Part shown: positions 1-64,000 of the stretch, in pieces | Layout: every line of letters begins with the position of its first letter | How positions within the stretch are numbered: position 1 is the first letter of the stretch | Origin: a bacterium | Lineage (GTDB): Bacteria > Bacteroidota > Bacteroidia > B-17B0 > Aurantibacillaceae | Assembly: GCA_029945625.1 (NCBI GenBank) | Contig: JAQSCW010000026.1 | Coordinates: 1-64,000 of the forward strand | Direction of reading: 5' to 3' | Length of the DNA: 64,000 nt | Notes under the pieces: generated by a model | What the model was told of the DNA's origin: nothing | Database searches by the model: none | What the model saw: only the letters and a program-made list of their open reading frames with translations | Position numbers and translations under genes: made by a program

Positions 1-150
1 TTATTACATTTTGGGTACATGAAACAGGGAATTTAGATCGAAGGTAATCTATAAATCAACAGGTCCAGGTATTTTAACATAGCCGAACTTTGAATTTAAC
101 ATTTGAGGAAGAGAATAAGGGTAGAATTTTGTACTGGCAGTGGAAAAATT

Positions 151-247
151 CTTTGTGTTGCTTTGTGTTGCCTCTTCCTTTGTGGGCTTTGTGGTTCTTG
201 CCTCTTTAACCGCAAAGCGCGCAAAGGTTTACACGAAGGACACAAAG
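151..247. repeat. CTTTGTG/CACAAAG inverted and tandem repeats
   Basis: The ten-base unit CTTTGTGTTG occurs twice in tandem (151-170). CTTTGTGGG (178-186) and CTTTGTGGTT (187-196) follow. The opposite orientation then appears as AACCGCAAAG (208-217), GCAAAG (221-226) and CACAAAG (241-247), so the block is an imperfect palindrome centred near 202. Similar short CTTTGTG and CACAGAG runs are, to my knowledge, common next to GxxExxY genes in Bacteroidota, and a remnant of such a gene lies at 1114-1344. Bases 1-150 hold no gene, repeat or RNA that I recognise. The plus-strand reading frame through this block looks like chance. Confidence 0.5.
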
Positions 248-252
248 TAGGT

Positions 253-318
253 CTACCTTTCCACCACCAGTTTCATCCTTTCTTGTTGCTGCCCGATTTT
301 TACCTGAAGAAATACGCG
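253..318 (-). pseudogene. possible remnant of a T9SS sorting-domain C terminus
   Basis: Directly downstream of the ubiE stop, in another frame, the minus strand encodes 21 codons and a stop. They read like the last strands of a type A T9SS C-terminal domain (VFLQVKIG, then MKLVV near the end). The fragment has no start and no upstream body, because upstream sequence is ubiE. It could be the tail of an eroded secreted-protein gene left by a rearrangement, or chance. The similarity rests on a short pattern only. Confidence 0.25.
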
Positions 319-319
319 T

Positions 320-1057
320 TTATTTTTCGCCCCTGTAAATAGCTGCGATGCCAAAGCTTAAACTCTTAAAGCCGGTGTTTTTGTACTTAAGTTTATTGAG
401 AATCTCAACAAAGTGCTCATTATTTGGAAAAGCTTTTACGCTTTCGGTCAGATAGGAGTATGCCCGGGTGTCCTTCGAAAAAATCTTACCCACCAAGGGT
501 GTGATGTAAGAGAAATAGAAATTGTAACCTGCTTTTATTAGCGGGTTCCGAGGATATGAAAATTCAAGTATCACCAATTGACCGCCCGGTTTTAAGATTC
601 GGTACAAATTACTTAAACCCTTTTCGAGGTTTTCAAAATTACGTACACCAAATCCCACCACAATCGCATCAAAGGTATCGTCGGGAAAACAAACGGTTTC
701 AGCATTGCCGTTTTTAAGTGTGATGAGCTGATCTAATTTTAGCTTGAGGAGTTTTTTCCTTCCAAATTCCATCATCCCATCGCTGATATCAATGCCAATG
801 ATTTGCGTAGGATCTAATTTCGCACACTCAATCGCAAAATCGCCGGTACCGGTGGCCACATCGAGGATCACTTTTGGATGTTTTGCCGCCAGCAGTTGTA
901 CGCATTGTTTGCGCCAGCCTTTGTGAATCCCCATCGACAAAATACTGTTCAAAAGGTCGTAGCGGTTGGCGATGTTATTAAACATCTGCGCTACTTGTTT
1001 GTTTTTTTCTTCGTCGGTTTTATAAGGTGTTACAGAATCGTGGAGCATGTTTCTCAT
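320..1057 (-). CDS. ubiE: demethylmenaquinone methyltransferase (UbiE/MenG)
   Basis: SAM-dependent C-methyltransferase that converts demethylmenaquinone to menaquinone, the respiratory quinone expected in Bacteroidota. The product is 245 residues from the ATG at 1057, the normal family length. The SAM-binding motif I (DVATGTGD) is at about residues 66-73. The typical GFGVRN and LKPGGQ segments follow. An open frame continues upstream to 1108, but that extension is low-complexity sequence from the decayed region and is not expected to be protein; an ATG at 1048 is an alternative start. The gene lies downstream of rfaE1 on the same strand, separated by a degraded GxxExxY gene, so it may have its own promoter. 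Confidence 0.95.
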   Translation of the reverse strand: MRNMLHDSVTPYKTDEEKNKQVAQMFNNIANRYDLLNSILSMGIHKGWRKQCVQLLAAKHPKVILDVATGTGDFAIECAKLDPTQIIGIDISDGMMEFGRKKLLKLKLDQLITLKNGNAETVCFPDDTFDAIVVGFGVRNFENLEKGLSNLYRILKPGGQLVILEFSYPRNPLIKAGYNFYFSYITPLVGKIFSKDTRAYSYLTESVKAFPNNEHFVEILNKLKYKNTGFKSLSFGIAAIYRGEK

Positions 1058-1113
1058 TGTAAAGTCTCGGTTTCCTTTAACACAGAGGTTCAGAGGAACA
1101 GAGAGCACTGTTT

Positions 1114-1344
1114 CTATTCAAATTGCACTATATTTTGTTCATTTAGATTACCGTTAATTCTTCTTCTAATTCCATTTTTTAATAATTCTTCATTGAAATT
1201 AATTAAAAGTCCTAATTTTTTACCTGCAAATTTAATTAGCTCACCAATTGCGATTGACAAATGGGCAGCACCTTTTCAACTGATTTTACTTCCACTATCA
1301 AAACGTTATTCACAAGGATATCCAATACAAAGAATTTATCCAAA
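1114..1344 (-). pseudogene. GxxExxY family protein, truncated and frameshifted
   Basis: Two overlapping minus-strand frames together match the C-terminal half of the GxxExxY family (a PD-(D/E)XK-like domain of unknown role). The first reads VEVKSVEKVLPI followed by QSQLV, then stops. After a shift the second continues ELIKFAGKKLGLLINFNEELL and ends at the TAG at 1114-1116. In an intact member these join as one strand-helix-strand unit. The N-terminal half with the name-giving motif is missing, so the gene is dead. A short CACAGAGG-type repeat lies just beyond its 3' end (1081-1105). This remnant fills most of the 338-base gap between ubiE and rfaE1. Confidence 0.8.
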
Positions 1345-1395
1345 ATTTGTTTCCTAAAAACGATCGGAAGTTTTATTTGATTTTGGTTTCATTTA

Positions 1396-2412
1396 TTATT
1401 TCACAAATTCCAGTTTTAACGTCTCCTCCAACAATTGTTCCTTATTTACGGGCACCACACCTATTTGTTCGCACACCAAACCCCCCGATAGATTGGCCAC
1501 CGCAGCCGTGAACACATCATTGCAATCGAGCGCGCGGCACAAAGAAGCCACACTAATTACTGTATCACCCGCACCGCTCACATCGGCTATGCTGCGAATA
1601 TGAGCCGGCAAATGTTCTTTTACCTTGCGCGAATTGGTAATCACTCCCTTTTCTGCCAACGTAACTAATACCGTTTCTACTTTTTGTTTTACGCGGAAGC
1701 TACTCACGGCACGTTGCAATTCGTTGATGTTATCTCCCGAAATATCAAGTTTTGTGCCTTCACGTAATTCCTTTAAATTGGGTTTAAACAGACTCACGCC
1801 TTTGTAAGCATTAAAATTAATTTTCTTCGGATCCACGCAAGTAGGAATTCCTTTGCTCTTGCAAAGTTCTACCACTTTCGAAATTAATTTTGAGGTAATC
1901 AGACCCTTATTATAATCCTCGAAGATGACCACATCAATTTTATCGTGACTCACAATATAGGAGATGAGCATAATTAATTGTTGCGTCTCAGAAGGATTGA
2001 TGTCCTCCTCATCCTCATCATCTACCCGCAGGAGCTGCGCATTATTACCCATCACACGTGTCTTTACCGTAGTTCGGCGATCGCGGCTTTTTAAGATTCC
2101 TTTCTGACTCAAACGTTGACTCTTGAGTAAATCCATAAAGGCCTGTCCTTCATAATCTACACCAATTACCGAACATAAAATAGGATTAGCACCCAGCGCC
2201 TGAATATTCAAAGCCACATTGGCAGCGCCACCCAAACGTCTTTCTTTTTTGGTCACTGCTACAATAGGTACCGGCGCTTCGGGCGATATTCTGTTCACCT
2301 TGCCCCATAGATAGGTGTCCACCATCACGTCGCCGATAATGAGAACGTTCAAACTGTTGAAGGATTTAAAGATCTCGCGAATGCGGTCTTTTTTAATAGA
2401 GTAGCGTTTCAT
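1396..2412 (-). CDS. rfaE1: D-glycero-beta-D-manno-heptose-7-phosphate kinase (RfaE1/HldE kinase domain)
   Basis: PfkB/ribokinase-family kinase for ADP-heptose synthesis, which supplies the LPS inner core. The 338-residue product starts with the RfaE signature: GDVMVDTYLWG at 27-37, followed by RISPEAPVPI, and then GGAANVALN at about 61-69, which binds the sugar. The phosphotransfer motif DVSGAGDT is at 277-284, with D283 as the catalytic base. The nucleotidyltransferase domain of the fused E. coli HldE is absent, as expected for the split form. The gene starts 16 bases after the aminotransferase stop, so the two are probably co-transcribed. ADP-glucose-type sugar kinases are the main alternative but lack this N-terminal signature. 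Confidence 0.92.
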   Translation of the reverse strand: MKRYSIKKDRIREIFKSFNSLNVLIIGDVMVDTYLWGKVNRISPEAPVPIVAVTKKERRLGGAANVALNIQALGANPILCSVIGVDYEGQAFMDLLKSQRLSQKGILKSRDRRTTVKTRVMGNNAQLLRVDDEDEEDINPSETQQLIMLISYIVSHDKIDVVIFEDYNKGLITSKLISKVVELCKSKGIPTCVDPKKINFNAYKGVSLFKPNLKELREGTKLDISGDNINELQRAVSSFRVKQKVETVLVTLAEKGVITNSRKVKEHLPAHIRSIADVSGAGDTVISVASLCRALDCNDVFTAAVANLSGGLVCEQIGVVPVNKEQLLEETLKLEFVK

Positions 2413-2428
2413 CTTCTGTAATCGGAAA

Positions 2429-3625
2429 TTAGTTAAGTTTTGCCAACGCCTCTTTCATACGTTTGAGGGCTTCAATTAATTTCTCTTCGCTGGTGGCATA
2501 AGAAAAACGAATATACTTATCTTCCCCAAAGGCTGCACCGGGAACCAGCGCTAAATGGCCCTCTTCAAGCAGGAATAGGGTGAGATCGGTGCCGTTATTG
2601 ATGGTGTAATGCTTGTATTTTTTTCCAAAATAATACGAAATTTCGGGATACACATAAAACGCACCTTCAGGTTTGTTGGTTTTTAAACCGGGTATATCTT
2701 TCATTAAGTCCAGAACCAAATCTCTGCGTTTGCGGAAGGCTTCGGTCATGGGTTTTATATAAGTATCGAAATCCAATTCCATGGCTTTGTGCATGGCTTT
2801 TTGGGTGATACTCGAAGTGGCTGAAGTAAACTGCCCCTGCATTTTATCGCAGGCTTGTGCAATCCATTTGGGAGCGGCCATTATTCCTCCACGCCAGCCG
2901 GTCATGGCAAAACTTTTGGAGACCCCATTGATGGTGATTACACGGTCTTTGATAAAATCAAATTGCGCAAAACTCTGGTGTGGATCTGCAAAATTAATAT
3001 GTTCATAGATCTCATCGCTCATGATATACAGTTCGGGATGCGTAAAAACAATCAGTGCAAGTGCTTCGAGTTCCTGACGTTTATAGACACTGCCGGTAGG
3101 GTTGCAGGGTGTGCTCATCATAATGAGTTTCGTTTTAGGCGTGATGGCCTTTTGTAATTGTGTTGGGGTCATCTTAAAATCAGAATCAAGATCCGTTTCA
3201 ACAATAATGGGAACTCCTTCAGCAACTTTTATGATCTCGAGGTAACTTACCCAATACGGTGCCGGAACAATTACTTCATCTCCGGGGTTCACCAGACTAA
3301 GAACTGCATTCGCAATACTTTGTTTTGCCCCGGTGCTCACTACAATTTCATCGGGCGTAAAACTTAATTTATTATCACGTTTGAATTTGGCGCAAATAGC
3401 TTCGCGCAATTCCAAATATCCCGATACGTGTGTATAATAACTGAAGTTATCATCGATTGCTTTTTTGGCGGCATCTTTAATAATTTGTGGTGTCGCAAAA
3501 TCGGGTTCACCCAAACTTAAACTAATGATGTCGATACCCTGCGCTTTCAATTCACGACTTTTTCGCGCCATGCCAATGGTTTGCGATTCCGAGATCTGAT
3601 TAACCCTGTTTGATAGCTTTGCCAT
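2429..3625 (-). CDS. class I/II pyridoxal-phosphate aminotransferase (aspartate aminotransferase type)
   Basis: Fold-type I aminotransferase of about 398 residues, most like bacterial subgroup Ib aspartate/aromatic aminotransferases. GEPDF near residue 39 and NPTG near 175 bind substrate and PLP. SKSFAMTGWR contains the PLP lysine at about K237. The reading frame is open for 52 codons upstream, but that part is hydrophobic and unlike the family, so the ATG at 3625 is chosen. It likely makes aspartate or another amino acid from 2-oxoglutarate/glutamate; the exact substrate cannot be read from sequence. It precedes rfaE1 by 16 bases. Confidence 0.9.
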   Translation of the reverse strand: MAKLSNRVNQISESQTIGMARKSRELKAQGIDIISLSLGEPDFATPQIIKDAAKKAIDDNFSYYTHVSGYLELREAICAKFKRDNKLSFTPDEIVVSTGAKQSIANAVLSLVNPGDEVIVPAPYWVSYLEIIKVAEGVPIIVETDLDSDFKMTPTQLQKAITPKTKLIMMSTPCNPTGSVYKRQELEALALIVFTHPELYIMSDEIYEHINFADPHQSFAQFDFIKDRVITINGVSKSFAMTGWRGGIMAAPKWIAQACDKMQGQFTSATSSITQKAMHKAMELDFDTYIKPMTEAFRKRRDLVLDLMKDIPGLKTNKPEGAFYVYPEISYYFGKKYKHYTINNGTDLTLFLLEEGHLALVPGAAFGEDKYIRFSYATSEEKLIEALKRMKEALAKLN

Positions 3626-3764
3626 AATTGATTTTGTAATCAACAAATCTAACAACAATTTTAATAAAAATAAGGATAAAATTTGGGCATTTATAAGCAG
3701 AAAGCCCCCTGTTGTTCGGGATTTGTGCGCCTGCGACAAAAAATTAATTTCAGGAATTGTTGAA

Positions 3765-4259
3765 TTATACCTTTTTTCCAAAAATCAACAGATCCCGCAT
3801 CACGCCATCCATATTGGCAACAGTGGGCAAATGCCCCCATTTTTCAAATCCAAATTTTTTGAAGAGTGAAATACTCGCCACATTATGACCAAAGATGAAT
3901 CCCAGTAAAGAATGAATCTTAAATCGAGGCGCTTCTTCAATTGCTTTTTGCAAACAGGCTCTACCCAAACCTTTTCCTCTGAACTTTTCTTCCAGATAAA
4001 TGCTTACTTCTACGGTGCCGTCATAGGCAGGTCTGCCGTAAAACGAATTAAAACTCATCCATCCTGCGTAATTACCATCATACATTACGATCCACAACGG
4101 CCTCTTAGCCCCTGAATGTGCATCAAACCAATGCTGTCTGCTCGCCACCGAAACTTCTTCTAAATCGGCCGTCACCAAACGTGATGCAATGGTAGAATTG
4201 TAAGTAGCTACTATCAGGGCAAGATCTTCCTTAGCGGCGTTTCTAAATTGTATTTTCAC
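3765..4259 (-). CDS. GNAT N-acetyltransferase, phosphinothricin acetyltransferase-like
   Basis: A 164-residue GNAT enzyme that transfers acetyl from acetyl-CoA to an amine. The acetyl-CoA pyrophosphate loop RGKGLG is at 94-99. The N-terminal YNSTIASR segment and the WFDAH block resemble the PAT/Acetyltransf_4 group (phosphinothricin or methionine-derivative acetyltransferases). The start codon is GTG at 4259, and the first residues (KIQFRNAAKED) form the expected first strand. Its real substrate is unknown. It is a single gene between hflX and the aminotransferase; terminator-like sequences upstream separate it from hflX. Confidence 0.85.
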   Translation of the reverse strand: MKIQFRNAAKEDLALIVATYNSTIASRLVTADLEEVSVASRQHWFDAHSGAKRPLWIVMYDGNYAGWMSFNSFYGRPAYDGTVEVSIYLEEKFRGKGLGRACLQKAIEEAPRFKIHSLLGFIFGHNVASISLFKKFGFEKWGHLPTVANMDGVMRDLLIFGKKV

Positions 4260-4289
4260 GCTGCTAAATTATGGTTTTATTAACTATTT

Positions 4290-4355
4290 CAAATAGGGTC
4301 GGGAGTATTGCTGCAGTTTTACTGAGGGACAGAGCGACCTATTTGCGTTTTTTTT
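4290..4355 (+). terminator. long inverted repeat followed by a T run
   Basis: CAAATAGGGTCG (4290-4301) pairs with CGACCTATTTG (4335-4345), with one bulged base. Eight Ts follow on the plus strand (4348-4355). The loop is about 33 bases, long for an intrinsic terminator, and no plus-strand gene precedes it. It lies just upstream of the GNAT gene on the minus strand, so it could instead be a leader structure or the remnant of a mobile repeat. Confidence 0.35.
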
Positions 4356-4370
4356 AGGAGGGACTAGCCG

Positions 4371-4404
4371 AAAAAAATTGCGTGGTGATATTTCACCCCC
4401 ACAC
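4371..4404 (-). terminator. intrinsic terminator after hflX
   Basis: On the minus strand a hairpin with GGTGA/TCACC around the loop AATA, extended by outer GTG/CAC pairs, is followed within a few bases by seven Ts. It lies about 95 bases beyond the hflX stop, in the right orientation to end that transcript. Confidence 0.55.
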
Positions 4405-4495
4405 AAATCACTCTATTTTTTGAAATTTAGAAGCCCACAATTACTCGCGTATTAAATGGCAATTCCACCACCGGAACTTTGGGGTAAAAATTATT

Positions 4496-5695
4496 TTAAT
4501 ACAATAAACTATTATAAGGGTATCGCTTCACATGCATCTCCTTTACCAGCACATAAAGGGTCTTCTTAAATTCATCGATGTTCTCCTTAGTTTGCGCACT
4601 GATAAACAGTACTGGTTTATGGAGTCCTTTCATCCAGGTATTTTTTATTTCGGCAAGTGAAAGATTTTCTCGCAGTGTGGGAGTCAGGTCGTCCTCATCT
4701 TTTTGCGTATAACTAAACGCATCGGTTTTATTAAATACCAATATAGTTGGTTTATCGCCGGCACCAATCTCCGTGAGAGTTTGTTTTACCACATTGAGAT
4801 GATCTTCAAAATTTTTATGTGAGATATCTACTATGTGTATGAGCACATCGGCTTCACGCACTTCATCGAGGGTGGATTTAAAACTTTCGACCAATTGTGT
4901 GGGCAGTTTGCGAATAAATCCTACAGTATCACTTAACAAAAAAGCGAGGTTATCAATCGTCACTTTGCGAACCGTTGTATCAAGAGTGGCAAATAATTTA
5001 TTCTCGGCAAACACATTACTTTTGCTGATTAGGTTCATGATAGTACTTTTGCCCACATTGGTATAACCCACCAGAGCCACACGAATGAGTTCGCCACGGT
5101 TTTTACGTTGTGTGGCCATTTGTTTATCAATCTCTTTTAATCGTTCCTTGAGCAAGGCAATCTTATCACGCACAATTCGACGGTCGGTCTCAATTTCTTT
5201 TTCTCCTGCACCGCCACGTGTTCCGGTGCCGCCTCGTTGACGTTCCAAGTGGGTCCACATACCCGTTAAGCGAGGCAACAAATATTGGTATTGGGCCAAT
5301 TGCACCTGCGTTTTTGCATGTGCGGTATGCGCGCGTTGTTCAAAAATCTCCAAAATGAGTGTGGTGCGGTCGAGAATTTTTTTCCCGAGTTCTTTTTCAA
5401 GATTTCGTTGCTGAGAAGGAGACAATTCATCGTCGAAGATCACCACATCAATGGCATTTTCTTTCACGTAATTTTTAATCTCACTCACTTTTCCTTTACC
5501 AATAAAGGTGGCCTTATCGGGCTTTTCAAGTTTTTGGGTAAAACTTTTTTTGGTGCGCAGTCCATAGGTCTCCGCCAAAAATGCCAGTTCATCAAGATAT
5601 TCTTTGGCCAGAGTATCGTCTTGCTTTTTATTAATTACACCAACCAACACGCAAACATGTTCGGGGATGGCAGTAGTAGTAGCAGTTGGTTTCAA
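4496..5695 (-). CDS. hflX: ribosome-associated GTPase HflX
   Basis: A 399-residue GTPase of the Obg-HflX superfamily, which splits or rescues stalled ribosomes. The N-terminal nucleotide-binding domain covers about 1-195 and includes the family-specific glycine-rich GGTGTRGGAGE at 155-165. The G domain has G1 GYTNVGKS at 210-217, G3 DTVG at 256-259 and G4 NKTD at 322-325. No ATG lies near the N terminus; the frame opens with TTG at 5695, followed by a Thr-rich stretch and then the conserved VLVGV strand, so TTG is the likely start. It is transcribed toward the GNAT gene, but a terminator-like hairpin lies between them. Confidence 0.95.
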   Translation of the reverse strand: MKPTATTTAIPEHVCVLVGVINKKQDDTLAKEYLDELAFLAETYGLRTKKSFTQKLEKPDKATFIGKGKVSEIKNYVKENAIDVVIFDDELSPSQQRNLEKELGKKILDRTTLILEIFEQRAHTAHAKTQVQLAQYQYLLPRLTGMWTHLERQRGGTGTRGGAGEKEIETDRRIVRDKIALLKERLKEIDKQMATQRKNRGELIRVALVGYTNVGKSTIMNLISKSNVFAENKLFATLDTTVRKVTIDNLAFLLSDTVGFIRKLPTQLVESFKSTLDEVREADVLIHIVDISHKNFEDHLNVVKQTLTEIGAGDKPTILVFNKTDAFSYTQKDEDDLTPTLRENLSLAEIKNTWMKGLHKPVLFISAQTKENIDEFKKTLYVLVKEMHVKRYPYNSLLY

Positions 5696-5770
5696 GGTGT
5701 GTTTAAGAATTAGTAACCGAGTCAGAGGTCAAAAAACACCTCTCAAAAATGATACAATATGATAAATGGA

Positions 5771-6394
5771 TTAATGTCCTTTTAAGTGTTCTGTTACATA
5801 ATGCGCTACAGCATCAGCTTGTTCTGCGCTCATGTCAACCTTGTTCATGGTATTTCGCCCATTTAATATAACAGTTGCAATAGAAGGAATATCTAAGGTT
5901 GTAGCAGATAAATTTAAAGCACCACTGGCTCCATTTTTACCATCGGCACCATGGCAGAGTACGCAATTATTTTCATACAATGCTTTTCCGTCGTTAGCGG
6001 CAATCAAGGTATTGCTTTCTTTTGGTGCCCCTTTGCGTTTGGCGTATACTTCCGCAATACCATAACTTCCGGTAATCAATAATAGACTCAGAGCCGCCAA
6101 TATTTTGTTGGAACGTTTGAACCCAACCACCGCAATTGGAATAGAAGCCAAAACCATAATCACCTTGATGTAAAATAGATAATCGAATTTTCCGCCAAAT
6201 GGCAATTTCATGGTCAGGTAAATTCCTGTCACTAAAAACAAAGTACTTACAATCATTTCAAATACCCGTGTTTTTTTTGAGAAAACGGTCAGCAGATCGT
6301 TTTTACCGCTTAGGAGTAAGATCGTTTTAATAACATAAATAAATAAGAACAGAGTAACTACAAGTGTGTGTGTGTGAAGAATCCCTTTATACAT
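5771..6394 (-). CDS. four-helix membrane protein with C-terminal c-type cytochrome domain
   Basis: A 207-residue protein with hydrophobic segments at about 9-28, 47-62, 74-92 and 97-115, followed by a periplasmic domain with one CVLCH haem-binding site (144-148) and a distal Met in NTMNKVDMS. The membrane part resembles the small SirB/CopD-like integral proteins found in Bacteroidota, and the tail is a class I monohaem cytochrome c. It is probably an electron carrier tethered to the inner membrane. Its partner is not evident; it diverges from the amidohydrolase gene and stands alone upstream of hflX. The haem attachment is certain by motif; the role in a specific chain is not. Confidence 0.8.
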   Translation of the reverse strand: MYKGILHTHTLVVTLFLFIYVIKTILLLSGKNDLLTVFSKKTRVFEMIVSTLFLVTGIYLTMKLPFGGKFDYLFYIKVIMVLASIPIAVVGFKRSNKILAALSLLLITGSYGIAEVYAKRKGAPKESNTLIAANDGKALYENNCVLCHGADGKNGASGALNLSATTLDIPSIATVILNGRNTMNKVDMSAEQADAVAHYVTEHLKGH

Positions 6395-6492
6395 AGTGTT
6401 TTAGTTTTGATGTAAAATTAACAATATCCCGGAGTAATAAAAACGGCGAAAGGATTAGTTATTTTGCTAAATCTCGCTAAATTTGGTGGATT

Positions 6493-9400
6493 ATGAAAAG
6501 TTTTGCTCTCGTTTGGATTCTTTGTCTGTCACTTCTTTTCAGAGTGTCCGCACAATCCACCTTTCCAAGTAATGGGGCACCTTACAACCCTCATACCCTT
6601 ATAGCCTTTATTAACGCCACTATTTTTACCGATTGCGAGACCCAAATCAATAACGGTGTGTTGTTAATTAAGGATGGCAAAGTTATGGCCGTAGGTGAAA
6701 AAATGGAAGTGCCGCCTTATGCGAGTGTTATTGACCTTAAAGGAAAATACATTTACCCCGCTTTTATCGATTTGTATAGCGAATACGGACTTCCTTCCAC
6801 CAAATATGAAAAAAAGACTCAGCCGGGTCCTCAAATGGAAAGCACGTTAAAAGGCGCTTTCGGATGGAACATGGCCATTCGTTCCAATATCGAATCCTTT
6901 AAATTAGTTGAACACAATTCCGAAAAAGCAGAGGAGTTAAAAAAGATTGGTTTTGGTTCCGTTGTATCTCACTCCAACGATGGTATTGTTCGTGGCAGTG
7001 GTGTATTGTTGAACTTAAATGCTTCCAAAAGGGTAAATGAGAGTATTATCCGTGATAAGGCTGCCGGTTTTTATTCCTTTTCTAAAGGATCGTCCCCGCA
7101 GGATTACCCCAGCTCACTCACGGGAGGAATTGCCTTACTTCGTCAAACGTATTACGATGCCCAATGGTATAAAGAAAATAAAGGTAAAACCGACTATAAT
7201 ATTTCATTAGAAGATGTGATTGCACTTCAATCGCTTCCCTCCATTTTCGAAAGCAACGATAAATACAATTCGCTGCGTGCCGCAAAAGTGGGAAAGGAAT
7301 TTAATATAAAATACATCTTGAAAGGCGGAGGAAATGAATACCAACGCATCAGTGATATTAGAGGCACCTCACTCAACTATATTATTCCTGTTAATTTTCC
7401 GGAGCCCTATGATGTGGAAGACCCTTACGATGCTGAGTTGCTGAGTTTGGCCGATCTTAAACATTGGGAACTGGCCCCATCAAACCCGGCCGCACTTGAA
7501 AAAAATAACATTCCATTTGCATTTACTACCGCCGACCTCAAAGACAAATCACAGTTCTTAAAAAATATTCGTAAAGCCATTCAATATGGTTTAAGTGAGA
7601 AGATGGCCTTAAAAGCTCTTACTGCAAGTCCCGCTTCCTTTATCAATGCAGGTGATAAGATTGGCGCACTCAAAAAGGAGTATTATGCTAATTTCTTTAT
7701 CTCTAATAAACCAATCTTTCAAGAGGATGCGCTCATCCTTCAAACTTGGGTGGCCGGCGAACCCAATGTGTATTCTGAACTCGACCCCATCGACATCAGG
7801 GGCAATTACCTCTTGAACATGTCTGCTGGTAAATACAAAGTAAAATTTAGCGGCGAAGTCCAAAAGCCGGTCAGTCAAATTACCATAGATACTACCAAAC
7901 GAAGTTTGAACTTTACGATTACGAAAACCATTCTCAACCTCAGTTTTCAAAACGATTCTTCCGGCGTAATTCGTGCAACACTCAATTATAACAAACAAAC
8001 AAAGAACTTTGAAGGTAGGGGACAATTGTCAAACGGCGATTGGCAAACTGCCTCGCTGGTTTTCGTGTCGGCACTCGACACTTCTAAAAAACAGTCTGCA
8101 ACAAATAAACCGGCATTAAATTTAGGCAAAGTCATTTATCCTTTTGGAGCGTATGGCGAAGCGTTGCCCGAAGAAGGCGGGAGTTTTAAAGAGAGTTGGA
8201 ATAAATTTAAGAATCGTTACTCTGCGATCTTAATTAAAGATGCTACCGTGTGGACCAATAGCGGCGATACTGTTTTGAAAGAATACGATGTGTATATAGT
8301 TCAGGGAAAAATAGTGCGTATTGCTCCAAATATTGATGCTCCGGCGATGGCCTTTGCAAAAGTAATTGATGCAAAAGGCAAACATTTAACGCCGGGTATC
8401 ATCGATGAACACAGTCACATTGCCCTCACGGCAGGAGTGAATGAAGGCGCACAGGCGAGTAGTGCAGAAGTGCGCATGGGAGACGTGATTAATCCCGAGG
8501 ACATTAATATTTACCGACAGCTTTCGGGAGGCGTTACTACTTCGCAATTATTGCATGGTTCAGCTAATCCAATCGGGGGCCAGAGTGTTCTTATCAAATT
8601 AAGATGGGGCCATGGTGCTGAAGATTTGAAATACGAGAATGCCGATGGCTTTATCAAATTTGCACTGGGTGAAAATGTGAAACAAAGTAATTGGGGCGAC
8701 CTCAACCGCGTTCGTTTTCCTCAATCGCGTATGGGCGTGGAGCAGGTGTATTACGATTTTTTTACACGCGCCCGCGAATACGATGCGAGTATGCAAGCCT
8801 TTGGTAAAAGTACTGCTAGGGTGGGAGTGACTGCGCCCCGCAGAGATCTTGAATTGGAAGCCCTCGCTGAGATTCTCAACAAAAAAAGATTTATTACATG
8901 TCACAGTTATGTTCAAAGTGAAATCAATATGCTGATGCATGTGGCAGATAGTGTGGGATTCAAAGTGAATACATTCACACACATTTTAGAGGGCTACAAA
9001 GTTGCTGATAAAATGAAAGCGCATGGTGCAAGTGCGTCCACCTTTTCCGATTGGTGGGCCTATAAAAATGAAGTGATGGAAGCTATCCCCTACAATGCTG
9101 CCATTCTTACAAGGGTAGGGGTGAATACCGCCATTAACAGCGATGATGCTGAAATGGCCCGCCGGCTGAATCAGGAAGCTGCCAAATCGATCAAGTACGG
9201 TGGTTTGAGCGAAACCGAGGCGCTCAAAATGGTCACCTTAAATCCGGCGAAGATGTTGCATATTGATGATAAAGTGGGAAGCATTCGTGTAGGCAAAATG
9301 GCTGACCTGGTGTTGTGGACCGATGATCCCTTAAGTGTGTATGCGAAAGTGGACAAGACGATTATTGATGGGCAAATTTATTTTGATCGTACCGAAGATG

Positions 9401-9567
9401 CAAAACTGAGAGAAGAGATGAAAGCAGAACGTGCAAGATTGATCTCCAAACTAATTCTCGAGAAAAAGAGCGGGACTGCCGTGGTGAAGCCGCAGGTAAA
9501 ACCCCAACAATTGTACCATTGCAATACCCTTGAAGGTGTTTCAGAAACCATCACCGGCGAACGGTAA
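6493..9567 (+). CDS. secreted double amidohydrolase-family protein, C-terminal domain with intact metal site
   Basis: 1024 residues with a signal peptide (about 1-20, ending VSAQS) and two amidohydrolase (imidazolonepropionase-like) domains. The N-terminal domain (about 30-430) has the GKYIYPAFIDLYSEYG strand where active enzymes have HxH, so its metal site is lost. The C-terminal domain (about 595-990) keeps H640-S-H642, H804 in CHSY, H830 in THILEG and D884/D885 in NSDDAEM. It is expected to hydrolyse a cyclic amide, or to act as an Xaa-Pro/isoaspartyl-type peptidase, in the periplasm; the substrate is unknown. It is followed five bases later by a second, shorter homologue and then pdxA, an apparent operon. 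Confidence 0.9.
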   Translation: MKSFALVWILCLSLLFRVSAQSTFPSNGAPYNPHTLIAFINATIFTDCETQINNGVLLIKDGKVMAVGEKMEVPPYASVIDLKGKYIYPAFIDLYSEYGLPSTKYEKKTQPGPQMESTLKGAFGWNMAIRSNIESFKLVEHNSEKAEELKKIGFGSVVSHSNDGIVRGSGVLLNLNASKRVNESIIRDKAAGFYSFSKGSSPQDYPSSLTGGIALLRQTYYDAQWYKENKGKTDYNISLEDVIALQSLPSIFESNDKYNSLRAAKVGKEFNIKYILKGGGNEYQRISDIRGTSLNYIIPVNFPEPYDVEDPYDAELLSLADLKHWELAPSNPAALEKNNIPFAFTTADLKDKSQFLKNIRKAIQYGLSEKMALKALTASPASFINAGDKIGALKKEYYANFFISNKPIFQEDALILQTWVAGEPNVYSELDPIDIRGNYLLNMSAGKYKVKFSGEVQKPVSQITIDTTKRSLNFTITKTILNLSFQNDSSGVIRATLNYNKQTKNFEGRGQLSNGDWQTASLVFVSALDTSKKQSATNKPALNLGKVIYPFGAYGEALPEEGGSFKESWNKFKNRYSAILIKDATVWTNSGDTVLKEYDVYIVQGKIVRIAPNIDAPAMAFAKVIDAKGKHLTPGIIDEHSHIALTAGVNEGAQASSAEVRMGDVINPEDINIYRQLSGGVTTSQLLHGSANPIGGQSVLIKLRWGHGAEDLKYENADGFIKFALGENVKQSNWGDLNRVRFPQSRMGVEQVYYDFFTRAREYDASMQAFGKSTARVGVTAPRRDLELEALAEILNKKRFITCHSYVQSEINMLMHVADSVGFKVNTFTHILEGYKVADKMKAHGASASTFSDWWAYKNEVMEAIPYNAAILTRVGVNTAINSDDAEMARRLNQEAAKSIKYGGLSETEALKMVTLNPAKMLHIDDKVGSIRVGKMADLVLWTDDPLSVYAKVDKTIIDGQIYFDRTEDAKLREEMKAERARLISKLILEKKSGTAVVKPQVKPQQLYHCNTLEGVSETITGER

Positions 9568-9572
9568 CTAAT

Positions 9573-10856
9573 ATGAAAAAAAACTATATCATAGGTCTTT
9601 TTAGTTTGCTGGCAGTTCTATCCAATGGGCAGAATAATCACATTGCTCTGCTTAATGCCATGGCTCATATCGGAAATGGGGAGGTGATAGAAAGCAGCCT
9701 CGTAGTGATAAAAGACAATAAAATTGAAGTGGTTCAGAGCACCAAGGGACTGCGGTTGGATTATAAGTCGTTTGATACGGTGATCGATTTGGCGGGTAAG
9801 CATATATATCCGGCTCTCATCAACGTAAATAGTATTTTGGGGTTGCACGATGCAGAAGCAGTTCGAGCTACTCAGGACTATGGGGAAGTGGGGTATCTCA
9901 ATCCGCATATTCGTGCGCTCATTGCTTATAATACCGACAACCTCATCATCCCTACCGTGCGATCAAACGGGATTTTGTACACACAAGTTACTCCCCGTGG
10001 CGGTCTCATAAGTGGGTCTTCCTCCATTATGGCCCTCGCAGGGTGGAACTGGGAAGATGCCGTCTTAAAAGCCGATGATGGCATCCATCTCAATTATCCC
10101 CAACACGTGATTCAGCGCAAAAATGAAGAGGAAAGTCATTACAAAGATGCTGCCAAAAGATATCAGGAGGATCTTCGAAATCTTGAAACATTTTTTACAG
10201 ATGCAATCTCTTACATAAAAAATCCTGCTAATCCCGAAAAAAACTTGCGTTACGAAGCCATGCGAAAAGTGCTAAGTGGCGAAGCTAATCTCTACGTACA
10301 CGTTGAACGAGCCCGAGACATGCTTAGCGTAATTAATTTTGTTCAAAAGTTTGGCATTAGCAAACCGGTGATTGTGGGTGGCAAAGATGCTTATATAATT
10401 ACCCGCGAACTTAAGAATAGCAAGTTGCCCGTGATTCTTAACCGAGTGAACGAACTCCCGGATAGAACCGACGATGACGTGGATCTGGTTTACCGGATGC
10501 CTTATTTATTGCAAAAAGATTCTGTATTGTTCTGCCTTCAAATGGAAGGCAATATGGAAGCCATGAATAGTAGAAATTTGCCCTTTAACGCAGGCGAAAC
10601 AGTGGCCTATGGACTCACAAAAGAACAAGCACTTTCAACAATTACCCTCAATGCGGCCAAGATCCTCGGAATTTCGCACCTACTGGGAAGTATTGAAGAA
10701 GGGAAATTGGCCTCTTTGGTAATAAGTGAAGGCGATATTCTTGATATGCGAAGCAATAACATTACCTTAGCGTACATTTCCGGAAAGAAAATAGACCTTA
10801 CTAACCGGCAAAATGAACTAAACACCAAGTACAAAAATAAATACGGCATTAAATAA
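9573..10856 (+). CDS. secreted amidohydrolase-fold protein lacking the HxH metal motif
   Basis: 427 residues, with a short signal peptide (about 1-19, ending SNGQ). The N-terminal beta-sandwich (IALLNAMAHIGNGEVIESSLVV) and the C-terminal closing segment LNAAKILGISHLLGSIEEGKLA are typical of imidazolonepropionase-like amidohydrolases. The position of HxH reads GKHIYPALINVNS, so the first two metal ligands are absent, as in the N-terminal half of the preceding protein. It may be a non-catalytic partner of that protein; this is inferred from adjacency and shared degeneration. It begins five bases after the preceding stop and ends three bases before pdxA. Confidence 0.85.
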   Translation: MKKNYIIGLFSLLAVLSNGQNNHIALLNAMAHIGNGEVIESSLVVIKDNKIEVVQSTKGLRLDYKSFDTVIDLAGKHIYPALINVNSILGLHDAEAVRATQDYGEVGYLNPHIRALIAYNTDNLIIPTVRSNGILYTQVTPRGGLISGSSSIMALAGWNWEDAVLKADDGIHLNYPQHVIQRKNEEESHYKDAAKRYQEDLRNLETFFTDAISYIKNPANPEKNLRYEAMRKVLSGEANLYVHVERARDMLSVINFVQKFGISKPVIVGGKDAYIITRELKNSKLPVILNRVNELPDRTDDDVDLVYRMPYLLQKDSVLFCLQMEGNMEAMNSRNLPFNAGETVAYGLTKEQALSTITLNAAKILGISHLLGSIEEGKLASLVISEGDILDMRSNNITLAYISGKKIDLTNRQNELNTKYKNKYGIK

Positions 10857-10859
10857 GCT

Positions 10860-11912
10860 ATGACTGATAATAAAGTAATTGTTGGAATTTCGCAGGGCGA
10901 TATCAATGGTATTGGGTTAGAAGTAGTTCTTAAAACCTTAATGGAGCCGGGCATTGCCGATGTGTGTACCCCCGTTCTCTTCAGCTCTCAAAAAACAGTT
11001 TCCTACTACCGTAAAGTCTTGGGTCTCGAAGAATTTAGTTTTAACCCCATTCGTGATTTTACCCAATTGCACACCAAAAAAGTAAATGTGTTTGTTTGTT
11101 ACGAAGAGGAAGTGAACATTGAGATGGGTAAATCCACCGAATCAGGCGGTAAATATGCCTTGATGTCGCTTGAAAAAGCCACACAGGCCCTTATCGACAA
11201 ACATATAAACGTTTTGGTTACGGCTCCCATCAACAAAAGTAATATTCAAAGTGACAGCTTTCAGTTTATTGGCCATACCGAATACCTGGGCGCTAAATTA
11301 GGGGGTGATCCTCTCATGCTCCTGTGCACCGATAACGGTTTGCGCATTGCCGTTGTAACGGGACATATACCGGTAAAAGATATTGCCGCAAGCCTCACCA
11401 TTGATAAGATCGTCGAAAAAATTACCCAATTGCATAACTCCCTAATAAAAGATTTTGCGGTGCGAAAACCCCGCATCGCTGTATTGGGACTCAATCCACA
11501 TGCCGGCGACAGCGGAGTGATTGGCAAAGAAGACCTGGAGATCATAAAACCTGCGATTGACAAAGTGAAACTCAACGGACTGGTATACGGGCCTTACGCA
11601 GCCGATGGTTTTTTTGGCAATGGCACCTACCGCCAATTCGACGCCGTATTAGCCATGTACCACGATCAAGGGTTGATCCCCTTTAAAACGCTTGCCTTTA
11701 ATGATGGCGTAAATTATACAGCAGGTCTGAGTGCCGTTCGAACGAGTCCCGACCATGGCACAGCATACGCCATTGCGGGAAAAAATGAAGCCAACGAACA
11801 ATCTTTCAAAAATGCCATGTATGCCGCTATCGACATTTTTAAGAATCGTCAGATGAATGCTGAAGTAACAGCCAATCCCTTGCCTTTTGCAACTTTTAAG
11901 AAAGAGCGCTAA
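10860..11912 (+). CDS. pdxA: 4-hydroxythreonine-4-phosphate dehydrogenase PdxA
   Basis: NAD-dependent dehydrogenase of the DXP-dependent pyridoxal 5'-phosphate pathway. It oxidises 4-phosphohydroxy-L-threonine, whose product condenses with DXP. The 350-residue length fits the family. Metal ligands are H169 (VTGHIP), H214 (NPHAGDSG) and H268 (MYHDQGLIPFK), and the substrate-binding GHTEYL is at 138-143. It starts three bases after the preceding stop, so it is translated from the amidohydrolase operon; I know of no functional link between them. It is followed by a gap that carries the moxR promoter. Confidence 0.96.
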   Translation: MTDNKVIVGISQGDINGIGLEVVLKTLMEPGIADVCTPVLFSSQKTVSYYRKVLGLEEFSFNPIRDFTQLHTKKVNVFVCYEEEVNIEMGKSTESGGKYALMSLEKATQALIDKHINVLVTAPINKSNIQSDSFQFIGHTEYLGAKLGGDPLMLLCTDNGLRIAVVTGHIPVKDIAASLTIDKIVEKITQLHNSLIKDFAVRKPRIAVLGLNPHAGDSGVIGKEDLEIIKPAIDKVKLNGLVYGPYAADGFFGNGTYRQFDAVLAMYHDQGLIPFKTLAFNDGVNYTAGLSAVRTSPDHGTAYAIAGKNEANEQSFKNAMYAAIDIFKNRQMNAEVTANPLPFATFKKER

Positions 11913-12003
11913 GCCCCGTTTTTCCTGACTTCAGCGCACAAGCAACCTTCCTTGGTTAACATATTTTAACGGGCTCAAAATACCCCCAGTCCGGCACCAT
12001 TAA

Positions 12004-12011
12004 TATCTTTG
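12004..12011 (+). promoter_or_regulatory. Bacteroidetes -7 box before moxR
   Basis: TATCTTTG fits the TAnnTTTG consensus and sits 26 bases before the moxR ATG. No convincing TTG -33 element is seen at the usual distance. It would drive the whole Bat operon. Confidence 0.55.
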
Positions 12012-12037
12012 AGCCATTATTAAGGATCAAAAAAACT

Positions 12038-13027
12038 ATGGTAGATATTAAAGAACTGAACGAACGGATTCAGCAAGAAAGCGCCTTTGTGGACATGCTT
12101 ACCGTTGAGATGGACAAGGTCATCATTGGCCAAAAATCAATGGTAGAAAGGCTCCTCATCGGTTTGCTGAGTAACGGACATATTTTGTTAGAGGGAGTTC
12201 CCGGTTTAGCAAAAACTCTGGCCATCAATACCCTTGCAAAATGTGTGCAAGGGCAATTCAGCCGTATTCAATTCACCCCCGATCTGTTGCCTGCCGACTT
12301 GATAGGTACGCAGATCTACAGCCAGAAGCAGGAAACCTTTTCGATTCGTAAAGGACCTATTTTCGCTAATTTTATTTTGGCCGATGAGATCAACCGTGCC
12401 CCGGCAAAAGTGCAATCGGCATTGTTGGAAGCCATGCAGGAAAAGCAGGTAACCATTGGTGATCAAACTTTTAAATTACCAAATCCATTTTTAGTACTGG
12501 CAACGCAAAATCCTATCGAGCAAGAAGGCACCTATCCGCTTCCGGAAGCGCAAATGGACCGTTTCATGCTTAAGATCGTGATTGGTTATCCCAGCAAGGA
12601 AGACGAACGGAGAATCATCGCCGCCAATATTCAACCTGAAGGAATGCCTCAGGCAAACAGTATTTTAAGTACTGATGCTATTGTGAAAGCGAGAGCTGTG
12701 GTGAAAGATGTTTATATGGATGAGAAGATTGAACGATATATTGTTGACATTGTGTTTGCTTCCCGTTTTCCGAAAGAATATAAATTGCAGAAATTCGAAG
12801 GATTGATTTCATATGGCGGTTCACCGCGTGCCAGTATTAACTTGGCGTTAGCGGCCAAAGCTTATGCGTTTATCAAACGTCGTGGGTATGTAATCCCTGA
12901 AGATGTGCGGGCTGTGTGTTTGGATGTAATGCGTCACCGTGTGGGCTTGACTTACGAAGCAGAAGCAGAGAACATCACTTCCGAAAACATCATCACCGAG
13001 ATCTTAAATACAGTTGAAGTACCATAA
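12038..13027 (+). CDS. moxR: MoxR-family AAA+ ATPase of the Bat operon
   Basis: 329 residues. Walker A EGVPGLAKT is at 52-60 and Walker B ILADEINR at about 113-120. The arginine-finger region follows (PEAQMDRFMLK), with a C-terminal winged helical lid. MoxR ATPases are chaperones that insert metal or remodel VWA-domain partners; here the partners are the BatA and BatB proteins downstream. It is the first gene of an eight-gene co-linear block. An 83-base spacer with two small hairpins separates it from the DUF58 gene, the only sizeable spacer near the front of the operon. Confidence 0.95.
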   Translation: MVDIKELNERIQQESAFVDMLTVEMDKVIIGQKSMVERLLIGLLSNGHILLEGVPGLAKTLAINTLAKCVQGQFSRIQFTPDLLPADLIGTQIYSQKQETFSIRKGPIFANFILADEINRAPAKVQSALLEAMQEKQVTIGDQTFKLPNPFLVLATQNPIEQEGTYPLPEAQMDRFMLKIVIGYPSKEDERRIIAANIQPEGMPQANSILSTDAIVKARAVVKDVYMDEKIERYIVDIVFASRFPKEYKLQKFEGLISYGGSPRASINLALAAKAYAFIKRRGYVIPEDVRAVCLDVMRHRVGLTYEAEAENITSENIITEILNTVEVP

Positions 13028-13044
13028 CGATTTTAAAAAAGAGA

Positions 13045-13076
13045 GATCTTGTCGCAAGGATCCCCTTAAAGGGTGA
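13045..13076. other. paired small hairpins between moxR and DUF58
   Basis: GATCTTG (13045-13051) pairs with CAAGGATC (13055-13062) with one bulge. Immediately after, CCC/GGG flanks TTAAA inside ATCCCC...GGGTGAT. No T run follows, so this is not a normal terminator. It could be an RNA processing or stability element that separates expression of the ATPase from the rest of the Bat genes. Confidence 0.3.
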
Positions 13077-13110
13077 TTGGCTAATAAAATCAATTATAAT
13101 TTTAAATCAA

Positions 13111-13977
13111 TTGGAAACAGCAGAGCTTTTAAAGAAAGTACGTAAAATTGAGATAAAGACCCGTGGCCTAAGCAGTCATATCTTTTCGGGGGAATATCAC
13201 AGTGCGTTTAAAGGGCGCGGTATGGCTTTCTCAGAAGTACGCGAGTACATCCCCGGCGATGAAATTCGCTCTATCGACTGGAATGTTACTGCACGATTTA
13301 ATACGCCTTACGTAAAAGTATTTGAAGAAGAGCGCGAACTCACCGTCGTATTAATGGTAGATGTTAGCGCCAGTGGGGCCTTTGGCACAAACACACAATT
13401 TAAACAGGACCTCATCACCGAGTTGTGCGCGGTGGTCGCTTTTTCAGCAGCTCAAAACAACGATAAGATCGGGGTGATCTTTTTTAGTGATAAAATAGAG
13501 AAATTTATTCCGCCTAAAAAGGGGAAGTCTCATATTTTACGAATTATCCGCGAACTTATTGAATTTAAGCCCGAAAATAAGCGAACCAATTTAGAAGTGG
13601 CGCTAAAATATTTAACCAATGTGATCAAAAAAAGAAGTATCGTTTTTTTGATCAGCGATTTCTTTGCCGATACCGAATATAAAGATGCGTTGAAAATCGC
13701 CAACAAGAAACACGATCTGGTGGCTCTCCGCATTATAGATAAAACAGAGATGGAGCTGCCCAATGTGGGGGTGATCAAACTGCGTGATAATGAGACAGGA
13801 AAATTGGTTTGGGCCGATACCGGTGATAAACTCTTCAGGAAACAATTCGCAGTTAATCAATTAAAATTTGAAGAAGAACTGAAGGATATTTTTAACCGAA
13901 GCGGGGTGGATGCCGCAAAAATTTTTACCCATGAAAATTATGTGATCCCGCTTATGAACTTATTTAAGCACAGATAA
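13111..13977 (+). CDS. DUF58 domain protein of the Bat operon
   Basis: 288 residues, cytoplasmic. The DUF58 core runs RGMAFSEVREYIPGDEIRSIDW at about 37-58 (key residues R-E-Y-P-G-D-x-R-x-I-D-W). A VWA-like fold follows with VDVSASG in place of a full MIDAS, at about 87-93. DUF58 proteins accompany MoxR ATPases in almost all Bat loci and are thought to be scaffolds or clients of MoxR. The start codon is TTG at 13111; the next residues METAELLKKVRKIEIKTRG match the family N terminus, which supports it. It ends one base before the next start. Confidence 0.92.
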   Translation: METAELLKKVRKIEIKTRGLSSHIFSGEYHSAFKGRGMAFSEVREYIPGDEIRSIDWNVTARFNTPYVKVFEEERELTVVLMVDVSASGAFGTNTQFKQDLITELCAVVAFSAAQNNDKIGVIFFSDKIEKFIPPKKGKSHILRIIRELIEFKPENKRTNLEVALKYLTNVIKKRSIVFLISDFFADTEYKDALKIANKKHDLVALRIIDKTEMELPNVGVIKLRDNETGKLVWADTGDKLFRKQFAVNQLKFEEELKDIFNRSGVDAAKIFTHENYVIPLMNLFKHR

Positions 13978-13978
13978 A

Positions 13979-14998
13979 TTGAACTCTAACGCTATTTCAT
14001 CTATACACTTGAAGTTCTTCAAACAAATATTCCTCCTGTTCTTTTTTTTAACAAGCACCTCTCTTTTGTCCCAGCAAGTAAGGGTAGAGGCGGCACTCGA
14101 CAGTTCAAAGATGCGAATAGGTGAACAGGTGAGAGTTGATTTGTATGTGACCTACGACGCCAAATTAAAGGATATTAAAATTCAATGGCCCACAATCGCA
14201 GATACATTAACCGGCAAAATCGATGTTATTTCGGTCACTGCTATCGACACCACATTTCCCGATAAATCAAATTCTTCCAAAATCTTCCAGCATCAGCAAC
14301 TTACAATAAGTGTTTACGACAGCGGTTTTTACGCCGTGCCTCCATTTAAGTTTATCCTCAATAACGATACAGCAAACGTGGTGTATACCAACCCCTTGTT
14401 TTTGGAAGTACACACCGTGCCCACCGATACAAGTGCCACAAAAACCAAAGACATAAAACCTCCTTTTGAAGAAAAATTTAATTGGAAATGGTACCTGAGT
14501 TATGGCTATTGGGGATTAGGAATTCTTCTGGCTGTTTTGGCTGTCGTCCTCCTCACGTTATACCTCAACAAACGAAACCGGCAAGTGGTAGTAGTGCCCG
14601 AAAAGCCCAAAATTCCTGCTCACATAACAGCGCTCGCCTCCTTAGAGCGCATTAAAGAGGAAGCGATCTGGAAAGAAGAAAAAATAAAAGAATATTATTC
14701 GGAGATTTCAGACACTGTGCGTCAATACATTGAAGAACGTTTTACAGTAAATGCCCTTGAGATCACAACAGATGAGATTATGCTCGCCTTCAGAACTCAG
14801 GTAGTTGATAAAGAAAGTAAAGAAAAACTGCAGCAATTATTAACGCTGAGCGACTTAGTAAAATTTGCAAAATTGTTCCCCATCGAAGCCGAACACAATT
14901 TCACTTTGCAAAATGCCTTTGATTTTGTAAATGGCACCAAACGGGAAGAGGAAATAACCCTTGTTGAAGAACCAAGTAATAAACCTGCGGAGTCATGA
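13979..14998 (+). CDS. membrane protein of the Bat operon with BatD/DUF4381-like layout
   Basis: 339 residues: signal peptide (about 1-31), an extracytoplasmic beta-rich domain (about 33-150), one transmembrane helix (about 172-195) and a cytoplasmic helical tail. The tail motif EYYSEISDTVRQYIEERF (about 238-255) resembles DUF4381 and the tail of BatD in this same operon. Conserved unnamed proteins of this kind sit between DUF58 and batA in many Bacteroidota. It probably sits in the Bat membrane complex. TTG at 13979 is the likely start, one base after the preceding stop; a second in-frame TTG lies ten codons in. Its stop overlaps the batA start. Confidence 0.8.
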   Translation: MNSNAISSIHLKFFKQIFLLFFFLTSTSLLSQQVRVEAALDSSKMRIGEQVRVDLYVTYDAKLKDIKIQWPTIADTLTGKIDVISVTAIDTTFPDKSNSSKIFQHQQLTISVYDSGFYAVPPFKFILNNDTANVVYTNPLFLEVHTVPTDTSATKTKDIKPPFEEKFNWKWYLSYGYWGLGILLAVLAVVLLTLYLNKRNRQVVVVPEKPKIPAHITALASLERIKEEAIWKEEKIKEYYSEISDTVRQYIEERFTVNALEITTDEIMLAFRTQVVDKESKEKLQQLLTLSDLVKFAKLFPIEAEHNFTLQNAFDFVNGTKREEEITLVEEPSNKPAES

Positions 14999-16005
14999 TG
15001 AGTTACTTAAGTGATATTCAGTTCGGGGATAAGAAATGGTTTTGGCTTCTTCTTGCCTTGCCGGTAATGATCGCCTGGTACATGTGGCGCTTAAAAAAAC
15101 AAGAGGGTGAATTCAATTATTCTTCTTTTTCTCTGTTAAAGGGAATCCGAACTTCTGCAAGAGCAAAATTCAGACATGTTCTTTTTTTGTTGCGACTTCT
15201 GGCTTTTGCCCTCATTATTACGGCTCTTTGTAGGCCGCAATCGCGTAGCAGCTGGAAGAACACAAAAACAGAGGGAATTGATATTGTGATTAGTATGGAC
15301 GTGTCTCTCTCGATGCTGGCCAAAGATTTTAAGCCTAACCGCTTGGAAGTTGCTAAGGAAGTAATGCTGGATTTTATCGACGCACGACCCAACGACCGTA
15401 TTGGATTGGTAATTTTTGGAGGGGAAGTATTTACGCAATGCCCGCTTACGAGCGATCATAAAGTGCTTAAAAATATGTTTCCTCAGGTAAAGGCAGGAAG
15501 TCTTGACCAAGGAACAGCCATTGGATTGGGGCTTGCCGGTGCTGTGGCGCGTATTAAAGAAAGCAAGGCCAAAAGTACCGTCATAATTCTTATTTCAGAT
15601 GGTGTAAATAACGTGGGCGAAATTTCGCCTCTTACGGCCGGTGAACTGGCAAAAACGTATGGCATTCGTGTGTATTGTGTTGGCGTGGGTTCAAGAGGCA
15701 AAGCCCTCCAGCCCGTGGCCATCTATGCCCAAGGTGAATATGAGTACGATTACGTAGATGTGGAGATTGATGAAAAAGTGATGACGGAGATCTCAGACAT
15801 GACGGGGGGTAAGTATTTTAGGGCTACCGATAAAGAAAGCATGCAAAACATCTATCAGGAAATTGACAAAATGGAAAAGACAATTATAAGCGAGAAAAGT
15901 TTCAGCAATAAAGCAGAACATTTTCTACCCTTCGCATTATTGGCTGCAATATTACTCTTTATTGAATTTATTTTACGTTACACAGTTTTTAGCGCGATTC
16001 CTTAA
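14995..16005 (+). CDS. batA: BatA, VWA-domain membrane protein
   Basis: 336 residues. Hydrophobic helices lie at about 14-31 and 63-79, and a C-terminal one at about 304-325. Between them is a von Willebrand A domain with a MIDAS site: D102-V-S104-L-S106, a conserved Thr in CPLTSD, and D in ISDGVNN. In Bacteroides fragilis the Bat proteins affect aerotolerance; in other bacteria they affect stress resistance or cell shape. The protein probably exposes the VWA domain to MoxR or to periplasmic partners. The start overlaps the stop of the previous gene (ATGATG), and the stop overlaps batB, so translation is coupled. Confidence 0.92.
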   Translation: MMSYLSDIQFGDKKWFWLLLALPVMIAWYMWRLKKQEGEFNYSSFSLLKGIRTSARAKFRHVLFLLRLLAFALIITALCRPQSRSSWKNTKTEGIDIVISMDVSLSMLAKDFKPNRLEVAKEVMLDFIDARPNDRIGLVIFGGEVFTQCPLTSDHKVLKNMFPQVKAGSLDQGTAIGLGLAGAVARIKESKAKSTVIILISDGVNNVGEISPLTAGELAKTYGIRVYCVGVGSRGKALQPVAIYAQGEYEYDYVDVEIDEKVMTEISDMTGGKYFRATDKESMQNIYQEIDKMEKTIISEKSFSNKAEHFLPFALLAAILLFIEFILRYTVFSAIP

Positions 16006-17042
16006 TGTTTAAGTTCGAACATATCGTTTATTTTTACGCGCTGGCGGCAATTCCTTTGATGGCAGTCCTGGTGATGTTGTATTTTATTTCGCGTCGGAAA
16101 AAATTAAAACGTCTTGGTAATTCAACCTTGATTGCGCAACTGATGCCCTATTCAAGTCACCGTAAAAGAATTCTGAAAGCAGTGCTCTTCAGTCTTGGCT
16201 TCAGCAGCCTCGTACTTGCGCTCTGCAATTTGCAAACAGGCAGTAAACTAACCGAAGTGAAGCGGGAAGGAGCCGATATCATTGTGTGCCTCGACGTGAG
16301 TAATAGTATGCTGGCTCAGGACCTAAGTCCAAACCGTTTAACCAGAGCAAAATATGCACTCGAGAAAATGATCGATCAGTTGGAAGGAGATAGAATGGGA
16401 CTCATCATCTTCGCCGGTGAGGCCTATGTTCAACTCCCCATCACCACTGATTACGCCGCAGCCAAAATGTTTTTGGAGTCCATCGGACCCGGCATGGTAC
16501 CGGTTCAGGGTACCAAAATTGCCGATGCCATTACCAAAGCCTGCGAATCGTTTAGTAATGATGAAGGAAAAAATAGAGCCATCATTTTGATTACCGACGG
16601 TGAAAATCACGAATCTGCTGCCATTGAAGCTGCCGAGGAAGCTCATAAGAAGGGAATCATGATCAATACCATTGGCGTTGGTTCGCCAAATGGCGTTCCC
16701 ATTCCCCTCATCGAAAACGGCGTTATGAAGGGTTACCGCAAGGATAGGGAGGGTCAAACAGTGGTCACTAAACTCAATGTGGATCTTTTGAAAACCATCG
16801 CATCAAAAGCAGAGGGCGTATTTGTTCAGGCAAGTCAGGCCGACATTGGCCTTGGTGCTATCCTCGACAAGATTGGTGAACTTGATAAAGCACAACTGGA
16901 AAGCAAGATGTACACCGATTATGAGGATCAGTTCCAGTGGTTTTTAGGCTTGTCTCTTATTTTTTTCACAATCGAATTCCTAATGAGTGAACGCATCAGC
17001 GAATGGTATAAAAAGATTAATCTGTTTGGAAATGCAGCTTAA
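16005..17042 (+). CDS. batB: BatB, VWA-domain membrane protein
   Basis: 345 residues, paralogous to BatA: helices at about 11-29 and 59-75, then a VWA domain with MIDAS D97-V-S-N-S101 and TDGENH further on, and a C-terminal helix (about 312-328). Its ATG shares a base with the batA stop, and its final codons contain the batC start. The BatA/BatB pair is the expected core of the complex. Confidence 0.92.
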   Translation: MFKFEHIVYFYALAAIPLMAVLVMLYFISRRKKLKRLGNSTLIAQLMPYSSHRKRILKAVLFSLGFSSLVLALCNLQTGSKLTEVKREGADIIVCLDVSNSMLAQDLSPNRLTRAKYALEKMIDQLEGDRMGLIIFAGEAYVQLPITTDYAAAKMFLESIGPGMVPVQGTKIADAITKACESFSNDEGKNRAIILITDGENHESAAIEAAEEAHKKGIMINTIGVGSPNGVPIPLIENGVMKGYRKDREGQTVVTKLNVDLLKTIASKAEGVFVQASQADIGLGAILDKIGELDKAQLESKMYTDYEDQFQWFLGLSLIFFTIEFLMSERISEWYKKINLFGNAA

Positions 17043-17754
17043 AAATCTCAAATATAATTTTATTATCCTTCTCGGAACCACTCTGAGTCCCGCATTTTCT
17101 CAAAAGGATGCAGAGACAATCTACGACGGCAATAACATGTATTTTTCAGGAAAAGTCCCTGAATCCTCGGCGAAGTACGCCCGTGCTCTGGAAATAAATC
17201 CAAATAACAGAAAAGCAAATTTTAATCTGGGAGATGCCATTTACAAAAATGCCCTCATGATTAAAAGCGGAAAAATTCAAATTCCACCGGGCTCAAAGAT
17301 TACCCCCGATTCGCTCGCAAAAATGGCTTTTGATAAAGCGGCACAAAATTTTGCCATCGTAGCAAATTCTGTTTCCGATAAGGACACACTCCATAGAGCC
17401 TGGCACAATATCGGCAACTGTTACCTTCAAAAAAAGGAATACCAGCAGGCAGTTGATGCATACAAGAAGTCTTTGAAATTTAATCCTAAGGATGAAGAGA
17501 CGCGTTATAATCTTGCATTCGCTTTAAAAAACTTGCCAAAAGATAAGAAACAAGGTGGGGGTGGACAAAGTAATCAACCTCAAAACAAAAAAGAGGAACA
17601 AAAGAAAGATCCAAAGGAACAACAAAGTCAGATGAGCAAGGATCAGGCTGAGCAGTTGTTAAAGGCACTTATGGATTCGGAGAAAAAACTACAAGACAAA
17701 AGGAAACAAAAACAAGAGGACCCATCCAAAAGAGATGTTGAAAAGGACTGGTGA
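17032..17754 (+). CDS. batC: BatC, TPR protein
   Basis: 240 residues with a signal peptide (about 1-23, ending PAFSQ) and tetratricopeptide repeats. The first TPR-like unit is at about 27-60. Another, at about 122-155, contains HNIGNCYLQKKEYQQAVDAY. A highly charged Lys/Glu/Gln-rich tail follows, rich in QNKKEEQKK-type runs and ending KRDVEKDW, which is typical of BatC. A longer frame opens at 16987, but the ATG at 17032 gives a clean signal peptide and overlaps the batB stop by eleven bases, so it is preferred. TPRs would bind other Bat proteins in the periplasm. Confidence 0.9.
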   Translation: MQLKNLKYNFIILLGTTLSPAFSQKDAETIYDGNNMYFSGKVPESSAKYARALEINPNNRKANFNLGDAIYKNALMIKSGKIQIPPGSKITPDSLAKMAFDKAAQNFAIVANSVSDKDTLHRAWHNIGNCYLQKKEYQQAVDAYKKSLKFNPKDEETRYNLAFALKNLPKDKKQGGGGQSNQPQNKKEEQKKDPKEQQSQMSKDQAEQLLKALMDSEKKLQDKRKQKQEDPSKRDVEKDW

Positions 17755-17839
17755 TTCGGGATGCTGTTTCTTTCGTTAAATTAATCTAAGAAAAAGAAGT
17801 TTGGCCGCTAAAGAAGTAACTTGCATAGGCAATTGAGTA

Positions 17840-19633
17840 ATGATGAGACGTAGTTTTTGGATAATAGTTTTGGTTTCATTTATAGCAATATGCCAAAACG
17901 CAATTGCTCAGAGTATTTCTGCTCAGGTAAGTGCAAAACATGTTCAAGTGGGTGTTCCCTTTGAGTATGCTGTTGTGATCACAGGTGCGTCCAGCAATTA
18001 TAACCAACCTAATTTTAAAGACTTTGACTTGGTAAGTGGCCCTATGCAGAGCAACAGCGTGCAATATGTAAATGGGGTAATGAGTCAGCAATTAGTTTTT
18101 TCATACGGATTAGTGGCACGCAAAGAAGGCAGGTTTGTGATTGGAGCTGCAAATGTGCTGATTAGCGGGCACCGCATGGAAACACAGGCTGTTACGATTG
18201 ACGTGGTGAAAGGCGCAGCGCCACAGGGTCAGCAAGGTGCCGGCGAGGAGGAAAAACAAAATTCAAAAGTGAGTGGGGGAGACATTTTCATTAAGACCAA
18301 GGTGAGCAAAAATAAAATTTACCTGGGTGAACAAATCACAATCATTCAAAAGGTGTATTCGCGGTACCAGATCATTGGCTACCAAAAAAGTGTGCAGCCC
18401 AGTTACGATGGTTTTTACTCACAGGCACAAGAATCGCCAACAAAAGGCCAACTGGTTCTCGAGAACATCGATGGCGTACAATACTATACCCACGAAGTTT
18501 TGCGAACATTGGCTACGGCTAATAAATCGGGAAGGATTACCTTAACCCCCATCGAGGCCGAAGTAATTGTGAGAAGGCAAACAGCTTCTAAGCCTCGTAA
18601 TATTTTTGAACAATTTTTTGGCGCCGCAGGGTACGAAGATCTTCCTGTGAATGCCGCCAGTAAATTACTTTATATTGATGTGTTGCCCTTGCCCGAAGAG
18701 GGAAAACCTCAGAGTTTTAATGGCGCAGTAGGCGTTTTTTCATGCAAAGTTGAACTCAGCAAATCGGAAGTAAAGGCGAACGATGCCTTGAATTTGAAAA
18801 TGACGGTGACAGGAAAAGGTAATATGAAGTTATTATCTCCCCCAAAACTCAATCTGCCCGATGTGTTTGAGAGCTATGAGCCTAAAACCACCGAAGGTCC
18901 AAGTTCAAAAACCTTTGATTTTCTTATCATCCCCCGCCATGAAGGCGCGTATAGTTTAAAGGAACTCGATTTTAGTTACTTCAATTTAGAAACAAAAAAA
19001 TATGTGGTGCTTCCTTCTCCCGAACTAAAAATCAACGTACTGCCTGCCGATCCCAATAGCACCGGTGCACAGGTATATAGCTCACACAGTCAAATCAAAG
19101 AAACCGAAAACGACATTCGTTACATTAAAAAAGGAGAATTCCTTCTGGCTAAAACGGAAACTGAATTTTTTAATTCCATCACACATGCATTATTGCTGAT
19201 TATCCCATTTATACTGTTAGCCGGAGGTTTGGTGGGTCGTCACATGCATATCAAAAATAACAGTGATGTAGTTTCGGTACGAGAAAGGAAGGCCGCAAAA
19301 ATTGCAAAAAAACAGTTGGTAAATGCCGAGAAACTCATGATTGCCAACAAAAAAGACGAATTTTACACGGAAATACTCGCCGCTTTAACTAATTATCTGA
19401 GCCATAAATTTAACATCCCTGTTGCGGACCTTTCGCGAGATAAAATAAATAGGGTGATGGAAAACAAACAGGTTGACGCGGCCGTGATCACAAAATTGAT
19501 GGCAACAATTAGTACCGGTGAATACGCCAAATATGCTCCCGGAGCAGTAAGCGGTGATTTAAACGCAGTGTACAAAGATACAGTTGAACTTCTGGTGGGA
19601 ATCGAACAACAACTAAACAGGAAGGTGTCATGA
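17840..19633 (+). CDS. batD: BatD, oxygen-tolerance protein with beta domains and cytoplasmic tail
   Basis: 597 residues: signal peptide (about 1-23), a long periplasmic BatD region of immunoglobulin-like beta domains (about 25-440), a transmembrane helix (about 449-467) and a cytoplasmic helical tail. The tail contains FYTEILAALTNYLSHKF (about 507-523), which parallels the unnamed membrane protein upstream of batA. The family includes VSGPMQS and GVFSC-type strands. An 85-base spacer without a clear terminator separates it from batC. Its stop overlaps the batE start. Confidence 0.92.
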   Translation: MMRRSFWIIVLVSFIAICQNAIAQSISAQVSAKHVQVGVPFEYAVVITGASSNYNQPNFKDFDLVSGPMQSNSVQYVNGVMSQQLVFSYGLVARKEGRFVIGAANVLISGHRMETQAVTIDVVKGAAPQGQQGAGEEEKQNSKVSGGDIFIKTKVSKNKIYLGEQITIIQKVYSRYQIIGYQKSVQPSYDGFYSQAQESPTKGQLVLENIDGVQYYTHEVLRTLATANKSGRITLTPIEAEVIVRRQTASKPRNIFEQFFGAAGYEDLPVNAASKLLYIDVLPLPEEGKPQSFNGAVGVFSCKVELSKSEVKANDALNLKMTVTGKGNMKLLSPPKLNLPDVFESYEPKTTEGPSSKTFDFLIIPRHEGAYSLKELDFSYFNLETKKYVVLPSPELKINVLPADPNSTGAQVYSSHSQIKETENDIRYIKKGEFLLAKTETEFFNSITHALLLIIPFILLAGGLVGRHMHIKNNSDVVSVRERKAAKIAKKQLVNAEKLMIANKKDEFYTEILAALTNYLSHKFNIPVADLSRDKINRVMENKQVDAAVITKLMATISTGEYAKYAPGAVSGDLNAVYKDTVELLVGIEQQLNRKVS

Positions 19634-20379
19634 GGAAAATAGCAGCAGTGATCATTTGTTTAGTCGCCTTTTCATTCATGGGTAAAGCCGACGATTTGCT
19701 TAAAAAAGCGGAGGTGGCGTACGATTCAAAATCATATAAAGAGGCCATCGCCAGTTATGAAAAGTTGATCTCGGGTGGTTTTCATTCCTATCAGTTGTAT
19801 TTTAATCTCGGAAATTCTTATTATCGCGACAATGAGCTGGGTAAAGCAATTTATTATTACGAATTAGCACGAAAAATTGAACCTAACGATGAGGATGTAA
19901 GGATCAATTTGGGCATTGCCGCTTCTAAAACAATTGACAAAATTGATTCAAAAGAGAATTTTTTTATAACGGCCGTGAAATCGAACATCTTGTCTTCCTT
20001 TTCAACACGTGTATGGGCCTGGTTAAGTATAATTTCGGTGCTGGTAACGACTAGCCTGTTTTTAGTTTTTGTGGTATCGGGTAATCTTATCGTAAAACGA
20101 ATTTCTTTTGTGCTGAGTATGTTGGCACTCATTTCCTTTGTTACAACCTATTCACTGGGCTATTCCGCGCTCAATGCAAAATACGAAAATAAGTTTGGTA
20201 TCATTATCATTAAGGAAGTGCGAATCACCAATGAACCCACCCCAATGGCAAAAACAAAATTCTCGCTGCACGAAGGAACAAAAATACGGGTGGTTGAGAA
20301 CAATGGCGATTGGATCCTCATCAAACTTGATAATGGAAACGAAGGCTGGGTTAAACTCAGTGAGGTTGGAATTATTTGA
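19630..20379 (+). CDS. batE: BatE, TPR protein with SH3-like tail
   Basis: 249 residues. An N-terminal signal peptide (about 1-20) is followed by a TPR pair (about 24-100) containing FNLGNSYYRDNELGKAIYYYE. Two transmembrane helices (about 135-155 and 160-180) follow. A C-terminal SH3-like domain (about 190-248) contains LHEGTKIRVVENNGDWILIKL and ends GWVKLSEV. Bacterial SH3 domains often bind peptidoglycan, which would anchor the complex to the wall. It is the last gene of the Bat operon and overlaps batD by four bases; after it comes convergent lipA. Confidence 0.88.
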   Translation: MRKIAAVIICLVAFSFMGKADDLLKKAEVAYDSKSYKEAIASYEKLISGGFHSYQLYFNLGNSYYRDNELGKAIYYYELARKIEPNDEDVRINLGIAASKTIDKIDSKENFFITAVKSNILSSFSTRVWAWLSIISVLVTTSLFLVFVVSGNLIVKRISFVLSMLALISFVTTYSLGYSALNAKYENKFGIIIIKEVRITNEPTPMAKTKFSLHEGTKIRVVENNGDWILIKLDNGNEGWVKLSEVGII

Positions 20380-20508
20380 GTGGAGAGTTTACCTTACTAG
20401 TTCAACAATTTCCATCTTCAGAGTAATTTCAAGTTCCAGCAACCTCGTGTAGCACATATCAAAACCCAAATCGACGTCACAAGTTTATTACTTCGTAAAA
20501 GAGGAGAT

Positions 20509-21372
20509 TTAGAAAATATGCTTTTCAGCACGGTAGGAGGAGCGCACCAGAGGCCCGCTTTCAACAAACCGAAATCCTTTGTTTAGAGCATAAACACGGT
20601 AGTGTTCAAATTCGTCAGGGTGCACAAAACGTGCAACAGGAAGGTGTTTGGGAGTGGGTTGAAGATACTGTCCAATTGTGAGCACATCGCATTTTACCGA
20701 AGCAATGTCGTCAATAGTTTCAAAGACCTCTTGTTCAGTTTCTCCTAAGCCCAGCATCACGCCACATTTGGTATGAACACCGGCTTCATCAAGCCTTTTT
20801 AATACCTCCAGGCTTCGGTCGTATTTAGCCTGAATTCTCACTTGCGCGGTGAGCCGCCGAACTGTTTCAATATTATGCGAAACAATGTCCGGTTTTACAT
20901 CAATAATTCGTTGCAGGTTTTCCCATTTTCCGGCAAAGTCCGGGATCAAACATTCAAACTTTGTTTCAGGACTTATCGCTCTGATTTCCTTGATCGTTTC
21001 GGCCCAAATAATTGAACCACCATCCTTAAGATCGTCTCGGTCAACGCTCGTGATCACACAGTGCTTAACGCCCATAAGTTTAACCGACTCCGCTATTCGT
21101 TTTGGTTCACCCCAGTCGGCCGCTTTTGGTTTGCCGGTGGCCACTGCGCAAAATCCGCAACTGCGTGTGCAAATATTACCAAGAATCATAAACGTAGCTG
21201 TACCGGCTCCCCAGCATTCGCCCATATTAGGACAATTTCCGCTTTCGCATATAGTGTGCAGTTTGTGCTTACTCACTATTTCGCGAACTTTTGCATACTC
21301 TTCACCCGTTGGTAACTTAACACGCAACCATTGGGGTTTTTTGATCCTTTGAATATCCTGACTGACTTCCAT
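20509..21372 (-). CDS. lipA: lipoyl synthase LipA
   Basis: Radical-SAM enzyme that inserts two sulfur atoms into octanoyl-protein to make lipoyl groups for 2-oxoacid dehydrogenases and the glycine cleavage system. The auxiliary cluster motif C42-x4-C47-x5-C53 ([12 protein letters not shown]) and the radical-SAM motif C68-x3-C72-x2-C75 (CTRSCGFC) are complete. The C terminus carries [10 protein letters not shown], where the serine ligand of the auxiliary cluster resides. An upstream open frame to 21531 overlaps the neighbouring gene and is rejected; the ATG at 21372 gives 287 residues, the family length. It starts one base after the stop of the upstream envelope gene, so the two are co-transcribed. 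Confidence 0.97.
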
Positions 21373-21373
21373 A

Positions 21374-22138
21374 TTAAAACTTTTTCCTTCCAAATACAAA
21401 TCCAACATGTAAGGTGATGATGACGTTTTCTGAGGGATTGCGGGCCATAAGAGGCAATGCTTTTGGGAAGTAATCAACCGATACTCCGGTTTCGATGGCG
21501 CGAATAAGGTTGGTATAGGGCGCGTATTCAAAACTTAAATTAAATTTTCCACAAAGGCCCGGATAGAGTTTCATCTCGCCTAACCCATAGGAATAGGCCG
21601 CCCTGCCAATCACATTGGGAGTGTCAGCTACAAAATCTGAATCATCAAACTTAATAAAATTAGGAGCTTGGGAGCTTGCGGTGGTACTTATTTGAACATA
21701 ATAGGGTTTAGCAAATGCCACAACAGGCCCAAATGAGTAGGAGTAACGAACTTCAACGGCTTTCATGTCGCCCTTTTTAAAAATTACATTCTGCAATCCC
21801 AAACCACCTCTTAACAAAAATACGGTATTTAGTTTGCCGTAAACAAACCTTCTCCGGTTTTGGGCATCGCCAATTGTTCTTATTTCTTTGGGGTGTTTTA
21901 AGGACTGAATATCAATTTCGTAAAAAGACCGTGTTTTTGCATTTACGTGTTTTGTTTGACGAAATAGAATACCGTAACCTCTGGTATCGGCATAAATCTT
22001 TCCCGTTTTATCACTCCGATACAGAACATTCAAATTTGTGCCGTTTTCACTTCCCGAAATCAACGCCTCATCTTGCGCATTCAGGAAAAACGCGCCGTTG
22101 AAGAGAAAAGCGAGAAACACCAAGCCCCTGTGAAACAT
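21374..22138 (-). CDS. predicted outer-membrane or periplasmic beta-strand protein
   Basis: 254 residues with a signal peptide (about 1-21, cleavage after LNAQ). The rest has alternating hydrophobic/polar strands with many Tyr, Phe and Gly ([21 protein letters not shown]) and ends FGRKKF, which suggests a small beta-barrel. It contains no named domain I can identify. It is directly upstream of lipA and probably shares its transcript, although nothing suggests a functional link. Confidence 0.65.
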
Positions 22139-22171
22139 CTAACAAAATTAAGAATTTATGAGGTATTATCC

Positions 22172-22179
22172 TACTTTTG
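22172..22179 (+). promoter_or_regulatory. -7 box before the OsmC gene
   Basis: TACTTTTG matches TAnnTTTG, 25 bases before the ATG at 22205. It lies in the divergent spacer next to the minus-strand envelope gene. No clear -33 element is visible. Confidence 0.5.
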
Positions 22180-22204
22180 TATTTATTTAAGAAGCTGCAA
22201 AACT

Positions 22205-22612
22205 ATGATTACAAGTAAGATAAACTACCTTGGAGAGCTTCGTACAGAGGCTGTTCACATGCATTCAGGAACTGCACTGCTTACCGATGCACCACTCGAC
22301 AATCAGGGCAAGGCTGAAGCTTTTTCGCCCACCGATCTGGCGGCTACGTCTCTCGGCAGTTGTATGATTACCATCATGGGAATTCTGGGCCGTCGCGAAA
22401 ACATGACCCCCATCGATGGAACCACCGCCGAAATTACCAAGGTAATGTACTCCGAGCCGCGAAGAATTGGAGAAATTCATGTCACATTTACCTTTCCGAA
22501 AAACAATTTTTCAGACAAAGAAAAAAAAATGTACGAACATGCCGCCTATCACTGTCCGGTTGCAAAGAGTCTGCACCCCGATATAAAGCAGGTAGTACAA
22601 TTTAGTTGGTGA
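22205..22612 (+). CDS. OsmC/Ohr family peroxiredoxin-like protein
   Basis: 135 residues. OsmC-fold thiol peroxidases reduce organic hydroperoxides with two Cys residues; here C53 (LGSCMITI) and C117 (YHCPVAKSL) are both present. SPTDLAATSLGSC is the conserved helix. The frame opens at 22073 but the ATG at 22205 fits the family N terminus (MITSKINYLGELRT) and the upstream promoter box. It is in the YhfA/OsmC general group rather than Ohr by its short N terminus. Confidence 0.9.
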   Translation: MITSKINYLGELRTEAVHMHSGTALLTDAPLDNQGKAEAFSPTDLAATSLGSCMITIMGILGRRENMTPIDGTTAEITKVMYSEPRRIGEIHVTFTFPKNNFSDKEKKMYEHAAYHCPVAKSLHPDIKQVVQFSW

Positions 22613-22652
22613 CCGGCAAATCAACAAATGGCGGCTTAAAGCACATTACCAC

Positions 22653-23915
22653 ATGCGCAAAAACATCCTTTACAGTTTATTTACCAAAAGCTTTGTGGCC
22701 GGTGTCAATTTTTTGATCCTCCTTATTTCATCGCGTTATTTGGGAGTAAGTTCAAGGGGCGAGATCAGTATCTTTCTGCTCAATATTGCTCTTGTTCAAG
22801 TGGTGAATGAAATATACACCGGATACAGCATCGTACATTTTGTGCCCAAATTTGACTTGAAAAAGATTGTCCTCAGTGGCCTATTTTACACGGTGATGTT
22901 TTGTACTCTCAGTAATCTTCTCATCACCGCAGTGAGCAAGCACGTGCCTGGTTACGAAAAACTAGCCTATCTCGTATCACTTATGGTGCTGCTCAATACT
23001 TTTTTTTGTGTGCTCATTCTCTCTAAACAAAACATCAAACTCTATAGTCTTCTCAGTTTTCTTCAGCCTCTTACACTTCTGCTGGGTTTGCTCTTTTCAA
23101 TTTTTTTCCTGAAGGAATTCACCATCAAAGCTTACATTCTTCCTTTGTTTTTTTCGTTCTTGCTGGCGCTGTGTATTTCTGCAATCACCATTGTGAACTA
23201 TGTTCTTGCAGAAGCTCCCGGTAAAGTGTTTCAAGCGAGACCTATCTTATGGAATGGGCTCATCTACCAACTAGGACTCTTGCTGTATCTATTTATAAAT
23301 AAGTTTAGTTTTTACCTCTTACCTACTGCTGCTAAGGTGGGCTTGTATTCTGCTGCTTGTTCACTGATGGAATCTGTTTTAATTTTGGCGAGTGGCATCG
23401 GACCGGTACTTCTGGCACGAGTGGCCAACGAACCCCGGTCTAACAAAAACATTCGTCTTACTCTTGGCCTTAGCAAATTTATTTTACTGGTAAGCCTACT
23501 ATCTGTCGGTATCCTGCTGGTTATACCCGAAAAAGCGTTTCTTGTCGTTTTAGGAAATGGGTTTACCGGAATTAAAACAAGTATGTCCGCCTATGCACCC
23601 GGGGTGGTAATGGCCGGCATTTTCCTCACTCTGGCAAACTATTTGAATGCAATGGGACAACAACGAACTGTATTAATTTGTTATGGAGCCGGAGCCCTTT
23701 CTTCATTGATTCTGGCGCCGGTGTTGGTAGCGAAATACGATGTACTTGGGGCAGCTTATACAGCCAATTTTTCCTATTTTGTAATTACGGTGTTGATGGG
23801 TATAGCTTTTGCTTTTTATGGCAACGTGACGGCAAAAAGTTTGTTTTCTCCAATTGAATATTATGCAGATATGCGCGAACTAATGTCAGGCTTCAAACGG
23901 AGTCCCAATTCATAA
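22653..23915 (+). CDS. polysaccharide flippase-like MATE/Wzx family membrane protein
   Basis: 420 residues, almost all hydrophobic, with about twelve predicted transmembrane helices. It starts with KSFVAGVNFLILLISSRYLG, the typical N terminus of Wzx/RfbX-type lipid-linked oligosaccharide flippases. It likely moves a lipid-linked glycan across the inner membrane; the substrate is unknown. It is an orphan: no glycosyltransferase or polymerase gene is next to it. The next gene is a LytS-type sensor kinase with its own promoter. Confidence 0.8.
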   Translation: MRKNILYSLFTKSFVAGVNFLILLISSRYLGVSSRGEISIFLLNIALVQVVNEIYTGYSIVHFVPKFDLKKIVLSGLFYTVMFCTLSNLLITAVSKHVPGYEKLAYLVSLMVLLNTFFCVLILSKQNIKLYSLLSFLQPLTLLLGLLFSIFFLKEFTIKAYILPLFFSFLLALCISAITIVNYVLAEAPGKVFQARPILWNGLIYQLGLLLYLFINKFSFYLLPTAAKVGLYSAACSLMESVLILASGIGPVLLARVANEPRSNKNIRLTLGLSKFILLVSLLSVGILLVIPEKAFLVVLGNGFTGIKTSMSAYAPGVVMAGIFLTLANYLNAMGQQRTVLICYGAGALSSLILAPVLVAKYDVLGAAYTANFSYFVITVLMGIAFAFYGNVTAKSLFSPIEYYADMRELMSGFKRSPNS

Positions 23916-23923
23916 AATTATCG

Positions 23924-23952
23924 TTGGCTTTCAAAATATTTCAGTATTTTTG
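23924..23952 (+). promoter_or_regulatory. promoter of the LamG sensor kinase operon
   Basis: TTG (23924-23926), an 18-base spacer, and TATTTTTG (23945-23952) fit the Bacteroidetes -33/-7 consensus. The ATG follows 14 bases later, so the leader is very short. Confidence 0.6.
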
Positions 23953-23966
23953 AGTCACTTTTACCC

Positions 23967-25574
23967 ATGAAGAAAAAGGTGCGGCATATGTTTACCCAAG
24001 AGCACCTCAAACTTTATCCTTCAGTTTTTATAGCACTATTTTTTTTAGTAATAGATTCCGTTGCGGTAGCGCAACAGGAGTCCGGCTTAATTTCTTCCTA
24101 TTATTTTTCGGGAAATGCCAGAGATACAATTGGCAAGATCCATGGCGTGGTGCAAGGTGCCAGTCCGGCCACCGATCGTTTTGGGAATGCAAATGCCGCC
24201 TATTATTTTGACGGGGAAAACGACTATGTCAATCTGGGTACCAATTCCGATCTAAAGCAGGGTCGGATGAGTATTTCGTTGTGGGTGAAATTAAACAGTT
24301 ACAAAAATTCATCTCTTAACTATCCCGGCATGCCAATCATTCAAACGCGCGTGCGGGACGTGGTTCAGTATTATGAAGCCTATTCCATGAGTGTTTTTCT
24401 TGGGAACCACAAATTTACAGCTTCAAATATTTCCACCATTCAACAGTTAATTGCAAGCATGAGCCGAAATTCGGCGGCAATCGACGAATGGTACCATTTA
24501 GTGTATATGTTCGATCACGATTCCACGTACTTTTTTGTGAATGGTCAACTGGAGCAGAAAAACTATAAGGGTTTTGTTTCAAGTTACTTGTCAACAGATT
24601 CCGTAGTGGTGGGCTATGCCGGAAACCACATGCCCGATACCTTCAAATACAGAAATTATTCATGGTTTAATGGCTGCATCGATGATCTAAAGTTTTTCAA
24701 CAAAATACTTTCTCCCGAGCAGGTACTTGCGCTCTACCACGAAGCGGATCCCAAATTCGGAAAAGCGCCTTTCTCTTCGCGAGAAATGCATTTCAAGGAG
24801 TTGCTCATGCGGTTCTGGTATGTGCCCCTTTCACTTTTGCTATTTGTGCTTCTCACCTTTCTTATCGCCAGAAAATGGCTCACGAAAATCAGAAATCGTG
24901 AAGGAAAAAAAAATGAAATCGACAAGCAACTCGCTCGCTTAGAAATGAAAGCTTTACGAAGTCAAATGAATCCTCATTTTATTTTTAATGCACTTAATTC
25001 CATTCAACATTACATACTTACCAATGAAAAAGATCAGGCCAATAAATATTTGGTCAAATTTTCACAACTCATGAGAAATATTCTGGAATTAAGTACTCAG
25101 GAACTCGTTAGTTTAAAGGACGAATTGGAAACCATCCGACTTTATCTTGAAATCGAATCCCTGCGATTTAATGACGCATTTACGTTTTCCTTAAATATTT
25201 CAGAGAGCGTTGAAACACGTGAGATCCGCATCCCCCCTCTTATTATACAGCCCTTTGTGGAAAATGCGATATGGCATGGCCTCCTCCTCAAAGAAGGTGC
25301 CAAGCAACTTAAGATAAATGTGTTTAAAGATGACAGTACCGTGGTGATTGAAATAGATGATAATGGGATAGGGAGGGAAGCTTCTAAACTTTTCTTAAAT
25401 GAAGAACTAAAAAGACGCTCATTTGGATTGGAAATTACGCATGATCGTTTGAAGATTCTTGAAAAGTTCTTTGGAACGAAAATGACCTTTGAGGTATACG
25501 ATAAAAAAGATGACGAAGGCATTGCTCTTGGAACAAAAGTGAAACTAAAAATTCAAGTAAATACAAAACTATGA
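23967..25574 (+). CDS. LytS-type sensor histidine kinase with extracytoplasmic LamG domain
   Basis: 535 residues. A signal anchor (about 17-36) is followed by a concanavalin-like LamG domain (about 40-258), which contains FDGENDYVNLG and WVKLNSY and ends YHEADPKFG. A transmembrane helix (about 281-300), a short coiled coil and a His_kinase domain (PF06580) follow, with H337 in NPHFIFNALNS, and then a HATPase_c domain (IIQPFVENAIWHG, DDNGIGR). LamG modules bind sugars or proteins, so it may sense an extracellular ligand. Its last bases overlap the LytTR regulator (ATGA), which marks a cognate pair. Confidence 0.9.
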   Translation: MKKKVRHMFTQEHLKLYPSVFIALFFLVIDSVAVAQQESGLISSYYFSGNARDTIGKIHGVVQGASPATDRFGNANAAYYFDGENDYVNLGTNSDLKQGRMSISLWVKLNSYKNSSLNYPGMPIIQTRVRDVVQYYEAYSMSVFLGNHKFTASNISTIQQLIASMSRNSAAIDEWYHLVYMFDHDSTYFFVNGQLEQKNYKGFVSSYLSTDSVVVGYAGNHMPDTFKYRNYSWFNGCIDDLKFFNKILSPEQVLALYHEADPKFGKAPFSSREMHFKELLMRFWYVPLSLLLFVLLTFLIARKWLTKIRNREGKKNEIDKQLARLEMKALRSQMNPHFIFNALNSIQHYILTNEKDQANKYLVKFSQLMRNILELSTQELVSLKDELETIRLYLEIESLRFNDAFTFSLNISESVETREIRIPPLIIQPFVENAIWHGLLLKEGAKQLKINVFKDDSTVVIEIDDNGIGREASKLFLNEELKRRSFGLEITHDRLKILEKFFGTKMTFEVYDKKDDEGIALGTKVKLKIQVNTKL

Positions 25575-26293
25575 TTTCAGCCATAATTGTTGACGACGAG
25601 AAACGATCGATAATGAATCTTGAACTTCTGCTGAACGAACATTGTGCAGATATAACCGTGGTGGACAGAGCTTCTACTGCTTTGGAAGCAGTGGGCAAGA
25701 TCTTAAGCCTTCAACCCGACGTTGTGTTTCTTGATGTTCAAATGCCGGGTTACAACGGTTTTGATGTTTTACAACAAATAAAAGACACCAAAGCAATCAT
25801 TATCTTTACTACTGCTCACAAGGAATATGCCATTGAAGCGCTTCGAAAAGGTGCATTTGATTATTTGTTAAAACCTATCGACTCAAACGAATTAATAAAC
25901 AGTTACAGGGCTATATCTGAGAAAATTAGCTCTGAAAGACTCCGGCAAGTGCCTCCCGCCAAAGGAATTATTGAACTTTCGGTGAAGGAGGGAATCATTT
26001 TTGTAAAACCCGATCAAATCATTCGACTGGAAGCTTCAGGGAGCTACACCGTGTTTATTCTCGACAATAATGTGCGCCACGTGGTTTCAAAAAGTATGAA
26101 AGAGTATGAGGCGCAATTGCCTAAAACGGGCTTCTACAGATGCCACAATTCGCATGTTGTAAATTTGAAAAAAGTCGTGAAATTCCTTCATAACAACGGG
26201 TATTTCGCTCAAATGTCGGATGGTTCCATAATTGAAATAGCCCGAAAGAACAAAGAAACTTTTCTTGAAAAACTGAAGAAACTTGAATTGTAA
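25571..26293 (+). CDS. LytTR-family response regulator
   Basis: 240 residues. The receiver domain (1-120) has the acidic pocket VDDEKR (7-12) and phosphoacceptor D55 (VVFLDVQMPG), with K107 in LLKPID. The C-terminal LytTR DNA-binding domain (about 140-238) contains IIRLEASGSYTVF and FYRCHNSHVVNLKKV. It is coupled translationally to the sensor kinase upstream. Such regulators usually bind a pair of direct repeats; no target was identified here. Confidence 0.95.
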   Translation: MISAIIVDDEKRSIMNLELLLNEHCADITVVDRASTALEAVGKILSLQPDVVFLDVQMPGYNGFDVLQQIKDTKAIIIFTTAHKEYAIEALRKGAFDYLLKPIDSNELINSYRAISEKISSERLRQVPPAKGIIELSVKEGIIFVKPDQIIRLEASGSYTVFILDNNVRHVVSKSMKEYEAQLPKTGFYRCHNSHVVNLKKVVKFLHNNGYFAQMSDGSIIEIARKNKETFLEKLKKLEL

Positions 26294-26320
26294 ATACGCC
26301 GCGATTCTACTTTATTTATT

Positions 26321-27967
26321 TTAGTTCTTGCTTTTTCTAACTGTCTTTAAATTAAGCAAATTCATGGGATTGGTCCGAAGGCCTTTTATTTGGTGACCCA
26401 CCAAACGAACTACTTCATCATAAAATAAGGTAATTACCGGAGCATCCTCCACCACCAGCTGATCCATTCGTTGATACAGTTTCCGTTTGTGGTAGGAATC
26501 ATTTTCAATCAGTGCCTTTTCAAATAAACTGTCAAATTCGGCATTGCGGTAGTGGAAAAAGTTAACACCCTGAGGGCAAAAATTCTTGCTGTAAAATAAA
26601 CTCATAAAGTTCTCTTCATCGGCATAGTCGGCAACCCACGATTTCTTAAACATAAGGTATTCACATCCCGCCACGGCCTGCCTCAAAACCGTGGTTTTTT
26701 CAACGCTGATTTGTGTTTTAATATTGTTTTCGGCAAGTTGCGATTGAATGAATTCTACTTGCTCCTTATAATTTTCGGTGGTGTGCAAGGTAATTTCAGG
26801 TAACCCTTTTCCGTTCGGATAACCGGCATCTCTTAATAGTTCGGCGGTTTTATTTGGTTGATAATGATACCCCTTCACAAGGATGCTGTCGTAACTTTTA
26901 AGGCCGGGAGGAATAAATCCGGCATGCGCCGCTTTCCCAATGTTATTTCGAAGATACTTTACCAATTTGTCTCTGTCAAATCCGTAGTTGATGGCTTGCC
27001 TCAAGGCCCGCAAACGCAATGGCGAATTCTGAACCATAGGCAAATTCTCATCCACCACTATTCCAATGTAATCTGTTTTAAGAAAGGTTTCTTTCTGCAA
27101 ATAAAATTTCTTTTTGTAGAATTCCCGCAAATTCCCCTCTTTGTCCAATACTTCATTTGTATTAAAAGCATCGGCTCCACTTAGCATATCAAATTTGGCA
27201 TTCAGCAACTCCATAAAGGCTGTTTCACGGTCTTTTATAAACGATACTGTAACAGCATCCAAATAAGGAAGTGCAACATTCCCTGTGTCGCGCTCAAAGT
27301 AATTTTGGTTTTTTAGCAGGATGAGTTTTGTGCCTTCTTGCCAACTCTTAAAAACAAATGGGCCGGTGCCAACAGGGTTTCTTCTGAAGTCTTGTTTGTA
27401 ATACTCGATCGCCTCCAAGGGAATCACACTAAAATATTTCATCGTGAGTATGTTCACAAAGGCACTGAAGGGTGTTTTTAGACAGATAATCAGTGTTGAG
27501 TCATTTAAGGCATCAAATCCTTTGTAATTTGATCGCTCCCCACGGTCAATATTTTCCAGCAATGAGCCGGCGCTGCTTACCTTACTATCATACAGTCGGT
27601 TAAAACTGAACACAAAATCCCCTGCCGTTACTTTTCTTCCCTTCGCGTTTTCAAAACAGGGGTTATCGTGAAAATAAATATCTTGCCTAAGAGAAAATGT
27701 GTACCGCAGTCCATCGGGACTGATACTGTAGCCGGTCGCAATGCACGGAATCACATTCAAACTATCATCCATTTGCACCAAGCCATTAAATAATTGATTG
27801 ACCGGCGCAATATTTTCGAAGTTTGACGCAGCAGCGGGGTCCAGTGAGCTCACCCCGTTCATTTCATTGTAATTGAAAACAGTTCGTGTATCTTCATCCG
27901 ATTCGGAACGACACGACATCAAAAGACTAAGTACTACTAGCAGGAGCGCCTTCACGAAACTTTGCAT
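26321..27967 (-). CDS. ABC-type peptide-binding lipoprotein (SBP_bac_5 family)
   Basis: 548 residues from the ATG at 27967. Signal peptide of a lipoprotein with lipobox LLMSC (C19). The body has the family-5 solute-binding pattern: the N-terminal lobe NGVSSLDPAAASN, YSISPDGLRYTFSLRQDIYFHD, and NPVGTGPFVFKSW, where peptide-binding residues sit. No permease or ATPase gene is adjacent, so the transporter is elsewhere or the protein has another role. It follows porV on the same strand with a 79-base gap and may be expressed from the porU promoter. A longer frame to 28018 is rejected because it spoils the signal peptide. Confidence 0.88.
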   Translation of the reverse strand: MQSFVKALLLVVLSLLMSCRSESDEDTRTVFNYNEMNGVSSLDPAAASNFENIAPVNQLFNGLVQMDDSLNVIPCIATGYSISPDGLRYTFSLRQDIYFHDNPCFENAKGRKVTAGDFVFSFNRLYDSKVSSAGSLLENIDRGERSNYKGFDALNDSTLIICLKTPFSAFVNILTMKYFSVIPLEAIEYYKQDFRRNPVGTGPFVFKSWQEGTKLILLKNQNYFERDTGNVALPYLDAVTVSFIKDRETAFMELLNAKFDMLSGADAFNTNEVLDKEGNLREFYKKKFYLQKETFLKTDYIGIVVDENLPMVQNSPLRLRALRQAINYGFDRDKLVKYLRNNIGKAAHAGFIPPGLKSYDSILVKGYHYQPNKTAELLRDAGYPNGKGLPEITLHTTENYKEQVEFIQSQLAENNIKTQISVEKTTVLRQAVAGCEYLMFKKSWVADYADEENFMSLFYSKNFCPQGVNFFHYRNAEFDSLFEKALIENDSYHKRKLYQRMDQLVVEDAPVITLFYDEVVRLVGHQIKGLRTNPMNLLNLKTVRKSKN

Positions 27968-28046
27968 GAACAAAGATGCCTCGTAAAATTTTGGTTTCGC
28001 GCGTACTACCGCACTCAATTATGCACAATTTTTTGTGAAAAGTAAA

Positions 28047-29282
28047 TCAGGGTTGTACTTTTTCAGTTCCGGCATCATCGGCCGAACCTGCGCCATCAAA
28101 ATTAAAGCTCAGCGTAATTCTCCAGGTACGTTGCAAAGGATTTTGAAGCGATGTAGGAATAAGGTATGAACCATCCACGTTAATTACTTTGAACTTGAAA
28201 CCCATTCCCACTGTAAAAAATTGTCTTCCTCCTTTGGCTTTTGATTCGTAAAAATAACCGCCACGTACAGCAAATATGTTGTTGTAAGCATATTCCATTC
28301 CAAAACTGGTGTTTATTTCTTGAAGTTCTTCATGAAATCCCCCGGGGGCGTCTGAAAAAGATTGCATTATTCCGGTAGCCACATCCACATTGGGATCCTT
28401 TCCCTCCGCAATTACACGCTTGCCGGTAGCGGGATCTATCACTATTTCTTTTTGCCCGTTCGCATTAATGGTCGTTTGATAAACCGGCGGAGTTGGCACC
28501 AATAGTTTGTTAAAATCAAGATACACACCAAAGGTATTGTAGTCATCGATGTGCGTCTTTAATCCTCCTCCCAATCGCATGTTCATGGGAATAAAATTTT
28601 GATCGTTCGAATAACTGATCTTTGCGCCAATGTTTGTGAAAGCAAGTCCCGCTGTAGCGATCGCTTTTTTATCTCCTAACTTTAACGTATTGCTTTTGTA
28701 AAACATACTCAGGTCCACCGCAAACGTGCTTGCTGCATTTCCCGAACTTCCCGCAAAATAAACTCGGCTAATGGAAGAGTTAATATAACGTGCCGCCACT
28801 CCAAGGGAAAAATTCTTCGATAATTTTTGAGAAAAAGCAAGGTCAATGGCAAATTCGTTGGGTTTGTAACTACCGGTATACTGACCGGTGGCATCGGTAA
28901 GGTCGATGTTACCAAGACTGAAATACCTCAACGAAGCACCTACTGTTTGACGGTCGTTTAATTTGCCGTAGCCGGCTAAATAATACATGTTGATGTCGGG
29001 AACCAACAAACGTAACCAAGGAGTCACGGTAAAACCCACACCAAATTTCTTTTCGGCAAAGGCCAGTTTACTACCGTTCCAGTGTATTGAGTTTACGTCG
29101 GGTTCAGTGGCTGCTCCGGCATCTCCCATCGCACCCTGTTTGCTGTCAGGACTAATCATCAGAAACGGAACGGCCGTGGTGATCGGATTGAGCGTCTGCC
29201 CACCAAGTTGCCCCGAACTAATCTGCGCACTGATGGTGCCCGATCCGGCAAGAGTACAAACAAATAAAAGAGTCTTTTTCAT
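28047..29282 (-). CDS. porV: PorV, T9SS outer-membrane shuttle protein (LptO family)
   Basis: About 411 residues. After a signal peptide (about 1-20) the protein is a FadL-like fourteen-stranded barrel. Signature segments include FLMISPDSKQGAMGDAG near 41-57 and a C-terminal RITLSFNFDG. PorV binds the C-terminal domain of T9SS cargo and delivers it to PorU. The frame extends one codon upstream to a TTG; the ATG at 29282 is the better start. It follows porU by about 75 bases, the conserved porU-porV gene order, and is upstream of the SBP_bac_5 lipoprotein. Confidence 0.93.
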   Translation of the reverse strand: MKKTLLFVCTLAGSGTISAQISSGQLGGQTLNPITTAVPFLMISPDSKQGAMGDAGAATEPDVNSIHWNGSKLAFAEKKFGVGFTVTPWLRLLVPDINMYYLAGYGKLNDRQTVGASLRYFSLGNIDLTDATGQYTGSYKPNEFAIDLAFSQKLSKNFSLGVAARYINSSISRVYFAGSSGNAASTFAVDLSMFYKSNTLKLGDKKAIATAGLAFTNIGAKISYSNDQNFIPMNMRLGGGLKTHIDDYNTFGVYLDFNKLLVPTPPVYQTTINANGQKEIVIDPATGKRVIAEGKDPNVDVATGIMQSFSDAPGGFHEELQEINTSFGMEYAYNNIFAVRGGYFYESKAKGGRQFFTVGMGFKFKVINVDGSYLIPTSLQNPLQRTWRITLSFNFDGAGSADDAGTEKVQP

Positions 29283-29357
29283 CAAAATTTCATAACAATT
29301 TAGTCCAAAAACATATAAGCCAAATCAAACTGATTCAGTCGCATAATTACAAAGATA

Positions 29358-32300
29358 CTAATTTAGGATAACCAATTTTTCTATTTTTTCGGCTTTTTTG
29401 TTTTCAACGTCTAAAATAGCCAATTTATAAACATATACCCCTCTGGCCAGTTTATCCCCAAAGTCGTCCCTTCCATCCCAATCAACCCCGGCCGGACGGT
29501 ACCCCTCACAGGTAACATCGGTTTGAATAGTTTTCACAAGTTTACCACTCACCGTATAAATCTGGATGGTCACTTTTAAAGGATTACAGGCCTGATTGTG
29601 TTCAAAAAAGAACTTTGTTCTGGTGGTAAATGGGTTTGGGTAGTTTAGCACATGTTGTAAAGCCAACTCAGCGCTTGGTGCCACAATAAAATCACTGTAA
29701 ACCGTATTTGAATTATTTTGAATGTCCCATACCTTAAACGACAAGCGGTGTTCCCCTTCACTCAGATTGGCGTAAGGGTAGCGCACCCGGCCACTTTGAT
29801 AGCTGTTCAAACTTGCTTCATAATAGTCATTGAGAATGGTGGGTTTGGTGGTGTTTTCATCCATAATCACGGAAATGTCATGACCAATTCCTGTTCCCAA
29901 CGTGTTAATGCCGCTTGAGTCCGTAAGGTCGGCATAGAGTACCGGTTTTTCATTCGTAATACCGCCATTCACAAAATTCTTATCGTTCAGAAAAAGAGTC
30001 ACCTTAGGGCCCTCCGTGTCGACCAACACATTTTTTGAAGCACCCCCCACAATCAACTTCTTGTAATAGCCATTGGCATCGGTACTGCCGTTAGTAGCAT
30101 AATAACTGATCTTCCCGGGCCCCGGAGCAAAACTTACATCTTTAGGCACGATGAAAGAAAAAGAAAAATCTCCATTGGTAACCAGAGTTTTGCCACGGTA
30201 CAAAATATTCTTCTGTAATTTGAATTGATATGGTCTCAAAATACTGGAGTCGGGATATTGACGAATGCTATAATAATTAATAGCACTTGGGTCGGTATTA
30301 ATAAGGCAGGATACCAGTTGTTCTTTATCAAATACTGTCGGATACACGATGCCGTTAAAATTACTCAACTTGTTTCCTGCATTGTCGGCCACGTACCCAC
30401 CAATGGTAATTTTTGCCAGAGCGCCAAGAGTGTCCATGCTTGTTGAAGTTACAGGCACACTATTTATTTTTGACGTGATAATCTTGTTCTCAGGATAGGC
30501 CAAGCGCATCGCAGGATCACCTAAAAGATGAAAGTTGGTGATATAGGCAATGGTCACGCGCGGGTCTGACTTCGTCATTTGAATGGCATCGCCAAGTGTT
30601 GGCCTGCTGCCATCGGGCAATTTGTTAAATAGTTTTTCCAACGTCACAATGTTGAGGCTGAAATTAAATGTTGAATAAGCAAGTCGGCACGTAGTGAACA
30701 AAGCCACTGCCCCACCTTTTGGATTCAATAAACACAATTCTCCGGCCGACGTGCGACTGGGATCGTCGTAACGGCTGAACTCACAGGTAGCAGTAATAAA
30801 AAGAGGTAACTTATTAAAATTATCCAGGTTGTTTATAATATCAATATCCACCATCCGTTCAGCGGTGAGCCCAACTTCGCCGCCATGTCCGGTATAATTA
30901 AAAATTAGGGCGCCTTTTTTTATTCGTTTCTGAAAATCGGTAGAGGCATCCGGATACCTGCCACCACCCGGGGTACTGAAACGCTGGTAAGCATCCAGAA
31001 AAATTTTATCGAGATTGTAAGAAGGATCAATTGACTTCACCACCCCGGTGAGACTATCGGCTTGTTGCATATGCTCTGCGGCATCCTCATCGTCTCCAAG
31101 AAATACCAACCAGTTTCGCCAATCTCCCATCGGACTTTCGTTCAAATTATTGCAGTTTTCAGGATTCGTGGCATTGGCCTGAAATCCCGGATCTTTTGCA
31201 TAATAATTTTCAATTTTAGCGATGACCGCTTTCACCTCACTCACACTTCTGCAGGTAAATCGGCCAATGCCAATATCAATCTTTCCGGTTTGTTCGGCAT
31301 AGTATCCTTCATTAGGATCCATGAGTGCATAAAAATCATCGGTTGCTATGCTGTTGGTGGAGGATAAGGTATTATACGATTGGTAAGTGGGAATCAGATT
31401 GCTGTTATTAACCAGACTTCTATTCTTATTATTATAAGAGCCATCTCCCATCAAGAGCGCGTATTTCACTTCTTTTCCATTATCCAGATTTCGGCTGTAA
31501 AGCATTCTGATAAAATCTCTGATCGCACAAATATCCTGACGTCCGCTGCTAAACTCATTATATATTTGTTCGGTGGTAGCAATTACATAAGTGAGATTTT
31601 CTTTTTGTTGATGAAATCGAGCCAAGCGCTCTGCTTCCTTCACAAACAGCGGATGTGTTACGATTACGTAATCGGCCTGTTCGAAACCGTGAAGATTTTG
31701 GTTACTTATTTTTCCGGCAAAACCGGGCACGTAAAAATCGTTAGAAGGAACAACACAAAATTCAAGAAGTTGATCAGTAGCAACTGCAAAGTTCATGGAG
31801 TTAGAACCGGCGTTAAATTGTTGTTCGATGGGATTAAAGGGGTTTGTTACATTCCACAAAATAGCCTGCGTATTAAGTGGTGTGGTGATTGAAAAAGTGC
31901 ATATATTTCCGGGTTTGGCGGTGCGTGTATCCCGAAACAAAAATTGTTTTCCGTTTATGTTTAAATTTCGCCGCGCATTCACGGTGAGTTTATCCATCCA
32001 TCCCAAACTTTTGGGAGTGAGTTTTGAAACAGTGAGCGCGATTTCGTTAGACGCGGTATTTAATACCGAATTGGTGATGCTGCCGGGTGCTGCATAATCG
32101 GAATAGAGCTGACCCGAAACCGGACCGGTAAGCACATTATAATTAAAACCGTTTCCTGATACTAAAAATGTGGTATTCTCTTTGTAGGCTGCCACCAAAT
32201 TTGTTTGTGAAATAAGTGTGTCATTTACTACAAAGTCGCCGTCATCCCAGCTGAACCGGTATGAGGTAGTAATGTCGAAATATTCTCCAAAAAAATCTCT

Positions 32301-33308
32301 TCCGCTTTTCCCAAAATTGGTGGTGTTCTCTTCGTGATAATTATAATAATCATAACTTGTTGCGGTTACGTTTGAGCCACCGCTTAAGGTGCTCATCGTA
32401 TTAATTCGTTTTCCTCTTCCAAGGTCTGTATTTATAAAATAGTAACTCGAATCACTGTAAAGATTTTTAACAGCGGCATATTTGAGACCGCTTGAACTAC
32501 CCGTTTTTACCCATTCTGTGGGACCAAGCGCAAAAAAAAGAACGTAGTCGTTAGAATCAAAAACCCCGTCGTCTTCGCCCACCACTTTAATGGCATTTTC
32601 TTGAAGATCGTCAATTCTAACATCTTTATTTTGCTCGGGCAGCATCTTCCCGCCGTTTCCGTAAATTCTAAAATTGCGCGGGTCAAGGTCCTTGGTAGGC
32701 ACCCCTATAGAATTGAGGTACGACTTTGTGAGTTTGTAAACACCCTGCTGTGCCACAGCAATTTTGTACCACGTTCCCGTAGCCAGAACAGAACTTGTTA
32801 CGAAGTCAGAAGGACCTCTTGAAACCGGATTGTTAACGATTTGCCAAGTAAGATCATAATCCAGTAACTCTTCTATCTCATCCATGTTGTTGATGCGAAA
32901 CGGAACCAACTGACATTGATTTAGATTTTTTCGCTTGGCGATACTCGATATCGGAAGTAATTCAAATTTGCCGGAAAGTTGATGTTTTAAGTATTTCCTG
33001 ATGGCCGATGCGTGAGGTTCCGAAACCAATGAGGTAGACTTTATGATGAGTGAGGGAATGGCTGATTCGTTATAATTCGTGATCTTGTACACCAAATAGT
33101 ACGGCAAATTATTTTTTTGGTAATCATACGACGCATTCGCTACTTCGAGGTGTATGAAGGCAGTGTCGGTAAGATTGGAACGGGTAATTGCAGAAACCTT
33201 CATTGGTGGGTCTTTTGGGCCGATTGGGAGGCCGAATGGAGGTGTTTGTCCAAAAGAAAAAAAGAGACAAAAGAGTAATAAAATAGTACAGAAAGCAGGA
33301 TGGCGCAT
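29358..33308 (-). CDS. porU: PorU, T9SS C-terminal sortase (gingipain-like C25 peptidase)
   Basis: 1316 residues from the ATG at 33308. Signal peptide (about 1-21), beta-rich N-terminal region, then the C25 caspase-like domain with catalytic H808 (NYTGHGGEVG) and C842 (FITATCEFSRYDDP). A C-terminal domain of FlgD-like beta strands follows (NYPNPFTTRT at about 1225), which resembles a type A sorting domain. PorU removes the sorting domain of cargo and attaches the product to the anionic LPS. It is followed by porV in the same transcript. It faces porP/sprF across a 134-base divergent spacer. Confidence 0.96.
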   Translation of the reverse strand: MRHPAFCTILLLFCLFFSFGQTPPFGLPIGPKDPPMKVSAITRSNLTDTAFIHLEVANASYDYQKNNLPYYLVYKITNYNESAIPSLIIKSTSLVSEPHASAIRKYLKHQLSGKFELLPISSIAKRKNLNQCQLVPFRINNMDEIEELLDYDLTWQIVNNPVSRGPSDFVTSSVLATGTWYKIAVAQQGVYKLTKSYLNSIGVPTKDLDPRNFRIYGNGGKMLPEQNKDVRIDDLQENAIKVVGEDDGVFDSNDYVLFFALGPTEWVKTGSSSGLKYAAVKNLYSDSSYYFINTDLGRGKRINTMSTLSGGSNVTATSYDYYNYHEENTTNFGKSGRDFFGEYFDITTSYRFSWDDGDFVVNDTLISQTNLVAAYKENTTFLVSGNGFNYNVLTGPVSGQLYSDYAAPGSITNSVLNTASNEIALTVSKLTPKSLGWMDKLTVNARRNLNINGKQFLFRDTRTAKPGNICTFSITTPLNTQAILWNVTNPFNPIEQQFNAGSNSMNFAVATDQLLEFCVVPSNDFYVPGFAGKISNQNLHGFEQADYVIVTHPLFVKEAERLARFHQQKENLTYVIATTEQIYNEFSSGRQDICAIRDFIRMLYSRNLDNGKEVKYALLMGDGSYNNKNRSLVNNSNLIPTYQSYNTLSSTNSIATDDFYALMDPNEGYYAEQTGKIDIGIGRFTCRSVSEVKAVIAKIENYYAKDPGFQANATNPENCNNLNESPMGDWRNWLVFLGDDEDAAEHMQQADSLTGVVKSIDPSYNLDKIFLDAYQRFSTPGGGRYPDASTDFQKRIKKGALIFNYTGHGGEVGLTAERMVDIDIINNLDNFNKLPLFITATCEFSRYDDPSRTSAGELCLLNPKGGAVALFTTCRLAYSTFNFSLNIVTLEKLFNKLPDGSRPTLGDAIQMTKSDPRVTIAYITNFHLLGDPAMRLAYPENKIITSKINSVPVTSTSMDTLGALAKITIGGYVADNAGNKLSNFNGIVYPTVFDKEQLVSCLINTDPSAINYYSIRQYPDSSILRPYQFKLQKNILYRGKTLVTNGDFSFSFIVPKDVSFAPGPGKISYYATNGSTDANGYYKKLIVGGASKNVLVDTEGPKVTLFLNDKNFVNGGITNEKPVLYADLTDSSGINTLGTGIGHDISVIMDENTTKPTILNDYYEASLNSYQSGRVRYPYANLSEGEHRLSFKVWDIQNNSNTVYSDFIVAPSAELALQHVLNYPNPFTTRTKFFFEHNQACNPLKVTIQIYTVSGKLVKTIQTDVTCEGYRPAGVDWDGRDDFGDKLARGVYVYKLAILDVENKKAEKIEKLVILN

Positions 33309-33384
33309 AGTATTGCTTGTATCGTAAAACAAAGTACTGCAAAATAACGCAGAAGGCGGGCAGATTATTGTTTTTGTTTTTTTT

Positions 33385-33414
33385 TTTGTTTGTCAAAATG
33401 TATTTCTATATTTG
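33385..33414 (+). promoter_or_regulatory. promoter of porP/sprF
   Basis: TTTG (33385-33388), 18 bases, and TATATTTG (33407-33414) fit the -33/-7 consensus, 28 bases before the porP ATG. The element lies in a T-rich spacer shared with porU, which is transcribed in the other direction. Confidence 0.65.
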
Positions 33415-33442
33415 TCAGATAGGTGAGTTTTAAGCTGTTCAT

Positions 33443-34390
33443 ATGAATATACGCGTTCTGTTCCCATTATTGGTGTTTACTGTGTTTTTCTCAGAAATGA
33501 AGGCTCAAGACCCTCAGTTCACACAGTTCTATGCCAATCCATTGTACTTAAATCCCGCATTTGCCGGCACTGCACGTTGTCCACGTATTTGTATGAATTA
33601 CAGAAATCAATGGCCAAACCTCAGCGGCAGATACGAGACGTATTCTGTGTCCGGTGACCTTCATGTGGATGCGATGGCCGGTGGTTTGGGTATTTTGGTA
33701 ACTACCGATGATCAGGCGCATGGCACACTAAAAACCACTAACGCAAGTCTTATTTACTCATACCAAGCGGTAATTAATCGCGAATTTTCATTGAAATTTG
33801 GTCTTCAGGCAACCTATATGCAGAAGTCACTCGACGTAACGGCGCTGAATTTTGGAGATATGATCGATGCCCGTAGGGGATTTGTTTGGAACACTCAGGA
33901 GGCAATTCCTCAACCACGTAAAAGCGGTGCAGATTTTTCGGCAGGAATTTTAGGATACAGCAAACGTTATTTCTTTGGATTTGCAGCACACCATATTAAT
34001 CAACCCGATGAGGGACTTCTGGGAACGTCAAAACTTCCTGTTAAATTTACAGCACATGGAGGTGCTATTATTCCCCTGGAAAAGGGAAATGAGAGCTATT
34101 TATCGCCAAACATACTTTTTCAGGCTCAGCAAAACTTCAAACAGCTCAATTTAGGACTCTATTATGTAAAGGGACCTTTTGTAGCCGGTTTATGGTACAG
34201 AAACTCCGATGCGGTAATTGCCCTGGTGGGCGTGCAAAATGCGAATTTCAAAGCGGGATACAGTTATGACGTAACTGTCTCAAAACTAGCTGGTAACACT
34301 GCCGGAGCACACGAAATTTCGGTGCAAATTCAGTTTGAATGCAAGGCTAAAAGGAAGAAATACCGGACAATTAGTTGTCCTTCTTTTTAA
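33443..34390 (+). CDS. PorP/SprF family T9SS outer-membrane protein
   Basis: 315 residues with signal peptide (about 1-21, ending MKAQ) and a beta-barrel. The N-terminal block DPQFTQFYANPLYLNPAFAG is the hallmark of the Bacteroidetes PorP/SprF family (residues about 22-41). PorP-like barrels bind the PorK/PorN/GldK ring or secrete specific adhesins such as SprB; several paralogues exist per genome. Its position next to porU and gldJ supports a secretion role. Which cargo it serves cannot be told from the sequence. gldJ follows with its own promoter box. Confidence 0.92.
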   Translation: MNIRVLFPLLVFTVFFSEMKAQDPQFTQFYANPLYLNPAFAGTARCPRICMNYRNQWPNLSGRYETYSVSGDLHVDAMAGGLGILVTTDDQAHGTLKTTNASLIYSYQAVINREFSLKFGLQATYMQKSLDVTALNFGDMIDARRGFVWNTQEAIPQPRKSGADFSAGILGYSKRYFFGFAAHHINQPDEGLLGTSKLPVKFTAHGGAIIPLEKGNESYLSPNILFQAQQNFKQLNLGLYYVKGPFVAGLWYRNSDAVIALVGVQNANFKAGYSYDVTVSKLAGNTAGAHEISVQIQFECKAKRKKYRTISCPSF

Positions 34391-34391
34391 C

Positions 34392-34399
34392 TATATTTG
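34392..34399 (+). promoter_or_regulatory. -7 box before gldJ
   Basis: TATATTTG starts one base after the porP/sprF stop and lies 48 bases before the gldJ ATG. A TTG at 34375-34377 is only 14 bases upstream, shorter than usual. It could allow gldJ to be expressed apart from porP. Confidence 0.5.
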
Positions 34400-34446
34400 T
34401 AACCTTTTAATAAATACAACGTTATAGCGTATAATTGTCGTTTACT

Positions 34447-36111
34447 ATGAATATAAATTGGATAAAAAACCGCAGATCGTTAGCTTTTGTAATGGCAGCT
34501 GTCTTGGTTTCATGTACTCAGGAACGTTCTCCTGTTACCGGGTGGGCTTACAATGATCCTTCAAACGGAGGTTTTGAGAAACCGCCTTACGAAGAGCAGG
34601 AAACCGGACCGGGTTTGGTGCTGATTGAAGGTGGTACCTTTACAATGGGTCGCACCGAAACAGATGTTACGTACGAATGGAACAATGTTCCGCGCCGTGT
34701 ATCCATTTCTTCTTTTTATATGGACGAAACTGAGGTGAGTAACCTTTCTTATGTAGAATACCTGTATTGGACCGGTCGTGTATTTGGTCCTACTTTCCCC
34801 GAGATCTATTATAAAGCATTACCCGATACGTTAGTTTGGCGTGAGAAGTTAGCGTATAACGAACCTTACGTGGATTATTACCTGCGTCACCCTGCCTACC
34901 GCGATTATCCGGTAGTGGGTGTGAACTGGTTACAGGCAAACGATTTTTGCGCTTGGCGTACCGACAGGGTAAATGAATTTATCCTGATTCGTGAAGGGCT
35001 TTTAGAACATACGCAATCGCCATCTGATCAGGATTACTTTAGCACGGAAGCGTATTTGTCAGGAAAATGGCAAGGACAATTAAAAACCAAACTTCCTTCT
35101 TACGACGGTCAAAATCCGGAGCGTGACGTGAAAATGGAAGATGGGATCTTTTTACCGAAGTACCGTCTCCCCACCGAAGCGGAATGGGAATATGCAGCGT
35201 ACGGCCTCATCGGAAACACTATTGGAGAGCGAATCACCGATCGTCGGATCTACCCTTGGAATGGACATGGTGTGCGTAATGCTACCGATAAACATTTAGG
35301 ACAAATCAATGCAAACTTTGTTCGTGGCGCGGGCGACTATATGGGTACAGCAGGCTTCCTTAATGATAATGCCGATGTAACCGCACCGGTTTACAGCTAT
35401 TGGCCAAATGATTACGGCCTCTATAATATGTCAGGTAACGTTTGCGAGTGGGTAATGGACGTGTACCGCCCTAATACATCACAGGATGCCGACGAGTTTC
35501 GTCCTTTCCGTGGTAATGTATTCAGCACCCAGGTGCGCGATAGCACCACCCTTATTGGTGGTTTGGGCGGAGAGATCATGACCAACGAAGACGGACCGGT
35601 GTTCCAAAAATTTAAGCATAAAGTGAACAACCCTACTCAGCATGGTAACAGTGTTGATCCAATTGAAGTGACCGACAGTGTTTTAGCGATTATGACGGTA
35701 GATCCTCAGGGAAACAACAATGCTACACCTGAAGGGAAATCAGATATCCCGGGCCGTGTTAAATGGCGTGAAGTTTCCAGTGCAGTGTCGACCGATAATT
35801 TGGATGAACGCAGAAACTACAAAACAGCCGATTACATTAGTTATATGGATGGTGACGTGAATTCAAGTATTTATTACGATCAGGGTGAAGAAGCCTACAG
35901 TGATAAATCCGGAAAAATCATGTACGAATACGCTAGAACTTCACTCATTAATGATAAAGCCAGAGTTTACAAAGGTGGTAGCTGGAGAGACAGGGCTTAT
36001 TTCCTGAGTCCCGGTGTGCGCCGTTATTTAGATCAACGTCAATCAAACGCATGGTTAGGCTTCCGTTGCTCCATGACACGTGTGGGTAGCCCCGTTGGTT
36101 TGGGCAAGTAA
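34447..36111 (+). CDS. gldJ: GldJ, gliding motility and T9SS lipoprotein
   Basis: 554 residues from the ATG at 34447 (a TTG four codons upstream is less likely). Lipobox LVSC with C23. The body is a formylglycine-generating-enzyme-like sulfatase-modifying factor domain. It contains LIEGGTFTMGRTETD at about 58-72, SSFYMDETEVS, RLPTEAEWEYAA at about 240-251 and LYNMSGNVCEWV at about 325-336, and ends WRDRAYFLSPGVRRYL and AWLGFRCSM. GldJ forms helical tracks under the outer membrane and stabilises GldK. The order porU/porV, gldJ, murF is conserved in Bacteroidota. A strong terminator follows the stop. Confidence 0.94.
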   Translation: MNINWIKNRRSLAFVMAAVLVSCTQERSPVTGWAYNDPSNGGFEKPPYEEQETGPGLVLIEGGTFTMGRTETDVTYEWNNVPRRVSISSFYMDETEVSNLSYVEYLYWTGRVFGPTFPEIYYKALPDTLVWREKLAYNEPYVDYYLRHPAYRDYPVVGVNWLQANDFCAWRTDRVNEFILIREGLLEHTQSPSDQDYFSTEAYLSGKWQGQLKTKLPSYDGQNPERDVKMEDGIFLPKYRLPTEAEWEYAAYGLIGNTIGERITDRRIYPWNGHGVRNATDKHLGQINANFVRGAGDYMGTAGFLNDNADVTAPVYSYWPNDYGLYNMSGNVCEWVMDVYRPNTSQDADEFRPFRGNVFSTQVRDSTTLIGGLGGEIMTNEDGPVFQKFKHKVNNPTQHGNSVDPIEVTDSVLAIMTVDPQGNNNATPEGKSDIPGRVKWREVSSAVSTDNLDERRNYKTADYISYMDGDVNSSIYYDQGEEAYSDKSGKIMYEYARTSLINDKARVYKGGSWRDRAYFLSPGVRRYLDQRQSNAWLGFRCSMTRVGSPVGLGK

Positions 36112-36131
36112 TTCCTGTTAATAAATATTCC

Positions 36132-36165
36132 AAAACCCTTAAGTAAACAACTTAAGGGTTTTTTA
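36132..36165 (+). terminator. intrinsic terminator after gldJ
   Basis: AAAACCCTTAAG (36132-36143) pairs perfectly with CTTAAGGGTTTT (36151-36162) around the loop TAAACAA, and Ts follow. It lies 20 bases beyond the gldJ stop and only ten bases before the murF start, so murF must either be read through or be initiated very close by. Confidence 0.9.
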
Positions 36166-36174
36166 TTTTGCGCC

Positions 36175-37491
36175 ATGCTATTCATCCAACCTCAAGAGCT
36201 CTATGAACATTACCTTGCGTGTGGACAAAAGATTTGCACCGATACCCGAAAAGTGGAGAAGGGAGCTCTTTTTTTTGCGCTAAAAGGCGATAATTTTAAT
36301 GCCAATGAGTATGCCGAGAAAGCCATTCAACTCGGGTGTAGTTTAGCAGTGGTAGACGATGAAAGATATGCCGTACTTCCACAAATTGTGCTGGTGAACA
36401 ATGTCTTAAAGAGCCTCCAGGACTTGGCTAATTTTCACCGAAAAAAGCTGCACATTCCGGTATTGGCCATCACCGGAAGTAATGGAAAAACCACCAATAA
36501 GGAATTGATAAGCGCGGTTTTATCGCAGAAATACAAAACACTCTTCACACAAGGTAATTTGAATAACCATATCGGTGTTCCTTTAACCTTGTTGCGTATT
36601 GATTCAACGCATGAATTTGCCGTAATTGAAATGGGGGCAAATCATCAGCATGAAATTGAAATGCTCTGCAACATTGCCGAGCCTGAATACGGACTCATCA
36701 CAAACATTGGGAAGGCCCATTTGGAGGGGTTTGGAGGAATTGAAGGGGTAAAGAAAGGAAAAGGAGAACTGTATGCTTTTTTGAGGAGTACCCATGGTAA
36801 AGTTTTTATAAATGGTGATGATGAGGTGTTACACGACCTTGGTCTCAACAATGATAAGATCACGTATGGTTGTCGGAAATTATTTGACGTCATTGGAAAA
36901 GATTGTAGCAAATCGGAAACCGTTAGTTTTAAATACACCACCCGCTATGGTGAAAAGGATTTTAACAAACTACCCGAAATCAGCACACAAATTGTTGGGG
37001 CGTATAATTTCATAAACTGCCTCGCCGCAGTGTGTGTAGGAACCTATTTCAATGTGAAAGAGGAGGCGATCCGGGCGGCGCTTGAAAATTACCAGCCCAA
37101 TATGAACAGGTCGCAGTTGCTGAAAACGAAAAGAAACACGATTATTCTCGATGCGTATAATGCCAATCCCAGCAGTATGAAAGCCGCCATCGAGAGTTTT
37201 GCGAGCTACCCGGCCGATAAAAAGATGGTATTGTTGGGAGACATGTTCGAGTTGGGCGAATACAGTGCCGAAGAACATCATAAGATTGCGCAGTTATTGC
37301 TCACAAACAACCTTGATCGGTGCATTTTGGTAGGAGATTATTTTAGCACTACCACCGCCCATAATTTTTTAATGTTCAGGACACTCAGCGATTGCAGGGC
37401 TTATTTGGAAGAGGCGAACATAACGGGCACTACCATCTTAATCAAAGGCTCACGAGGAATGAAAATGGAAACTTTACAGGAGGTACTTTAA
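36175..37491 (+). CDS. murF: UDP-N-acetylmuramoyl-tripeptide-D-alanyl-D-alanine ligase (MurF)
   Basis: 438 residues. ATP-dependent Mur ligase that adds D-Ala-D-Ala to the UDP-MurNAc tripeptide in the cytoplasm. The P loop GSNGKTT is at 101-107, followed by the TQGNLNNHIGVPLTLL signature of MurF near 122-137. N-terminal DTRKVEKGALFFAL (23-36) is the UDP-substrate binding domain, and LLGDMFELG lies in the C-terminal domain. It starts just after a terminator and ends three bases before the symporter. Confidence 0.95.
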   Translation: MLFIQPQELYEHYLACGQKICTDTRKVEKGALFFALKGDNFNANEYAEKAIQLGCSLAVVDDERYAVLPQIVLVNNVLKSLQDLANFHRKKLHIPVLAITGSNGKTTNKELISAVLSQKYKTLFTQGNLNNHIGVPLTLLRIDSTHEFAVIEMGANHQHEIEMLCNIAEPEYGLITNIGKAHLEGFGGIEGVKKGKGELYAFLRSTHGKVFINGDDEVLHDLGLNNDKITYGCRKLFDVIGKDCSKSETVSFKYTTRYGEKDFNKLPEISTQIVGAYNFINCLAAVCVGTYFNVKEEAIRAALENYQPNMNRSQLLKTKRNTIILDAYNANPSSMKAAIESFASYPADKKMVLLGDMFELGEYSAEEHHKIAQLLLTNNLDRCILVGDYFSTTTAHNFLMFRTLSDCRAYLEEANITGTTILIKGSRGMKMETLQEVL

Positions 37492-37494
37492 ACA

Positions 37495-38832
37495 ATGGGA
37501 TATTTTAAAAGGAACAAATTAATTGGGTTCATTCTGCTGGCCATGGTGCTGGGATTGCTTGTGGGATTTGTATTAAACAAGTCTCTGTCTGATCATAAAT
37601 TCGAATATGCAAAGAGCCAACTTTCTACAATTGCAAATGCCGGGCTACGCGAAAAAACCGAATTGGCCATTCGTACATTTGAAGAATCAACGTTTAGGGA
37701 ACAAAAAAAAGTAATGGCCTCGCGTTTTTCCATTTTTAGTGACATATTTCTTCACCTTATAAAAATGATTATCGCACCACTCGTTTTGTCGGTGCTGGTA
37801 ATTGGTGTAGCAAAAGTAGGCGACTTCAAAAGTGTGGGAAGGATTGGATTAAAAACACTGATTTATTTTACGAGTGCCACACTCATTGCCCTAGCCTTGG
37901 GACTCGTTATTGTTAATGTATTTGAACCCGGAAAAGTAATGCATTTGGATAGACCCGATAGGATGGTGGATGCAAGCATTAAAAACAATCCCCAAACCGC
38001 AAAAAGTTTAATTGATCACGTGATCCCCGAAAGTATCATACGGTCTATGGCCGCCAATGATATTTTACCGATTGTGATTTTTGCTTTATTTTTTGGAGTG
38101 GCGGCGGCCGCTGTTGGTGAGCATGGAAAAATGGTTATTCATTTGTTCGAGAGCCTGAGTCACGTTATGTTTAAAGTCACCAACTTTGTGATGAATTTTG
38201 CGCCCATCGGGGTATTTGGCGCAATTTCGGCGGTGGTTATTCAACAGGGCCTCGATGTGCTCAGTGGCTACCTTTACCTCATACTTTGTTTTTTTGGCGG
38301 CCTTCTTTTTTTCGTGGGAGTAGTTCTGTTTCTTATTTGTGCCGTATTCAAGATCAATTACCTGCGTTTGATCAGAGATATTAGGGAGCCTATCTTACTT
38401 GCTTTTAGTACCGCCAGCAGTGAAAGCGCGATGCCGAAAACAATTGAGGCCTTAGAAAATCACGGCATCAGCAACCGAATTGTGAGCTTCGTGATTCCAT
38501 TGGGTTATTCCTTTAATCTCGATGGCAGCATTATGTACATGACTTTTGCCACAGTGTTTATTGCCCAAAGTTATGGCATCGCTCTTAGTATGCCCGAACA
38601 GATAAATATGATGCTAATTCTCTTAGTAACCAGCAAAGGAATGGCGGGAGTTCCTCGGGCTTCCCTGGTGGTAATTGCAGGAATGTTAACTATGTTTAAA
38701 ATACCTGTAGAGGGACTTCTGCTCCTTTTGGCGGTTGACCAGCTTCTGGATATGGGACGAAGCGCTACCAATGTGATCGGTAACGCTGTAGCCAGCGCCG
38801 TTGTTGCCAGACTAGAGGGAGAAAAGTTCTGA
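37495..38832 (+). CDS. dicarboxylate/amino acid:cation symporter (DAACS/SDF family)
   Basis: 445 residues with about eight transmembrane segments plus re-entrant loops. AFSTASSESAMPKT (about 300-313) is the serine-rich HP1 loop, NLDGSIMYM is the TM7 unwound motif, and ATNVIGN is the C-terminal TM8 cation/substrate motif. This family imports glutamate, aspartate or C4-dicarboxylates with Na+ or H+. It starts three bases after murF and is probably co-transcribed. The HP1, TM7 and TM8 elements are intact, so the transporter looks functional. Confidence 0.92.
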   Translation: MGYFKRNKLIGFILLAMVLGLLVGFVLNKSLSDHKFEYAKSQLSTIANAGLREKTELAIRTFEESTFREQKKVMASRFSIFSDIFLHLIKMIIAPLVLSVLVIGVAKVGDFKSVGRIGLKTLIYFTSATLIALALGLVIVNVFEPGKVMHLDRPDRMVDASIKNNPQTAKSLIDHVIPESIIRSMAANDILPIVIFALFFGVAAAAVGEHGKMVIHLFESLSHVMFKVTNFVMNFAPIGVFGAISAVVIQQGLDVLSGYLYLILCFFGGLLFFVGVVLFLICAVFKINYLRLIRDIREPILLAFSTASSESAMPKTIEALENHGISNRIVSFVIPLGYSFNLDGSIMYMTFATVFIAQSYGIALSMPEQINMMLILLVTSKGMAGVPRASLVVIAGMLTMFKIPVEGLLLLLAVDQLLDMGRSATNVIGNAVASAVVARLEGEKF

Positions 38833-38881
38833 ACCGTTTGTCACATGGTGCATTTCTCGTTTTTTTAAAGCGAAAATATGT

Positions 38882-38889
38882 TACCTTTG
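38882..38889 (+). promoter_or_regulatory. -7 box before yidC
   Basis: TACCTTTG matches TAnnTTTG, 22 bases before the yidC GTG start. A -33 element at the right distance is not clear. Confidence 0.5.
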
Positions 38890-38911
38890 CGCCTCTAAAT
38901 TTAATTAACTA

Positions 38912-40792
38912 GTGGACAAACAATCGTTAATAGGCCTGGGTTTAATTGCAGCAATTTTGGGCGTATGGTTATATCTGAGCGGACCTTCCAAAGAACAGAT
39001 CGCAAAAAACAAACACATCAGAGATTCGGTAGAGCTGGCTCAGAAGGCGATGGAAGTGGAAGAAGCTCACAAGATTGCTAATGTTCAACAAATTCAAGAG
39101 GCAGTAGTGCAAGTAAAAGCACCAGTTCCTGATTCGGTAAACTCGGCGGAAAGAAACGATAAATACAAAGACTTTGCGGCATCCGCGAATGGCAAGCCGG
39201 AAACTTTTGTTATTGAAAATGAGCTGATCAAAGCTACCATTTCCAACAAAGGTGGTATGATAGAGCAGGTGGAATTAAAAAAATACAACCGGCCCGGTCA
39301 AACACAAGCACTTATCCTCTTTCAAAAAGACTCCACTAACTTTTCATTAAAATTAAATACCTACGATCGCTCACGCATCCTTTCTACCGACAGTTTTTAT
39401 TTTAAACCGGTAGTAAAGACTGCGACTCAGTTGGTAATGAGGCTCGAAACGGCCCTACCGGGAAGTTATATTGAGTTTTCGTATTCACTTAAACCCAATG
39501 AGTATTTAGTGGAATCACATATTCGTTTTGTAGGGATGCAATCCATCATTTCGCAAACGGAAGACCAATTGCAGTTGAGTTGGAAGATGTTATATCCGAG
39601 TCAGGAACAGCATGTAGAATTGGAGAAAAAAGCGGCGACCATTTATTTCAAACATGCCACGTCCGATCCTGATTACATCAATCCAATTAAAGATGAAGAG
39701 AAGGAACTGAGTGATGCCGATATCAAATGGGTTTCATTCAAACAACAGTTTTTTAATTCCAGCATCATTGCAAAAGATGTTTTCAGTAAGGCGGGCAGCT
39801 TTATTAAATTATCGCAGCGCCCTAACTCAAAGGAATTTGTGTCGGGGGTAGGCAGCGAATTAGGGATTCCCTATGCGCACAAGCCCGATGAAACATTCTC
39901 ATATAACTTTTATTTTGGACCGAACCATTATTATACGTTAAAGAAGTACGATGCCGATCTTGAAAAAATAATTCCTATGGGCTGGAGTGTTTTCAGTTAC
40001 ATAAACAAATGGCTGGTGATTCCACTTTTCAACTGGTTGAGCTTTTTAAACATGGGTATTGTGATTCTCATCCTCACCGTCATCGTTAAGATCGTGCTTC
40101 TTCCAATTGCTTACAAAACTTATATGAGTGGCGCCAAAATGCGGGTCTTAAAACCCGAGACGGATGCCTTAAATGCAAAATTTGAAAAGAATGCCGATCC
40201 CATGAAAAAACAGCAGGAGCAGATGGCACTTTACCGAAAGGCCGGAGTAAACCCGCTCTCGGGATGTGTACCCTTATTGCTCCAATTTCCGGTGTTAATT
40301 GCCTTGTTTAGTTTTGTACCGGCCGCCATTGAACTTCGTCAGCAAGGCTTCTTATGGGCGAGTGATTTGAGTACGTTCGACAGCATTTGGAATTTTGGAT
40401 ATGTGCCATTTGTGAATTGGGCTTATGGCGATCACGTGAGTTTGTTTGCCATGCTCATGTTTGTAAGTACCCTGGCTTATACCTACATGAACAGCAGTAT
40501 GATGCCCCAACAAGGAAGCACGCAAATGCCGGGTATGAAATTTATGATGTATTTTATGCCCGTTATTTTTCTGGCAGTGATGAACTCTTATGCAGCGGGT
40601 TTAAGCTGGTATTATTTCCTGGCCAATATGTTCACGTTTACTCAAAACTGGATTATTAAGAAGATTGTAAGCGACGAGAAGATTAGGGCAAAGCTGGAAG
40701 CAAATATGAAAAAACCCGTAAAAGTTTCAAATTTCCAGAAACGCTTGCAGGATATGGCAAAACAAAATCAACAACCGGCTCGAAAAAAATAA
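38912..40792 (+). CDS. yidC: membrane protein insertase YidC
   Basis: 626 residues. Start is GTG at 38912. An N-terminal transmembrane helix (about 5-20) is followed by a large periplasmic P1 beta-domain (about 80-340) and the conserved YidC/Oxa1 insertase core. The core carries MGIVILILTVIVKIVLLPI, then PLLLQFPVLIALF and the final helices, and ends in a basic tail (QKRLQDMAKQ...RKK). It inserts inner-membrane proteins with or without SecYEG. Confidence 0.96.
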   Translation: MDKQSLIGLGLIAAILGVWLYLSGPSKEQIAKNKHIRDSVELAQKAMEVEEAHKIANVQQIQEAVVQVKAPVPDSVNSAERNDKYKDFAASANGKPETFVIENELIKATISNKGGMIEQVELKKYNRPGQTQALILFQKDSTNFSLKLNTYDRSRILSTDSFYFKPVVKTATQLVMRLETALPGSYIEFSYSLKPNEYLVESHIRFVGMQSIISQTEDQLQLSWKMLYPSQEQHVELEKKAATIYFKHATSDPDYINPIKDEEKELSDADIKWVSFKQQFFNSSIIAKDVFSKAGSFIKLSQRPNSKEFVSGVGSELGIPYAHKPDETFSYNFYFGPNHYYTLKKYDADLEKIIPMGWSVFSYINKWLVIPLFNWLSFLNMGIVILILTVIVKIVLLPIAYKTYMSGAKMRVLKPETDALNAKFEKNADPMKKQQEQMALYRKAGVNPLSGCVPLLLQFPVLIALFSFVPAAIELRQQGFLWASDLSTFDSIWNFGYVPFVNWAYGDHVSLFAMLMFVSTLAYTYMNSSMMPQQGSTQMPGMKFMMYFMPVIFLAVMNSYAAGLSWYYFLANMFTFTQNWIIKKIVSDEKIRAKLEANMKKPVKVSNFQKRLQDMAKQNQQPARKK

Positions 40793-40831
40793 CCCAAAAG
40801 GGGGCATTTTAGGGTCTTCATTTGTTAAAAT

Positions 40832-40863
40832 TTTGTTCAATCGGTTTTTATTTCCGTATTTTG
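40832..40863 (+). promoter_or_regulatory. possible promoter of the small His-containing gene
   Basis: TTTG (40832-40835), 21 bases, and TATTTTG (40857-40863), which is one base short of TAnnTTTG. The ATG at 40874 follows after ten bases. Confidence 0.4.
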
Positions 40864-40873
40864 CCGGGTCATC

Positions 40874-41209
40874 ATGTTCAGAAACAAGCATATAAAATTT
40901 ATTGGAGCCAGTATGCTGGTATTGCTAGCACTTTGGGTGGCAACACCAAAAGTTTATATTCACATCTTACTCAAGCATAATCATACCTCCTCTCCACCCA
41001 ATGAGGAAACCAAAGTGAAATCGGAGTCAAACGACGATTGCGATTTTGAAAAATATGATAAGCCCGCTTATTTTAATATTTTCAAATTTATTAGCAGCTT
41101 TATTCCAAACAAACAGCCCCATTCGGGTAAAATATCCGGTACTCGATCTTTTCTTTCAATAGTCTCCGTTGCCATTTCTCCTTTACGGGGACCTCCTGTT
41201 AGCGAGTAA
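40874..41209 (+). CDS. small membrane-anchored His-containing protein before a TonB receptor
   Basis: 111 residues, not assigned to a named family. One hydrophobic helix (about 9-24) is followed by KVYIHILLKHNHTS, a short histidine-containing stretch, and a Cys in DDCDFEKYD. Small proteins of this kind (single helix, then His and Cys residues) often precede TonB-dependent receptors for metal ions in Bacteroidota. Here it precedes the receptor at 41358, which has its own promoter box. A role in metal handling is inferred only from layout and residues; it could also be an unrelated small protein. Confidence 0.55.
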   Translation: MFRNKHIKFIGASMLVLLALWVATPKVYIHILLKHNHTSSPPNEETKVKSESNDDCDFEKYDKPAYFNIFKFISSFIPNKQPHSGKISGTRSFLSIVSVAISPLRGPPVSE

Positions 41210-41326
41210 TTCGAGAATTCCATGTGTTTGTAAGTGATGTTGCCAAGATCTGAAACAAAGATGCCCTTTATTTTGTTGTTTTAGAAAGCGCATTTCACCG
41301 CATACCATTTATCCTTATTTCATTTG

Positions 41327-41334
41327 TAGATTTG
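41327..41334 (+). promoter_or_regulatory. -7 box before the TonB receptor
   Basis: TAGATTTG matches TAnnTTTG, 23 bases before the ATG at 41358. No clear -33 element is seen. It would allow the receptor to be regulated separately from the small gene upstream. Confidence 0.5.
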
Positions 41335-41357
41335 CGCATTAACGAGGTAAAAACCTT

Positions 41358-43814
41358 ATGAAGAAATTCCTGTTCTTTGTTCTATTAATTCTAGTAGGTT
41401 CGGCAAACGCCCAGGTAACGTTTAGCGGGATAGTAAGAAGCAAAGCCGACAAGGAGCCCTTGCCGGGAGCGATCGTGTATTTTCCCGATCTCAGAAATGG
41501 CGCGGTATCGCAGAAGGATGGGAGCTTTGAAATAAATAACCTGCCGGCCATCAAAACACTCGTTCAAATCAAACTCATTGGTTACAAAAGTGTCATTCAG
41601 GTTATAGATTTGAATCAACAAACTAGTTTGACAGCAGAACTGGAGGAGTCGGTCGTTGAACAAAACGAGATTGTAGTAACAGGTGTTTCAAAGGCCACCG
41701 AGGTGAAGAAAAGTCCTTTGCCTATGACCTTTATTGATTCAAAATACCTGGAGCACACAACCGGAACAAATGCCATTGACGTGCTGGTGAATGTGCCGGG
41801 ACTAAATGCCGTATCTACGGGACCGGGTGTGTCGAAACCCGTTGTTCGCGGTTTGAGCGGGAGTAGAATTCTGACGTTATTTGACGGCGTGCGGCAAGAA
41901 GGACAGCAGTGGGGCGATGAACATGGGGTGGAAGTAGATCAGTATTTGATTGACCGAATAGAAGTGGTAAAAGGGCCCGCCAGTTTAATCTATGGGTCAG
42001 ATGCCCTGGGGGGAGTTATAAATTTATTACCGGCCAATCCCATGCCGGCAGGTGTAATAAAGGGGAGTTTGCAGGCAAATTATCAAACAAATAATAAACT
42101 ACGTTCAGTTTCCGCCGCGTTGCATGGAAACGAGGAAGGCTTGATTTGGGGAATTCGCGCATCCGACAAAAATGCCATCGATTATAAAAATAGATACGAT
42201 GGACGCGTATTTAATACGGGTCTTCAAGAACAAGACCTTTGTTTGCAAGTGGGCGCAAACCGAAAATGGGGTTATTCACATCTCACCTTCAGTTCATTCG
42301 ATAATAGTATTGAGATCCCCGATGGCAGTCGCGACTCAGCAAGCAGGAAGTTTACCAAACAAATTTCGGAAGCGGATACACTGCGCCCCGTGGTGAGTGA
42401 AGATGAATTAAATTCGTACGCGATCAATGTGATTCATCAACGCGTACAACATGTGCGTCTGGCATCAACCAGCAATTTTATTTTGGGACAAAGTAAAATG
42501 GCCCTTCGACTGGGTTATCAAAGCAGCACCCGTAGAGAGTATGCGCATCCTCAGTCGCCGGAGGTACCCGGACTCTATTTGAAAATGAAAACAGGAACGT
42601 ATGACCTCAAATATTATTTGCCCGAAAAAGAGGGTTGGGAAAAAGCGGCAGGTATAAATGGAATGTACCAGGTAAACAATACCGATGCGGCCACTAATTT
42701 TGTGATTCCAAATTATTCGTTGTTCGATATTGCACCATTCTTATTTGCCAAGAAGAACAAAGGCAAATGGGATCTGGCTTTTGGAGCCAGGTATGACATG
42801 CGCACGTTTAAGAACAGTTCATTGTTTGTGATAAGCGACCCCACAACAGGTTTTGACAAAATGGTGAATGATAGCACCGGGGCCACAAAACGTTTTTCTG
42901 AATACAGCCACAACTTCTCGGGATTTTCAGGCAGCTTCGGACTTACCTATAATTTTACGAGTCAATTCCTCATCAAAGCAAATGTCGCACGTGGCTTCCG
43001 AGCTCCAAACTGCTCAGAACTTACAGCCAAAGGAGTACATCCCGGAACGGGCTTTGAACAAATAGGAGATGCAAATTTTAAACCTGAATATAGTCTGCAA
43101 GCCGATGTAGGAGCTTTTTTCGACAGTGAGCACATATCGGCCAGCGCCGAGATCTTTATGAATACGATTGACAATTATATCTTTAATCAAAAACTCACGA
43201 GTTTACTGGGCGGCGATTCTATTTATCAGGAATCGGGAAACAACTATCCTGTATACAAATTTGTGCAAACAAAAGCACTCTTGTTTGGCGGCGAGGCCAG
43301 TCTCGATCTTCATCCGCATCCGCTTGACTGGTTGCACATTGAAAATTCCATTTCATTGGTATATGCCGAAAATTTGGGAGGCAACGGCGCGATCATTACT
43401 GCTCAGAACAAGTATCTTCCTTCTATTCCTCCCTTGCATACGAACACAGAACTGCGCGCTGAATTCAGAAAAAAAAGAGGAGTTTTTTCTTCTTTATTTA
43501 TGAAAATCGGGTTTCAATATTATGCCGCGCAAAACCGGGCTTTTACCATGGATAATACCGAGACAACAACTCCCGCCTATACCCTTTTAGACGCCGGAAT
43601 TGGTTCTGATATCGTAAACAAAAAGGGGATGACGATGTTTACACTTGGCTTTTTCGGCACCAACCTAATGGATGCAGCTTATCAATCGAACATGAGTAGA
43701 TTAAAGTATTTCGACAATTATCCCATAAACGGAACCGGTAGATCCGGAATTTACAGCATGGGTCGTAACGTGAGTTTTAAATTAACGATACCAATTTCTA
43801 TAAAAGAGGGTTAG
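41358..43814 (+). CDS. TonB-dependent outer-membrane receptor with CarboxypepD_reg-like domain
   Basis: 818 residues. Signal peptide (about 1-18, ending ANAQ). The carboxypeptidase regulatory-like domain covers about 20-100 (TFSGIVRSKADKEPLPGAIV). The plug domain (about 115-220) has PVVRGLSGSRILTLFDG and YGSDALGGVINLLP. A 22-stranded barrel follows, with RGFRAPNCSELTAKG, and ends in an aromatic/Gly-rich strand. No SusD-like partner follows, so the substrate is more likely a small metal complex, haem or cofactor than a polysaccharide. Convergent with the CAP-domain gene, with only three bases between their stops. Confidence 0.92.
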   Translation: MKKFLFFVLLILVGSANAQVTFSGIVRSKADKEPLPGAIVYFPDLRNGAVSQKDGSFEINNLPAIKTLVQIKLIGYKSVIQVIDLNQQTSLTAELEESVVEQNEIVVTGVSKATEVKKSPLPMTFIDSKYLEHTTGTNAIDVLVNVPGLNAVSTGPGVSKPVVRGLSGSRILTLFDGVRQEGQQWGDEHGVEVDQYLIDRIEVVKGPASLIYGSDALGGVINLLPANPMPAGVIKGSLQANYQTNNKLRSVSAALHGNEEGLIWGIRASDKNAIDYKNRYDGRVFNTGLQEQDLCLQVGANRKWGYSHLTFSSFDNSIEIPDGSRDSASRKFTKQISEADTLRPVVSEDELNSYAINVIHQRVQHVRLASTSNFILGQSKMALRLGYQSSTRREYAHPQSPEVPGLYLKMKTGTYDLKYYLPEKEGWEKAAGINGMYQVNNTDAATNFVIPNYSLFDIAPFLFAKKNKGKWDLAFGARYDMRTFKNSSLFVISDPTTGFDKMVNDSTGATKRFSEYSHNFSGFSGSFGLTYNFTSQFLIKANVARGFRAPNCSELTAKGVHPGTGFEQIGDANFKPEYSLQADVGAFFDSEHISASAEIFMNTIDNYIFNQKLTSLLGGDSIYQESGNNYPVYKFVQTKALLFGGEASLDLHPHPLDWLHIENSISLVYAENLGGNGAIITAQNKYLPSIPPLHTNTELRAEFRKKRGVFSSLFMKIGFQYYAAQNRAFTMDNTETTTPAYTLLDAGIGSDIVNKKGMTMFTLGFFGTNLMDAAYQSNMSRLKYFDNYPINGTGRSGIYSMGRNVSFKLTIPISIKEG

Positions 43815-43817
43815 CGA

Positions 43818-46184
43818 TTAATTTCCACACGACAGCTGATAAGTTCTTTTTACTCCCGGATTCTCAAGAACCTGAAAGGTCATAAAGGGTTCTCCGAATA
43901 ATTTGCAGTAGCGATCTTTATTTTTTTCTTTGGCTATTTCCAACGCTTTGGCAAACTGACGTGAATAATATTTTTCACGCACTCTGCTGGCATAACTGAT
44001 GTACAAGAAAACCAGATTCTCATTCACCAAAGCGGCAGAAAGATAGGGTTCGAGAATTGCCGCGGCATTGCGGTAGTCGCGCGCGCGGTCAAATACCTGT
44101 GATAATTTAATGGCGTTTTGCCAAGTGGCCTCCTTCATGTTATAAAACGTTTTGATGCGGGCAATACAGGCATCCACCAGCGCCTCCGAATTGGGGAGTG
44201 TGTCTACACTTTCCATGATCTTAAATTGCCACTCAATATTTAATCCATTTACATAATTTGAATCCAATTGCCCATACAGTCCGTTAATGGTTTGTTGAAC
44301 TGAGGATTGATGTTCGGAATCACCCGCATTGCTGTCTAATTTCAAGCGGCAAAACACTGTATTGTATTGGAGAATGGGGTTGGAAGGTTCCGCTTTCAAA
44401 AGTCGGTCGAGAGTGGCCGCATCCTCGTCGTCCACGTTATTGGTTAGTAGGTAGCGGTAATAAATCTGATTATTAACTAAACCGGTAGTTTTTTCATTTT
44501 CAGGAATGCTGAGACTGTCGAAGAGTGAAACAGGGTAACGTTCTTGTTCGGCCCGCTTTTTGATGAACTCCATGATCTTATAAGATAATTTAATGTTACC
44601 GGCTTTAAGGGCTCTGTCGAAACTTACTTTGGCCAGCCGTTGTTCTTTGTTTCCGCTGAGGTCGTATGTCACATCCATGATGATTTGGGCAAACCGTTCT
44701 TTGGCAAGAATGGGTTCCAACTCTTCCACCAGTTTGGGGTCGCTGTTTATTTTTTCTATTGCTTTCTTTTTCCCCAAATTCACAATGTCGGCATATTTCC
44801 CATCTTCATTTTCAAGCAAAAATAATCCCCAGCTGTCACGTAATAAAATATTTGGATTGATCTTATTGTTCTGCCTTTTTTGCAAAATCTGTAATACGCT
44901 TTCGGCGCGCTTTCCCTGCAGTTTTGCGTTTGCCAGCGAATCCCCTTCAATAGAAGAGTACGCATAGATGTAGAGACCATCAATAATGAAGTCAGGCTCG
45001 TTCAGCGCATTAAGAAAAGGTTGAATGTCTTCTTGTTTGAACTCTGATTTATTTTTTTCAAATGGGATTACAAAATTCAAGATCGAACTTTCGGTGCGTG
45101 GTTCGAAAACCGGTTTTAGGTTTTGTGTGTTTTGAAATGGCAAGAGACCAATGGGCGTATTGCTTTCAATGTTTACCTGCTCGTTGTAACCGCGGGTTAC
45201 TGTTTTACACGCCTTTCCGTTCTGCACCACTATCAGATTCAATTCAAAGGGTCCTGTTATTTTGGGATTTAACTTACCCATTTCCACGTCAATGCCTTTC
45301 ACCTTCCGGTTTTCTTTTTTGTCCTTTGTGATCAATCGGTTCTTGCTGAAGAATTTTTCTTTATAAATTACTTTACTCATAACACCTTTGTTATACAAGT
45401 TGTTATCCACAATGTTGTAGTAGGCATTGATGTACTGGCTGCGCTGCACCACATCCACCGCAAGTCCGTCTTTTGGTTTTTTCAAAATGCGACGCAGTTC
45501 TCTTGTATTTGGATAGTGCAGATAGATCTTATCTCCCTCTATGCGAAGTCCTTTGTGAAGCAGATCGTAATTTCGCCATTGTTCGCAGGTTTTGCAGGCT
45601 CTTGCATCGGGAGGCTGCAGACTCTTGGAAGCTGTATTGAATGGCACCGTCATCTGTTTTTTTTGCAGCACCCCTTCATTCATGATGTCATAGCCTCCAA
45701 AAAAAGCACTCACGTATATTTTTTCACCCTCTTCATCCAAGGTCCCCACAATTCCGGCGAGCAAAAATCTTGGGTCGGTGAGTACGGCCAGATTTTTTTC
45801 GTTATTCTCCCAGCGGGTGTAAATCACTTTCGCTACCTCATCGGTGGTAAAATCCTCACGTCCCTTGCTAATCACCGCTTTCATGGTGAGTTCGGCCCCT
45901 TTATTACTGGCGCCCATTGTCTTTAGATATTGTAAACTGTTATTAAGATCTGTTTTTTCAGACTCATTGTCTGCCAAATCCTGCGAGCTCATGTCGGCCG
46001 CATTGGTCAGCATACTGTCCATTTCAAGGGTATCTAAACCTCTGTCGGCACGAAAACGGTTGAGTTCCGAAAGAATCAGACGCGATAATTTTTCTAAACG
46101 AAAACCTTCATCCCCTGACGGAGCCTGGCAAAACATTTTTCCTGAAAAAAGAAAGATCACGGCTATGAAAAGGGTGCGATTCAT
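43818..46184 (-). CDS. secreted protein with CAP/SCP-like and OmpA-like domains
   Basis: 788 residues from the ATG at 46184, with a signal peptide ending at about residue 20. A CAP/SCP-like domain (about 33-170) includes LSELNRFRADRGLDTLEMD and DEEGEKIYVSAFFGGYD. The usual active-site His in the first helix is replaced (AADMSSQDL), so catalysis is doubtful. An OmpA-like segment (about 368-450) reads PFEKNKSEFKQEDIQPFL and YAYSSIEGDS. TPR-like helices follow to the C terminus, which ends with Cys-containing ...YQLSCGN. It is upstream of nothing on its strand; the MauE gene precedes it. An envelope structural role is inferred. Confidence 0.7.
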   Translation of the reverse strand: MNRTLFIAVIFLFSGKMFCQAPSGDEGFRLEKLSRLILSELNRFRADRGLDTLEMDSMLTNAADMSSQDLADNESEKTDLNNSLQYLKTMGASNKGAELTMKAVISKGREDFTTDEVAKVIYTRWENNEKNLAVLTDPRFLLAGIVGTLDEEGEKIYVSAFFGGYDIMNEGVLQKKQMTVPFNTASKSLQPPDARACKTCEQWRNYDLLHKGLRIEGDKIYLHYPNTRELRRILKKPKDGLAVDVVQRSQYINAYYNIVDNNLYNKGVMSKVIYKEKFFSKNRLITKDKKENRKVKGIDVEMGKLNPKITGPFELNLIVVQNGKACKTVTRGYNEQVNIESNTPIGLLPFQNTQNLKPVFEPRTESSILNFVIPFEKNKSEFKQEDIQPFLNALNEPDFIIDGLYIYAYSSIEGDSLANAKLQGKRAESVLQILQKRQNNKINPNILLRDSWGLFLLENEDGKYADIVNLGKKKAIEKINSDPKLVEELEPILAKERFAQIIMDVTYDLSGNKEQRLAKVSFDRALKAGNIKLSYKIMEFIKKRAEQERYPVSLFDSLSIPENEKTTGLVNNQIYYRYLLTNNVDDEDAATLDRLLKAEPSNPILQYNTVFCRLKLDSNAGDSEHQSSVQQTINGLYGQLDSNYVNGLNIEWQFKIMESVDTLPNSEALVDACIARIKTFYNMKEATWQNAIKLSQVFDRARDYRNAAAILEPYLSAALVNENLVFLYISYASRVREKYYSRQFAKALEIAKEKNKDRYCKLFGEPFMTFQVLENPGVKRTYQLSCGN

Positions 46185-46282
46185 TTTTACGGAATTTTTA
46201 AGAACACAAATTATCAATTATACCAACGACATCAAACGCGAAAAAAAAAGGTTTTTAACATTCAGCGTGTTTAAACACCTGT

Positions 46283-47233
46283 TTAGGGTTTTCCGGTTTT
46301 GAGCCAATTTTCGATGGCGTATTGATTGAGTTCAAAGTAATCCACTTTCTTAACAATAACAGAATTATCGAGGTAGTAAATTCGGGGAAGTTGCGTAGAT
46401 GCCAATTGGATAAACGACTTACCGAGGCAAAAACTGTAAGGAATATTATCGGCTTGGGTATCCTCAATAAAACTCTGATACATGGCACGTTCACCATTTA
46501 GGATAAAGTAGATGGGTAGGGCAGGATTCTTCTTCTTGATAAGCCTGAATTTTTTGGCGGCAACGCGGCAATGCTGACAGGTAAGACTTAAGAAGGCCAC
46601 CACATGTTTACCCTTTCTCAGGTCCGGTTCGGGCACCTGCACCTTGGCGGTATCTTCAGGGTAATAGAGGAGGTTAAGGTCTAGTTGGTAATTCACTTTT
46701 TCGTCCAAGTTATTGGAGGTGTAAGAATAGTCGATGGGGTTCAGTACGAAGGGAGCAAGGACAGCCGTGCTTGCAAGAAGACTTACTAAGAACCTGGAGT
46801 ATTTTACTTTCCAAGTGCTGCCAAAAAAATACACAACAAGAGCGGCAATAACCATCAGCATGTTTTTGAGCAGGGCCTGGAAAGGCGTCATTTTCAAGTG
46901 CTCACCAAAACACCCACAATTTCCCGAATTGCCACTAATAAGGAGCTGAACAGAAAGGTAGACGATGAAAAACCCCAGAAGGGAGAAAGTAAGTGGTAAC
47001 GTAAATTTTTTAAGATTGTAGTTTGCCAAGAGCAAGATTCCCGCAAAAAATTCCAAACCAATAATCAATCTGGCTAAGATGGGTGCTGTGTACCAATCGC
47101 CAATACCAAGGTCGACAAAGGTAAACTCAAAGGTTTCAACTAAGGGCAAAAGTTTTGCATAGGCCGAATACACAAAGATAAGGCCAAGACTGATTGAGAA
47201 GAAAACAGAAATCAGGATCTTAGTAAGTTTCAT
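46283..47233 (-). CDS. DoxX/MauE-like membrane protein fused to a thioredoxin-fold domain
   Basis: 316 residues from the ATG at 47233. Four transmembrane helices (about 6-24, 45-60, 68-85 and 115-140) match the MauE/DoxX group, with a conserved Cys-containing NSGNCGCFGEHLK loop (about 95-107). A periplasmic domain follows from about 185, containing FLSLTCQHCRVAAKKF with the redox pair C219-Q-H-C222. It probably handles disulfide or thiol chemistry in the periplasm; the target is unknown. A longer frame to 47275 adds a non-conserved helix and is rejected. Confidence 0.82.
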   Translation of the reverse strand: MKLTKILISVFFSISLGLIFVYSAYAKLLPLVETFEFTFVDLGIGDWYTAPILARLIIGLEFFAGILLLANYNLKKFTLPLTFSLLGFFIVYLSVQLLISGNSGNCGCFGEHLKMTPFQALLKNMLMVIAALVVYFFGSTWKVKYSRFLVSLLASTAVLAPFVLNPIDYSYTSNNLDEKVNYQLDLNLLYYPEDTAKVQVPEPDLRKGKHVVAFLSLTCQHCRVAAKKFRLIKKKNPALPIYFILNGERAMYQSFIEDTQADNIPYSFCLGKSFIQLASTQLPRIYYLDNSVIVKKVDYFELNQYAIENWLKTGKP

Positions 47234-47327
47234 ATAAACAGCAATAGTTGACAAATATATCAAAATTGAGTCCAAGTGACCTTACCGCGCACTTGAATAG
47301 AAAAATGAAAATTTGTTTCAGAAACCT

Positions 47328-47384
47328 ACTTGCTGTTTATTACAGCAGGTCAAAAAAAAAGCCCCTCAGGGGAGGAGCTTTTTA
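47328..47384. terminator. tandem hairpins downstream of rpoD, T/A runs on both sides
   Basis: On the minus strand, which carries rpoD, AAGCTCCT/AGGGGCTT-type pairing around 47358-47380 is flanked by A and T runs on both strands, giving a bidirectional intrinsic terminator. A second stem, ACTTGCTGT (47328-47336) with ACAGCAGGT (47342-47350) and loop TTATT, sits directly beyond it. Together they isolate rpoD from the membrane thioredoxin gene. Confidence 0.7.
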
Positions 47385-47400
47385 TTAATTCGGTGTATAA

Positions 47401-48264
47401 TTATCCGAGGTACTGTTGCAGTAATTTACTGCGGCTGCTATGACGTAAACGTCGAATGGCTTTTTCTTTAATCTGACGAACGCGTTCGCGGGTAAGGTCA
47501 AATTTATCGCCAATTTCTTCAAGCGTTAAGCCATGATTTAGGCCGATGCCAAAAAATAATTTCACCACATCACGTTCTCTTTCGGTGAGGGTACTCAAAG
47601 CCCGGTCAATTTCTTTACTAAGCGATTCGTTCATTAATCCGGTATCGGCTTTTGGCGAATCGAGGTTAACCAACACATCCAACAAGCTGCTTTCCTCACC
47701 ATTGGCGAAAGGGGCATCCATGCTCACATGGCGACCACTCACTTTCATGGTATCACTCACTTTATCAATTGGCAGATCTAACATATCGGCTAACTCTTCG
47801 GCGCTGGGCTCGCGTTCAAATTGTTGCTCAAGTTTACTGTACGCTTTATTTATTTTATTGAGAGACCCTACTTGGTTGAGTGGCAAACGCACAATACGAC
47901 TTTGCTCCGCTAAAGCTTGAAGAATACTTTGACGGATCCACCATACTGCGTAGGAAATAAATTTAAAACCGCGGGTCTCGTCAAACCGGCGAGCAGCCTT
48001 TATCAAACCCAAATTACCTTCGTTGATAAGATCGGGCAAACTCAAACCCTGATTTTGGTATTGTTTGGCAACCGACACCACGAAACGCAGGTTTGCCCGC
48101 GTTAATTTCTCAAGCGCACGTTGATCGCCGTCCTTAATTTTTTTAGCTAAAACAACCTCTTCCTCGGCAGTAATTAATTCTTCACGGCCTATTTCCTGAA
48201 GGTATTTGTCGAGGGACGCGCTTTCGCGGTTGGTGATGGACTTGGTTATTTTTAGCTGCCTCAT
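47401..48264 (-). CDS. rpoD: primary sigma factor RpoD (Bacteroidetes sigma-ABfr type)
   Basis: 287 residues, the short form found in Bacteroidota without region 1.1. Region 1.2/2 starts at [21 protein letters not shown]. Region 2.1-2.4 contains [25 protein letters not shown] and [10 protein letters not shown]. Region 4.2, which reads the -33 element, is [29 protein letters not shown]. This factor recognises TTTG-N17-23-TAnnTTTG promoters, several of which are listed here. The upstream sequence carries TACCTTTA (minus strand, 48288-48281), a near match to the -7 box. Confidence 0.95.
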
Positions 48265-48722
48265 GCTGTATGGATTGGTTTAAAGGTATAAAATTATGAA
48301 AAAAAGATTAATCTCAAGAGCCTTTCTGAAGTATTAAACGGAAAAAAAAGCAAAAAGTTTTGAAAATCGGCCATTTTTAGCGTTAAAATAAAAAAAATGA
48401 GCTGTCAGAAATCCCTTTTTTACCACAACAAAGATTGATCATTCCTAACCGTGCGGAGCGTATCTCTTATAAAAATTCATCATGTAAAAGCAGGTGATTT
48501 GCCTCTTAACAAGGACTTCTACTTCAACATGACGCGTTGTTTTGCGCGGTATATTGGCCAAAAGGCTAGTAAAATCAGTATTCTCAGACCATACTAGTAA
48601 TTAACATAGGAGGTCTAACAACCCTCCTCTTAATTAACATTAAGGTGTTTAATCATAATGGTTTTAGGAGGTTTAGGCACTTGATGCCTTCGCTATTTTT
48701 ATGAAAATATAAACTGCCCCCA
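48265..48722. other. 458-base gap with divergent leaders, an SD-like repeat and a small ORF
   Basis: The left part holds the rpoD promoter region (near-consensus TACCTTTA on the minus strand at 48281-48288). The middle holds a possible small reading frame, listed separately at 48451-48597. The right part (48598-48690) is a structured leader of the coiled-coil gene. In it TAATTAACAT occurs twice (48598-48607, 48631-48640). AGGAGG occurs twice (48608-48613, 48666-48671), and the first copy can pair with CCTCCT (48623-48628). A small GGCA/TGCC hairpin lies at 48676-48688. No named RNA motif is recognised. Confidence 0.6.
48451..48597 (+). CDS. possible 48-residue small protein in the rpoD/coiled-coil spacer
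   Basis: A GTG-started plus-strand frame of 48 codons lies in the middle of a long spacer. The predicted peptide is basic and has no signal peptide; its C-terminal half reads FARYIGQK and ends SILRPY. A stop codon lies upstream in frame, so no longer start exists. I recognise no family. It may be chance, a leader peptide, or a real small protein. No RBS or promoter supports it. Confidence 0.2.
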   Translation: MRSVSLIKIHHVKAGDLPLNKDFYFNMTRCFARYIGQKASKISILRPY

Positions 48723-51077
48723 ATGAATGTAGAAAGCTTAAAATCTGAATTACAGCAAGTTCTCGAGAACGACGTGATCCTGCGAAAGGAATTTAACGGA
48801 TTAAAAAGATCCCTGAGCGACTACCGAAACCAGCTGATCATGCGTGATGAGGACTGCAAACGCCTTCAGGTAACCATTGATGTGTTAAACACCAAATTGG
48901 TGGTAATGGAACGCGACAATACCACTTACAAAGCTGAACTATCCTCGTTTAAAGAATTACGCGGCACCATCAAAGATCAACTGGAAGCCAAACAAGAAGA
49001 GATTGAAGCCCGCTTGCAGGAAATTCAAGGACTGAGAGATGATCTCAACACCATGGCAGCCAACTATGAAGCCAAAATGGAAGAAATGCGCCTGGAGGCC
49101 GGTTCAGAACTCGAACGTGTGACTTCCGAACTAACTCAGCAGATTAGCGAACTACGCACCAATACTCAGTATAAGGAAAGTGGCATCCGCGAAGAATTTG
49201 AAAACAGGGTTACCGAACTCACTAACAGTTGGGCCGACAAGGAACAAAATCTGGTGCTGAATCACGAAGAAGAAGTCCTTCGCCTTAACGATACTCATAC
49301 TGCCGAACTAACTGCATTATCGTCGCAACTTACTCATGAATTGGGCGGGAAATTATCCGCTTCACTGGAAGAATTGGAAGCCCTCAAGAATTCTCATGCT
49401 TTCTTACTGTCACAGCGCGAAGAGGAATTTACCGCAAAGATAGGGTCTTTGGATGAAGCTTACAGGGCCGAGGTCGCAGGACTTCGTTCGGCATTAGAAG
49501 AACAACGAAGCACCCTTACCACCAATTTTAACGCACAAATCGAACAGATCAAAAGTGAGTACCTCACCAAAGAAAATGATCTCGTGGCAGGTTATGAAAA
49601 GCGACTTGAAGAAATTCAATTGCACCAACATAACTCCGAAAGTGAAACAGTATCAGTATATGAATCGCGGATTGCTGCACTTGTAACCGAGTACGAAGAA
49701 AAATTATCGCATACCCTGATTCATTCTACGTCTCAAAATTCTAAATTGAACGAAGAGCTGGGAAAAGCACAGTCTGAGCACGAAGTAACGATGGAGAGAA
49801 TGAATGCGCTCACCTCCGAACTGCTGACGAAAAACACTGAGCTAGAAAATTTTTCGCTGCGTTTCAGTGAAAAAGAAGAAGAGGTAAAAAATGAAGTGGA
49901 ACGATTTGTGAATCTGAGCAATGAGTTTGAGAGTTTTAAACAACAAACCTCTCTTTCCGTTTCTGAACAAGTAAATGAATTAAATCAGCAAATAGCTTCT
50001 CTAAATCTGGTGCACAGCGATTATGTGAACGAACTTAGCACGCAAATCGACAACCTCAATACCGAGCTTAAAAATTTAGGTCAGTTGTTTGAGACCACCA
50101 CCAATTCACTTAGTGAAATGGAACAAGCCCTGGAACTAAAAGGTCAGGATCTTGAAAAAGCTAATTTGCTGATAGAAGAGCTGCAAGCCAAAATTGACTC
50201 ATTCGATGTCGCTATTGAAGAAAAAGAACTAGAACTGGGCACATTTAAGACGGATTTGGAGGCAACGGTTCGCCAGGAATTAAAAGAGCAAAAATTGGAG
50301 TATGATAAATTGCTCGCCGAAAACACAAATTTAATTGATGAAATTGACAGTGCGCAGGACAAAGTGGAAGCGCAAGAGCAGGAAATTACCTTACTAAAAG
50401 GAGAACTGGAAGAAGTGAAACTGCAAAGTGCCGGCAAGTCAGAATATTTTAAAGAGACGCTGTCCAATCGAAATTTTGAGATCACCAATCTGGAGGCCAA
50501 TAACGCCGCAATGAACCAGGAAATCCTTCAGTTGAAACAAGAAGTAAGTGAAATTCAGGCGCAAGTGCAGAGCAAATCAGCTGAGGAAGTGCAATTAACC
50601 GAGCTTCAGGAAAGACTAAATCTAACCAGCAGCCAAAATGTGGAGTTGGGAGTAGAAATAGATGCGCTGCATACAGTGATCTCCGAACTCAACGAGAAAG
50701 TGGAAGGAATGAATGCTCAATTACTTTCCTATGAAGGTGAGATCGGTGAATTAAAAGCCACTACAAAATCGGAAGACCAGGAAGCCTTTATTGACCGACT
50801 ATTCAAACAAATTGATGCCTTAAATGATCAACGACTGGTGCTACTGGACGAAAAAGAGCAAATGGCTAACCAACTTCTAAAAATGAATGATGTGGTGGGG
50901 TCCCTATCGCAACAAGTTGATACTGAGAAGATTGACGTTACGGGTTTGAATAATCACCGAAAGAACGTTATATTAGCAAATAATTCAGAAGGGACGACCG
51001 GAAAATCCCAGATGAAAGAACAAATAAACGATTTGGTGCGTGAAATTGACAAGTGCATAGCGTTATTAAGTGCTTAA
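48723..51077 (+). CDS. very long coiled-coil protein upstream of zapA
   Basis: 784 residues, nearly all heptad-repeat alpha helix rich in Glu, Leu, Asn, Gln and Lys, without a signal peptide or transmembrane segment, so cytoplasmic. The C terminus ends KEQINDLVREIDKCIALLSA; the REIDKCIALL motif is, to my knowledge, the hallmark of the short (about 100 residues) coiled-coil protein that precedes zapA in Bacteroidota. This copy is therefore an extended form of that partner. It stands 18 bases before zapA, which suggests coupled expression. It may act in Z-ring organisation as a ZapA partner; this is inferred from context. Confidence 0.75.
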   Translation: MNVESLKSELQQVLENDVILRKEFNGLKRSLSDYRNQLIMRDEDCKRLQVTIDVLNTKLVVMERDNTTYKAELSSFKELRGTIKDQLEAKQEEIEARLQEIQGLRDDLNTMAANYEAKMEEMRLEAGSELERVTSELTQQISELRTNTQYKESGIREEFENRVTELTNSWADKEQNLVLNHEEEVLRLNDTHTAELTALSSQLTHELGGKLSASLEELEALKNSHAFLLSQREEEFTAKIGSLDEAYRAEVAGLRSALEEQRSTLTTNFNAQIEQIKSEYLTKENDLVAGYEKRLEEIQLHQHNSESETVSVYESRIAALVTEYEEKLSHTLIHSTSQNSKLNEELGKAQSEHEVTMERMNALTSELLTKNTELENFSLRFSEKEEEVKNEVERFVNLSNEFESFKQQTSLSVSEQVNELNQQIASLNLVHSDYVNELSTQIDNLNTELKNLGQLFETTTNSLSEMEQALELKGQDLEKANLLIEELQAKIDSFDVAIEEKELELGTFKTDLEATVRQELKEQKLEYDKLLAENTNLIDEIDSAQDKVEAQEQEITLLKGELEEVKLQSAGKSEYFKETLSNRNFEITNLEANNAAMNQEILQLKQEVSEIQAQVQSKSAEEVQLTELQERLNLTSSQNVELGVEIDALHTVISELNEKVEGMNAQLLSYEGEIGELKATTKSEDQEAFIDRLFKQIDALNDQRLVLLDEKEQMANQLLKMNDVVGSLSQQVDTEKIDVTGLNNHRKNVILANNSEGTTGKSQMKEQINDLVREIDKCIALLSA

Positions 51078-51095
51078 TATTGACGCCCTCTTTAA

Positions 51096-51407
51096 ATGAG
51101 CGAAATAAACATAAAAGTTGAAGTAGCCGGAAGCGTTTTTCCTCTTAAGGTGGATGCGAAAGACGAACAAAACATTAAAGAGGCCGTTGATCTGATAAAT
51201 AAAAAAATTGCCGAGTTTGAAAAAAACTATGCGATTAAAGATAAGAAGGATTTGTTGAGTATGGTTATGCTGCAGTTAGTATCGCAGTTTTACACCAGAG
51301 CCAGCAGCGCGGAGAAGGAATTAAGTCATTTAAAACTACTGTTTGCCGATGTGGAGGTGATGTTGAAAGAACATCAGCAAAACATTAAAACAATTACAGA
51401 AGAGTAA
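51096..51407 (+). CDS. zapA: cell-division protein ZapA
   Basis: 103 residues. N-terminal domain with [18 protein letters not shown] and [19 protein letters not shown], followed by a helical C terminus for the dimer/tetramer coiled coil. ZapA cross-links FtsZ filaments at the division site. It follows the giant coiled-coil gene by 18 bases and precedes rny, the conserved order in Bacteroidota. A strong terminator lies between zapA and rny. Confidence 0.92.
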
Positions 51408-51426
51408 GCTGCAAAGCCTTATTTAC

Positions 51427-51467
51427 ACGCACAAATTTTAAGTCTAGCTTAAGGTTTGTGCGTTTTT
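51427..51467 (+). terminator. intrinsic terminator after zapA
   Basis: A sixteen-pair stem (51427-51442 with 51448-51463; A-C-G-C-A-C-A-A-A start, two G-T pairs) closes a TCTAG loop and is followed by Ts. It sits 19 bases past the zapA stop. The rny ATG is only 36 bases further, so rny must have its own start signal or depend on read-through. Confidence 0.9.
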
Positions 51468-51502
51468 ATTTACTAATAGAACCTAAAAAGAGAAAAAAGA
51501 CC

Positions 51503-53053
51503 ATGGACATACTAACACTTATATTTATTGCCGGTTCCTTAATTGTGGGGGTGATTGCCGGATTTCTGATAGCAGGAAGCAAATTGAACGCCAGTGCTGC
51601 AAAGGAAAAGGAAAATCTAATCAAAGAAGCGGAAGTGAAGTCGGAAGCGGTGAGGCAAGAAAAGATTCTCCAAGCGAAAGAGAAATTTTTGCAGCTCAAA
51701 GCCGAACACGATAAAACAATCCAAGAGAAGAACGCCCACATTGCACAGTCGGAAAACAGAGCTAAACAAAAGGAAAGTGAACTTAATAAAAAGATTGAGG
51801 ATCAAAACCGTAAGGACAAGGAACTTGAAGCTTTAAAAAACCAGGCCGGTCAGCAGATCGATCTTTACAAACATCGCTTAGAGGAAGTTGAAAAAGGGCA
51901 TCGTAAACAAGTAGAAATGCTGGAGAAGATCAGCGGCTTAAAAGCAGATGATGCCAAAGCTCAATTAATGGAATCGATAAAAGCAGAGGCCAAAACCCAA
52001 TCGATGGTGTATGTAAAGGACATTATGGAGGAGGCAAAATTAACAGCCAACAAAGAAGCAAAAAAAATAGTTTTGCAAACCATTCAGAGAGTGGCCACTG
52101 AAACAGCAATCGAAAATTCAATTTCTGTTTTTCACATAGAAGGCGACGAAACCAAAGGAAGAATTATTGGACGAGAAGGACGAAACATCCGCGCCTTGGA
52201 GGCCGCCACCGGTGTGGAGATCATTGTGGATGATACGCCTGACGCAATTACGTTGAGTTGCTTTGATTCGATACGCCGCGAAATTTGTCGTTTAGCATTA
52301 CACCAATTGGTGACAGATGGAAGGATTCACCCGGCCCGAATAGAAGAAGTGGTGGAAAAGACCAAAAAAATGCTCGAAGAAGAGATCATTGAAACGGGGA
52401 AACGCACCTGCATCGATCTTGGCATTCACGGGCTGGCCCCTGAATTAATTAGGATGGTAGGGCGGATGAAATACCGTTCTTCCTACGGACAAAACTTATT
52501 ACAACACAGCCGAGAAGTTGCCAATTTATGCGGCATTATGGCCAGCGAAATGGGCCTAAATCCGAAAGTAGCCAAACGTGCCGGACTATTGCATGATATT
52601 GGAAAAGTACCTGATAACGAACCGGAATTGCCCCACGCTTTGCTGGGGATGAAACTGGCCGAACAATACAAAGAAAAACCGGAGGTCGTAAATGCGATTG
52701 GGGCCCACCACGATGAGGTGGAAATGACCACACTGTATTCACCTATTATACAGGTGTGTGACGCCATTAGCGGCGCCCGTCCCGGAGCGCGTCGTGAAAT
52801 CGCCGAACAATACATGAAACGTTTAAAAGATTTGGAAGCACTGGCTTTGAGTTATGATGGAGTAGAGAAGACCTATGCCATTCAGGCGGGACGTGAAGTG
52901 CGGGTAATAGTATCGAGTGATAAAGTGAGCGATGGAAGAGCAGAGCAGTTGGCTTTTGAAATTTCTCAGCGGATCCAAACCGAAATGACCTATCCCGGAC
53001 AAGTAAAAGTAACGGTGATACGAGAAGTGAGGGCTACAGGGTACGCCAAGTAG
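51503..53053 (+). CDS. rny: ribonuclease Y
   Basis: 516 residues from the ATG at 51503, the usual start ([16 protein letters not shown]...). One N-terminal transmembrane helix (about 4-26), a long coiled coil (about 30-205), a KH domain with [19 protein letters not shown] (about 218-236), and an HD domain with H364-D365 in [10 protein letters not shown]. Membrane-bound endoribonuclease that starts mRNA decay. A frame to 51458 includes the terminator stem and is rejected. Confidence 0.97.
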
Positions 53054-53225
53054 TGCGCGGAATTGCGATATTGGTTTTAGCAAAATGGATAGTTTTACTT
53101 GCAAATGAGTGTTGAAAAGTGTTGCGCCAATGATTTGATAAAACATTTTTTTTTTTAGATATTGGACGCAAGGATTATTATCCAAATAAATTCAATTTTA
53201 ACAACACATTAAAAAATCATTTATT

Positions 53226-54023
53226 ATGAATATGAAAAGAACAATAACACTTGCGCTGATTATGTTAGGGCTCAATAACTATGCATTAGCATCATTGGTG
53301 CTTAAATCAGACCGATGGGATAATTATTCTGAAACAAAGAAGAAATTATTTGAAAAACGTAAACTCGTGAACAATAAACCGTTTGGGATTAGGACATCTG
53401 TATTTTCGGGTTCGGGAAAAGAATGGGATGAGACTGAGGTAACAAGTGGTGGGTTTTTCTTGAATTTTGGGCTTTACTTTCCGAATTCTAATTATTTTAG
53501 TGTACAACCAGATTCTTTGCCGGCCCCGGGCAATTTCGCAATGGGAGGTGCTTTTGATTTCGGAAATTATTTTCGTATTGCAAAAATGCAATATGGAAGG
53601 TTTAGCTTTGGTTTGAGGGCAACCTGGTTGTCAATTAGCGGTACCGGAAAGAAATCAGGTGATGACATTTATCTTGCGTATCAGTTTAGCGCATTACGTG
53701 TTGGTCCCCAATTTTGTGCCGCAATTAATGAAAACATGGGAATTGATGCCTTTTATGATATTGGCTATAATTATTCATTGGTTTACGGCGATATTTACAG
53801 TAAGGCAAAAACCGTAACTTCGGTTGGGTGGCTCAGAACTTATGCGGGACTTACACAAGAGATTGGCGCGGCCTTCCATTTTAAGGTATTTAGTGCCGGA
53901 CTAAGTTATCGATTTGGTAAGTTAAAAAACGTATCATCAACCTTTGACAGTGTTGATAAGCCAACTACGGATATTAAGAGCTCAACTAATAATCTTAGGC
54001 TTACGCTTGGCCTTAGATTCTAA
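53226..54023 (+). CDS. secreted beta-barrel outer-membrane protein
   Basis: 265 residues. Signal peptide (about 1-22, cleavage after YALAS). The rest is a strand-rich barrel with many Phe/Tyr/Gly (GGFFLNFGLYF, RFSFGLRATWLSI) and the final strand LRLTLGLRF ending in F, the usual signal for outer-membrane insertion. No conserved domain name can be given. It stands alone on its transcript after rny. Downstream is a gap with a GC-rich element and a plus-strand terminator. Confidence 0.7.
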   Translation: MNMKRTITLALIMLGLNNYALASLVLKSDRWDNYSETKKKLFEKRKLVNNKPFGIRTSVFSGSGKEWDETEVTSGGFFLNFGLYFPNSNYFSVQPDSLPAPGNFAMGGAFDFGNYFRIAKMQYGRFSFGLRATWLSISGTGKKSGDDIYLAYQFSALRVGPQFCAAINENMGIDAFYDIGYNYSLVYGDIYSKAKTVTSVGWLRTYAGLTQEIGAAFHFKVFSAGLSYRFGKLKNVSSTFDSVDKPTTDIKSSTNNLRLTLGLRF

Positions 54024-54187
54024 TGAGTGGACCCTCAAAAACTCCAAAAGCCTTATCAATATTGAATCACTAACGAAAACACTAAGGACTTAGGCTGCAG
54101 GAATTTAAATGTTGGGAACTAGAGCTGGCAGATATCTATAAGTGCATTATTAAAATCCAAGCTATTTGAAATTTTTACAAAAGGTGA

Positions 54188-54312
54188 TTTCGCGCCAGGG
54201 ACACGTAGGGGTAGTTCTTTTCGGCCTTTTCGGCCGAAAAAACCGTAGCGAAGCGGAGCCCGAAGTGGCCCGCTCGGGCGCCCAAGAAAAAAAGGACTTT
54301 TTGAGGTTCGCC
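54188..54312. repeat. GC-rich structured element, candidate interspersed repeat
   Basis: This part of the 349-base gap differs in base composition from its neighbours. It contains the perfect palindrome TTTTCGGCCGAAAA (54227-54240), a GCGAAGCGGAGCCCG segment (54247-54261), GGGCGCCC (54277-54284), and further self-pairing arms around both. Similar 'GTAGCGAAGCGGAGCCCG' segments are, to my recollection, frequent in intergenic repeats of Bacteroidota genomes, so this is probably a multi-copy element. The flanks (54024-54187 and 54313-54335) hold nothing I recognise. A reading frame on the minus strand through this area is an artefact. Confidence 0.5.
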
Positions 54313-54335
54313 TAATTAGTGGATAAATTGATTTG

Positions 54336-54364
54336 AACACCGGCAAGCAGTCGGTGTTTTTTTT
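54336..54364 (+). terminator. intrinsic terminator in the gap before the DUF4421-like gene
   Basis: AACACCG (54336-54342) pairs with CGGTGTT (54352-54358), loop GCAAGCAGT, then Ts to 54364. Plus-strand orientation. The nearest plus-strand gene ends 313 bases earlier, so the hairpin could end that transcript or an unannotated RNA that covers the GC-rich element. Confidence 0.75.
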
Positions 54365-54372
54365 GTTCCGTA

Positions 54373-55554
54373 TTAGTTGTAGTCCACCAATCCCATTGCT
54401 TTTAGCAATTTTCTCCCGTTTTTTTTAATGTTAAAGCGGTAACCCGAAAAAAACATGATCTTGCTGATGTAATTGGAGGTGTTAAAAAGCGTTGGATTTA
54501 AACTGTAATTATTATCGTAGGTGGACATGAATCCGAAAAAGAATTTTTGGTTATCATAGCGGATAGAACCTTTGGCGTTCAAATGTAGGGTTGGGTTTAA
54601 CGACAAGGTATGCCCCGCGCTGTCGAGAGTGGTATAGTTTGTTTTTTGTCCTCCTGCACCCAAGTTCAGAACAGCACTCACAATTATTTTTTTGTACACA
54701 TAGGTATAGCCATGTCCTACGCTCAACCCAATGGTGATGAGCGAGATTCGGTTAATGTCGTACAGTTCGGGCGACATACTCGGCTGCAGTGGCGTGTTTA
54801 CGATGCTTGAATCGGTGGAGTTAAACAACATGTAGGAGTGGTATAGTCCCAACATAAAAGAGCCTGCGCTTTTGCGCTGAACATCAGAAAAGGAAAAAGC
54901 TCCTCTCAACGAATATTTCCGGAAATTAAACACAAACATGGTATTTACCCCAAATGAAAATACATGAATGTCGGGCCTTATAAAGACAAGATCCGGATTT
55001 TGGACGGTGATGTCATAATCTTTGCGGTTAAATACATAAAATCCCGCGTAACGTTGAAAATTCACATCTGTAATCACCCTTCTGCCTACAACGGTTAATT
55101 GAACATCCTTACCTGAGGTATTGCCTTTGTCGGGTTTGGCTCCAAACTTAATGCCCGGATAGAATCCAAACGTAAGAATGATGTTGCTGAAATTGAAGCC
55201 TACATAATAATAATTATTGGGTGAAAACATGAGCGTGTTTTTTGTGCTCAGGTCGGTAAAATTAAAGCCGTAAAACTTCTTCACTACCGGAATGGTCAGC
55301 GTTAATTTTCTTTTGTTAGACCTGATGTAATTGGTATCATAATATGGAGTTTGGGGTGCCAGGAGTTGTTTAACATACCAGCGGTGAGGATACATAAACC
55401 GGTCTTTAAACGTTTTTTGCGGGATGTCATCATCCAGCAATTTGCTTTTTACAGAGTCGATCAAATTTTTGGCGAGACTATCAATTTGTGATTGCGTGTT
55501 TGATGAAACGAACATCAAAACAAGCAGACCAATATGGAAACGCAATTTCATCAT
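54373..55554 (-). CDS. secreted DUF4421-like outer-membrane protein
   Basis: 393 residues with signal peptide (about 1-23). The strand-rich body has the DUF4421 look: YDTNYIRSNKRKLTLTIPV near 75-93, FSDVQRKSAGSFMLGLYHSYM near 230-250, and the last strands FFGFMSTYDNNY. DUF4421 proteins are outer-membrane barrels of unknown function. It stands alone; the helicase starts just beyond the 5' end on the other strand. Confidence 0.78.
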   Translation of the reverse strand: MMKLRFHIGLLVLMFVSSNTQSQIDSLAKNLIDSVKSKLLDDDIPQKTFKDRFMYPHRWYVKQLLAPQTPYYDTNYIRSNKRKLTLTIPVVKKFYGFNFTDLSTKNTLMFSPNNYYYVGFNFSNIILTFGFYPGIKFGAKPDKGNTSGKDVQLTVVGRRVITDVNFQRYAGFYVFNRKDYDITVQNPDLVFIRPDIHVFSFGVNTMFVFNFRKYSLRGAFSFSDVQRKSAGSFMLGLYHSYMLFNSTDSSIVNTPLQPSMSPELYDINRISLITIGLSVGHGYTYVYKKIIVSAVLNLGAGGQKTNYTTLDSAGHTLSLNPTLHLNAKGSIRYDNQKFFFGFMSTYDNNYSLNPTLFNTSNYISKIMFFSGYRFNIKKNGRKLLKAMGLVDYN

Positions 55555-55705
55555 TTTTCCCCCCGATTTTCAATCCAACGCCCTCCTAAATATACTCGGC
55601 TTACACACTGCAAATTTTGGCATAATTGGCATAATTGGTGTTTTTAAGCTGTTAAAAAAGCCTATCTTAGCTACTTATAATAACCATAAACATAAATTTT
55701 CACTT

Positions 55706-56932
55706 TTGACATTCGACGATTTTAAATTTGACGCTTCCTTGATGGAAGGTCTTTACAGCATGGGTTACAAACAACCCACCCCCATTCAGGAACAAGCCAT
55801 TCCGGTAATTTTAGACAATAAGGATTTGATTGCCTGTGCCCAAACAGGTACCGGCAAAACCGCGGCCTATCTGCTTCCCATTATTGACCATATTGTGCGT
55901 TCAAAAACGCGACACCTTAATTGTTTAATCATAGCGCCTACGCGTGAACTCGTATTGCAGATCGATCAGCAAATTGACGGTATGGGTTATTTTTGTTCGG
56001 TGGGTTCCATTTCAATTTACGGTGGTAATGATGGCATGACCTGGGAAAAACAAAAACACGCCTTACGCGAAGGAGTTGATATTATTGTGGCCACGCCCGG
56101 CCGTTTGATAGCTCTTCTTCAAAACGGGGACATTAATTTTGAGCATTTGCAACATTTGGTGTTGGATGAGGCAGATCGCATGTTGGACATGGGTTTCTTT
56201 GACGATATCCAAACCATCATTAATTATTTGCCTAAGAAACGGCAAACCGTGATGTTTTCGGCCACCATGCCTCAAAAAATAAGAATGCTGGCAAATGCAA
56301 TTACTACCAATGCCGAACAAATTAATATTGCCATCAGTAAACCTGCGGCAGGAATTGTGCAACAGGCTTATGTGGTATTTGACAATCAAAAAGAAGCCTT
56401 GTTAAAAGGAATTCTTAAGAACGAAGATTTTAATTCTGTGATCATTTTTTCATCCACCAAAGACAATGTGAAATTGCTGGAAAAGAATCTGCGTAAGGTC
56501 TATCCTTCCATGAGGGCTTTTCACTCTGATCTCGAACAGGCCGAGCGTGAAGACATTATGAGGGATTTTAAAAGTAAAAAGCTCCGAATTTTAATTGGTA
56601 CTGATATTTTATCGCGAGGTATTGATGTGGATGGCATTAGTTTGATTGTAAATTACGATGCACCGCCCGATCCCGAAGATTATATTCACCGCATTGGCCG
56701 CACTGCCCGGGCTTCAAAAGCCGGCGTAGCCATTACTTTTATTAACCAGCGCGATCAGGGTAAATTCTCAAAAATTGAAGATCTGATGGGCTATGAAGTG
56801 GATAAAATGCCCATTCCGCCCGAATTGGGCAAAGGCCCCCCTTACGATCCCGAAGCCAATAAGAAATTGGGATTCAAACGTGGTCCGGCTAAAGGAAAAT
56901 CCAATTATAAGGGAAAAAGAAGGTCGGCGTAG
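55706..56932 (+). CDS. DEAD-box ATP-dependent RNA helicase (RhlE type)
   Basis: 408 residues from the TTG at 55706. The Q motif PTPIQEQAIP, motif I AQTGTGKT, motif II DEAD (in VLDEADRMLDMG), motif III SAT and motif VI HRIGRTAR are all intact. The start is placed at TTG because the Q-motif helix (TFDDFKFDASLMEGLYSMGY) needs these residues; the first ATG would cut it, and upstream sequence (back to 55424) overlaps the DUF4421 gene. A basic tail (GFKRGPAKGKSNYKGKRR) binds RNA. Likely ribosome assembly or cold-adaptation helicase. Confidence 0.94.
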   Translation: MTFDDFKFDASLMEGLYSMGYKQPTPIQEQAIPVILDNKDLIACAQTGTGKTAAYLLPIIDHIVRSKTRHLNCLIIAPTRELVLQIDQQIDGMGYFCSVGSISIYGGNDGMTWEKQKHALREGVDIIVATPGRLIALLQNGDINFEHLQHLVLDEADRMLDMGFFDDIQTIINYLPKKRQTVMFSATMPQKIRMLANAITTNAEQINIAISKPAAGIVQQAYVVFDNQKEALLKGILKNEDFNSVIIFSSTKDNVKLLEKNLRKVYPSMRAFHSDLEQAEREDIMRDFKSKKLRILIGTDILSRGIDVDGISLIVNYDAPPDPEDYIHRIGRTARASKAGVAITFINQRDQGKFSKIEDLMGYEVDKMPIPPELGKGPPYDPEANKKLGFKRGPAKGKSNYKGKRRSA

Positions 56933-57066
56933 GCAACCTTTTGCTTTTTACCAGCGTATTACTGGAAGAATAAAATTCACAACTATGAGTTGAGAACTCG
57001 GCCATTGCGCGGACTGAAAGGATATTAATGATGGATTTTTGACTTCTATTCGTATTTGTTATTCTA

Positions 57067-59886
57067 ATGATAAATTTTTTTCTATCAAAGCTGTGTTCTA
57101 AGTTTGTTTTATACAAGGTGCGTTGTTTCCTTGTTTTGACCCCATTTATCCATATTATTTTTCAAACAGCGCACGCAGCTACCATTACGAGCGCAGGAAA
57201 TGGTGCGTGGAATTCAACAACTGTCAACGCCCCGTGGCCGGGTGGTGTTGTGCCCTTGGCCACAGATAACGTTATTATTTCAAACGGAAACACAATCAAT
57301 TTATCTTCCAACCAAACGATTGTTAATGTAACGATGAATGGAACAGGTGTTTTGAATTTGGGTACTAATACACGAACTCTCACAGTAAGTGGAAATTTCA
57401 CCATGAATGGGTCCAGTAATATTCAAGGTAATGCAACTAACCGTGGAATTGCAGTGGCCGGAAACTTTGTTGTTTCATCGGGCGCCAGTGTAATAATACA
57501 GAACATTGTTTTAAGTGTTACCGGGACTTTTCAAAATGATGGAACCATTGTATTAAATACAGCCAACACTGCAGGAAAATTTTTCGGGAATTTTTTAAAT
57601 AACGGAGTTTGGACGAATAGTGGCAATAATGTACCATTTACAGTAGGCGGCGATTTTACAAATAACGGCACTTTCACCCAAGGCACGGGTAGAGTTACGT
57701 TTACCGGCGCTACAAGTAATGTTTTGGGTGGCAGCGCTGCTAGTACAGCATTTGGCGGAGGTATTACCATAAATAAAGGAGTAGCCCAAGCAAACGTTTT
57801 GGATGTCACCTCTGTGATCACAATATTAGCCGGAGGTTTAACAATTACAAATGGCACATTTAAATTATCCAGTGCCTCAACAATTGTGCCTTTTACCGCT
57901 GATCCTAATATGCCCAACACAGGAAGATTATGGAATAACGGAGGGACGATTAATAGCACTGCCAATATTGATTGGACTGTTCTTGGTACAATAAGAGTAG
58001 ATGCAGGTATCACGAATTTTGGTACTTCTATCAATAACAGATTAATACCGGCCGACGCCACTAATATTGGATTAGTTGAAATAAACGGAGGAACCTTAAC
58101 TGTTTCGGGCCGCATATCTACCGGAGTAAATGCATGGGAATACAAAATGACAGGGGGTTGGTGTTTATTATGCACAGTAGGTAGTAACACTGGGGGGAGA
58201 GATATTTTTAATCTTGATAATTCTACCGGTGGAATTTTTAGCATGTCAGGGGGAACGCTTAACATCGTGAACAAAGGTGGGGGGGCAGGAGAAAATTTAG
58301 GGTACCACAATACAAGCATTTTAGGTGCGGGATTTACAGGAGGCGTCTTGCAAATGGGAAACTCAACTACTGCGGGAGCATCGACTATTAGAATTGAGAG
58401 TTTCAGGCCAATTTATAACCTTGTTATCAATGCCCCTACTTCGTTCATTCAAGTGCAGTCTCCCGCCGCACCATCTGCCACCACCGAACTACAGATTACA
58501 AACAGTGTCACCATTGTGGATGGAACCTTTGACATTAGTAATCAAAATATTTTGGTAGGTGGAAATTGGACCAATTTAAGTGCCGTTGCAGATCCTCTTA
58601 CACAGGGTACTAAGTCTGTGACTTTTAATGGTTCGTCGGCACAGACTTTTGCAAATTCAGGGCCGGCAAACGCGGGCATATTTTATAATTTAGTGTTTAA
58701 TAATTCATCAGGTAGTATTCCGCAAATCACTTTAAACAATAATTTATCAGCTACCAATGGCTTAACCTTAACTGCCGGTGGAATTGATATTAATTCTACT
58801 ATTTTATCATTAGGCTTATCGGCTGCAGCACCCGGCACACTCCTGCGCACGGCAGGTTGGCTTTATGGTGGTACTTTTACAAGATGGTTTGCGACTCCCA
58901 TTTTGGCAATTGGCAATGTTGCCGGATTATTTCCTATGGGAACATCAGTTGGAGACTATCGACCACTGTGGGTTGCCAATTCAGTCATTTTAACAACCGG
59001 CGGGCAAGTGAGCGTGGTTCATTCACCTACGTACCCGGCAACTTGGGTAGCTGCTTCTCATAACGATGCCAGTTGGGGAAACACCTTACAAGGTGTGTCA
59101 AATTCATTGTGGACCATTACTACCAGCGGTATAGACTTTAATGGCAGCAGTGCTCAGGTACGTTATGGCGGGGATGGATTTGGAATAAACACACTTACCG
59201 ACCTTAATGCCTCATTGTTGGCCAGTGTTGTTGGCACACACGGCGCAGCGACGAATGCAATCGCAACGTATGAGGTAAACCGCACGGCATTAACTACTGC
59301 ACAAATTGCGAATTCATGGCGAATAGGCTCAAGAAATGTGGTGCAATCGCCTTTGCCTATTTCATTAAGCAGTTTCACTGCAAAGTTGCTTGACAACCAG
59401 GTAAAACTTGACTGGATCACCGAGACAGAAACCAATAACGATTTTTTTACAGTGGAACGCTCGAAGGACTGTATAAATTTTGAGGTGCTAGCAGTGCTTG
59501 AGGGAGCGGGGACCAGTAATTCTCGTAATTATTATTCTGCTAGTGATACCAAGCCATTTTTTGGAATTGATTACTACCGATTAAAACAAACCGACTATGA
59601 CGGAAGTTCAAAATACCACAAAATTGTAGCGGTGAAGTTTGAAAAAATGCTCGAAACACTGCTCGTTTATCCAAACCCGGCCAAAGGATTGGTGTCACTT
59701 CAAATGAGTGATAATGGCAGTGCTGTATCTCTTACAGAAGTATTTAATTCCTTGGGACAAAAAGTATATTCAGTAAAGGGATTTGAATCGGGAATTGACC
59801 TTTCGGGTCAACCTGCAGGCATCTATTATTTGAATGTGCACTTGCCGTATCAGGTGATCACACAGAAACTGGCGCTTGAAAATTAA
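57067..59886 (+). CDS. large secreted T9SS cargo protein with type A sorting domain
   Basis: 939 residues. Signal peptide (about 1-37, ending TAHA). A long region of repeated short beta strands (about 40-560), rich in Asn, Thr, Gly and Ser, looks like a parallel beta-helix built from units such as NFTMNGSSNIQGN and TITNGTFKLSS. A fibronectin-like segment (LSSFTAKLLDNQVKLDWITETETNNDFFTVERS, key LDWxTETExNNxxFxVERS) at about 770-800 follows. The C-terminal T9SS domain has VYPNPAKGLVSLQM at about 858-871 and GQPAGIYYLNVHL near 915. It would be exported by the PorU/PorV machinery, and may be an adhesin. Confidence 0.85.
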   Translation: MINFFLSKLCSKFVLYKVRCFLVLTPFIHIIFQTAHAATITSAGNGAWNSTTVNAPWPGGVVPLATDNVIISNGNTINLSSNQTIVNVTMNGTGVLNLGTNTRTLTVSGNFTMNGSSNIQGNATNRGIAVAGNFVVSSGASVIIQNIVLSVTGTFQNDGTIVLNTANTAGKFFGNFLNNGVWTNSGNNVPFTVGGDFTNNGTFTQGTGRVTFTGATSNVLGGSAASTAFGGGITINKGVAQANVLDVTSVITILAGGLTITNGTFKLSSASTIVPFTADPNMPNTGRLWNNGGTINSTANIDWTVLGTIRVDAGITNFGTSINNRLIPADATNIGLVEINGGTLTVSGRISTGVNAWEYKMTGGWCLLCTVGSNTGGRDIFNLDNSTGGIFSMSGGTLNIVNKGGGAGENLGYHNTSILGAGFTGGVLQMGNSTTAGASTIRIESFRPIYNLVINAPTSFIQVQSPAAPSATTELQITNSVTIVDGTFDISNQNILVGGNWTNLSAVADPLTQGTKSVTFNGSSAQTFANSGPANAGIFYNLVFNNSSGSIPQITLNNNLSATNGLTLTAGGIDINSTILSLGLSAAAPGTLLRTAGWLYGGTFTRWFATPILAIGNVAGLFPMGTSVGDYRPLWVANSVILTTGGQVSVVHSPTYPATWVAASHNDASWGNTLQGVSNSLWTITTSGIDFNGSSAQVRYGGDGFGINTLTDLNASLLASVVGTHGAATNAIATYEVNRTALTTAQIANSWRIGSRNVVQSPLPISLSSFTAKLLDNQVKLDWITETETNNDFFTVERSKDCINFEVLAVLEGAGTSNSRNYYSASDTKPFFGIDYYRLKQTDYDGSSKYHKIVAVKFEKMLETLLVYPNPAKGLVSLQMSDNGSAVSLTEVFNSLGQKVYSVKGFESGIDLSGQPAGIYYLNVHLPYQVITQKLALEN

Positions 59887-59894
59887 TTCCCGGC

Positions 59895-60404
59895 TTAGTC
59901 TTTTTCCTTTTCTTCGTTTTCCTTTTCTTCTTTTGGTTTATCGCTTTCGTGTGTGCGCATGGAACTGAACCAATTCATCAATTCGGTTTTTTGAGAAGCG
60001 CTTAATTTGGCATCAGTATGAATAATCAAATAAGAACTCAGGGGCATTTCATTTTCTTCCAGTTCTTCACCGCATTCTTTCAGCTTATGATCCGCTTTCT
60101 TACTCGAATAATTTCCCCACTCCGAAAAATTGAGATGCTCAGAGCCCTCATTGATATGGTGTTTGATCCACCACGAAAGCGGTGCCACATTTGTGTACCA
60201 AGGGTAGCGGGGCTGATTGCTGTGACAATCGTAACACGTGTTCTTTAAAACGGAGGCCAGTTCGGGAGGCATCTTGGTGAGTGTGGTAAAATCTTTTTCG
60301 GGGTTAAGTTCTTTGGTGCTTTTGTCGATTCTGAAAAATTGGAAAAGAAGGAGCAGAGCCAGAAGTGACACCGTGATGTTTTTAAGTGTGAATCTTTTTT
60401 TCAT
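59895..60404 (-). CDS. haem-binding domain protein (Haem_bd family)
   Basis: 169 residues. N-terminal signal anchor (about 8-24). A single C57-Y-D-C-H61 haem site in NTCYDCHSNQPRYPWY, followed by VAPLSWWIKHHINEG and LNFSEW, is diagnostic of the Bacteroidetes Haem_bd domain (PF14376). The C-terminal tail is charged Glu/Lys-rich. The protein is probably a membrane-tethered periplasmic cytochrome-like electron carrier. It is encoded just downstream of the ABC ATPase on the same strand, with a 23-base gap. Confidence 0.88.
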   Translation of the reverse strand: MKKRFTLKNITVSLLALLLLFQFFRIDKSTKELNPEKDFTTLTKMPPELASVLKNTCYDCHSNQPRYPWYTNVAPLSWWIKHHINEGSEHLNFSEWGNYSSKKADHKLKECGEELEENEMPLSSYLIIHTDAKLSASQKTELMNWFSSMRTHESDKPKEEKENEEKEKD

Positions 60405-60427
60405 GTGCTGATTTTAAATGAGTGAAT

Positions 60428-61408
60428 TTAAATTTCCAAATAAAACGGCAGAACTTTATCGGGCTCCGCCTTTTTTCCCGAATAAATAATAAAGGTACTT
60501 CCGTTTTTCGATTCCGCAAGAATTTCAAAACATTTCCCGTTAAAGCTGCAATGCAAAATATGTAAAAGCAGATCAACAGTTGCACTGCCGGAGCTCAACT
60601 TAATCTTATCGGGTCGCAGAAAAAGTTTTGATTTAAAGTTCAATTTTGAGCGTTTCTCGAGATCCTCTTTTTTTACGTGGTTAAAATCTCCCAGTAACCC
60701 GGCTAATTTTGTTTTTTTTGGCCGGTAATACACCTCCCATTTTTCCCCGGCCTGAAGCATTTTTCCATCGTCGATCACACACAGACTGTCGGCGTATTTC
60801 AGAGCTTCTTCGGCGAGGTGTGTAATGAGAATCACAGCGGTTTTGCCTTTTTTCACTTCCTTTAAAACAAAAGAAAATAATTTTTCGGTAAGTAATTTAT
60901 CGAGATTGCTGAAAGGTTCATCGAGCAGAAGTACCTTGGGCATAACCGCGAGCGCTCTAGCAATGGCTACCCTTTGTTTTTGCCCGCTGGAGAGATTTTT
61001 TGCGCGGGTATCTTTTAAATAATGGAGTTCGAGTAAGTGGAGTAGTCGAGATGATCTTTTATGTTTGGCTTCATCGGTATAACCTATCAGCTTGTCAAAG
61101 ATATTTTCTTCTACGGTGTGATTTTCAAGAACGTAAAAATCCTGACTTACCAACTTCATGTCGTCGTGTCCCGGAATGAGCTGAAATGCAGGTCCCAGCA
61201 CCCTTTCTTCATCGAGGTGAACTTCTCCTGTGCTCAGGTCCTCAAGGCCATAAATACATTTTAATAAGGTGGTTTTTCCGCTTCCACTTTTGCCCACAAT
61301 GGCCATGATCTCGCCTTGTTTTACGCTCAGCGAAATGTTTCTAATACCTTTAAAGTAGTGTTGATTGGGGTAGTTGAAGGATATGTTGTGAACCGTTAGG
61401 ATAACTAT
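60428..61408 (-). CDS. ABC transporter ATPase (FbpC/PotA-like) with non-standard start
   Basis: The ATPase core is complete: Walker A GKSGSGKT, signature LSSGQKQRVAIARAL, Walker B VLLLDEPFSNLD and the H-loop ITHLAEEA. A C-terminal extension resembles a TOBE domain. The first ATG (61306) would begin at the strand before Walker A, losing the conserved N-terminal A-loop strands. Those strands are encoded upstream in the same frame (LTVHNISFNYP...) with no ATG, GTG or TTG. The only possible start is ATA at 61406-61408, overlapping the TAG stop of the preceding gene in the manner of ATGA coupling. Either translation starts at ATA, or the sequence carries an error. No permease gene is nearby. Confidence 0.75.
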   Translation of the reverse strand: MVILTVHNISFNYPNQHYFKGIRNISLSVKQGEIMAIVGKSGSGKTTLLKCIYGLEDLSTGEVHLDEERVLGPAFQLIPGHDDMKLVSQDFYVLENHTVEENIFDKLIGYTDEAKHKRSSRLLHLLELHYLKDTRAKNLSSGQKQRVAIARALAVMPKVLLLDEPFSNLDKLLTEKLFSFVLKEVKKGKTAVILITHLAEEALKYADSLCVIDDGKMLQAGEKWEVYYRPKKTKLAGLLGDFNHVKKEDLEKRSKLNFKSKLFLRPDKIKLSSGSATVDLLLHILHCSFNGKCFEILAESKNGSTFIIYSGKKAEPDKVLPFYLEI

Positions 61409-62247
61409 CTCAGAAGGGTTACAGTACCGTTCTGTTTATATACTTTGCCGTCGAAAGCCCAGGCCTCAAATACAACAAAATACACGCCATCGGGAGAAAG
61501 TTCTCCTGCAACAGTACGTCCGTCCCAAAAACCATTTACCGTGGTAAATTTGCAAACCAAATATCCTGCGCGGTTGTAGATCCAGCAGTTTAGCGCCGTG
61601 AGCCCATGAGTAATAGGTTTAAAAAGATCATTCACCTCGTCGTTATTGGGTGTAAAAATTGTGGGAAGAGTAACCGAAGAAGAATCGGAAATTCGAAATT
61701 TATAATCGAGCGTATCGTTGCAACCTTTACTGCCAATGGCGATTAGCGTTACGGAATAACTACCGCTGCTGCCATAGCGCTTCACGGAATTAAAAGAGGA
61801 ATCACTCGTGTTTTCGGGATTAAAATTCCAGTAATTCTTAATACTATTTGATGAATAGTTAGTGAGGATTAGATCGGTAGGATGACCGGGGTCGGAAAAA
61901 CTGGCATTGAACGAGGCGACGGCGGTACGCGCAATATGAATGGCCTTTTTCGACACCAATGGGCCGCCGGGCGTTATCATCGAAATAGTAAGGGTATAAG
62001 TAAGATCTTTTGTAAAACTGAGAGAAACAATGGCGCTGTTTACATCGCTTAGAAAGGTAGCTCCTGAGCCGGAATAAATACTCCATACATACGAGCTGGG
62101 GTTGGCATTGGTGGAGACCGAGAACGTGAGCACTTTATCGGTACATAAATTGGGAGTCACCGGCACAATTGCCACTGTAGGACTTATCTGAGCCCGGGCG
62201 GTCAGTGAAAGCAAACAAATTATAGTTAAACGGCAGGCGTTCAGCAT
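61405..62247 (-). CDS. secreted protein with PKD-like domain and type B (CHU_C) T9SS sorting domain
   Basis: 280 residues. Signal peptide (about 1-19, ending TARA). One immunoglobulin/PKD-like domain (about 20-105) and a second beta domain (about 106-190). The C terminus is the gliding-motility-associated CHU_C domain: PTIFTPNNDEVNDLFKP at about 195-211, NCWIYNRAG, and FWDGRTVAGELSPDGVYF at about 240-257. Type B cargo is linked to SprF-type partners, such as the PorP/SprF-like protein at 33.4 kb. Its stop overlaps the start region of the ABC ATPase. Confidence 0.9.
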   Translation of the reverse strand: MLNACRLTIICLLSLTARAQISPTVAIVPVTPNLCTDKVLTFSVSTNANPSSYVWSIYSGSGATFLSDVNSAIVSLSFTKDLTYTLTISMITPGGPLVSKKAIHIARTAVASFNASFSDPGHPTDLILTNYSSNSIKNYWNFNPENTSDSSFNSVKRYGSSGSYSVTLIAIGSKGCNDTLDYKFRISDSSSVTLPTIFTPNNDEVNDLFKPITHGLTALNCWIYNRAGYLVCKFTTVNGFWDGRTVAGELSPDGVYFVVFEAWAFDGKVYKQNGTVTLLR

Positions 62248-62257
62248 ATATAAATCG

Positions 62258-63283
62258 TTATAAATTTACTAAAAAATCCAGTGTATTCACATTATCTGCA
62301 AAATCAGTAATAACAGGCTGTTGTGAATAACCTAAAGGGATAAATCCTCGTCCCATCACGCACTGGATATGATCTTTATTTTCATGGAGATAGGATTGCA
62401 CCTCTTTTTGAGATTCATAATACTGGTAAAAGAGCACGCCCACAGGCGATTGCAGGTCTTTGTTTTCGCGGATCATGAGGAAATTATTATCCAAAAAGGG
62501 GATGGATTCGAGCAGGTAGATGGCGCGATGGTAGTCGTAATTATTACCGTATTTTTTATTATTCACCACAAAACCAAAATCTACAATAGATTCAAAAAAT
62601 GTATTAAAAACATAGCCTTTAGGGACCAACAACTTGCTCACATTGCGGCAACCGAGTCCAAAGTATTGAAAAATATCGGTGCCGAGGTTTTTTAATTCTT
62701 CCCTGCTTTCATTGCCGCTGAGAACAGCCACGGAGGAGCGACTTTTGCGGATGATATTGGGGTATTTTCCAAAATAATAGTGCAGGTGGCTAGCGGTATT
62801 GTCACTGCCGGTTGCTATAACGGCATCAAACTTCCCTAATTTTCCATCGGCGAAGAAGATCTGCTTTTCAAATTCGGGCGTGTAGTGGGTAAGAAGTTTA
62901 AGAAAAAATGGCAGTAAAATGGTATCATCGCCCGAGAGTTTGATAAGTGCGTTATTACCTGTAAGTAATACACAGAGTACATCGTGGAAGCAGACAAGGG
63001 GAATATTTCCGGCACAAATAATGGCAATCGTTTTTGGTTCTTTTTTGGGAACACTTGTGCAAAATTTTTCAAGTTCGGCTGGATCTAGAAAATGTCGCAG
63101 GTTTTTGATGGCATCGTTCACGAATTCAGGAATGAACCAATTGTTATGAATATGCGCTAATTCAACCACTTTATCCAGTCCTTGATGCAAGCCAAGCTCA
63201 GAGGGCACGGGGGTTTGCGAAAAATGGCGATCGATAAAACTTCCCATCAAGGAAAGCGATTCAATTCTTTGTTTTAAAGTCAT
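62258..63283 (-). CDS. acyl-CoA reductase (LuxC-like)
   Basis: 341 residues. NAD(P)H-dependent reductase fold of the LuxC/aldehyde dehydrogenase superfamily. AIICAGNIPLVCFHD at about 87-101 is the cofactor-binding loop, and GLGCRNVSKLLVP (209-221) holds the likely catalytic C212. It reduces an acyl thioester to an aldehyde; the acyl donor is unknown. It is divergent from the ferredoxin gene at 63372, and this pair is, to my knowledge, conserved in Bacteroidota, with serC and serA often beyond the ferredoxin. The next gene downstream is 10 bases away, so they may be co-transcribed. Confidence 0.86.
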   Translation of the reverse strand: MTLKQRIESLSLMGSFIDRHFSQTPVPSELGLHQGLDKVVELAHIHNNWFIPEFVNDAIKNLRHFLDPAELEKFCTSVPKKEPKTIAIICAGNIPLVCFHDVLCVLLTGNNALIKLSGDDTILLPFFLKLLTHYTPEFEKQIFFADGKLGKFDAVIATGSDNTASHLHYYFGKYPNIIRKSRSSVAVLSGNESREELKNLGTDIFQYFGLGCRNVSKLLVPKGYVFNTFFESIVDFGFVVNNKKYGNNYDYHRAIYLLESIPFLDNNFLMIRENKDLQSPVGVLFYQYYESQKEVQSYLHENKDHIQCVMGRGFIPLGYSQQPVITDFADNVNTLDFLVNL

Positions 63284-63295
63284 AAATTTTGGTCG

Positions 63296-63303
63296 TATAT
63301 TTG
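63296..63303 (+). promoter_or_regulatory. -7 box before the ferredoxin gene
   Basis: TATATTTG matches TAnnTTTG. A TTTG at 63268-63271 lies 24 bases upstream, one more than usual. The leader before the ATG at 63372 is 68 bases. Confidence 0.55.
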
Positions 63304-63371
63304 TCTGCTAGAAAAATGGTCTATAATTAAAGGCCCCGATTCAGTAACAAAGCACAAAACTATCAAAAAAA

Positions 63372-63722
63372 ATGGCAATAAAGATCACAGACGAATGTAT
63401 AAATTGCGGCGCTTGCGAGCCCGAATGTCCAAATAATGCAATCTACGAAGGCGGCGCTGAATGGCGTTTTGCCGATGGTACAACCGTGAAGGGGAAATTT
63501 AAAGGACACAACAGTGGGCTTGAAGTAGATGCCGATGATCCGCAAACTCCAAAAAGCATGGATGTGTATTATATTGTGAGTGATAAGTGCACCGAATGTG
63601 TGGGTTTTCATGATGAGCCTCAGTGCGCGGCGGTTTGTCCGGTTGATTGCTGTATAAAGGACGATGATGTGGTGGAAGCCAATGAGCAGTTACTTGGCAA
63701 AAAGGCGGCCTTGCATATTTAA
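63372..63722 (+). CDS. ferredoxin with two 4Fe-4S clusters
   Basis: 116 residues. Cluster I motif C9-x2-C12-x2-C15-x3-C19-P. Cluster II motif C73-x2-C76-x8-C85-x3-C89-P ([18 protein letters not shown]), with the long loop typical of the Bacteroidetes/Chlorobi Allochromatium-type ferredoxins, and extra Cys C93 and C94. A 50-residue charged insertion separates the motifs, which makes it longer than clostridial ferredoxins. Low-potential electron carrier, cytoplasmic. Confidence 0.93.
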
Positions 63723-63765
63723 GAAGCGGGCATTTTCATTTTTTCCCTCTTAAATCTTTAGAAGT

Positions 63766-63970
63766 TGTAACCGCAATTAGACAGTAGGAGCCTTCTTTAA
63801 GGCGATTAACTGTCTTAGTGCGGTTAATCCCGATTTAGTGTTTGTTAGGGTTTCGAATCTTTTAATATCAATTAAACCCTTACAAACACTTACATCGCAA
63901 GCAGATGCTTTTTCAACGCCTGTTTAGGGTTTAATAAGACGATGACGAGCGCCTGATTAGTTCATCGGTC
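63766..63970. repeat. three consecutive imperfect palindromes at the window edge
   Basis: IR1: AACCGC (63769-63774) with GCGGTT (63820-63825), inside it GACAGT (63780-63785) with ACTGTC (63809-63814), and GCCTT with AAGGC (63790-63803), a three-step cruciform of about 57 bases. IR2: the 17-base arms 63837-63853 and 63874-63890 (AGTGTTTG...; AAACCC...) differ by one base. IR3: GACGATGA (63938-63945) with TCATCGGTC (63962-63970). No T run follows any of them, so they are not plain terminators. They may be operators, RNA leader structures, or a repeat array of the next locus, which is cut by the window. Confidence 0.55.
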
Positions 63971-63985
63971 GAAAAATCTTTACAA

Positions 63986-63993
63986 TACCTTTG
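63986..63993 (+). promoter_or_regulatory. possible -7 box of the next gene
   Basis: TACCTTTG matches TAnnTTTG and ends seven bases before the window edge. The expected gene lies beyond the window. No -33 element is visible at the right distance. Confidence 0.35.
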
Positions 63994-64000
63994 CTGACGC

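Follow-up and report, generated by a model that had tools for sequence, protein, structure and literature searches.

The gene at 48723..51077 (+) of the window, meaning the whole 64-kb stretch of DNA analysed here, encodes a single long coiled coil of 784 residues (89.5 kDa, pI 4.5) before zapA, and by sequence homology this giant protein is an N-terminally extended variant of a family of short zapA-partner proteins in Bacteroidia. The long form is a trait of the whole order and not peculiar to the window's genome. Its presence throughout the order, a conserved new N-terminus and a rod that has outlived ZapA in one genus all go beyond the original prediction, which had rightly recognised the REIDKCIALL C-terminal motif of the short proteins on a several-times-longer chain in the same gene position. 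The giant is probably an enlarged Z-ring partner of the ZapB/ZauP type, with its tail docked on ZapA and its N-terminus on a second partner.

The open frame begins with ATG, and its product starts with the letters MNVESLKSELQQVLENDV, ends with ...INDLVREIDKCIALLSA and has no proline at all. Three parts can be told apart along the chain: a conserved N-terminal segment (48723..49052, +; residues 1-110; ELQQVL..LRKEF..LKRSLSDYRNQLIMRDEDCKRLQVTIDVLNTKL), a variable rod (49053..50789, +; residues ~111-689) and a tail (50790..51074, +; residues ~690-784) that corresponds by homology to the ~96-aa short protein of other Bacteroidia over its full length. Conservation along the long proteins peaks at residues 1-84 and about 700-784, and the middle is least conserved. 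The heptad period of the rod is 3.54 (3.67 for residues 113-305), and heptad power over residues 1-730 is 22.2 against a shuffle maximum of 9.1. In the AlphaFold2 (AF2) model the N-terminal segment is a helix that runs unbroken into the rod, whose predicted helices span residues 4-305 (common to both parts), 354-411, 434-617 and 625-678; the remaining helices are 686-731, 740-750 and 764-783, the last being the C-terminal helix (51012..51074, +), which bears VREIDKCIALL and is preceded by a predicted low-confidence linker. The model, a monomer built from 25 sequences (mean pLDDT 72, pTM 0.23), shows predicted helical propensity only, neither oligomer nor rod length. Matches of the giant to SMC/Rad50 (TIGR02168, 51 bits against a cut-off of 567; NCBIfam SMC models, 37-51 bits) and to ATP-synthase-B models, far below their cut-offs, were rejected as matches of composition.

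The relationship between the tail and the short protein was examined with two sets of sequences. The short set held 38 of 39 proteins encoded upstream of zapA outside the order (35 loci plus four earlier ones, less the duplicate L130, which equals L057), with lengths of 81-119 aa and a median of 96. The long set held 42 proteins from a subset of the order's genomes, each with a frame of more than 400 aa and an adjoining recognised zapA, the split or cut copies G010, G011 and G019 being excluded. A profile of the 38 short proteins, built without any long one, matched all 42 long proteins over their last ~80-107 residues (i-E 2.7e-22 to 1.2e-10, Z 4000) and gave no match at E 10 to reversed and shuffled copies of them; after removal of the last 45 residues it still matched 11 of the 42, with a best E of 0.0018. 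In the other direction, a long-tail profile found the short protein in 35 of 35 loci (34 distinct), each adjoining zapA, which is a confirmation and not an unbiased rate because these loci had been chosen as matches to profile A1. Alignment of basal long forms with short forms by hhalign gave a probability of 99.3% across 95 columns, which cover almost all of the short protein. Since the short profile matches the C termini of all 42 long proteins, the tail corresponds to the whole short protein, with a new N-terminus and a rod in front of it, and the homology proposed for the C terminus in the original prediction holds.

The structural models agree on the plan of this part: the short protein is predicted to form two helices, 2-65 and 67-91 (mean pLDDT 86.6), and a coiled coil, a break and a motif helix are common to it and to the tail of the giant. 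Measured against the short family, the giant has the homology over ~96 aa and the gene position directly before zapA, and it departs from the ~96-aa length, being 4-9 times as long and having a rod and a conserved N-terminus; both have the [VI]REIDKCIALL end and a coiled coil followed by a C-terminal helix. Scans for a curated model of the short family gave, among the matches listed for the 38 proteins, no Pfam score at cut-off (cut-offs for three) and no NCBIfam match at cut-off for two members.

The order was sampled by 87 genomes, which belong to 10 genera of a single family. Of these, 80 match the tail profile, and in 73 the match lies in an open frame of 434-911 aa; in the other seven counted matches, head and tail are on different contigs (G010, G019, G088 and G092) or the frame apparently reaches a contig end (G011, G057 and G081). 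The 42 intact copies of the long set, each with an adjoining zapA, have lengths of 415-893 aa, although two of these lengths (803 in L035 and 893 in L080) are slightly low, their start codons having been placed too far downstream. Outside the order the frames are short. In the class Bacteroidia, 287 of 395 genomes match the tail profile, the window's order included, and among the matches listed the frame outside the order is 182 aa or less in every case; 108 of the 395 class genomes gave no match. In the phylum sample, which overlaps with the class sample, 87 of 395 genomes match, all within Bacteroidia, and the 86 other than the window have frames of 92-150 aa. The contrast between order frames of 434-911 aa and short frames elsewhere is what makes the long form an order-wide trait. 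The short protein had been credited to most Bacteroidota, a statement that stands for the class and fails for the phylum; because the phylum matches all belong to Bacteroidia, it should read most Bacteroidia.

Coiled coils do match one another by composition, as the 37-51 bits of the NCBIfam SMC models illustrate, so that a C-terminal resemblance by chance, or an artefact of assembly or reading frame, has to be weighed. Eighty of the 87 order genomes carry the same gene, one of them in a single contig, the reversed, shuffled and tail-less controls fail, and each matching genome in the class and phylum searches has one place of match, which adjoins zapA at the loci examined. The 784-aa form itself occurs both in G001, a genome of one contig, and in G043, which has two, and together with the 42 intact copies beside zapA this disposes of the mis-assembly that had been named as a possible objection; the probability left to artefact or chance is negligible.

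The N-terminal segment is more narrowly distributed. A profile of the first 116 residues found it in 69 of the 87 order genomes, weakly in one of these (G061), and it is clear in five of the 10 genera. In the basal genera g18, g20, g22 and g25 the N-terminus looks similar and has diverged, so that the head profile search missed it; the hhalign comparison involving proteins of these genera aligned columns 361-788 only, with the N-terminus outside. Of 13 matches in 295 class genomes, 10 were in the order and none of the three outside it was convincing, these being partial with E 1.7e-4 to 9.2e-4. No convincing source of the segment was found in Pfam, in PDB, where matches were weak and of coiled-coil type, or in PHROGs.

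The adjoining zapA (51096..51407, +; 103 aa; Pfam PF05164, E 2.2e-13) is of ordinary length and follows the stop codon of the giant after 18 bp, from which we infer that the two genes form an operon; across the long-form loci, the zapA open frame starts between -5 and 27 bases past the giant's last codon. The conserved downstream neighbour is rny (51500..53053, +), which encodes RNase Y. Between zapA and rny lies a terminator-like hairpin (51427..51463, +) with a 17-pair stem and a T run, a consensus match only, which suggests a two-gene transcript of giant and zapA; it is the longest stem among three terminator-like sites in the region, where shuffles lead one to expect 2.9. A sigma-70-type factor (47401-48264, -) is divergent from the giant and upstream of it in many genomes, and where found among the loci of the genus it is 97-100% identical, another element of a conserved neighbourhood. 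Elsewhere in the window are genes for a 1324-residue protein (29358-33332, -) that has a domain of peptidase family C25 (E 1.2e-99) and matches FlgD Ig-like weakly, presumably resembling type IX secretion sortases; a 939-residue protein (57067-59886, +) with a secretion-system C-terminal sorting domain (Por_Secre_tail); and a 1024-residue protein (6493-9567, +) that matches amidohydrolases over two stretches and may be a fusion. No tRNA was found in the 64-kb window and no RNA family in 45000-56000.

The history of the lengthening was followed on an RNase Y tree of 46 rows including four outgroups, a single-gene tree in which the program flagged long branches; among the 44 order loci considered for it, G022 and G002 have no full rny. 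The order is recovered as a single clade (support 100/97). Proteins of 415-561 aa in g25, 489-543 aa in g20 and g22 and 665 aa in g18 (position supported at 92/72) belong to the early branches; in the crown clade (100/99) most proteins have 640-893 aa and two are shorter, at 540 and 564 aa. The tree thus suggests stepwise lengthening with some secondary shortening, and the length variation within the clade, which the original prediction had proposed to examine, runs from 415 to 893 aa, with the whole order long.

Selection on the giant gene is strongly purifying: six of seven pairs have a whole-gene dN/dS of 0.03-0.13 and the remaining pair is saturated. Of the six unsaturated pairs, five have a lower value for the N-terminus than for the rod, and four a lower value for the tail than for the rod. 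These values bear on the idea that coiled-coil length merely drifts, with the tail alone mattering and the rod and N-terminus functionless. Rod length does vary (total protein length 415-893 aa) and conservation is lowest in the middle, as drift would have it; the N-terminus, however, is about as conserved as the tail, the whole-gene dN/dS is low, the rod was retained after loss of ZapA (below), and the 38 short forms stayed at 81-119 aa, so that free drift is not the rule. Neutral lengthening is therefore very improbable.

The link of the giant to ZapA can be followed in their joint distribution. The tail is present in 80 and ZapA in 79 of the 87 order genomes, and presence or absence agrees in 86, the exception being G011, in which a contig ends inside the gene. 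Because the genes adjoin, tail and ZapA vanish together with a missing contig, and this is the likely cause of their joint absence from G041, G077 and G085 (56-78% complete).

The genus g19, sampled by four genomes that are 78-96% complete, has lost ZapA: neither Pfam PF05164 nor a profile specific to the order, read up to E 10, found it in any of the four, and the stretch separating the giant from rny holds no zapA remnant at either of the two loci examined. FtsZ was found in three of the four genomes, as was the long coiled coil, which is cut in G061; G060, without matches for the long coiled coil, rny or ftsZ, is uninformative. In the two complete loci (L146:2170-4194 and L147:1855-4044) a rod of 672 or 727 aa stands directly before rny. 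The tails keep an NI[TS]NLDAxRKxTIFA stretch (the LxxxRKxxIxA part), and the REIDKCIALL end is gone. Matches to the long-tail profile (E ~1e-5 when the last 130 aa are taken alone, ~3e-4 with the whole protein) and to the head are weak, and orthology leans on position. The place of g19 within the crown clade (support 100/99), whose members carry the giant, means that the rod outlasted the loss of both zapA and the motif.

Loss of REIDKCIALL in a genus without zapA ties the motif to ZapA. From this we infer that REIDKCIALL is the ZapA contact, for which g19 is the best evidence here, and that the C-terminal helix bearing VREIDKCIALL is the ZapA-docking helix. The agreement in 86 of 87 genomes and the motif loss in g19 lend indirect support to a functional link of the giant to ZapA, so that the original interpretation, in which the giant is a Z-ring partner whose size may reflect unusual division or cell shape, is supported in part. 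Because the rod persists without ZapA, it and the N-terminus must do something independent of ZapA; the rod would then have a second role, and its main role could lie elsewhere than in ZapA docking. This independent function would most simply be self-assembly or the binding of a second partner.

If self-assembly were its main role, the giant would be an intermediate-filament-like rod that shapes or stiffens the cell, with ZapA as a midcell anchor only. Conserved ends around a rod of variable length (proteins of 415-893 aa), long heptad stretches, strong constraint on the N-terminus and the rod's survival without ZapA in g19 would all suit such a filament former. Crescentin and the bacterial intermediate-filament-like proteins likewise have a long coiled-coil rod with conserved ends; they resemble the giant in architecture only and have no known zapA link. 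The crescentin family (Rod_CreS, PF19220) was rejected as a candidate, its score being 14.6 bits against a cut-off of 100 over the N-terminal 109 residues, and the full giant gave no Rod_CreS match at E 0.001. This missing family match counts against a filament former, as does the presence of ZapA, which a free filament would not need, in 79 of 80 tail-bearing genomes (the exception falling at a contig end). We regard this alternative as unlikely.

The enlarged Z-ring partner that we favour instead has its nearest known counterparts in ZapB and ZauP. In E. coli, zapB is not known to adjoin zapA, and ZapB probably makes its ZapA contact nearer the N-terminus, so that the C-terminal motif of the giant need not work alike. 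ZapB (PF06005, PDB 2jee), a ZapA partner of 81 aa, is all coiled coil, as is the giant, which gave no match to the Pfam ZapB model at E 0.001. Four of the 38 short proteins match PF06005 at E <= 0.001 (best 1.5e-4), with scores of 13-22 bits against a cut-off of 31.5 among the matches listed. The short-family profile also aligns with 2jee in register (residues 5-61 on 5-61, E 2.3e-4), which is only a lead because GCN4 fusions and designed coils score alike, and which could reflect remote homology or coiled-coil composition.

For ZauP of C. crescentus, the published accounts describe a zauP-zapA operon and an oligomeric protein that binds ZapA and recruits the terminus-bound ZapT, and ZauP is the functional counterpart of ZapB (PMC7858052, PMC7188993). 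ZauP and the giant are both coiled coils encoded with zapA, the giant's operon being a reading of its 18-bp gap, but ZauP is small, 26 kDa with a His-SUMO tag in those same accounts (PMC7858052, PMC7188993), against 89.5 kDa. By position and build, the short Bacteroidia protein is probably of the same ZapB/ZauP kind, a coiled coil that is joined to the Z-ring by way of ZapA. The ZapA binder ZapJ of Streptococcus pneumoniae is not a ZapB, has 24 kDa and is encoded in an operon of its own upstream of murC (PMC8687745); ZapA partners thus differ between phyla.

As an enlarged Z-ring partner, the giant would dock on ZapA, itself on FtsZ filaments, through the C-terminal helix VREIDKCIALL, and the rod would point either into the cell or along the ring and reach at most ~97 nm when fully stretched (about 655 helical residues before the motif helix in the AF2 model, each counted as ~0.15 nm). 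Its distal, conserved N-terminus would bind a second partner, which may be the nucleoid, another rod or the envelope. The Z-ring layer would then be several times deeper than that of ZapB and would cross-link filaments over a longer distance or tether the ring to the nucleoid.

A rival explanation holds that the giant tethers the Z-ring to the chromosome, its N-terminus binding DNA or a terminus-binding protein and so replacing the ZapB-MatP or ZauP-ZapT chain. Precedent exists in ZapB and ZauP, which join ring to terminus (PMC7858052, PMC7188993, PMC4388696); in E. coli, ZapB sits ~37 nm to the inside of FtsZ, with MatP another ~30 nm in (PMC4388696), and the rod would be long enough to span both layers. 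The N-terminus and tail are also the most conserved parts. The N-terminal 110 residues are nevertheless acidic (charge about -4.5) and modelled by AF2 as a plain helix without a DNA-binding fold, and in Pfam and PDB the segment has weak coiled-coil matches and no other family match, which leaves the chromosome tether a doubtful alternative.

The giant bears on a question of some generality, since the mode of action of ZapA partners outside Proteobacteria and Streptococcus is poorly known. No paper on long ZapA partners or on the Bacteroidia zapA-upstream family was found among the titles and abstracts of an open-access collection with few subscription papers. The order provides a graded natural length series, with steps of 415-561, 665 and 750-893 aa against ~96 aa outside, and g19 provides a natural loss of zapA with a matching loss of one short motif; together they make both the ZapA-binding residues and the dependence of Z-ring layer depth on partner length testable. 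It is also conceivable, as a tentative and rather unlikely extension, that a small Z-ring accessory was turned stepwise into a ~100-nm cytoskeletal rod, equipped with an assembly or binding end of its own, which in g19 was then freed from the Z-ring. If so, g19, with zapA lost, the docking motif decayed and the rod kept, would represent a cytoskeletal element arising from a part of the divisome.
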